Shown here: positions 1 through 25,252 of the stretch, piece by piece
Layout: each line of letters opens with the position of its first letter
How positions within the stretch are numbered: position 1 is the stretch's first letter
Source: a virus
Length of the DNA: 25,252 nt
IMG/VR virus record: IMGVR_UViG_3300035698_002476
Coordinates: 1 to 25,252 of that record
Strand: one strand, 5' to 3'
Position numbers and translations under genes: made by a program
Notes under the pieces: generated by a model
Databases searched by the model: none
Seen by the model: only the letters and a program-made list of their open reading frames with translations
Told to the model about the DNA's origin: nothing

Positions 1-66
1 GCAGCTGCGGTGGCGCCCTATCCCAAACTCCGCGACAACCCGCGCGTTGAGGGCGCACTGTGGTGA
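1..66 (+). CDS. 3' end of an upstream gene (partial, unknown)
   Basis: The first 21 codons of the window read in frame 1 to a TGA at 64-66, giving a C-terminal tail that ends in VEGALW. The gene begins before the window, so its function cannot be judged. It is chosen over the other two frames because it uses G/C-ending codons like the rest of the window and its stop is followed by the only clear intergenic stretch in this part. Nothing in the fragment identifies a family. Confidence 0.45.
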   Translation, partial: AAAVAPYPKLRDNPRVEGALW

Positions 67-72
67 CCGCGG

Positions 73-98
73 TGCGTCATTATGACATCATGCGTCAT
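73..98 (+). repeat. Short direct repeat TGCGTCAT in an intergenic region
   Basis: The octamer TGCGTCAT occurs at 73-80 and again at 91-98, separated by the near-palindrome ATGACATCAT region. It lies just after the stop of the upstream gene and before the first small gene. The 18-base spacing (under two helical turns) could suit a regulator or a promoter-proximal operator, but no convincing -35/-10 pair is visible next to it. The role is inferred only from position. Confidence 0.35.
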
Positions 99-150
99 AA
101 GGCCCTCGCGCTTTGTACCTCCAACCCTCTCACCTCACGCCGTGAACACC

Positions 151-429
151 ATGAGACACGACCATCCAAGACGCTCCATGCTCAAAGAATCCTCAACCGA
201 TCAACCCTCGCAATGCACGCCGCGCTATCACGATGATCAACTAGACTCGCTCATGTTCGCTCGTGACGCGCTGCTTGAGGCTTACTGCGGTAACGCCTCG
301 GACGAGGTCGCGCCTTGCCAGGACGTCGCCCCTGCGAAGCCTGACGCGCACCTCGATGGGTGCGCGACGTCGAGCCGGCGGACAGATCGGACATCGCGCC
401 CGCGCGCGAGGAGGTTGCGTCGTGGGTGA
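151..429 (+). CDS. Small hypothetical phage protein
   Basis: This is a reading frame of about 92 residues whose stop overlaps the start of the next gene by 8 bases, the same tight junction seen between most genes in the window. Codon choice (many G/C third positions) and a plausible central helix (LDSLMFARDALLEAY) support coding. The C-terminus is very rich in Arg and Ser. The ATG at 151 is preferred because it follows a G-poor, C/A/T-rich leader like those before several other genes here, although no clear ribosome binding site is seen. In-frame alternatives are ATG 82 and ATG 178. No family is recognised. Confidence 0.4.
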   Translation: MRHDHPRRSMLKESSTDQPSQCTPRYHDDQLDSLMFARDALLEAYCGNASDEVAPCQDVAPAKPDAHLDGCATSSRRTDRTSRPRARRLRRG

Positions 430-862
430 CAAATTTAAGATCGCAGACATCAAGTTCGCACTAACCAAATCTCGCGGTACGGTGTCGGTAGCTGCGAAGT
501 CTCTCGGCATGGCGCGCAGCGCTCTATACAAGCGGATCAACGCGAGCGCCGCGCTGCAAGAGCTGTTGACAGATCTTCGCGAGCTTGAGGTCGACATGGC
601 TGAGGCGACGCTTGCCCAGATCATGCGCGACACCGCCGATCGGAAAACCCAGCTCAAGGCAGTCATCTACACGCTGGAGACGCACGGGCAATCGCGAGGT
701 TTCGGTTTGCCCAAGACCCTCAACCTCGCCACACCTCAACCTCTCACGCATGGCGTGACGGCGCTCGACATTGACGCATTGCCTCTTGAGCAACAGATTG
801 CTTTGCGCCAAGCTTTGCGCCAAGCCGCTCCCCAGACACCTCAGACCGGAGATGACACCTGA
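422..862 (+). CDS. Helix-turn-helix protein, candidate small terminase subunit
   Basis: This 146-residue protein starts at a GTG preceded by a strong GAGGAGG ribosome binding site 7 bases upstream; a longer in-frame extension to 263 lacks such a site. Residues about 18-40 look like a Fis-type helix-turn-helix (VSVAAKSLGMARSALYKRI). It is followed by an acidic helix (LTDLRELEVDMAEATLAQI) and a motif ending ETHGQSRGF, which resembles the helix plus HGKxRGY-like segment of many phage small terminase or DNA-packaging proteins. Such subunits bind the pac or cos site and hand DNA to the large terminase. The large terminase lies about 4 kb downstream, separated by the DNA modification cassette. A transcription regulator is the main alternative. 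Confidence 0.55.
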   Translation: MGDKFKIADIKFALTKSRGTVSVAAKSLGMARSALYKRINASAALQELLTDLRELEVDMAEATLAQIMRDTADRKTQLKAVIYTLETHGQSRGFGLPKTLNLATPQPLTHGVTALDIDALPLEQQIALRQALRQAAPQTPQTGDDT

Positions 863-1446
863 TGCCACGCAAGAAGATCGCACCTCAAGACGCCGCACCT
901 CGCATCGTGTCGATGCCCCTGGCGAAGCTCACGACCCACCCATCTAACCCCAGGCGCGGCGACGTGGAGGCGATCCGCGCCTCGATCCGCGCCAATGGCT
1001 TTTATGGTGTCGTCGTCGCGCAGGCCTCGACTATGCACATCATCGCGGGCAATCACAGATTCCTCGCCGCACAAGCAGAATCCCTCGATTCGATTATGGT
1101 CCACCTCGTCGACGTCGACGACGTGCGCGCGCGCGCCATCATGGCAGCCGACAACCGGACGTCCGACCTCGGCGGCTATGATGACGAGCGCTTGCTGGCG
1201 CTGTTGGAGGAGCTGCGAGGTCATGACGCGCTGGAGGGGACCGGCTATGACGATCAGGATCTTGAGCTTCTGCTTGGCAAGCTCAATCATGAATGGAGTG
1301 ATGAGGAGCTTGAGGGCGCCGAGGTCCTGACACCAGACGACACGATGATCAGGATCGTCGCCTTTGTGGAGGGCGAGGGCGACAAGGAGGAGCTTCAACA
1401 GCGCATCGCCTCCGCGCTTGACGATCGCGTCGTGATCTTTAAATGA
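862..1446 (+). CDS. ParB-like N-terminal domain protein
   Basis: This 194-residue protein carries a ParB/Srx-type fold in residues about 14-105: an N-terminal strand with HPSNPR (26-31), a helix with ASIRANGFYGVVVA, the nucleotide-box-like IIAGNHRFLAA (60-70) and a later AADNRTSDLGGYD (95-107). The C-terminal part is acidic, and the helix-turn-helix DNA-binding domain of chromosomal ParB proteins is absent. Phage proteins of this type are variously seen as nucleases, methylase partners or regulators; which applies here cannot be decided. It overlaps the preceding gene (TGATG) and the following dpdA-like gene (ATGA), suggesting co-translation and possibly a role in packaging or in directing DNA modification. 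The link to modification is an inference from position only. Confidence 0.75.
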   Translation: MPRKKIAPQDAAPRIVSMPLAKLTTHPSNPRRGDVEAIRASIRANGFYGVVVAQASTMHIIAGNHRFLAAQAESLDSIMVHLVDVDDVRARAIMAADNRTSDLGGYDDERLLALLEELRGHDALEGTGYDDQDLELLLGKLNHEWSDEELEGAEVLTPDDTMIRIVAFVEGEGDKEELQQRIASALDDRVVIFK

Positions 1447-2309
1447 ACATCCTGTTGTCTTATCACTACTTTCAGGACCCAGCGCTGTTCGCGCAGCTCC
1501 ACGCGGCAGGCGTGCGTGTCCTTCTCGACTCCGGCGCTTACAGCGCGTTTACTCTCGGCAAGCCCATCAACCTGGAGGAGTATGCGCGCTTTGCTCGCGA
1601 GGTGCGCCCCTACATCGTGCGATGCTTTACCCTTGATGTGATCGGCGATCCCGCCCTCAGCGTCCAGCAGCAGGCTTACCTGAAGCGCTCAGGCATCAAC
1701 CCTATCCCGGTCTGGCATGATCAGCGCGGCGACATGTCGGGCCTTGATGCATTCCTGGAGGGCGAGGACTATGTTTCGCTCGGGGGCCTCGCGAGCGCCT
1801 TCGCAGGCAAGGCGAACTACCACCTCGGCAAGCACAAGCTCATGGCGCGCATCACGGGCTTTATCAAAGCTGTCAACAAGCGCGCGGGCATTCATCTGCT
1901 GGGTTATGGCAACATCAACAACATCCAAAAGCTCGGGGCGCACATCACCTCGGTCGACACCTCCACCGACAGTATGCAACGAAAATTCGGCATTGCAATG
2001 CACGTGCTCGACCCTGTGACATTGCAAGGCGTCATGTTGCCCTCCGGGCGCTCTGGGCTCAAGGAGCTGAGCAGGATCAATTTCCTGCGCACCTTTCGGC
2101 GCCTCGCCAAAGATGACAGCCTGGAGATCCCCGACCTATACAACCTCGAAAAGCAGGCCATCAATCACTATGGGGGATGCCTTATAGCCTATGGGGGATG
2201 GCTGCTGCGCTCGCGATTGCTCAAATGTCAATACTACACAGCGATTACTGGTAGATCGGATGTGGAGATGATCTTGAAGATTCACCAATTGCATACGAGG
2301 TCGACATGA
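1443..2309 (+). CDS. dpdA: DpdA-like DNA guanine transglycosylase
   Basis: This 288-residue protein resembles the TGT-fold DpdA family, which swaps guanine in DNA for a 7-deazaguanine base. Supporting motifs are LLDSGAYSAF (27-36, with D29 a candidate active-site Asp), CFTLDVIGDP (61-70, with D65), PIPVWHD (87-93), YVSLGGLA and the later SVDTST element, matching the strand-end catalytic and base-recognition loops of TGT-like barrels. The Cys-rich zinc site of tRNA TGT enzymes is not present. The start ATG overlaps the ParB-like stop, and the stop overlaps queC. Immediately following genes encode all four preQ0 synthesis enzymes, which is what makes the assignment strong. Near the C-terminus a 12-base direct repeat encodes a doubled YGG motif. 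The precise DpdA subtype and target motif cannot be read from the sequence. Confidence 0.88.
   Translation: MNILLSYHYFQDPALFAQLHAAGVRVLLDSGAYSAFTLGKPINLEEYARFAREVRPYIVRCFTLDVIGDPALSVQQQAYLKRSGINPIPVWHDQRGDMSGLDAFLEGEDYVSLGGLASAFAGKANYHLGKHKLMARITGFIKAVNKRAGIHLLGYGNINNIQKLGAHITSVDTSTDSMQRKFGIAMHVLDPVTLQGVMLPSGRSGLKELSRINFLRTFRRLAKDDSLEIPDLYNLEKQAINHYGGCLIAYGGWLLRSRLLKCQYYTAITGRSDVEMILKIHQLHTRST
2168..2200 (+). repeat. 21-bp-period direct repeat inside the dpdA-like gene
   Basis: CTATGGGGGATG occurs at 2168-2179 and again at 2189-2200, a period of 21 bases, so the frame is kept. The protein reads YGG-C-L followed by YGG-W-L seven residues later. It may be a recent small in-frame duplication near the C-terminus or a functional repeated motif. 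Confidence 0.7.
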
Positions 2310-3016
2310 AACACGAACCATTGAAGTCGCACAAGGCGCCATTGCTCGTCGTCGTCTCAGGCGGGCAAGACTCGCTGACGTGCCTCCACTGGGCGCGCAC
2401 GCAATCTGATGACGTGCGCGCCTTGAGCTTTGATTACGGTCAGCGCCATCGCGTTGAGCTGGACTGCGCAGCGCGTGCGTGCGCCAAGCTCGGCGTACCT
2501 CACGAGGTGATCAAGCTGCCCATCGCGCAGCTGGCGCCAAACAGCTCGCTGACGAGCAACGCCATCGAGGTCAGCAGCTCCACAGACGCGCGCGGCTTGC
2601 CGACGAGCTTTGTTCCAGGGCGCAATCTGGTCATGCTCACGGCAGCGGCGAGCTACGCCGCCGCGCGCGGCATCTATTGCATCATCACGGGAGTGTGCCA
2701 AACAGATGAGGCAGGTTATCCCGACTGCCGTGAGCAAACCATCGCGACGCTGTCCGACGCCATCGCGCTGGGCCTCGGCATGGAGCTTGACGACTTCACG
2801 ATCTCAACGCCGCTGATGTCCCTCACCAAGGCCCAAACGTTTCATCTGGCCGCCGAGCTTGGCGTTCTCGACCTCGTCATCGAGGACTCGCACACCTGCT
2901 ATAACGGCGACCGAACACTGCGGCATGGCTGGGGTTATGGTTGCGACGCGTGCGCTGCCTGCAAGCTCAGGGCTGAGGGCTGGCGCGCTTTCCTGAAGGA
3001 GCGGAAACGATGCTGA
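2306..3016 (+). CDS. queC: 7-cyano-7-deazaguanine (preQ0) synthase QueC
   Basis: QueC uses ATP and ammonia to turn 7-carboxy-7-deazaguanine into preQ0 in the cytoplasm. The 236-residue length matches ordinary QueC. The PP-loop SGGQDS is at residues 18-23, followed by the family's FDYGQRHRVEL segment, the VPGRN motif, TGVCQTDEAGYPDCR and the zinc-binding cysteines C198, C213, C216 and C219 (HTCYNG then GCDACAACKLR). It is not fused to a glutaminase-like domain, so it is not the Gat-QueC type that makes archaeosine-like bases. The ATG overlaps the dpdA-like stop, with GAGG 5 bases upstream, and its own stop overlaps queD by 7 bases. Confidence 0.97.
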   Translation: MKHEPLKSHKAPLLVVVSGGQDSLTCLHWARTQSDDVRALSFDYGQRHRVELDCAARACAKLGVPHEVIKLPIAQLAPNSSLTSNAIEVSSSTDARGLPTSFVPGRNLVMLTAAASYAAARGIYCIITGVCQTDEAGYPDCREQTIATLSDAIALGLGMELDDFTISTPLMSLTKAQTFHLAAELGVLDLVIEDSHTCYNGDRTLRHGWGYGCDACAACKLRAEGWRAFLKERKRC

Positions 3017-3441
3017 CCATCACGCTCACGCATCGCGTCGAAATGGCGCATCGCCTGTCGCACCCCGACGCGCCGATCAAGTGCCAGTCAATCCATGGTC
3101 ACTCATGGCGCGTCGACGTCACGCTAACCGCAAAAGAGCTTGATAGCTGCGATATGCTCATGGAGTTTGGCGTCTTCAAGCGCGCGTGGCGCGCGGTTCT
3201 CGATGCGCGTTATGATCATTGCCTGATCGTCGCGCGAGGCGATGTCGTCGCCGACGCGATTCGACGCGCGCATCCCGACGCGCGCATCACCGAGATCGAG
3301 GCGCAACCAACCACGGAATCCATCGCCCAAGACATCGCTGAACAGACCACCTACCTCCTCACGAGGTTGGGCGCTGTCGCCATTCTGGCGAGCGTTCACC
3401 TGCAAGAGACACCCTCCAACGCAGCGAGCTACCATGTATAA
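3010..3441 (+). CDS. queD: 6-carboxy-tetrahydropterin synthase QueD
   Basis: QueD converts dihydroneopterin triphosphate, made from GTP by FolE, into 6-carboxy-5,6,7,8-tetrahydropterin. This 143-residue protein shows the zinc ligands H14 (EMAHRL), H29 and H31 (IHGHSW), the nucleophilic cysteine C25 four residues before H29, the D69-H70 pair (ARYDHCL) and glutamates in TTESIAQ (E103) and LQETPSN (E133). These match the QueD/PTPS family, including the cysteine that separates QueD from mammalian PTPS. It overlaps queC upstream and queE downstream, so supply of pathway enzymes is probably translationally coupled. Confidence 0.95.
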   Translation: MLTITLTHRVEMAHRLSHPDAPIKCQSIHGHSWRVDVTLTAKELDSCDMLMEFGVFKRAWRAVLDARYDHCLIVARGDVVADAIRRAHPDARITEIEAQPTTESIAQDIAEQTTYLLTRLGAVAILASVHLQETPSNAASYHV

Positions 3442-4099
3442 GCAGCAGCCTAATCCAGACGTCGGCGAGATCGCACCACGGGGGCATTACAGCGTCTGTG
3501 AGACCTTCGTCAGCACCCAGGGCGAGGGCGTCCTCTCGGGCGTCGTGATGGTCTTTATCAGATTCGCTAAATGCAATCTGCGATGCTCGGTCGCTAATAC
3601 CGGCTTCGACTGCGACACGGACTTTCAAGTTGGTCGCATCATGACGGCGTCCGAGATCGTCAACGAGGCGCGCGCCCTGTCGCCGCGCGCGAGCTGGGTG
3701 TTGCTCACTGGCGGCGAGCCAGCACTCCAGGTTGATGAGGCGCTGATCGAGGGTCTGCGAGCCGAGGGCTTTAAGATCGCCATGGAGAGCAACGGCACCA
3801 CGCGCTTGCGCTATGAGGTCGATCACCTGACGATCTCGCCCAAGAGCGCGTGGCACACAATCCATCAACGCCAGTGTCATGAGCTGCGCATCGTGCGCAG
3901 CGCTCGACAGGCCCTCCCAAGCGGCGACGTGATACGCGACGACCTCCTCATCCAAGCCGACGCGCTCGTCCTCTCTCCGGGGTTCCTGGCGAGCGGCGCG
4001 CTTGATCCCGAGGCGTTGGCGTGGTGCGAGCAGCTCGTGATTGATCAACCCGAGTGGCGCCTGTCGATCCAGCAACACAAACTCCGGGGCGTGCGATGA
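3434..4099 (+). CDS. queE: 7-carboxy-7-deazaguanine synthase QueE (radical SAM)
   Basis: QueE is the radical SAM enzyme that contracts the pterin ring of the QueD product to give 7-carboxy-7-deazaguanine. The ATG at 3434, overlapping queD by 8 bases, gives 221 residues; a longer frame to 3242 would lie inside queD. Seen motifs are [10 protein letters not shown] (23-32), the cluster region [27 protein letters not shown] (92-99), ESNGT (118-122), SPKSAW and the C-terminal QQHKLRGVR. The iron-sulfur cysteines appear to be C47, C51 and C60, a CX3CX8C spacing instead of the standard CX3CX2C. Family variants with enlarged cluster loops exist, so activity is still expected. Confidence 0.93.
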
Positions 4100-4689
4100 G
4101 CCAAGATCCTGACGACGTCATCAAGCGGGGACTGGCAGCGCTCATCGCGCGCGTGGGCGACGACCCCGCGCGCGATGGCGTACTCAAGACCCCCGCGCGT
4201 GCGCTGGCAGCTTGGCGTGAGGTGTGCTCAGGGTACGCGCTGGACCCCGCGCAGATTCTGTCGACGAGCTTCGACCTATCTGACGTCGAGGGGACGTCAG
4301 GTTATGACGGTCTCATCCTGCTGCGCGAGATCGATTTCTGCAGCTCGTGCGAGCATCACATGCTGCCGTTTATCGGCAAGGCGCACGTTGGCTACATCCC
4401 TGGCGATGCAGGTCAGGTCGTTGGATTATCCAAGCTTGCGCGACTAGTCGACTGCTTCGCGCGCCGCCTGCAATGCCAAGAGCGCTTAACCGATCAGATC
4501 GCGCACGCGCTCGACATCCACCTCAAACCGCGCGGTGTGATCGTCGTCATCGAGGCTGAGCATTTCTGCATGCGCTTGCGCGGCGTGCGCAAGTCGACCT
4601 CGACCATGATCACAAGCTCACTGCGCGGCGTGCTGCGTGACGACCCCTCGGCGCGCGCCGAGGCCATCGCGCTGATCAAGGGCAGATGA
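4096..4689 (+). CDS. folE: GTP cyclohydrolase I (FolE)
   Basis: FolE opens GTP to dihydroneopterin triphosphate, the entry step of preQ0 synthesis. The ATG at 4096 overlaps the queE stop (ATGA) and gives 197 residues, close to the family norm. The diagnostic [10 protein letters not shown] is at 83-92 with zinc ligands C85 and H88, and the third ligand and catalytic His lie in [12 protein letters not shown] (H156, C158). GHP-type substrate features such as GYIPG and [12 protein letters not shown] are also present. A phage-borne FolE would raise flux to preQ0 independently of host folate regulation. The stop overlaps the terminase start, tying this pathway to the packaging genes. Confidence 0.97.
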
Positions 4690-6191
4690 TGTCGAAGCCG
4701 CTCCGTCTCAACCTGGAGGAGGAGTTGCTGAAGCTCGACCGTGCCATCGCGCGGTCGAGCTTCACCGAGTTCGTGAAGCTCGTCAGGCCTGAGTTTGGCG
4801 AGGCGACATGGTTCCATGCTTTCATCATGGACCGCCTGCAAGCCCTGTCGATGAGCGACGAGCTTGATAGGACGCGCCTGGGTATGGCCCTGCCTCCAGG
4901 TCACGCCAAAAGCGAGTATGCGCTGCTCTATTGTGCATGGTTGATAGGGTGCGATCCTGACATGCGCATCATGTATGTCACCTACCAAAGCGAGTTCGCA
5001 CAGAAGCAGCTTGAGCGCTTGAAAGAGATCGTCAAGCTGCGCGCTTATATCCGATTGTTTGGTCAGCGCATCAACGATCGCCGCGTCGTGTCTGATGTCA
5101 AAAGAGGCAAAGCAAACAACAAACGCGAGTTCGGCCTCATAGGCGGATCGGGTTCTGTTATGGCCTGTGGGTTTGACGGAGGCATCACAGGCGGTCGCGC
5201 CGACCTCGTCGTGATTGATGACCCGTTCAAGGGCCACGAGGACGCCAACTCAAAGACGCTCCGTGAGAAGCGCTGGCAGGCATATCAAAGCGAGGTCCTG
5301 AGCCGTTATCGCGTTGGGCGTCCTTTCCGTATTCTCATGCTTTTCACGCGTTGGCATTTGGATGATCTGACTGGTCGCTGTCGCGAGCTGGAGCCCGACC
5401 TGTGGACGTGGGTTGAGATCAGCGCACTGCGTGAGGGCGCCAACGAGGATGAGGAGTTGGAGGCTTGCGACCCGCGTGACGAGAGCGAAGCGCTGTGGCC
5501 TGAGGCGATCAGCGCTTCGTTGCTCGTGCGACGCCGTGAGGTGGCCCCTGAGGTGTTTGCTTGCATCTATCAGCAGAAGCCCGTCCCTGACGGCGGCGCG
5601 ATCTTCAAGAGCAGCTGGTGGCGCACCTGGGAGGTCTTGCCCGATTTGGTTGGCGCGACGTGGGTGCAGTCTTGGGATATGCGCGGCGGCGGCAAGGTCG
5701 ACAGGGGCTCGTTTGCAGTCGGGCAGCTTTGGGTTCGACCGCTCAACAGCGCGAACAGTTATCTGGTCGATCAGGTGCGCGGCCGCTGGTCGCCCTCCGA
5801 GACGCACGTGGCGTTTCTGGAGGTGCAGCGGCGCAAGCCCTGGAGCTTCGCGCGCACCGTGCTCGTGGAGGCGAAAGCAGACGGCGTCGGTGTGATCGGC
5901 TTGCGAGGTAATGAGGTGCCTGGCATCACGCCGATCATGCCGCGCTATGACAAGGTCACGCGCGCTCGCAATGTGACGCCCATCGTGGCGGCGGGCAATG
6001 CTTACATCCCGGCTCGTGCTGAATGGCGTGCGACGTGGGACTATGAGCATATGACGTTCCCTGCAAGCGCCAACGACGACCAGGTCGACGCGTCAACGCA
6101 GGCGCTTGACTACCTCTATCAAGCGCAAGAGATCGAGCAGTCTGAAGAAGAAATTGCTGCCGCCTCGTGGGCGGCCATGATGGGAGCATGA
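4686..6191 (+). CDS. terL: Terminase large subunit
   Basis: This is the ATPase-nuclease motor that cuts concatemers and pumps DNA into proheads. The 501-residue protein has a Walker A-like LPPGHAKSE (about 69-77), Walker B LVVIDDP (174-180) and motif III FTRWH (220-224). The C-terminal RNase H-like nuclease shows acidic residues in SWDMRG (D331), LVEAKADG (E395) and ANDDQVDA (D464, D465, D468). Two adjacent ATGs (4686 and 4689) overlap the folE stop; either may be used. The family is the phage TIGR01630-like terminase group, in line with a headful or cos packaging myophage; the packaging type cannot be told here. Confidence 0.96.
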
Positions 6192-6192
6192 C

Positions 6193-7968
6193 ATGACCCG
6201 CATCACAGATCGGATCAAACAGGCAGTCTTACCAACCCTCGCAACCATGCTCTCGCGCACCGACAGCGCCGACAACCTGCCTCCTGCGGTGCACGCCATG
6301 CATGCGCAGCACGTCGAGCAACCACGCAAAGGAGGCCTTGAGAACGTCATCTCGGGCCTCGGTACGGCGCGCGCGCGCTCGGCAGGAACGCGCCTGATCT
6401 CACGTGAGCAGCTGAGCGAGCTTCAGCTTGATGATCTGCTACAACATAAGATCCCGTATCGCATCGCTGCGCGCCTCCCTGGCTCATCCCTGACGGACAT
6501 CAAGATCGCAGGCCTCGAAGATCCTGAGGCGCTGTTGAACGCGCTAGACGAGCTTGGCTGGGTCGCTGCTTTCAGGAAGGCAGCTACCTTCGCGCGCCAC
6601 TATGGCGGCGCCGCTGTTTGGATGGTGTGCGACGGAGGCGGCGAGGTAAACGAACCTCTTGACTATGCGACCTTGCAATCAGTGAACCGCCTCATCGTGA
6701 TGAATCGCTTTGAGCTTCACAGAACGCCGAACGCTCAAGGCGAGCAGATTGACAGTGATCCTTATAGCGATAGCTACATGACGCCCGAGCTTTACAGGTA
6801 TCAACCTGCAACCGGCGTTGTGCTTGAACAGCCAATCATCCACGCGTCGCGACTGATTCGCTTCTATGGGGACCCGGTTCCGCCTAAGCTTCTGGCCACC
6901 TATCAATATTGGGGCGCTCCAGTAATGGAGGGTATCCTTGAGGGATGGGAGCGTGAGGAAATGGCAGCTCAGGGCGGCGCCGAAGTCTTGCATGAGATCG
7001 GCGGCAAGACGCTCGCGTTGGGCAACCTCAGCGACCTGCTCACCAACGACCAGGGCCGCTCGACGCTGATCAGCTACATGGCGCTTCAGCAGCGCGCGTT
7101 TAGCATGTTGCGGATGTGGATCGTCGGTCCTGGGCAGGTCGTGACGCCGCACAACACGACGCTCTCAGGTTGGAGCGACGTCTATGATCGACAGGCGCAG
7201 AAGCTCGCCGCACTGGCAGACATGCCCGTCGTCGAGCTTTGGGGTCAGGCCCCAGGTGGCCTTTCGACTGACGACGCCAGCGGGCGAAAGCAGTGGGCGG
7301 CGCGCTGTCGCGACTATCAGCGACTCGCGCTGACGCCCGCGTTGAATCAACTCATCAAGGTTCTGGTTTGCTCCGCGCTCGGGCCGACAGACGGCGACGA
7401 ACCCGAGCGCTGGGTTGCCGAATGGTCGCACTATGAGGTCGAGTCGCAGGGCGAGAAAGCGACCACGATCAAGACGCACGCGGAGGCGCTGTCGATCGCT
7501 GTGACCATGGCAGCGATGACGCCCGACGAGGCGCGCGGCCACCTGCGTCAAATAGGCTTGTCGATCCCCGACGACGTCGACGACGATGCATCGTCGTCGA
7601 CGATGAGGGTCCCGGCCTCGCTGCTTGACGCGCTCAGGGCGCCCACGGCACCCGCACAGGTCGAAGAGCCCGAGGTCGCGCCGCAGGGTGCGCCCGAGGA
7701 CGCGCAGGGCGTTGAGGTCGAGCCTGAGCTTGATGAGCCGACGCCGCCCTCCGAGACGGCGATGAATGGCGCGCAAGTTGCGTCAATGCTTGAGATCATC
7801 ACGATGGTCAACAGCGGCTTGCTCACCTACGATCAGGGCGTCGGCGCGTTGGGTCTGGCGTTCCAACTTGACGCCTCGAAGTCGAGCGCGATCCTCGGAC
7901 CGCAGGGAGGGGGCCCGCCTCCGGCAGCAGCTCCCGCATCAACTGCTCCCGTGGGGTCGATGCCATGA
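6193..7968 (+). CDS. Portal protein (DUF1073-like)
   Basis: The dodecameric portal forms the DNA gate at one capsid vertex. This 591-residue protein lies one base after terL and has typical DUF1073 portal features: the early LQLDDLLQHKIPYRIAAR segment, AATFARHYGGAAVWM, VIMNRFEL, IHASRLIRFYGD and the central GGKTLALGNLSDLL followed by WGQAPGGLSTDDASGRKQW (about 353-371), close to the fold's crown-and-stem core. From about 475 it becomes low-complexity and rich in Asp, Glu, Pro and Ala, an extension likely to be flexible. The gene overlaps the next one by 4 bases. Confidence 0.9.
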   Translation: MTRITDRIKQAVLPTLATMLSRTDSADNLPPAVHAMHAQHVEQPRKGGLENVISGLGTARARSAGTRLISREQLSELQLDDLLQHKIPYRIAARLPGSSLTDIKIAGLEDPEALLNALDELGWVAAFRKAATFARHYGGAAVWMVCDGGGEVNEPLDYATLQSVNRLIVMNRFELHRTPNAQGEQIDSDPYSDSYMTPELYRYQPATGVVLEQPIIHASRLIRFYGDPVPPKLLATYQYWGAPVMEGILEGWEREEMAAQGGAEVLHEIGGKTLALGNLSDLLTNDQGRSTLISYMALQQRAFSMLRMWIVGPGQVVTPHNTTLSGWSDVYDRQAQKLAALADMPVVELWGQAPGGLSTDDASGRKQWAARCRDYQRLALTPALNQLIKVLVCSALGPTDGDEPERWVAEWSHYEVESQGEKATTIKTHAEALSIAVTMAAMTPDEARGHLRQIGLSIPDDVDDDASSSTMRVPASLLDALRAPTAPAQVEEPEVAPQGAPEDAQGVEVEPELDEPTPPSETAMNGAQVASMLEIITMVNSGLLTYDQGVGALGLAFQLDASKSSAILGPQGGGPPPAAAPASTAPVGSMP

Positions 7969-8663
7969 TCGACACCATCGCCATGGCGCGCGGTTTCGCC
8001 GCGCGCCTGAAGCGGCTGCTGAAGCCCGCGACGATCATCGCCAAGCGCCTCGAAGGCGCGCAACTCGACCTGTTCAGCGCGACGTGGCAGACGCAGCTAG
8101 CGAGTGTTGTGGAGGAGCTGCGCGGCATCATCCCGCTGGAGGTCGCCGCCGAGGAGGCGTGGCGCGTCACCGAGCAGGTCGACCGCGTGCAGATGGTGCA
8201 ATGGCGCCGCCAAGCGGACAAGCTCGGGGTGCGCGCGACGCGCGGCGCGCTGGAACAGGAGCTGCTTATTCAGCGCGCAAGCGAGCAAGCCAAACTCATC
8301 ATGTCGATGCCTAGCGAGCTGGCCGATCAGGTCGCCGCCGAGGTGTTCCAGGCGTTCGAAGCTGGCGCGACGGTCGCGAGTCTGTCGGCGACGATCAAGG
8401 ATCGCACAGGCGTCGCGTCGTCGCGCGCAGATGTGATCGCGCGCACCGAGCTTGCCAAGCTCAACACAGCGCTCGCGCAGGCGCGGCAAACAGCAGCTGG
8501 CGTCGTGCGCTATGAGTGGGCGACCTCGCGTGATGAGCGTGTGCGCGCCTCGCATCGCGAGCTTAACGGACAGGTGTTCTCATGGGATGCGCCCCCGATT
8601 GAAGGGCATCCCGGCACCGCCATCAACTGCCGCTGCATCGCGCTCCCCGTCCTGGAGGATTAG
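7965..8663 (+). CDS. Minor head protein (Mu F / SPP1 gp7-like)
   Basis: This 232-residue protein carries the C-terminal signature of the phage Mu F-like domain: ADVIARTELAKLNTALAQAR, then YEWATSRDERVRASHRELNG, FSWDAPPIEGHPG and a terminal INCRC. Such proteins associate with the portal during prohead assembly and may be ejected with DNA. The N-terminal half is mostly predicted helix. Compared with full-length Mu F it is short, with the conserved module filling the last 90 residues. The ATG overlaps the portal stop, and the gene ends before the first substantial non-coding gap. Confidence 0.92.
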   Translation: MIDTIAMARGFAARLKRLLKPATIIAKRLEGAQLDLFSATWQTQLASVVEELRGIIPLEVAAEEAWRVTEQVDRVQMVQWRRQADKLGVRATRGALEQELLIQRASEQAKLIMSMPSELADQVAAEVFQAFEAGATVASLSATIKDRTGVASSRADVIARTELAKLNTALAQARQTAAGVVRYEWATSRDERVRASHRELNGQVFSWDAPPIEGHPGTAINCRCIALPVLED

Positions 8664-8741
8664 TCAAGGCAAACTTGACCATGCTTGAATCATCTGCCAA
8701 GGTTGCATTGACCTAAACCCAATAGTTAGGGACCCCTAAAA
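8664..8741 (+). promoter_or_regulatory. Non-coding gap with repeats and possible ribosome-site hairpins
   Basis: The pattern CAAGG-N5-TTGACC occurs twice (8665-8680 and 8698-8713), 33 bases apart, and the first copy also contains the inverted repeat GTCAAG/CTTGAC (8663-8668, 8674-8679). Just before the next start, TTAGGG at 8726-8731, which carries the likely ribosome binding site AGGGA, can pair either with CCTAA at 8712-8716 or with CCCTAA at 8734-8739. The gap separates the packaging operon from the head genes and is a good place for a promoter or operator. TTGACC could serve as -35 but no good -10 follows it, so a standard sigma-70 promoter is not claimed. Confidence 0.4.
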
Positions 8742-10154
8742 ATGGCGTACAGGATCGACAGCATCGGTAAGCTCATGCAGCCGTTAGAGACGCCAGAGGG
8801 CTTTCTGATGGCTGATGCGTTTGTGACCCGTCCAGGCGTGTTTGAATACAAGCTCGCAGATGGCACGGTGCGACGCGAGCTGCGCACGCGCGAGGAGGTG
8901 TTCGCGCCAAGCTCGCTGTCGACCTTCGCGCGCAAGCCTACCTGCTTAGGGCATCCGGTAGATGCAAAGGGCGACGCCATTCGCATCACGCCGGAGAATG
9001 CGCGCACCTATGCGACGGGCGCGAGTAGTGAGAAGATCAACGTCGACGCTGAAGCGGATATGGTTCGCATGACGCTGACCTTCTTCGACGGCGACCATAT
9101 CCAGGCCATCCGCGACGGTGTTCATGAGCAGTCGCTTGGCTATGACTGCGACATCGTCGAGGAGCCAGGGACAGATCCCGAGTTCGGCGCCTATGATGCA
9201 ATTCAGAGGAACATCGTAGGCAATCATGTTGCGACCGTCGAGCGCGGTCGGGCTGGGCGAAATGTTCGCCTTCGCGCAGATTCCGCTTATCAGGTCGTCA
9301 ATGATGACGACCCCTCACCACACGAGCTGACCATGAAGATCAAGATTCGGCGCAAGAAGACGACCCAACAGCGCGCCGACGCGCGCAAGAACACGCTCTC
9401 CAAGCCAGCGCCGCCGAAGTCCTCCAAGCGCACGCCGACTAAGCGTCGCGACAGCGATGAGATGACCGACGACGAGGTCGCGGATATGGAGGAGGAGGAG
9501 GTTGAAATGCCCATGGAGGAGGCGATTCCGAAACTCATTGAGGCAGTGCTTGAGAGCATTGACGGCTTGAACGCACGCTTTGACGCCCTGGAGGGTCGCC
9601 TTGATGCGATGATCCCGAACGCTGACGAGGACGACGAGCCTGTCGATGATGAGGACGACGAGCTTGTCGACGACGAGGATGACGACGCCACAGGCGACGA
9701 GGACGACATGACTGGCGACGCTGATTATACGGAGCCGCCTGCGCGCGCGGATCGCCGTGACAGCGCACGTGGGCGCCGTCGTCGCAGCTCACGCCAAGAC
9801 GCCGAGGCGGCACAACACAACTACATGGTGGCGCGTCGCAAGCTCGACGACCTGGCCAACGCGCTGCCGTCGCGCAAGCGCGTTGAGGGCGCTGACGACA
9901 TGACCAACACCGAGCTCGCGCGCGCTGTCGTCAAAGCGCACCTCGGCGATCGGATGCGCAATGACTCCGAGGCCTATGTCATGGCGATCGTCGACGAGCT
10001 TTCGAGCGCGCGCAAGCTGTCTAGGTCGTCTCACAAGGCGACCGGACGCTCGCACGTTAAGGCGACCGCGTCCGCCAGTTCGCAGCGCACAGACAGCGAG
10101 AGGGACGCGCGTCAGCGCTTCGCAGATCGCATGCATGGTAAGACCAAGACCTGA
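8742..10154 (+). CDS. Prohead protease (DUF2213-like) fused to scaffold-like region
   Basis: Residues 1-185 match the DUF2213 prohead protease type: FLMADAFVTRPGVFEY, CLGHPVDA (a conserved His), VHEQSLGYDCDIVEE and NHVATVERGRAGRNVRLRAD. These proteases trim scaffold and capsid proteins. Residues from about 200 are highly charged: a Lys/Arg-rich stretch, an acidic helix (EEEEVEMPMEEAIPKLIEAVLESIDGLNARFDALEGRL) and an Asp-rich repeated tract, then a basic helical C-terminus. That layout is typical of an internal scaffold, so a protease-scaffold fusion is inferred; no separate scaffold gene is seen. The start has AGGGA 8-9 bases upstream. Total length is 470 residues. Confidence 0.8.
   Translation: MAYRIDSIGKLMQPLETPEGFLMADAFVTRPGVFEYKLADGTVRRELRTREEVFAPSSLSTFARKPTCLGHPVDAKGDAIRITPENARTYATGASSEKINVDAEADMVRMTLTFFDGDHIQAIRDGVHEQSLGYDCDIVEEPGTDPEFGAYDAIQRNIVGNHVATVERGRAGRNVRLRADSAYQVVNDDDPSPHELTMKIKIRRKKTTQQRADARKNTLSKPAPPKSSKRTPTKRRDSDEMTDDEVADMEEEEVEMPMEEAIPKLIEAVLESIDGLNARFDALEGRLDAMIPNADEDDEPVDDEDDELVDDEDDDATGDEDDMTGDADYTEPPARADRRDSARGRRRRSSRQDAEAAQHNYMVARRKLDDLANALPSRKRVEGADDMTNTELARAVVKAHLGDRMRNDSEAYVMAIVDELSSARKLSRSSHKATGRSHVKATASASSQRTDSERDARQRFADRMHGKTKT
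9627..9719 (+). repeat. 24-bp tandem repeats encoding an acidic tract
   Basis: Units begin at 9627, 9651, 9675 and 9699 (the last is 21 bases) and encode EDDEPVDD, EDDELVDD, EDDDATGD and EDDMTGD. The first two units are almost identical at the DNA level and the later ones have diverged, so length variation by slippage is likely. The tract sits in the scaffold-like part of the protease fusion. Confidence 0.85.
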
Positions 10155-10186
10155 AGCCCTCCACCCTCCTTCGCACAAGACCACGC

Positions 10187-10207
10187 GCGCGCGCACCTGT
10201 CGCGCGC
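10187..10207 (+). other. GC-rich hairpin before the decoration protein gene
   Basis: GCGCGCG (10187-10193) pairs with CGCGCGC (10201-10207) around a 7-base loop. No T-tract follows, so it is not a classical intrinsic terminator. It sits in the 70-base gap behind the protease gene, after a C-rich leader CCACCCTC-CTT-CGCACA, and is one of several hairpins in late-operon gaps. Confidence 0.45.
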
Positions 10208-10224
10208 TCACTTCGAGGTTCATC

Positions 10225-11310
10225 ATGCCATTCACCAACTACACGGCTCGTCTTGCGCCCGGGCGCGCTGGCGATCCTTTTGACATCGCCATCGCCAAAG
10301 ACGACATCAGTCTGATAGCCGCATTCCCGCAAGCTCGTCAGGTCAGCACGATCGCCATCACGGCGGCGAACGCCACGACCTACACGATCACCGTCGAGGG
10401 TGTCGCGGTGTCATTCCTCAGCGACGCCAACGCGACGCAGACTGAGATCGCCGCAGGCCTGCGCGCGGCGCTCATGAATGACCCAGCCATCAGCGGCTTG
10501 ATCAGCGTGGTCGCTGCGACCAACCTCGTGCTGACGTCGCGTCAAGCTGGGCTTGCGTATACGATCGCCGTCGGCGCGAACCTCGCCCTGACGGCGACCA
10601 CGCCGAACGCCGCGGCGGCTGCGGTTCCTTTCGGTGCAGCCATCGCGTTCGACCCTGCTGACACGGCAGGCGATTCTCTTGTCGACGACCGCGAGCAGGG
10701 CGGCGCGCTGCTGTCGAGCTTGCTTGCAGGCTCGGCTCCTGCCGTGCAGACGTTCACTGTTACCGCCGAGAATGCTGCGCTGTATCGCATCACGCTGAAC
10801 GTCGACGGAACGCCCTATGTCGTGAGCGTCATCAGCAGCGGAGCCGCCACAACCACAACCGTGGCCACGCAGCTGCGCACGGCCATCAACACCACGCTCG
10901 ACATCCCTGGCGTCACGGCGACCGGCACCACGACCCTGATCGTCACAGGCGATCCAGGCGTGAGCTTGCAGGCGGCGAGCTTTACCAACAACCTCGCCCT
11001 CGCGGAGAATGCAGGCGCCAGCGTCTCCACGCTCCAGCTGTTCGCCGGCATCTCCCTGCGCCAGGACACCGAGGAGTCGGGTGGTTTGGTTGATGGATAC
11101 AGCCCCCATCGCACGATGAGCGTGCGACGCCTCGGGCGCGTGCGCGTGCGCATCGAGGACACGCCGACCAAGGGCGCGCCGGTGTTCGTGCGCGTCGACA
11201 CCGGCAGCGGCACGATCTTCAGGTCGACGCCTGCTGATGGTTGCGTCCGGCTTGCAGGCTGGCAGTTCTATAAAGTCGAGGAAGGCGGGCTGGCCATCAT
11301 CCAGGCCTGA
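10225..11310 (+). CDS. Capsid decoration / head fibre-like protein with two internal repeats
   Basis: The gene lies between the protease-scaffold and the major capsid gene, where myophages usually encode a head decoration or cement protein. ATG 10225 has CGAGG 7-9 bases upstream; an in-frame extension to 9961 would run through the protease gene. Residues about 40-127 and 174-262 are two related copies of a Thr/Ala/Val-rich beta domain (AITAANATTYTITVEGVAV versus TVTAENAALYRITLNVDG, each followed by an A-T-E/V-A-x-LR-A helix and an L-V-L-T strand). The C-terminal part (265-361) contains VRIEDTPTKGAPVFVRVDTGSG, resembling structural cement proteins. The two-repeat domain also appears in the tail sheath. 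Confidence 0.7.
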   Translation: MPFTNYTARLAPGRAGDPFDIAIAKDDISLIAAFPQARQVSTIAITAANATTYTITVEGVAVSFLSDANATQTEIAAGLRAALMNDPAISGLISVVAATNLVLTSRQAGLAYTIAVGANLALTATTPNAAAAAVPFGAAIAFDPADTAGDSLVDDREQGGALLSSLLAGSAPAVQTFTVTAENAALYRITLNVDGTPYVVSVISSGAATTTTVATQLRTAINTTLDIPGVTATGTTTLIVTGDPGVSLQAASFTNNLALAENAGASVSTLQLFAGISLRQDTEESGGLVDGYSPHRTMSVRRLGRVRVRIEDTPTKGAPVFVRVDTGSGTIFRSTPADGCVRLAGWQFYKVEEGGLAIIQA

Positions 11311-11314
11311 CAAA

Positions 11315-11347
11315 GAGGCGCGCAGCTCATCACGAGCTGCGCGCCTC
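11315..11347 (+). terminator. 14-bp perfect hairpin behind the decoration gene (no T-tract)
   Basis: GAGGCGCGCAGCTC (11315-11328) pairs perfectly with GAGCTGCGCGCCTC (11334-11347) around the loop ATCAC. It begins 4 bases after the decoration protein stop. Since no run of T follows, it may be a partial terminator, an RNA stability or processing element, or an insulator between decoration and capsid messages. A smaller stem, GTCGCC/GGCGAC with loop TGA, follows at 11362-11376. Confidence 0.5.
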
Positions 11348-11361
11348 ATGATGCAAATCAA

Positions 11362-11376
11362 GTCGCCTGAGGCGAC
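11362..11376 (+). other. Short hairpin in the major capsid leader
   Basis: GTCGCC (11362-11367) and GGCGAC (11371-11376) form a 6-bp stem with a 3-base loop, ending 6 bases before the AAGGTGA ribosome binding site of the major capsid gene. It could keep the site open or protect the 5' end of a processed capsid message; this is inference. Confidence 0.4.
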
Positions 11377-11396
11377 ATCAACAAGGTGAAATTGTT

Positions 11397-12293
11397 ATGG
11401 CGGATGCCCTCACGCTCTACGTCAAGCGACAGCTGACGGATCAGAAGCAGCGGATTTATGATCAGCCTCTCCCCCCACTCAACGGCCTGAAGATCATGCC
11501 GCCGCGCGGCGAGGTCGCACGCGGTGCGAACATCTACACGCGTCGCGTCCTGCGCAACTTCGGGCGCGCGCAATGGATCAGCAACTCGGGCGATGACCTG
11601 CCCCTCGTGGGCGTCGGCGTCATCGAGGACGAGTACAACGTCGGCTTCTTCGGTGTGGCCTATCAATACGGCTACCAGGAGCTTGAGAACGCGATGTTCG
11701 CAGGCGAGAACATCAACGACCGCAAGGCGACGGCAGCGGCGCGCTCCATCCTCGAGTTCGCAAACGATGTCTCTTTCTATGGCAGCGCTGCGAAAAAGGT
11801 GACCGGTCTGCTGTCGATGCCATATGTCTCGCGGATTGCATATGACGGCACGATCTTCCAGCTTGGCGGGGATTCTGATGTGCAGCTCGCGGTCTTCACC
11901 GACCTGCTGCGCAAGGTGGAGGAGCAGACAAACGAGGCCGAGGTCGCATCGACGCTCTTGGTCGCATCCAGCATCTTCAATTTCATCGAGGACACGAGGG
12001 CCAACACCTTCACCAATGAGACGATTCTGGACATCCTTCTCAAGAAGGAATCTGTCACTGCCGTCATCAAGGTTCGCGAGCTCAACGCTGCCGGTCCAAA
12101 CGGCGAGGATATGATCTGCGCGGTGTCCACGGAGCCCGATCGTCTGGAGCACAACCTGCCGGACCCCATGACGATCCTTGATACGCAGCCGCGCAACCTC
12201 CTTTGGGTCACTCCCATTGTCGGCTCGACAGCAGGGGTGATCACGGAATTTCCGCTGGCGCACGCCTTCGCTGAAGTCTCACGACCCGCCTGA
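11397..12293 (+). CDS. Major capsid protein (DUF2184-like)
   Basis: This 298-residue protein is placed after the protease and decoration genes as expected for the major shell protein. It has the look of DUF2184-type capsid proteins: an N-terminal segment with PLNGLKIMPPRGEVARGANIYTRR, a WISNSGDDLPLVGV segment, FGVAYQYGYQELENAMFAG, FYGSAAKKVTGLLSMP (the loop common to HK97-fold shells of this group) and a C-terminal beta-rich domain. A good AAGGTGA ribosome binding site is 7 bases before the ATG. The gene is flanked on both sides by perfect 14-bp hairpins, in line with tuned, high expression. Confidence 0.88.
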   Translation: MADALTLYVKRQLTDQKQRIYDQPLPPLNGLKIMPPRGEVARGANIYTRRVLRNFGRAQWISNSGDDLPLVGVGVIEDEYNVGFFGVAYQYGYQELENAMFAGENINDRKATAAARSILEFANDVSFYGSAAKKVTGLLSMPYVSRIAYDGTIFQLGGDSDVQLAVFTDLLRKVEEQTNEAEVASTLLVASSIFNFIEDTRANTFTNETILDILLKKESVTAVIKVRELNAAGPNGEDMICAVSTEPDRLEHNLPDPMTILDTQPRNLLWVTPIVGSTAGVITEFPLAHAFAEVSRPA

Positions 12294-12322
12294 AGCTAAA
12301 GCAAACCGACCCACCCTCGCAC

Positions 12323-12357
12323 AGGTCGCGCGCGTCAACGCATGACGCGCGCGACCT
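12323..12357 (+). other. 14-bp perfect hairpin behind the major capsid gene
   Basis: AGGTCGCGCGCGTC (12323-12336) pairs with GACGCGCGCGACCT (12344-12357) around a 7-base loop AACGCAT. The gap also holds CCACCCTCGCACA just before the stem, close to the leader of the 10187 hairpin. No T-tract is present. A weak, partial terminator that lowers downstream expression relative to capsid is one reading, message end protection another. Confidence 0.5.
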
Positions 12358-12371
12358 CACCGGAGCTACCC

Positions 12372-12821
12372 ATGAGCGCAGCAAAGAAAGCTACGAACAC
12401 CCTCGACGTCTATAGCGTCATGCCGCACAGCTGGTCGGTCGCGATCCCTGTTAAGCACGGCACCAAAGGTCAAGCTGACTACCATGTCAGCTTTCGTGAG
12501 GTCCGCTTTGATCCAGGCGACAATCAGATCGCCGCCGAGGATTGGGATGAGATCAACAAGCTGCCCGCTGTCAAACATCACCTTGAGCAAGGCAATCTTG
12601 CTCAAGGTCGAATCATTAAAGCGAGCAGCCACATCCGCGAAATGATCTGGGATGGTAGAGTCGATGCGAACGGCATTCCGCAGCTTGCATCAGCTGATAA
12701 GACTTGGATCAAGCGCTTGTCGCCTAAGGCTATGTCAGTGACGGACACCCTCGCCAAGCGCGTCAGCGATCGAGGTGTTATCGTGCTGACTGATGACGAG
12801 CTAAAGAACCTCGGGAAGTGA
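12372..12821 (+). CDS. Hypothetical head/neck protein
   Basis: This 149-residue protein lies between the major capsid and the adaptor genes, a position often taken by a small head or neck protein. ATG 12372 follows CACCGGAG by 7 bases; an in-frame ATG at 12342 sits inside the hairpin and has no such site. The protein is basic at the C-terminus and contains SVAIPVKHGTKGQADYHVSF and an acidic-aromatic AAEDWDEINKLP element. I do not recognise a family. Codon use is slightly more AT-rich than neighbours. Confidence 0.75.
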   Translation: MSAAKKATNTLDVYSVMPHSWSVAIPVKHGTKGQADYHVSFREVRFDPGDNQIAAEDWDEINKLPAVKHHLEQGNLAQGRIIKASSHIREMIWDGRVDANGIPQLASADKTWIKRLSPKAMSVTDTLAKRVSDRGVIVLTDDELKNLGK

Positions 12822-12825
12822 TCTC

Positions 12826-13227
12826 ATGGGTAGCATCGCAGACTTTCGCACACGCTATGCAGAGTTTGATGACGTCGCTGACGCGCGCCTCAGCGTCTAT
12901 ATTAGTGACGCCTCCAGCGAATGCAGCACGCGCGCTTGGGGCGTTTACTGGTTGCGTGGTGTGCTCTCGCTTGCTGCGCACCTGCTCGCCTTGTCGCAGC
13001 TCCAAGGTGAAGCGATGGCATCACAGGGCGCGATCGGTCTCATTGGTCTTGGGGCAGGTGGCGCCGCATCCATGACGACGGGGCGCGAGTCGATCAGTTA
13101 TGCAGGCCCGCGCCTCGCGTCGCGCACAGACCTGAGTCCTGGCGACGCGCTGCTAACTGCGACCGCCTACGGTCAAGAACATCTGCGCCTCAAACAACGG
13201 CTCTTCCTCGGCCCCGTGGTGATATGA
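12826..13227 (+). CDS. Head-tail adaptor (DUF4054-like)
   Basis: The 133-residue protein matches the DUF4054 type of head-tail connector: an N-terminal FRTRYAEFDDVADARL, a helix with AWGVYWLRGVLSLAAHLLALS, a Gly/Ala-rich loop, then SISYAGPRLASRTDLSPGDALLTATAYGQEHLRL. Such adaptors form a ring under the portal. The gene overlaps the next at ATATGATGG (two candidate ATGs). Confidence 0.8.
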   Translation: MGSIADFRTRYAEFDDVADARLSVYISDASSECSTRAWGVYWLRGVLSLAAHLLALSQLQGEAMASQGAIGLIGLGAGGAASMTTGRESISYAGPRLASRTDLSPGDALLTATAYGQEHLRLKQRLFLGPVVI

Positions 13228-13787
13228 TGGCCAGCAAGCCCAAGATCAAAACCATTGACCAGGGCTGGGTTGCGCGCCTGCGCAACATCAGCCAGATGGC
13301 ATCGTCTCACGTGGAGGTCGGGCTACCGGCGCGCGTTGGCGCGCAGCTCGTGTCGCCGCCGCCCGAGGATTCAGGTGCATCCGGACCTGAAGCGCCTGAA
13401 GGGATGGGCGGCAGACCTGCGCCTGCGGTTCTGCCATCGCTCGCTGACCTGGGTGCATTCCATGAATTCGGGACGGTCAAGATGCCAGCGCGTCCCTGGC
13501 TCACGCTAGGCGTCGCAGCTGCTGAACCTAGAGAGCTTATGAGAACCGCGACACTCGATGTTATGAATGGAAAGCGAACAGCAGAACAGGCGCTGGAGCG
13601 TGTTGGTCTTGGCGCGCAATCAGCGATCCAGAAGACGATAACCAAGGGCATTGAACCGCCCTTGGCGGCGAGCACCATCAAAGCCAAGGGCAGCAAGAAG
13701 CAGCTCATCGACACCGGGCGCCTGCGCGCGGCGATCACCTATGACGTCATCTTGGGCAACCTGCCCAAAGGTCAAAAAAAGGGCTGA
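13224..13787 (+). CDS. Tail completion / virion morphogenesis protein
   Basis: This 187-residue protein contains AFHEFGTVKMPARPWL in the middle and PPLAASTIKAKGSKKQLIDTGRLRAAITYDV at the C-terminus. That combination is characteristic of HK97 gp10-like and Mu G-like virion morphogenesis proteins that complete or join the head and tail. The N-terminal half has a Pro/Gly-rich loop (SPPPEDSGASGPEAPEG). It overlaps the adaptor gene upstream and is followed 3 bases later by the next neck gene. Exact role (stopper or tail completion) is inferred. Confidence 0.75.
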   Translation: MMASKPKIKTIDQGWVARLRNISQMASSHVEVGLPARVGAQLVSPPPEDSGASGPEAPEGMGGRPAPAVLPSLADLGAFHEFGTVKMPARPWLTLGVAAAEPRELMRTATLDVMNGKRTAEQALERVGLGAQSAIQKTITKGIEPPLAASTIKAKGSKKQLIDTGRLRAAITYDVILGNLPKGQKKG

Positions 13788-13790
13788 GCC

Positions 13791-14147
13791 ATGCCTATCG
13801 GACGCCGCCCCCTCGCCGTCTTGAGGCGCGACGCCGTCGTCTATGGAGACGACGGCTTGCCTATTCGAGGGACGCTTGAGCCGCTCATGGTGCGCGCAAG
13901 TGTGCAGCCAATGGACAGCTTTCGGTTGCTTCGCGTGGAGGAGGGCCTGCGCAGCGAGAGGTGGGTCGCCATCATCAGCGACGGTCCGCTTTACACCGCC
14001 GACGCCAGCATCGGGCGCGAGCCCGATATTCTGCTCCACGAAGGCGAACGCTGGCAGGTGCATATGGTTGACGCGTGGCCGACCGGTTTGATCAAGCACC
14101 ACACGGCGTATGCTTATGCGCAGCAGACGCCGCCGGGGGCACCATGA
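13791..14147 (+). CDS. Neck protein, probable head-closure / stopper-type
   Basis: The 118-residue protein lies in the neck cluster, between the morphogenesis protein and the tail terminator. It has a beta-rich pattern (RRDAVVYGDDGLPI, ASVQPM, LHEGERWQVHMVDAW) that resembles head-closure or stopper proteins, with the conserved Asp/Gly turn common in these small barrels. The stop overlaps the next gene by 4 bases (ATGA). The family is not certain. Confidence 0.6.
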   Translation: MPIGRRPLAVLRRDAVVYGDDGLPIRGTLEPLMVRASVQPMDSFRLLRVEEGLRSERWVAIISDGPLYTADASIGREPDILLHEGERWQVHMVDAWPTGLIKHHTAYAYAQQTPPGAP

Positions 14148-14674
14148 GTTATGGGCCCGACGCGACGGAGGTCGCGATGCGCGCGTGGGTCGTGGGTTGC
14201 ATCGGCGCGAGCGTGCTCGCGCCGAACCGCATCATCTACGAACAGCAAGACGGTCCTCGCCCTGCGGCGCCGTTTGCAAGTTTGCTCGCATTGGATGATC
14301 CCGAGGTCGGACGCGCCAGTGTGCAGCTGCTCGACATCGCCGCAGGCGTCGACGAGGATGGCGACCCGCTGTTTCAGGAAGCGGCCGAGCAGGATCGCAT
14401 CCTGACGATGCGCGTGACGAGCTACGGCGCGACCGCGCGCAGCATCATCGCTCGCCTCGCGAACCGCTGGCAGCTCGACAGCGAGTCGGAGCGCGCGCGC
14501 GCGTTGGGCCTCGCCATCGTCGCGGTCGGCGCGCCGAGGCGCCAGGCGCAGATCCTGTCGCAGACGACAGAGGATCGTTGGATCGTTGAGCTGCGCGTGC
14601 ATCACATCACGCGCGAAACCGCATCAACCGCTGCCGTCGAAACCGCGACGGGCAGCTATCAAGAGGTGCCCTAA
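14144..14674 (+). CDS. Tail terminator-like / neck protein (LIC_12616-like)
   Basis: The ATG at 14144 overlaps the preceding stop and gives 176 residues. The NRIIYEQQDGPRPAAPFASLLALD segment near residues 28-50 is typical of the phage neck terminator group: a helix, then a strand containing N-Q-x-x-P-x-P. The remainder alternates strands and helices (RILTMRVTSYGATARSIIARLANRW, DRWIVELRVHHITRE), as in tail terminators that cap the tail tube and sheath. It is directly followed by the sheath gene with a 1-base overlap. Confidence 0.75.
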   Translation: MSYGPDATEVAMRAWVVGCIGASVLAPNRIIYEQQDGPRPAAPFASLLALDDPEVGRASVQLLDIAAGVDEDGDPLFQEAAEQDRILTMRVTSYGATARSIIARLANRWQLDSESERARALGLAIVAVGAPRRQAQILSQTTEDRWIVELRVHHITRETASTAAVETATGSYQEVP

Positions 14675-16080
14675 TGGCGAATCAGAATGACGTCATCGAA
14701 ACCACGATCCTGATTGGCGGGACGCCTGTCGGGCGCGCTGGGTTCGGGACGGCGATCGTAGTCGACGACGCGAGCATGACCGAGCGGATTAGATTCTATA
14801 CAACGCCGGGAGCGGTCACAGCAGACCGCCTCGCAGGCGCCATCACGCAAGCGCAAGCTGAGCACCTGACGATCGCATTGACGCAAGCGCGCAAGCCTGC
14901 GCGCGTCGCAGCTGCGCGCGCAGACTTCACATTGACGGCGCAGGTGACAACTGTGACGGTCGGAGGCACGCCAGCAGCTGGCGCCTACACGATCATCATC
15001 AATGGCACGCCGTTTACATTCAGCGCGACCACTGAGACAAACGACGCGATCGCGACCGAGCTGCGCGCGCTCATCAATGCGGGCACGCAACCTGTCACCG
15101 CGTCGGGCGCGACAGCCGCTGTCGTCGTGACGAGCGATTTTGCAGGCACGCCGTTCAGCGCGACGACGAGCACTCCTGTGGGGGCGACGCTGGTTGTCGT
15201 CGTGACGACGGCTAGCGGGAACACTCTCAACGCCGAGCTTGATGCGATCCTGGGCGAGTCTGCGCAGTGGTACGGTCTGCATATGATCGCGCGTGACGCG
15301 GCGTCAATCCTGGCAGCTGCGGCGTGGGCTGAGACGAACGCGAAACTTCACATCGCGCAATCTAGTGACGCCTCGATCATCGCTGCAGGAGCTGGCGACG
15401 TGGCGAGCATCTTGAGCGCTCAGAGTCGTGCATATAGCAAGGTGTACTATTCCGCTGTGGACGCAGCTCCTGTCGCCTTTGGCGCGCTCACGCAGCAGCT
15501 CACAAGCGACCCCGACATCGAACCCGTGCCACCTATCGGGTTGATCCAGATCAGCGGCGTGACGGCGCAGGACAGCGTCATCAGCGAGACGCAGCGAACC
15601 ATCTCTCGCACCAAGAGGGTCGGGTTGTATCTGACGCTGAAGGGCGTGGCGGCGACCGACAGCTCACCGGGCGCGACGCAGATGGCAGACGGTCGGTTTG
15701 TCGACGCGCGCATCGTGGTCGACTGGCTGCGCGAGCGCACCAATGAGAACGTCGCCTCGTTTCTGTTGACGCAGCGCGCGCTCGGGCGGCGCGTCCCCTA
15801 TACCGATAAGGGTTTTCAGCAGATCGGCGCGATCGTGGAGGCGCTGCTAGAACTCGGTATCACTAATGGAAACCTCGAATCTGCGATCGATCCGCTGACG
15901 GATGATGTGATCAGCCCTCGCGTGTTCCTGCCGCTGCGCGCGACGCTGCCTCAAGCCGAGGTCGAGCAGCGGCGAATCACCTTCCAGTTTCAGGCGCTGC
16001 TTGCTGGCGCGGTCGCGCTGGCGCGCCTGCGCGGCGTGCTAACAGACGACCTCGATTTGCTGGCGCAGCTGGCGCCCTGA
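14674..16080 (+). CDS. Contractile tail sheath protein (DUF3383-like)
   Basis: The 468-residue protein follows the DUF3383 type of myophage sheath. N- and C-terminal sheath parts are clear: FYTTPGAVTADRLAG and, near the end, DARIVVDWLRERTNENVASFLLTQ..VPYTDKGFQQI, FLPLRATLPQAEVEQRRITFQFQALLAGAVALARL. A domain of about 90 residues at 88-178 (VTVGGTPAAGAYTIIINGTPF followed by ATELRALINAG and strands) looks inserted and is related to the repeats in the decoration protein. The presence of this gene is the main evidence for a contractile tail. Confidence 0.9.
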   Translation: MANQNDVIETTILIGGTPVGRAGFGTAIVVDDASMTERIRFYTTPGAVTADRLAGAITQAQAEHLTIALTQARKPARVAAARADFTLTAQVTTVTVGGTPAAGAYTIIINGTPFTFSATTETNDAIATELRALINAGTQPVTASGATAAVVVTSDFAGTPFSATTSTPVGATLVVVVTTASGNTLNAELDAILGESAQWYGLHMIARDAASILAAAAWAETNAKLHIAQSSDASIIAAGAGDVASILSAQSRAYSKVYYSAVDAAPVAFGALTQQLTSDPDIEPVPPIGLIQISGVTAQDSVISETQRTISRTKRVGLYLTLKGVAATDSSPGATQMADGRFVDARIVVDWLRERTNENVASFLLTQRALGRRVPYTDKGFQQIGAIVEALLELGITNGNLESAIDPLTDDVISPRVFLPLRATLPQAEVEQRRITFQFQALLAGAVALARLRGVLTDDLDLLAQLAP

Positions 16081-16121
16081 CCTCACGCGCGCGTCGCGCG
16101 CATCGTGTGCTAACACCAAGA

Positions 16122-16149
16122 GCGCGCGCCCTCAAGCTGGGGCGCGCGC
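16122..16149 (+). other. GC hairpin between sheath and tube genes
   Basis: GCGCGCGCCC (16122-16131) pairs with GGGCGCGCGC (16140-16149) around an 8-base loop in the 88-base gap behind the sheath stop. It precedes the ribosome binding site GAGAGGAAG of the tube gene by about 10 bases. As with the other late-operon hairpins, no T-tract follows. Confidence 0.45.
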
Positions 16150-16168
16150 GCATCCATGAGAGGAAGCT

Positions 16169-16591
16169 ATGCTGCAAGCGCTGAACAACATGGGGACGCT
16201 CGCGGTCCTGGTTGACGGGGTGCTGTTGCCCGTCGGGTTTGCTGACGGGAACGCCGTCGAGATCGAGTGGAACGCTCCGCTGTATAGCGACGTGGTAGGC
16301 AGCGACGGGGAGCTGCATCAAAGCACCACGGAGGATCGCACGGGTATGGTTCGCATCAGGCTCAAGAACACCTCGATCGCCTCGCGGCGAATCCTGGACA
16401 GCGTCATCAGCCGCCACGAGCTGGGCTTCACGGCTGTGTCGACGATCATCATCACGATGATCAGCACAGGCGAGAAGTATGTCGCCACAGCTGCGCGCCC
16501 CATGGATCGCCCAAACGCGGCGTTCAGCAGTGAACCCAGCGACCGAGAGTTCACTTTCCGCTGCGGGAAGATCGTCAAGTCGCCTGTCTGA
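16169..16591 (+). CDS. Tail tube protein (DUF3277-like)
   Basis: The 140-residue product lies right after the sheath gene, the usual place of the myophage tube protein. It is beta-rich: LAVLVDGVLLPVGFADGNAVEIEW, then DGELHQSTTEDRTGMVRIRLKNTS and TGEKYVATAARPMDRPNAAFSSEPSDREFTFRCGKI, in line with DUF3277-type tube proteins. GAGAGGAAG is 4-5 bases before the ATG. Confidence 0.85.
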   Translation: MLQALNNMGTLAVLVDGVLLPVGFADGNAVEIEWNAPLYSDVVGSDGELHQSTTEDRTGMVRIRLKNTSIASRRILDSVISRHELGFTAVSTIIITMISTGEKYVATAARPMDRPNAAFSSEPSDREFTFRCGKIVKSPV

Positions 16592-16628
16592 TTAGACCAA
16601 CCCAACAACCCTTTCACCGGAGCACGCA

Positions 16629-17279
16629 ATGACATTTAGGACCGGCCCTGACATCGAAAACCCATCCGCAGAAGCCAAGAATCCGTGGGGGCAACAGACG
16701 ACCTATCGCAAGGTGCTACACGGCGATACCTGGGTCACCTGTATGTGGCCTGCTGGCTATGCCTATGACGTGCTGCCGAAGCTCGTCGCGCTCTCCAGCG
16801 GACCGATCAGCATGGTCGTTGGAGTCGTGCGGTCTATGATGAGCGATGAGGGCGTCATGGCAGGAGACGTCAGCGGCGCAGAGGTGCGTGAGGGCCTGCT
16901 TGCGTTGTCGCGCGAGCTGGTCACGCAAGGCGGGAGCGAGCTGCTGAAAGACCTCCTCCAGAACACGCAGCTCCAGGCAAGCCCTGATAAGCCTGGAGGC
17001 AATGCAGGGCAGCAGTTCGACTTGATGTTTCAGGGCCGCCTCGGCCTCGCGATTGAGTTGGTGATGTGGGTGTTAGAGGTCAACCTGCGCCCTTTAGCGA
17101 GCGTCGGCAGGGGCCATCGCCTCCCCAGCCGACTGATTCAAATGTTCAAGCCGTCGCAGCCCGAATCCAAAACTACGCCTCACAGCTCAACATCGGGCGA
17201 GGCGGACAACACTTCTGGCTCAGAATCGCCAGGGAATGGAAAACGTCCGTCACGACGATCAAGGCGACGTGGACGTTGA
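16629..17279 (+). CDS. Tail assembly chaperone, short (G-like) form
   Basis: The 216-residue zero-frame product starts at an ATG following CACCGGAG. Residues 1-156 (LHGDTWVTCMWPAGYAYDVLPKLVA..., LFDLMFQGRLGLAIELVMWVLEVNLRPL) are the conserved chaperone part that binds the tape measure. After the slippery site the zero frame turns into a Ser/Arg-rich, low-complexity tail (KTTPHSSTSGEADNTSGSES...), which looks like non-selected or lightly selected sequence. Gene position between tube and tape measure matches the G/GT pair of other tailed phages. Confidence 0.85.
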   Translation: MTFRTGPDIENPSAEAKNPWGQQTTYRKVLHGDTWVTCMWPAGYAYDVLPKLVALSSGPISMVVGVVRSMMSDEGVMAGDVSGAEVREGLLALSRELVTQGGSELLKDLLQNTQLQASPDKPGGNAGQQFDLMFQGRLGLAIELVMWVLEVNLRPLASVGRGHRLPSRLIQMFKPSQPESKTTPHSSTSGEADNTSGSESPGNGKRPSRRSRRRGR

Positions 17280-17362
17280 TGGAAGTTCTTGACGCTCACG
17301 AAGTGCTTGACCTAGAGGCGGCAGCGGAGGTCTTTAGCGCACAAGCATCTAAGCGAAGGTGA
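16629..17362 (+). CDS. Tail assembly chaperone, frameshifted (GT-like) fusion
   Basis: A -1 shift at CCCTTTA (17090-17096) joins the first 156 codons to the frame read from 17096 to a stop at 17362, giving about 244 residues. The -1 part contains VQAVAARIQNYASQLNI, GGQHFWLRIAREWKTSVTTIKATWTLMEVLDAHEVLDLEAAAEVF, a helical, well-formed sequence consistent with a T-type domain. The -1 frame is closed by a stop at 17054-17056, so the shift must occur after that, and the site lies in the overlap. The GT form normally makes up a minor fraction and bridges G to the tape measure. Confidence 0.85.
17090..17133 (+). promoter_or_regulatory. Programmed -1 ribosomal frameshift signal
   Basis: CCCTTTA at 17090-17096 fits X_XXY_YYZ in the zero frame (C CCT TTA slipping to CCC TTT). 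Starting 6 bases later, GTCGGC (17103-17108) pairs with GCCGAC (17128-17133) and, past an A-A mismatch, GGGG (17110-17113) pairs with CCCC (17123-17126), loop 9 bases. A Shine-Dalgarno-like AGAGG at 17075-17079 lies 10 bases before the slippery site, the kind of upstream stimulator known for bacterial -1 shifts. Slip site, spacer and stem all fit. Confidence 0.85.
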
Positions 17363-17365
17363 TGA

Positions 17366-19078
17366 ATGTCTGTCCTGCAAAAGCTCATCAGCTCGATTGG
17401 ATTCCAGCCCGATAAAGAGTCGATCAAATTAGTTGATGGCACGCTGGAGAGGATCAAGAAGCAACTGATTACAGTCGCTGCCTTGGCTGCTCCAGCGGTG
17501 TTATTCAAGGCTGGGTTTGATCGACTCAAAGAGGTCGCTCAAACAGCAGACGGCTTCGCCAAGACCGCAAGACAGATTGACATCACCGCCGAGTCTTTAC
17601 AGGAGCTGAATTACGCCGCAGGTCTAAGCGGTGTGAAACAAGAGCAGGTCGTCGCTGCAATCAGCGGAACCACGAAGGCAGTGCGAGAGGCGCGCACGGG
17701 CAACGTGGAAATGGCGAAGTCGTTTATGCAGGTGGGCTTGAGCGCTGGCAAGCTCGCCAAGATGAAACCCGAGGAGAGGTTCGAGGCGATTGGCTTGGCG
17801 CTGCGCAACATCAAGGAGGATGGCAAGCGCGCGGTCTTGACGTCCAAGCTGCTCGGCGGCGACGGGCAAAAATTTGCCTCATTCTTTGCAGCTGGCGCCG
17901 AAGGCATTGCCAAGATGAAACAAGAGGCGCGCGACTTCGGCCTCATCATCCCAGAAGACGCGACCGTCAAAGCGGAGGCGTTCAATGACTCACTAGATAG
18001 GATCACCAAGCAGGCTAAAGCTCTTGGTGATCAATTCATGTTAAGTCTGTTACCAGCAATCCAACCGCTGTTAGATGACCTCACGAAATGGCTTGCTAGC
18101 GACTCAAAAGACTTTCAATCCTTTCTCAAACAATCGAGCATCAATGTTCAGCAATTCATCAAAGCCGTTCATGGCGGACTGTCTGACATAAGAGACTTTA
18201 CTAAATCAATGGGTGGGCTTGGTAGGACGATGGAATTCTTTGCTGTCGTCGTTGGATCTTTCGTCGCAGGCGGCGCTCTAATCAAGCTCGTCAAGGGCGC
18301 GCGCATGCTCACGATGGCAAACCTAAAGCTCGCGATGTCGACGGCAGCCGCTGCCGCGCCTTATCTGCTGATGGGCCTGCTGATCGGATTCATCATCTTC
18401 GCGCTGGAGGATCTTTACACCTGGCTTGAGGGTGGAGATTCATACTTCACGGACGCGTTCGGGCCAGCGAATCAGGAGAGTTTGAAAAAGGTTCAAGACG
18501 GGCTGCTGGTAGTGGCCGCGCTCGTGGCGATGGTCGCGCTTGCCTTCGCATCGGTGCCGCTGTTGATCGTGCTGTTGATCGCCATGCTGATCGCGCTGAT
18601 CGCCTATTGGGATGAGGTCAGCGCGACGATGTCCGAGTTCGTAGATGTCGCCGGCGCCGAGATCGGCAACCTGGCGCAGGACATCTGGCTGTGGTTGACC
18701 GGAGCGTTTAAGCGGTTCGGTACTTGGGTTTCCAAATTCTGGGATGACCTCATTGAGGGGCTGGCAAAGAAGCTGCAGAGGGTCGTGAAGCCTGCGCTTG
18801 ACGCCTATGAGAAGGTGAGCGGCTTCGCCTCGAAGGCAACCAGCACGGTGACAGGGTTGTTTAGCAACGGGCGCACAGCTGCGACGGACGCGCTCGCCGC
18901 GACCGCGCGCACGCAGAACGGCGCGCCGCGCCAGGAAGTGAAGATCAACGCGATCAACATCGAGGCCTCAAGCGTGCTCACGCCTGAGGAGCTTCAGCAA
19001 AGCGTTTCAAGCGGCGTCACAGACGCAATGCTTCGGGAAGGGCAGCGTAACTTCAGCGCGCGCGCGACGGGCACCTAA
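17366..19078 (+). CDS. Tail tape measure protein
   Basis: The 570-residue protein starts three bases after the chaperone. It is helix-rich, with ELNYAAGLSGVKQEQVVAAISGTTKAVREA... (a segment often seen at the N-terminus of TMPs), a repeated-looking hydrophobic centre with likely membrane segments at about 333-350 and 379-412, and a C-terminal amphipathic part. The N-terminal two thirds is Lys-rich. TMP length usually scales with tail length, so a short contractile tail is suggested. Part of it (about 17980-18290) is noticeably more AT-rich than the rest, hinting at mosaic origin. Confidence 0.88.
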   Translation: MSVLQKLISSIGFQPDKESIKLVDGTLERIKKQLITVAALAAPAVLFKAGFDRLKEVAQTADGFAKTARQIDITAESLQELNYAAGLSGVKQEQVVAAISGTTKAVREARTGNVEMAKSFMQVGLSAGKLAKMKPEERFEAIGLALRNIKEDGKRAVLTSKLLGGDGQKFASFFAAGAEGIAKMKQEARDFGLIIPEDATVKAEAFNDSLDRITKQAKALGDQFMLSLLPAIQPLLDDLTKWLASDSKDFQSFLKQSSINVQQFIKAVHGGLSDIRDFTKSMGGLGRTMEFFAVVVGSFVAGGALIKLVKGARMLTMANLKLAMSTAAAAAPYLLMGLLIGFIIFALEDLYTWLEGGDSYFTDAFGPANQESLKKVQDGLLVVAALVAMVALAFASVPLLIVLLIAMLIALIAYWDEVSATMSEFVDVAGAEIGNLAQDIWLWLTGAFKRFGTWVSKFWDDLIEGLAKKLQRVVKPALDAYEKVSGFASKATSTVTGLFSNGRTAATDALAATARTQNGAPRQEVKINAINIEASSVLTPEELQQSVSSGVTDAMLREGQRNFSARATGT

Positions 19079-19090
19079 CAGGAGGTTGGT

Positions 19091-19654
19091 GTGGTCTTTA
19101 TCTTTGATGAGAACGGTCTGCTGTGCGAGGGCGTGGGATTGTCTGAGACGCCTAGCATCAATGCGACTATCACGGCTCACCCCCGTGAGGTCGGCGTGCC
19201 AGTGACAGACAATGCGCAGCCAGAGGCTCGACGATTGTCCCTACTCCTAGGCGTGAGCGATTCGCCACAACAGGGCGAGCAACGCGCTGGGCGCGCGCAG
19301 GGGGCTTATGACGCGCTGGAAGCTGCTGTCGAACGCAGCGCGACGCTGACCATCATCAGCGTCAAACGCAACTATGTAGGATCTCTAATCGCCTCCGTCA
19401 GCGAGCCGCGCGCAAGCGGCAGCGGTGGAGGCACCGATATACCGATCGACCTGGAGCGCATCACTGACGTCAGCTCGGTGACGACGCAGGTCGACCCCAG
19501 CATCTTGGCCTCAGTCTTGCGCAGCTCCGGTAAGGGGAAGCCTAACACTCAAGGGGCGGACAAGGGGGCGAACGGGAAGCAGCAAAAGGCGGGACGGCGC
19601 GCGCTGCTCAAGAGTTTCCTTCAGGGCGCCCCCGAGAAACCCGCAGCACCCTAG
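19091..19654 (+). CDS. Baseplate protein, Dit-like N-terminal domain
   Basis: A GTG start with AGGAGG 5 bases upstream gives 187 residues. The sequence ATITAHPREVGVPVTDNAQPEARRLSLLLGVSD, then GRAQGAYDALEAAVERSATLTIISVKRNYVGSLIASVSEPRAS, has the pattern of the Dit-like baseplate or distal-tail N-terminal domain found after tape measures. The Lys/Gly-rich C-terminal 50 residues look flexible. Its likely role is linking tail tube and baseplate hub. Assignment is from pattern and order. Confidence 0.65.
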   Translation: MVFIFDENGLLCEGVGLSETPSINATITAHPREVGVPVTDNAQPEARRLSLLLGVSDSPQQGEQRAGRAQGAYDALEAAVERSATLTIISVKRNYVGSLIASVSEPRASGSGGGTDIPIDLERITDVSSVTTQVDPSILASVLRSSGKGKPNTQGADKGANGKQQKAGRRALLKSFLQGAPEKPAAP

Positions 19655-19666
19655 GAGGTAAACGAC

Positions 19667-20044
19667 ATGCCCAGAATCATCCCACTAGACCCTGAGCTGT
19701 TGAGCTATCAAAGGCGCCTCGCTGTCGCAGGCGCCGAGCTTGTCTTTGATGTCGAGTGGCGCGAGCGCGCGCGCGCCTGGTGGATAACGATCCGCGACAG
19801 CGCGGAGGAGGCGATCTTGGGGCCGCGTCGGGTGACCCTCAACTGGAGTCTCAACCTGCGCAAGGTCGATCCTCGCCTACCTGATGGGCAACTCATGATT
19901 GTGCGGATCGGCGCGAGCGATGCCGAGCCCGACGTCAGCGAGCTGGGCGAGGAGGTTGAGCTTCAGTTCTGGTCGGCTGAGGAGGTCGCCGCGCTCACAG
20001 CGCCTGTCGACGACGGCATCGCGCGCGTGAGGTTCCCCGTATGA
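19667..20044 (+). CDS. Baseplate plug-like protein
   Basis: The 125-residue product has a strong AGGAGG upstream and contains ELVFDVEWRERARAWWITIRDSAEEAILGPRRVTLNWSLN, with the aromatic and Arg pattern typical of phage baseplate plug (DUF6983-like) proteins. These lie between Dit-like and hub genes in many contractile phages. It overlaps the hub gene by 4 bases. The exact family is inferred. Confidence 0.7.
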   Translation: MPRIIPLDPELLSYQRRLAVAGAELVFDVEWRERARAWWITIRDSAEEAILGPRRVTLNWSLNLRKVDPRLPDGQLMIVRIGASDAEPDVSELGEEVELQFWSAEEVAALTAPVDDGIARVRFPV

Positions 20045-20862
20045 CTCGGCAGTTTAAGCGCGTCGTGCGCGTCATCGTGGGCGCTCCAGGCAAAGAGGGG
20101 CGCATCATCGAGGGGTTGCGCATCAGCTTCGAGGTGATTAAGCAGGACGGCTTCGCTCTTAACTCCGCGAAGATCAAGATCTATAACGCCACCGACGACA
20201 CGATCGCGGTGGCGTCAACGCGTGATGCAGCCATTCAACTGATCGCAGGATACCGCGAGCAGGTCGGGTTGATCTTCCTCGGCACAGTGACGCGCGTCAC
20301 CGCCTCGCGCGACGGCTCAGATCGCATTGTGGAGATTGAGTCTGCCGACGGATTCGCCAACTTAGGCAAGCCAGCGGCGTTGACGATCAAAGGCGGCTCC
20401 TCCCTCAAGGATTCGTTCGGTCCGCTCGCTGGCATCGCAGGTCAAGCGCTCGACCTCGCAGGCATCAACCCTGACGAGCAGCTACAGGCGCCGCGCGGCG
20501 TCACTTTGGCAGGTCCGGTCTATGGGCAGATCAACAGAATCGCGCGCCTGAATCGCCTCGACTGGACGATCGAAGACGATCGGATCGTTGTCGTGAGGCG
20601 AGGCGAGTCGACCCGCCTACCTGCTCTACTCATCACGCCGAACACCGGTTTGATTGGGTCGCCCAAGCCGGGCGAAGCGCGCCGCGTCGAGCTGAGGATG
20701 CTGCTGAATCCTGACGCGCGCCTGCGTCGAATCATCCAACTGGAGGCACGCGACATCAATGGATGGTTTCTGACGCGCCGCATCAAACATCTAGGCGACT
20801 CAGGCTTTGCGAGTGATTATTACACCGAGCTTGAGGCCTCAATCATCAGGAACCCACGATGA
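20041..20862 (+). CDS. Baseplate hub protein (gp27/gpD-like)
   Basis: The 273-residue protein follows a plug-like gene and precedes the spike. It has the pattern of a T4 gp27-like or Mu-like hub: IEGLRISFEVIKQDGFALNSAKIKIYNATDDTI, a VGLIFLGTVTRVTASRDGSDRIVEIESADGF strand pair, then YGQINRIARLNRLDWTIEDDRIVVVRRGE and LITPNTGLIGSPKP. Trimers of such a hub hold the spike. It overlaps the next gene by 4 bases. Confidence 0.78.
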   Translation: MTRQFKRVVRVIVGAPGKEGRIIEGLRISFEVIKQDGFALNSAKIKIYNATDDTIAVASTRDAAIQLIAGYREQVGLIFLGTVTRVTASRDGSDRIVEIESADGFANLGKPAALTIKGGSSLKDSFGPLAGIAGQALDLAGINPDEQLQAPRGVTLAGPVYGQINRIARLNRLDWTIEDDRIVVVRRGESTRLPALLITPNTGLIGSPKPGEARRVELRMLLNPDARLRRIIQLEARDINGWFLTRRIKHLGDSGFASDYYTELEASIIRNPR

Positions 20863-21560
20863 GAACACCGCAGTTATCAGAGGTCATTGAGGCGGGTGCC
20901 CTAACCGTTTTTGCTGAGCGGGGCCAGTCGATGCCTGCGCGCGTCATCACCTATGATCGCTTGACGCAGCGCGCGCAGGTGCAGCCAGCGATCAGCATCG
21001 CGCGCGGCGACCTCGATGGCGACGGTTTGATCGACTTCACCGAGCTACCTGTCGTCGACGATGTCCCTGTCATCTGGCCGCGCGGCGGCGGATTCAGCCT
21101 GCATCTGCCGCTTGGGCCTGGGGATTGGGTTCTGCTCATCATCGCCTCCAGATCGCTCGACGATTGGATGGCGCGCGGGGAGACGGGCGTTGAGCCCGCC
21201 GACCTGCGTCTGGGCGCGCTTCAGGACGCCATCGCGATCCCTGGGATGTTCCCGAACCCCGAGCCGCTGTCAGCAGATGCAGCGCGCGCAGGCGAGGCGG
21301 TCTTGAGCACGTCAAGTGGCAACGCGCAGGTGCGCTTGAGCGCGGCAGGTGTGGCGACCATCACGGCGCCCGAGGTCCGCTTAGGAGGTCCAAGCGCGAC
21401 GCTCTACGTCGCGCTTGGCGCGCCCGTGGTCTCGAACCTCAGCGACATCGCGGTCGCACTCGCGGAGATCAGCGTGCAACTTATCGCGCTTGGGCAGACC
21501 GGCGTCGTGCCTCCCTATACGCCGAGCGCCGTCAGCGCGACCAAGACAAAGGCTGAATGA
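20859..21560 (+). CDS. Baseplate spike protein (Gp138-like N-terminal domain)
   Basis: The 233-residue protein has an OB-like N-terminal domain (MPARVITYDRLTQRAQVQPAISI, PVVDDVPVIWPRGGGFSLHLPLGPGDWVLLIIASRSLDDW), the hallmark of Gp138-type baseplate spikes. A short beta-rich stalk follows (QVRLSAAGVATITAPEVRLGGPSATLYVAL). No HxH iron-binding tip motif is seen, so it is either a simple spike base or a small tip. It starts 4 bases inside the hub gene. Confidence 0.8.
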   Translation: MRTPQLSEVIEAGALTVFAERGQSMPARVITYDRLTQRAQVQPAISIARGDLDGDGLIDFTELPVVDDVPVIWPRGGGFSLHLPLGPGDWVLLIIASRSLDDWMARGETGVEPADLRLGALQDAIAIPGMFPNPEPLSADAARAGEAVLSTSSGNAQVRLSAAGVATITAPEVRLGGPSATLYVALGAPVVSNLSDIAVALAEISVQLIALGQTGVVPPYTPSAVSATKTKAE

Positions 21561-21980
21561 ATGCGCGACATTAGACTAGCTGATGATGGCGACCTGCAGC
21601 TGTTCGGCGGCGACGCCGTGACGACAGCTCCAGGTCTTGACGATACGGCGCAGGCGATCCGCGTCATCCTCGCGACGCAGCGCGGCGAATACACGCTCGA
21701 CCTCGCCGCTGGCGTGCCATGGCGTGAGCAGGTGTTGGGCAAGCCGCGCCGCGCAGAACTGATCGCCGCACTGCTTGCGAGCATCGTGTCGACCGCGCCC
21801 GGCGTGATTCGGGTTGAGCGCAGCGTCGGGCAGATCGACCGCGCATCGCGCCTCTACACAGGAGACATGATCATCCTCGTGCGCGCAGCAGATGATGCCG
21901 TGCTGCGCGCAGCCGCTGCGCTGCAAGAGGACGCTGACGGGACCATGGCGCTGCTCTTGGCGCCCACAGGAGGTTATTGA
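21561..21980 (+). CDS. Baseplate wedge protein (T4 gp25 / gp46-like)
   Basis: The 139-residue product starts at the base after the spike stop and reads MRDIRLADDGDLQLFGGDAVTTAPGLDDTAQAIRVILATQRGEYTLDLAAGVPWREQVLGKP. That is the GPW/gp25 lysozyme-like wedge fold seen in myophages, with the family's acidic pocket and GVPW segment. It forms part of the wedge with the J-like protein that follows. Confidence 0.88.
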   Translation: MRDIRLADDGDLQLFGGDAVTTAPGLDDTAQAIRVILATQRGEYTLDLAAGVPWREQVLGKPRRAELIAALLASIVSTAPGVIRVERSVGQIDRASRLYTGDMIILVRAADDAVLRAAAALQEDADGTMALLLAPTGGY

Positions 21981-21981
21981 T

Positions 21982-23166
21982 ATGGCAGGAGTTACGCCTG
22001 ATGGACGCTTTGAGATTCTGCGCCTGGAGGACGTGCGCCAGCTCCAGGCAGACGACATCCGCGACACGCTTGGCGACGATGTTCGCCTCGGCGCTGACAG
22101 CGTATTGGGCCAGGTGCTCGACGCTGGCGCGGTGCAGATCGCGTCATTGTGGGAGGCGCTCGGGGAGCTGGCCACAGCGCTCGACCCCGACCAAGCTCCT
22201 GGCGAGCTACTCGATGGCATCGTAGCGCTGTCGAGCGTGACGTCGCGTCAAGGCGCGCAGGCCAGCTTTGGTGCCGTGACGCTGACGGGCACAGGCAACA
22301 CGATTGTACCAGCGGGCGCGCGCATTCGAGGCGCGGCGTCATCTGTAGTTGTGGAGACGGTGGAGACGGTAACCATTAGCGGCCCTGTCGTCGTCGGCGT
22401 GCGCGCGCTTGCGACGGGCCCGCTCATCGTGCCTGCGGGAGACCTGACGGCGATCGTGACGCCCTATGCAGGTTGGACAGGTGTCACTAACGTCGTGGCG
22501 CTGACGACCGGGCGCGACGTCGAGCTTGACCCGCAGCTGCGCGCACGGCGCGAGTCGAGCGCAGCTGTCACAGGTGGAGGGACCGACCCCGCGCTGCGCG
22601 CCGCGCTGCTGGAGGTTGCGACCGTGCAGCAGGTCGTCGTCATCAGCAACCGATCGCCTGCGGCGCTGCCCAGCGGCCAGCCGCCGCACAGCGTGCGCGC
22701 GATCATCTATCCCGACAGCGCAGATCCCGCAGTGGAAACGCTGGTCGCGCGCGCGCTCGCAGGTGCGCGCGGCGCGCGTGGGGGGATCAGGGTCTGGGGG
22801 ACTGACGAGGTCGCAACCGTGACGCTCTCCAGCGGCCAGGAGTTTGACGTCGCGTGGGACTACGCCGACGCGATCGGCGTCTGGGTCAGCGTCGTCTTGA
22901 CGATTGGCGCGCTCGCACCTGATGACGTCGCCGCTCAGGTGGAGGCCGCGATCAGCGCGTACCTTGGGGAGCTGTTGATCGGCGAGGACGTGCGACCGCT
23001 GCGCATCGCGCAAGCGGTTCAGGCGATCAGCGAGGAGATTCTAGACGCCGTCATTACGCTTGGCACGGCGCCGACGCCTGTGGGCACGACGGCGATCGTC
23101 ATTGACGAGGACGAGATCGGAATCTTGGGGGCGAGCAATGCGATCGTCGTCACGGTGACGCCATGA
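21982..23166 (+). CDS. Baseplate wedge protein J-like
   Basis: ATG 21982 follows GGAGG by 8 bases and gives 394 residues; an in-frame extension to 21892 is inside the previous gene. The protein shows the baseplate J-like pattern: TLTGTGNTIVPAGARIRGA, GPLIVPAGDLTAIVTPYAGWTGVTNVVAL, GRDVELDPQLRARRESSA, then ALAGARGARGGIRVWGTDEVATV and LGELLIGEDVRPLRIAQAVQAISEE. Together with gp25-like and DUF2612-like proteins it completes a contractile-tail baseplate. It overlaps the next gene by 4 bases. Confidence 0.9.
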   Translation: MAGVTPDGRFEILRLEDVRQLQADDIRDTLGDDVRLGADSVLGQVLDAGAVQIASLWEALGELATALDPDQAPGELLDGIVALSSVTSRQGAQASFGAVTLTGTGNTIVPAGARIRGAASSVVVETVETVTISGPVVVGVRALATGPLIVPAGDLTAIVTPYAGWTGVTNVVALTTGRDVELDPQLRARRESSAAVTGGGTDPALRAALLEVATVQQVVVISNRSPAALPSGQPPHSVRAIIYPDSADPAVETLVARALAGARGARGGIRVWGTDEVATVTLSSGQEFDVAWDYADAIGVWVSVVLTIGALAPDDVAAQVEAAISAYLGELLIGEDVRPLRIAQAVQAISEEILDAVITLGTAPTPVGTTAIVIDEDEIGILGASNAIVVTVTP

Positions 23167-23729
23167 GCGCGGGCTATCGTGACGATGTCGAGGCGCGCGC
23201 GCGCGCGATTCTCATCAGCTCGCTGCACCAGCCGCGCATCATCGCGCTGGTGGAGGCGACCGCGCGCCGCGTGCAGGAGTTGGAGGACGCCGCACTTGAC
23301 CTGCGCCTGGTGCTCGACCTCGATGACGCGACGGGCGGCTGGCTTGATCGCCTCGGTCGCATCGTGGGCGAGGCGCGCGAGGGACTAGATGATCAGACCT
23401 ATCGGCGCTTTGTGCGCGCGCGCTTGGCGATCAATCGCAGTGAGGGTGGCGTTGAGGAGCTGTTGTCGATCGGGCGCGCGCTGTCAGGTGGAGTTGCGCT
23501 TTACCATCCCGCCCATCCCGCTGGGTATCAGCTGACACTCGTGACGCCGACGCCATCACCTGCTAGCCTAGATGCGAGACTGCGCCAGCGCATCGAGGAC
23601 GCGACTGCATCAGGGGTCGGCGTCGCGCTCATCATAGGAGCACCCAATGCAGACGCGATCTTTAGACTTGATGTATCGACTATGCCCGATGCTGGCGATG
23701 CTGGCGACGGCATGCCTCGCGCCGTCTGA
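23163..23729 (+). CDS. Baseplate wedge protein (DUF2612-like / gpI-like)
   Basis: The 188-residue protein follows the J-like gene as expected for gpI or DUF2612. It contains LEDAALDLRLVLDLDDATGGWLDRLGRIVGEAREGLDDQTYRRFVRARLAINRSEGGVEELLSIGRAL, the conserved LD-x-x-G-x-x-L-D-x-x-G-x-I-V-G-x-x-R-x-G segment. The last residues overlap no other gene; a 64-base A/C-rich gap follows. Confidence 0.85.
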   Translation: MSAGYRDDVEARARAILISSLHQPRIIALVEATARRVQELEDAALDLRLVLDLDDATGGWLDRLGRIVGEAREGLDDQTYRRFVRARLAINRSEGGVEELLSIGRALSGGVALYHPAHPAGYQLTLVTPTPSPASLDARLRQRIEDATASGVGVALIIGAPNADAIFRLDVSTMPDAGDAGDGMPRAV

Positions 23730-23793
23730 TGTCGCCCCCTCAAGCGAAGCGATCGCCCCAACCAACCAACCTCTGCACCAAGGCGTGCGCATC

Positions 23794-24219
23794 ATGGCCG
23801 ACACGAAACCTACCCTCAATGTACGCTGGGCGCTGACGCCAGCGGCTGCATCTGATGTCTTGGACCCGAGCGCGCAGCGAGCAGCTGGGTGGACCGAGAA
23901 TTCACCTTTGCCATATAACAATCTCAACTACCTACTTCAAAGTGTAGGCGAGTTTGCACACTTCAATTCTAGGGCGCTCGGGCCAACTAATGACATGCTG
24001 ACACTTACAGCGGTCAATGGTCACGTGGACCTCATCAGTGATCCCGCTAACCTAGCGGCAGGCGATCGTCAAGAATATCGTCATGTCGCGACAGGGACAA
24101 ACGTGCCCTCACGCTGGTCATCTGATCAGATCAACGGGCGCGATTCTTGGATCCTGGGTGAGCCGGAAGCCGTTGGATTGGCCGTGATAACTTCGTGGAT
24201 GACACGCGTCAGCTGGTGA
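23794..24219 (+). CDS. Tail fibre-like protein, N-terminal part (apparently frame-disrupted)
   Basis: ATG 23794 follows an A/C-rich leader (CCCCAACCAACCAACC...) and gives 141 residues; a GTG 9 bases earlier is also in frame. The sequence NVRWALTPAAASDVLDPSAQRAAGWTENSPLPYNNLNYLLQSVGEFAHFNSRAL resembles N-termini of phage tail fibres. The final part (about WILGEPEAVGLAVITSWMTRVSW) looks out of character, while the -1 frame from 24162 reads SRWIGRDNFVDDTRQLVKMGAVFRLRIPSG. This suggests that a single fibre gene has been split by an indel or is read by frameshifting. AT content rises here. Confidence 0.6.
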   Translation: MADTKPTLNVRWALTPAAASDVLDPSAQRAAGWTENSPLPYNNLNYLLQSVGEFAHFNSRALGPTNDMLTLTAVNGHVDLISDPANLAAGDRQEYRHVATGTNVPSRWSSDQINGRDSWILGEPEAVGLAVITSWMTRVSW

Positions 24220-24575
24220 AGATGGGCGCTGTCTTCCGGTTGCGCATCCCCTCGGGCTTAGTGGCCGATCTGGTGGACGGCCTCAATTGTGTGAGCGCCA
24301 CGATCAATCTAGGCGAGGACGCAATTGATCTAGCGTGGGATGAGGCAATTACAGTTAATCGAATTATGGTCACGATGAAACCTGTCCGGAATGGCGCGGG
24401 CGTGCGTCAAGCTGCAAATGAGCAGGGATGGACCTTTGCCGCCGAGGCTTACGCGTCTGGTGTGCGCATCAGGCCGTACTTTTTCAACGGAACTAATTTT
24501 GATGATGTGGTGGATGATTGGGTCGCTCCAGCGCGCGCCGATTGGAACGTTGAGATTATGGTCACAGTCTACTGA
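24195..24575 (+). CDS. Tail fibre-like protein, C-terminal part (second frame)
   Basis: The frame is open from 24162 and can start at GTG 24195, but no ribosome binding site is seen before 24195, 24216 or 24222. It encodes up to 137 residues (126 from 24195) with VKMGAVFRLRIPSGLVADLVDGLNCVSATINL, then beta-rich parts ending WNVEIMVTVY. It is in the -1 frame relative to the preceding gene, so it is best read as the continuation of that fibre protein. Base composition is clearly more AT-rich than most of the window. Confidence 0.55.
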   Translation: MDDTRQLVKMGAVFRLRIPSGLVADLVDGLNCVSATINLGEDAIDLAWDEAITVNRIMVTMKPVRNGAGVRQAANEQGWTFAAEAYASGVRIRPYFFNGTNFDDVVDDWVAPARADWNVEIMVTVY

Positions 24576-24583
24576 GGTGCGCA

Positions 24584-24976
24584 ATGACGACTACCACGGC
24601 GCAAGCGCGCCAGATCCAAGGGCAGATCTCAAACCGCGCGCCCAGCATGACGCAGCAGGGCGCGTTGATTACAGCTCCGACTGCTGCGCCCACGCTGCTG
24701 ACAGACGGCGTGAGCTTGCTTGACGCGACCTCACGCAGCGCGGTCAAGGCCGTGCTGGCGATCAAGCTGGTCGACGCCACAAGCGTCGACATCGTTGTCT
24801 GGGGACTACTGGGCGGCGTCGGGTGGGTGGCGCTTGAGGGCGGCGCGCGCGCGGCGATCACATCGAGCTGGTCACAGATTTTCGCAAGCGGCGCGCTCAC
24901 TCGCGCCTACCTCCAGATCACGGCCACAGATGGCACCGTGGAGGCCTATGTGGGGCCGTGCGGGGTGAACGCGTGA
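24584..24976 (+). CDS. Hypothetical tail-region protein
   Basis: The 130-residue protein starts at an ATG with GAGGTG just upstream. It is rich in Ala, Thr and Gln at the N-terminus and has VDIVVWGLLGGVGWVALEGGARAAITSSWSQIF and TDGTVEAYVGPCG, a pattern that suggests a beta-rich virion or fibre-tip protein. No family is recognised. The stop overlaps the next gene by 4 bases (GTGA). Confidence 0.65.
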   Translation: MTTTTAQARQIQGQISNRAPSMTQQGALITAPTAAPTLLTDGVSLLDATSRSAVKAVLAIKLVDATSVDIVVWGLLGGVGWVALEGGARAAITSSWSQIFASGALTRAYLQITATDGTVEAYVGPCGVNA

Positions 24977-25252
24977 GCAATGGATATTTTGATGGTAGCG
25001 GATTTTTCCCAGCTCAGCCCTCAAGCGCTGAGATCGTGTCGTCCTACGGCTGGGATAACGACCTGAGCGCATTGCCCGCGCTGACATATGACGCCGCACT
25101 GTCGACCGACGTCACGGAGGCGCAGATGCGCGCGGGCCTGTCAGTGGTTGGCGGCGCGATCCGCTTCGACCTGACGGCGATGCGCGCAGCTGGCGCGGGC
25201 TCAGGGCCGACCGCTAGGGGAATCATGTGGATTGACGCCGCCCCGCTTGGAC
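24973..25252 (+). CDS. Hypothetical tail-region protein (partial, runs off the end)
   Basis: A GTG at 24973 overlaps the preceding stop (GTGA), the usual coupling in this genome, and the frame is open to the window end (93 full codons). The N-terminus reads SNGYFDGSGFFPAQPSSAEIVSSYGWDNDL, followed by a segment with AQMRAGLSVVGGAIRFDL. The function is unknown; given position, a fibre or virion-associated protein is likely. Confidence 0.55.
   Translation, partial: MSNGYFDGSGFFPAQPSSAEIVSSYGWDNDLSALPALTYDAALSTDVTEAQMRAGLSVVGGAIRFDLTAMRAAGAGSGPTARGIMWIDAAPLG

Follow-up and report, generated by a model that had tools for sequence, protein, structure and literature searches.

The stretch of viral DNA analysed here (the window; 25,252 nt) carries at positions 862–4689 what is very probably a cassette of the mycobacteriophage kind for making preQ0 and inserting it into DNA, with DpdA as the inserting enzyme, a ParB-like protein as its partner and protection against restriction as its outcome; we put the probability of this reading at roughly 0.86. 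Two of its features are less ordinary: the ParB-like gene as a constant partner, and a QueE whose metal-cluster motif is unusual.

The gene run and its enzymes

Genes for a ParB-like protein, DpdA, QueC, QueD, QueE and FolE form one run (862–4689) immediately 5′ of the large terminase gene (4686–6191; phrog_38, 1e-88), a neighbour that lies outside the modification system; all features described here are on the plus strand. ORF calling and family scans confirmed the overlapping run of DpdA-like, QueC, QueD, QueE and FolE genes that had been proposed in a preliminary description of this DNA. The seven junctions that lead from the small-terminase candidate up to the terminase have end-to-start overlaps of 1, 4, 4, 7, 8, 4 and 4 nt. 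The small-terminase candidate itself (422–862) is a Fis-type helix-turn-helix protein (HTH_8, PF02954, E 1e-4 on the longer ORF 263–862) with a probable GTG start at 422 and a gaggagg ribosome-binding box upstream; it found no terminase-family match in the family scans and is therefore a candidate only. Recent import of the cassette is unsupported, since its GC and GC3 equal those of the remainder of the window.

The preQ0 pathway is complete, with FolE, QueD, QueE and QueC each present and intact by ORF calling, family scans and a motif check, and these four genes are open frames without stops. QueC (7-cyano-7-deazaguanine synthase, i.e., preQ0 synthase; 2306–3016) matches PF06508 at 1e-66 and TIGR00364 at 7e-64, over the cut-off, and has the motifs SGGQDS, YGQRH, VPGRN and YPDC along with four cysteines; every element of the canonical set (SGGxDS, YxQxHxxE, VPxRN, YPDC and a four-Cys zinc site; PMC13329287) is thus present. 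Its zinc site is spaced C-x14-CxxCxxC rather than C-x8-CxxCxxC, and the C-x14 form also occurs in phages M39 and Ssp-JY38. QueD (6-carboxytetrahydropterin synthase; 3010–3441; PF01242, 9e-23; TIGR03367, 1e-20, below cut-off; phrog_2389, 8e-30) has its H/C/HGH ligands, and FolE (type IA GTP cyclohydrolase I; 4096–4689, with its start refined to the ATG at 4096; PF01227, 5e-65; TIGR00063, 8e-59) has kept its zinc ligands, C..EHH..HFC. The catalytic and metal ligands said earlier to be readable in QueC, QueD and FolE were all found on the motif check. Because all four steps are encoded in the phage, its suggested independence from the host preQ0 supply may fairly be inferred.

QueE (7-carboxy-7-deazaguanine synthase; 3434–4099, with its start refined to the ATG at 3434) matches phrog_2076 at 1e-25, TIGR04508 at 1e-34 (below cut-off) and PDB entry 4njg at 5e-20. 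It fails the canonical motif test, having neither CX3CX2C nor the known CX14CX2C variant but CX3CX8C (Cys47-x3-Cys51-x8-Cys60; 3572–3613, by sequence and alignment). Judged by its overall match and gene context, the protein is nevertheless predicted to work as QueE, in a separate motif subclass. Its nearest solved relative is the CX14CX2C enzyme of Burkholderia multivorans (4njg), compared with which the second cysteine of the phage enzyme stands at the standard place and is separated from the third by the extra loop. The CX3CX8C enzymes form a clade common to phages and bacteria (Myxococcota-type and Phycisphaerae). Since pattern scans preselect the motif, the survey was repeated by similarity alone in 46 genomes of the QueE-bearing phylum, where nine of nine best matches were CX3CX8C; among the weaker matches, seven were CX14CX2C and the remainder were other or truncated sequences. 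A description of the motif was not found in the literature searched, and it offers enzymologists a natural cluster-loop variant that falls between CX3CX2C (standard) and CX14CX2C (already known).

The product of 1443–2309 should be DpdA, a DNA guanine transglycosylase predicted from sequence and modelled fold to insert preQ0 into DNA. It matches the phage families phrog_887 (1.5e-20) and phrog_7068 (1e-11), scores far below the cut-off of NCBIfam NF041059, and has zero Pfam matches, the Pfam TGT family included. Its family profile (A4) has a sole match in the PDB, the DNA-guanine transglycosylase 7ui4 (1.5e-6), which is also the top Foldseek match of its AlphaFold model (3e-5; pLDDT 84); the model has a TGT-type barrel and aligns with 7nq4 over 233 residues (VIA-align; Z 16.5, rmsd 3.4). 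The invariant residues are D29, D65, H151 and D172, of which D29 (in DSGA), H151 and D172 are unchanged across 66 aligned sequences, and H151 and D172 align with 7ui4. H151 probably corresponds to residue 196 of the phage 9g DpdA; the related DpdA2 is without the histidine that DpdA has (PMC6884629). The PHROG, PDB-profile and fold evidence together place this protein inside the DpdA/TGT superfamily, and family profiles likewise support the earlier assignment of a complete pathway coupled with such a transglycosylase. In the DpdA tree the phage sits on a long branch (3.17), with identity to its relatives of at most 34%.

The ParB-like protein as a proposed partner of DpdA

The ParB-like protein (862–1446) scores 1e-4 against PF02195, below the cut-off, and 2e-40 against phrog_723. 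Its predicted fold resembles the N-domains of ParB and Noc, with profile matches to Noc/Spo0J structures at 3e-15 and a Foldseek match to 6sdk at 1e-5. From gene linkage alone, we propose that this protein is the partner of DpdA. Specifically, a ParB gene adjoins dpdA in 27 of the 91 DpdA loci of a first sample and in 35 of 40 in a second, with no such adjacency among the 38 first-sample loci of the Queuovirinae-type DpdA clade. The majority of first-sample loci are without ParB, so it is not generally needed by DpdA; DpdA of the present type, however, has a small ParB-like protein as its partner in nearly every case, whatever the gene order. No fused ParB-DpdA ORF was present among the loci examined for fusions.

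A doubtful but credible alternative is that the protein serves phage partition or packaging and lies near DpdA merely through the shared left end of the late operon. ParB-like genes are frequent in phages, and many relatives have both ParB and DpdA at the genome's packaging end. Against this, ParB may lie up- or downstream of DpdA, with the genes overlapping, and it is kept beside DpdA when the order is reversed (ParB behind DpdA in 11 loci), when the run sits off the terminase (Sonali and Finch), when dpdA is doubled (two DpdA-ParB pairs in each of L186 and L187), and when no preQ0 gene is near (L188 and L189). The pair thus recurs in three gene orders, away from the terminase, doubled, and minus the preQ0 genes. 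The earlier view of ParB as half of a packaging pair was not borne out, as the gene travels with dpdA, including away from the terminase. The linkage to ParB makes the choice of targets by phage DpdA directly testable.

Two further propositions have about even odds, namely that DpdA has in the ParB-like protein a dedicated phage cofactor that chooses the guanine sites, and that the CX3CX8C QueE holds its cluster in a distinct, undescribed manner. As part of this, ParB may be the phage counterpart both of DpdB and of those ParB domains that occur fused to DNA methyltransferases, and some Myxococcota-type and Phycisphaerae genomes may have CX3CX8C QueE as the sole QueE found in them, a type that the phages share.

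Proposed mechanism, end product and the link to packaging

By their families, FolE, QueD, QueE and QueC would convert GTP to preQ0, and DpdA, as a base exchanger of the TGT fold, would excise guanine from double-stranded phage DNA and insert preQ0 instead, resulting in dPreQ0 at a subset of guanines. DNA so modified withstands host restriction enzymes in other phages and would presumably do so here. Produced immediately ahead of DpdA, the ParB-like protein would most probably bind DNA, depend on a nucleotide and guide DpdA to its sites, a role modelled on the proposal for bacterial DpdB. A position ahead of the terminase suggests a late operon, and hence modification after replication, around the time of packaging.

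It is possible, if unlikely, that 7-deazaguanine in this DNA ends as a derivative (dADG, dPreQ1 or dG+) made by an enzyme of the host or of the remaining phage genome. The linear 25-kb record, with no end repeats, is only the packaging-head-tail part of the phage, and a later-acting enzyme (QueF-like, ArcS or DpdC-like) could therefore lie in the rest; dADG, dPreQ1 and dG+ are moreover known from other DpdA phages (PMC6884629). Among the scanned proteins of the cassette and its neighbours, however, there was no QueF, ArcS, Gat-QueC or DpdC, and the annotations of Sonali, CRB2 and Finch likewise place no such enzyme beside the cassette; both results speak against a derivative.

The preliminary description had modification synchronised with packaging through translational coupling, and a purpose of this kind for the cassette's place in the packaging operon now appears improbable. 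Overlaps of 1–8 nt do occur at all seven junctions, and several unrelated phages have the terminase behind the cassette; but gene overlaps are commonplace in compact phage operons, the intact ParB-DpdA-QueC-QueD-QueE-FolE run sits off the terminase in Sonali and Finch, and Queuovirinae-type cassettes adjoin the DNA polymerase instead. Since the ParB-DpdA pair recurs without the terminase, the link of modification to packaging appears incidental; a place beside the terminase would be convenient, not required. Finally, it is scarcely credible that the preQ0 genes serve host tRNA queuosine and that tRNA is the substrate of the DpdA-like protein, for although DpdA is TGT-like and a tRNA role has been suggested for phages that have preQ0 genes minus DpdA (PMC6884629), the present protein has no Pfam TGT family match, its PDB profile match is a DNA transglycosylase and includes no tRNA TGT, and dpdA deletion abolishes DNA modification in phage CAjan (PMC6884629).

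Comparison with known systems

The likeness to the bacterial Dpd system (DpdA, DpdB and DpdC) lies in DpdA as a DNA transglycosylase of the TGT fold (7ui4), and DpdB is described as a ParB-like ATPase that acts with DpdA (PMC12839542). The phage differs in having no restriction genes or DpdC beside its DpdA and in its small ParB, for which PADLOC and NCBIfam scans, which may or may not include a DpdB model, gave no DpdB match. The preQ0/G+ cassettes of phages 9g and CAjan (Queuovirinae/Seuratvirus) also comprise FolE, QueD, QueE, QueC and DpdA, and their DNA modification is proven; in CAjan, approximately 32% of G is modified, and the modification is lost on dpdA deletion (PMC6884629). Records of this type differ from the present phage in their QueE-QueC-QueD-FolE-DpdA-clamp-polymerase order, their absence of ParB and their other DpdA clade.

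The phage is highly divergent. Megablast against 50,697 phage records gave zero nucleotide matches, and scans of viral contigs with its DpdA or TerL as single proteins gave zero relatives; single-sequence queries were insufficient, and relatives were found with alignment queries. Contig L019 equals the window in length by coincidence, as it has none of the sampled 20-mers. The portal of this phage was not found in the 46 genomes of the QueE-bearing phylum in which it was searched, which is no argument against a myxococcotal host.

Cassettes of this gene order are already well described (PMC6884629, PMC6392294). The order ParB-DpdA-(QueC)-QueD-QueE-FolE-terminase is found in Mycobacterium phage CRB2 (subcluster B2), in Bipper (which has no QueC) and in Microbacterium phage Nicole72, Sonali and Finch have the same run at a distance from the terminase, and the IMG/VR contigs L073, L091 and L101 have the gene order of the present phage. 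Rosebush we take to be a member of subcluster B2. It encodes DpdA together with FolE, QueD, QueE and QueC and no amidotransferase, and dPreQ0 makes up approximately 28% of its G (PMC6884629). CRB2 and its subcluster are like this phage in their genes, order and overlaps, with ParB first and the terminase behind (PMC6392294). Compared with CRB2, protein identity is only about 25% (DpdA) to about 40% (ParB), QueE and QueC belong to other subclasses, no separate small terminase lies between FolE and TerL, and the present phage has a contractile-tail baseplate module. As such, a known anti-restriction strategy is extended to a very divergent phage.

A DpdA cassette with a full preQ0 pathway

A run of overlapping preQ0 and DpdA genes ahead of the large terminase, as proposed in the preliminary description, was borne out by ORF calls and family scans. 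From 862 to 4689 on the plus strand lie, in order, genes for a ParB-like protein (862-1446), DpdA (1443-2309), QueC (2306-3016), QueD (3010-3441), QueE (3434-4099), and FolE (4096-4689), and every junction from the small-terminase candidate (probably 422-862) through the large terminase (4686-6191) overlaps by 1-8 nt. The terminase, 3′ of FolE, is followed by a portal and a Mu-F-like head protein (family scans). Further downstream are a capsid protein, a tape-measure-like gene, a baseplate hub, a spike-like protein, and Baseplate_J, a set that points to a probable contractile tail. This head and tail module (8742-23729; DUF2213, Major_capside, KPP10_Orf10, E217 hub gp41, the spike-type N-terminal domain PF18352, Baseplate_J, and DUF2612) has only distant relatives, and the phage is therefore very divergent; the 25,252-base IMG/VR virus record had no nucleotide match among 50,697 phage records.

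GTP is converted to preQ0 in four steps, and QueC, QueD, QueE, and FolE of the window are the enzymes for all four. Metal ligands said earlier to be readable in QueC, QueD, and FolE were indeed retained when the sequences were checked. QueC keeps the SGGxDS, YxQxHxxE, VPxRN, and YPDC motifs and the four zinc cysteines given for this enzyme (PMC13329287); its zinc loop, C-x14-CxxCxxC, has six extra residues, common to phages M39 and Ssp-JY38. The final base in the DNA of this phage, known here from a partial genome, could be modified further.

The DpdA protein (288 residues) had no match in Pfam; it matched phrog_887 (1.5e-20) and phrog_7068 (1e-11), both phage "queuine tRNA-ribosyltransferase" families. 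In an alignment of 66 phage relatives, D29 (of the DSGA motif), D65, H151, and D172 are invariant, and a profile built from it had a single PDB match, the DNA-guanine transglycosylase 7ui4 (1.5e-6), with which H151 and D172 align. The AlphaFold model (pLDDT 84) has a TGT fold (VIA-align against 7nq4: Z 16.5, rmsd 3.4, 233 residues), and 7ui4 was its top Foldseek match. Placement of the 1443-2309 product within the DpdA/TGT superfamily, on which the preliminary description had staked its reading, thus stands on both the profile match and the model. DpdA2 lacks the conserved histidine (PMC6884629), and its presence here speaks for DpdA. Long branches leave the position of the protein on the DpdA tree unsure.

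Linkage of ParB-like genes to DpdA

Among 91 DpdA loci in a first sample (80 from IMG/VR, 10 named phages, and the window), a ParB-like gene adjoins DpdA in 27, lying upstream in 16 (Nicole72 counted by hand) and downstream in 11, with the two genes overlapping in several. All 38 rows of a well-supported clade with the order QueE-QueC-QueD-FolE-DpdA-polymerase lack a ParB-like gene beside DpdA. On the DpdA tree the ParB label requires six changes, well below the number in shuffles (about 25, three-state label). A second scan, centred on ParB-type DpdA and sharing some contigs with the first, found the adjoining gene in 35 of 40 loci. Two contigs (L186, 5798-9823; L187, 1949-5974) carry two DpdA genes per cassette, each with a ParB-like gene of its own directly behind it, and QueC separates the two pairs; two others (L188, 7382-8837; L189, 7363-8516, ending inside DpdA) carry a ParB-DpdA pair with no preQ0 synthesis gene within the contig sequence. 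Profile and predicted-structure comparison give the window protein a ParB/Noc N-domain fold. ParB domains of unknown role have been described beside other enzymes that modify DNA, or fused with them (PMC12783734), and DpdB, a ParB-like ATPase, acts with DpdA (PMC12839542). Taken together, these observations place ParB in the modification module, a function that we infer from linkage, where it might serve in DNA-site selection or loading.

A CX3CX8C subclass of QueE

CX14CX2C has been given as a cluster motif of QueE (PMC4389238), and the window enzyme reads Cys47-x3-Cys51-x8-Cys60 (3572-3613, plus strand). Its closest curated family is TIGR04508, the CX14CX2C QueE (1e-34, below cut-off), and its closest structure is 4njg. 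A degenerate DNA pattern for CX3CX8C retrieved 16 viral contigs, 15 of them with a QueE by HMM, mostly beside QueD, QueC, or FolE, as well as QueE of this form in Deltaproteobacteria/Myxococcota-labelled, Bradymonadales, and Phycisphaerae records. Because such a pattern preselects the motif, the search was repeated by similarity in 46 Deltaproteobacteria/Myxococcota-labelled genomes: all nine best matches had CX3CX8C, and most weaker ones CX14CX2C. In six genomes tested it was the only QueE found, with a tRNA TGT also present in each; CX3CX8C QueE is therefore very likely functional. In a tree built by a quick method, the window falls in a group of 21 rows that includes bacterial sequences (21/21 CX3CX8C, SH-aLRT 92). 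This form falls mainly into a single clade, made up of phage enzymes and bacterial ones (Myxococcota-type, Phycisphaerae); two contigs with the motif (L096, L102) sit elsewhere, so it arose or was retained at least twice. Besides the window, loci with this QueE are L093-L107, L114, L116, L118, L121, L123, L125, L135, and L142-L147. Other cluster loops occur in L156, L157, and L072: CNLRCSWGDLLC and CNLLCKSDDWIC are CX3CX6C, CNLRCEWRCQAGELHRC is longer, and these variants suggest that the loop is evolutionarily loose. Among the papers searched in full text, none used the term CX3CX8C.

An apparent mosaic and known relatives

The gene order and ParB of the cassette are of actinophage type. ParB is nearest to that of Sonali (46% over 112 residues), QueC to those of Ssp-JY38, M39, and contig L030 (47-53%), and QueE to that of a Myxococcota-labelled genome (50%); with nearest relatives differing by gene, homologues appear to have been exchanged inside a conserved order. 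Base composition in the window gave no sign of recent import. The QueE affinity weakly suggests a Myxococcota-like host; a search for the window portal among Myxococcota-type genomes found no match. A window-like order also occurs in contig L101, where QueC was not found and a membrane protein resembling, by eye, VUT/YhhQ preQ0 transporters (7381-7902) lies between DpdA and QueD.

The ParB-DpdA-QueC-QueD-QueE-FolE run is also present in Mycobacterium phage CRB2, Rhodococcus phage Finch, and Arthrobacter phage Sonali, in Bipper without QueC, and in Nicole72 with a second DpdA-like gene. As in the window, the terminase lies 3′ of the cassette in CRB2, Bipper, and Nicole72; the runs of Sonali and Finch are not followed by the terminase. 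The CRB2 genes have been described, with its ParB suggested as a possible DpdB homologue (PMC6392294). Elsewhere, dPreQ0 was measured at about 28% of G in Rosebush and about 32% in CAjan, where a dpdA deletion abolished it, and modified phage DNA is protected from restriction (PMC6884629). With the same run in named phages, and such descriptions and measurements published, the window cassette is therefore a divergent example of an already known type.

Follow-up and report, generated by a model that had tools for sequence, protein, structure and literature searches.

A very probable -1 frameshift site, C CCT TTA, in the tail assembly chaperone gene of a phage with a contractile tail

It is well known in tailed phages that a -1 frameshift yields a longer second version of the tail assembly chaperone (TAC), and in phage lambda the slippery heptamer is GGGAAAG. 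The whole virus record analysed here (25,252 bases, hereafter the window) raises the question whether the chaperone gene of its tail module is expressed in this way and, if so, at which codon the reading frame would change. The following coding regions are concerned:

14674-16080: tail sheath gene (phrog_205).
16169-16591, plus strand: tail tube protein gene adjoining the TAC gene on its 5' side (PF11681 KPP10_Orf10, phrog_280); Pseudanabaena phage Pam3 has its 'tube' at the equivalent spot.
16629-17279, plus strand: TAC in the zero frame (G-like, or TAC-N), 216 aa (PF21822 Phage_TAC_15; phrog_3840 and phrog_1613, tail assembly chaperone).
17057-17362, plus strand: open stretch in the -1 frame; from the slip to 17362 a predicted T-like C-terminal domain of 88 aa (SERRQGP...ASKRR), assigned by the relatives' T profile and the codon score.
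17366-19078, plus strand: tape measure protein gene adjoining the TAC gene on its 3' side (phrog_8125, E 2.2e-39, and other tape measure families).

The order sheath, tube, TAC, tape measure is that of a myophage structural module, and, as in G/GT-type loci, a TAC-family protein is encoded between the tube and tape measure genes. This protein matched PF21822 with 35.1 bits (cut-off 22) over residues 40-154, and the domain ends just short of the place where the sequence-only reading had located a frameshift signal with three elements:

17075-17079, plus strand: Shine-Dalgarno-like AGAGG, 10 nt 5' of the heptamer (anti-SD pairing -6.5 kcal/mol).
17090-17096, plus strand: slippery heptamer C CCT TTA, in phase and the sole one in the overlap; predicted junction NLRPL-SERR.
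17103-17133, plus strand: possible stimulatory hairpin of 6+4 bp, 6 nt 3' of the heptamer (MFE -16.8 kcal/mol).

The description of the signal given by that reading proved exact to the base. The zero frame of the 16629-17279 ORF runs CGC CCT TTA GCG across 17090-17096, which is the X XXY YYZ phase, AGAGG stands at 17075-17079, 10 bases before the heptamer, and the spacer (17097-17102) is 6 nt long. The stem consists of 6 bp (17103-17108/17128-17133), a single A-A mismatch (17109/17127) and 4 bp (17110-17113/17123-17126), closing a loop of 9 nt. The -1 frame is closed at 17054, as had been claimed, and this stop (17054-17056) together with the zero-frame stop (17277-17279) limits a slip to 17057-17279.

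Within this overlap C CCT TTA is the only in-phase XXXYYYZ, and CCCTTTA occurs a single time in the window with both strands counted. In-phase heptamers of this type are rare in general: they were found at 10 of 6465 codons (0.15%) in the genes of the window and at 0.32% of codons in the long ORFs of all loci studied. From these frequencies about 0.1-0.25 would be expected by chance anywhere in the 74-codon overlap, and the chance of one falling no more than one codon from the site used by relatives (see below) is 0.5-1%. When the amino acids R-P-L were kept fixed, 2.6% of synonymous samplings gave an XXXYYY heptamer; among the Leu codons in the window TTA is used least (12/620, 1.9%).

The locus is very probably a G/GT-type TAC gene of a contractile-tailed phage, in which a minority -1 slip at C CCT TTA would give a fusion protein. 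Most ribosomes would make the 216-aa zero-frame protein, whereas a minority would move back by one base at 17090-17096 and read the -1 frame to 17362. We infer a tandem slippage in which the tRNA in the P site re-pairs from CCU to CCC and that in the A site from UUA to UUU, possibly helped by AGAGG and the hairpin. The fusion, 244 aa long, would carry the conserved C-terminal domain behind the TAC domain. If the two forms act as gpG and gpGT of lambda do, they would cover the tape measure protein and bring in tube subunits during tail assembly.

Evidence for two joined coding regions came from profiles built from relatives. A profile made from the -1 extensions of 27 relatives matched the -1 ORF of the window with E 5e-9 (next best window ORF, E 0.25), and a profile made from their zero-frame parts matched the upstream ORF with E 2.5e-9; for both profiles the window was left out, and the 27 loci had been picked for having the heptamer, which was needed to join the parts. 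The alignment with the zero-frame profile stops at the window codon 17088-17090, whose last base opens the heptamer. By these matches the TAC domain belongs to the zero frame before the heptamer, and a conserved extension domain to the -1 frame beyond it.

The -1 ORF might instead be an independent gene that starts at GTG 17066 or ATG 17279, and no fusion would then be made. GTG 17066 opens an ORF of 98 aa, and at 17277-17281 the zero-frame stop overlaps a -1 ATG (TGATG), where re-initiation might give a peptide of 27 aa. Moreover, phrog_4364, a 54-aa family of unknown function, matches the T part of Pam3 at 7.4e-6 and that of the window weakly (0.066), which suggests that such ORFs have been called as separate genes by some annotators. 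However, by eye no good ribosome binding site was seen upstream of GTG 17066, a start at ATG 17279 would lose most of the conserved T domain, and a separate gene fails to account for the heptamer that almost all relatives carry in phase at a single place. We therefore regard a separate gene as improbable: what is found is a conserved C-terminal domain in an overlapping -1 ORF that has no good start of its own.

Codon composition gave a similar picture for the distal part of the overlap. Between 17097 and 17276 the codon score was +0.11 per codon in the -1 frame against -0.33 in the zero frame; in 60-codon reference segments the minimum for true frames was 0.11 and the maximum for off-frames 0.04. 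From 17166 to 17276 the -1 frame is clearly coding (+8.9 against -23.6 in the zero frame), whereas in 17097-17165 the zero frame scores higher (+3.9 against -4.9). The best switch point by composition is 17165, not 17096, so composition does not locate the slip codon, whose assignment rests on the heptamer and on homology. The zero-frame preference in 17097-17165 is compatible with a dual-coded stretch of which the zero frame is read by most ribosomes; in the relatives the zero frame is likewise open for about 15 codons past the site.

Relatives were not found by the direct routes. The window TAC and tape measure proteins retrieved none from viral_contigs, the TAC protein retrieved none from the phages collection, and a search with the window at the DNA level gave no match. 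With the -1 ORF as the query, the phages collection yielded a weak match (E 0.8) in the right place of Pseudanabaena phage Pam3: the matched stretch is unannotated, lies between the chaperone gene and the tape measure gene, and is in the -1 frame with respect to the former. Further loci were gathered by sheath-based and Pam3-based scans. An alignment of six sequences (A1) contained no stretch conserved enough for scanning, and a Pfam sweep over 398 genomes of one phylum added few TACs, the matches L049-L051 being very weak.

In nearly all related loci a zero-frame TAC is followed by a -1 extension that reaches the tape measure gene. This bears on the possibility that a sequencing error or gene decay produced the overlap, a concern because no near relative was found for this 25,252-base virus record. 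The equivalent -1 overlap is present in Pam3, an isolated phage, as well as in numerous independent contigs, which makes this explanation most unlikely.

The position of the slip site was also kept. After removal of near-duplicates, 29 of the 31 distinct related loci had an in-phase X XXY YYZ at the equivalent place or one codon off. Towards the end of the TAC domain, at the D-F-F codons, the relatives usually have T TTT TTN in phase; among the 28 tabulated loci, the window included, there were 16 TTTTTTC, 7 TTTTTTT, 2 TTTTTTA and 1 each of TTTTTTG, CCCTTTT and CCCTTTA (T TTT TTG was seen in the genome matches L046 and L048). The sequence-only reading had called CCCTTTA a less common heptamer, and within the TAC family studied this holds, a CCC start being present in 2 of the 28. 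The other is the C CCT TTT of L038, which lies at the window's own register and is a close parallel to C CCT TTA. L038, together with the overlapping CCCTTTTTTTT of L008 and L010, shows that CCC-type sites arise naturally in this family. In an ungapped alignment of WVLEVQFRDFLGA (L011) with WVLEVNLRPLASV (window) the window site precedes the common register by one codon.

All 26 T-type loci have TTT as the P-site codon, compared with 37% TTT among Phe codons elsewhere; this comparison is partly circular because the loci were chosen by the heptamer, though only two lineages were excluded in that way, and since the loci are mutually related such selection counts overstate independence. Runs of T at the site could also cause the RNA polymerase to slip, which would place the frame change at transcription rather than translation, and the 8-T runs of L007 and L008 are of the type prone to it. 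But the window has just CCC TTT with no long homopolymer, and in most relatives a C ends the run after 6 T, so that polymerase slippage can be given hardly any weight against a ribosomal slip.

The canonical heptamer is missing in two lineages that keep the architecture. L009 (4360-4437) reads GAG GTT TTT TCC, that is G GTT TTT, in agreement with the GTTTTT motif of PMC12846349. L042 (7150-7436) and L043 retain the -1 T domain and have TCG TCT TTT GGG. As expected of a G/GT-type gene, the overlap otherwise holds an in-phase heptamer at a position kept within one codon. Taken together, sequence and homology show that two regions are coding and in which frame each is read, that the shift is in the -1 direction, and where the slip lies to about one codon.

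A dnaX-type stimulated -1 frameshift has an SD-like element 10-14 nt upstream and a conserved hairpin downstream; judged against this type, the two putative stimulatory elements behaved differently in the family. For the hairpin, the folding z-score was -3.2 for the exact chosen 31 nt and -1.2 for an untuned 40-nt segment, and equally good folding was reached by 0.8% of 31-nt segments, which ranks it with the stronger hairpins, and by 3.7% of 40-nt segments in genes. Conservation in relatives, which the sequence-only reading had named as a check, extended to the architecture, to the direction of the shift (-1) and, within one codon, to the slip position, but the hairpin, though stable in the window, had no consistent counterpart; its stimulatory role is therefore uncertain. 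An SD-like element of -4 kcal/mol or better was present at the equivalent place in 24 of 28 loci, against a background of 21% and 3 of 28 loci at an upstream control. Its summed pairing over the loci was -185, beyond all 100 synonymous-codon draws (null -129, sd 12), a sum that is overstated because the loci are related. In the TAC family the SD-like element thus seems to recur more than synonymous codon choice would give. Taken by itself, the window does not show this: its AGAGG (-6.5 against a null mean of -7.8) is no stronger than the amino acids dictate. The word 'textbook' in the sequence-only reading was too strong for a non-conserved hairpin and an AGAGG at amino-acid expectation.

A more tentative proposal, which we consider possible but would not favour, is that throughout this TAC family selection preserves the SD-like element 10-13 nt upstream more than the protein requires, that this element and not a downstream structure is the main stimulator, and that the heptamer switched from T TTT TTN to C CCT TTA through an overlapping CCCTTTTTTT with a move of one codon, the frameshift being kept throughout.

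Frameshifting at TAC genes has been described in several systems. The Adele study (2025) proposes a conserved -1 frameshift in the TAC genes of Vandenendeviridae and Andersonviridae, related myophages (PMC12846349). Like the locus of Pseudomonas phage Adele, the window has a myophage TAC before the tape measure gene, a proposed -1 shift near the 3' end and a conserved C-terminal extension, and its KPP10-family tube protein (PF11681) counts as a further likeness to the two families; it differs in having C CCT TTA instead of the conserved motif GTTTTT (PMC12846349). With the Pam3 chaperone (Pam3_15, ON014755) it shares the sheath-tube-chaperone-tape measure order, the -1 overlap, the matching slip place and a homologous T domain, whereas Pam3 has T TTT TTC and its -1 part carries no annotation in the record. 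The chaperone and its predicted -1 fusion would resemble phage lambda gpG/gpGT in serving tail assembly (reviewed in PMC5009743); the tail of lambda is non-contractile. For HK97-like TAC genes a reporter study put frameshifting at 6-7% (PMC3711429). The same CCCUUUA has been proposed for -1 frameshifting in the CP/RdRp of Giardiavirus, which unlike the window is a eukaryotic dsRNA virus (PMC8230311); that paper doubts the CCCUUUA mechanism, since the heptamer is mutated in some isolates. None of the papers covered by our literature search described CCCTTTA in a phage TAC.

The -1 TAC frameshift is therefore already known, and the window diverges mainly in the heptamer. It shows the range over which the slippery sequence of a conserved phage frameshift can change with hardly any alteration of frame, direction or position. 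It also indicates that phages such as Pam3 have an extension missing from their annotation, so that annotation is corrected more than understanding is changed. The unannotated Pam3 extension lies at 6028-6288 of L001 (about 11848-12108 of the Pam3 record), with T TTT TTC as its heptamer.

Outside the tail module, beside the terminase gene, the window carries a probable 7-deazaguanine DNA-modification cassette (1443-4689):

1443-2309: queuine tRNA-ribosyltransferase-like gene, which may be DpdA-like (phrog_887).
2306-3016: QueC.
3010-3441: QueD.
About 3425-4099: QueE.
About 4096-4689: GTP cyclohydrolase FolE.
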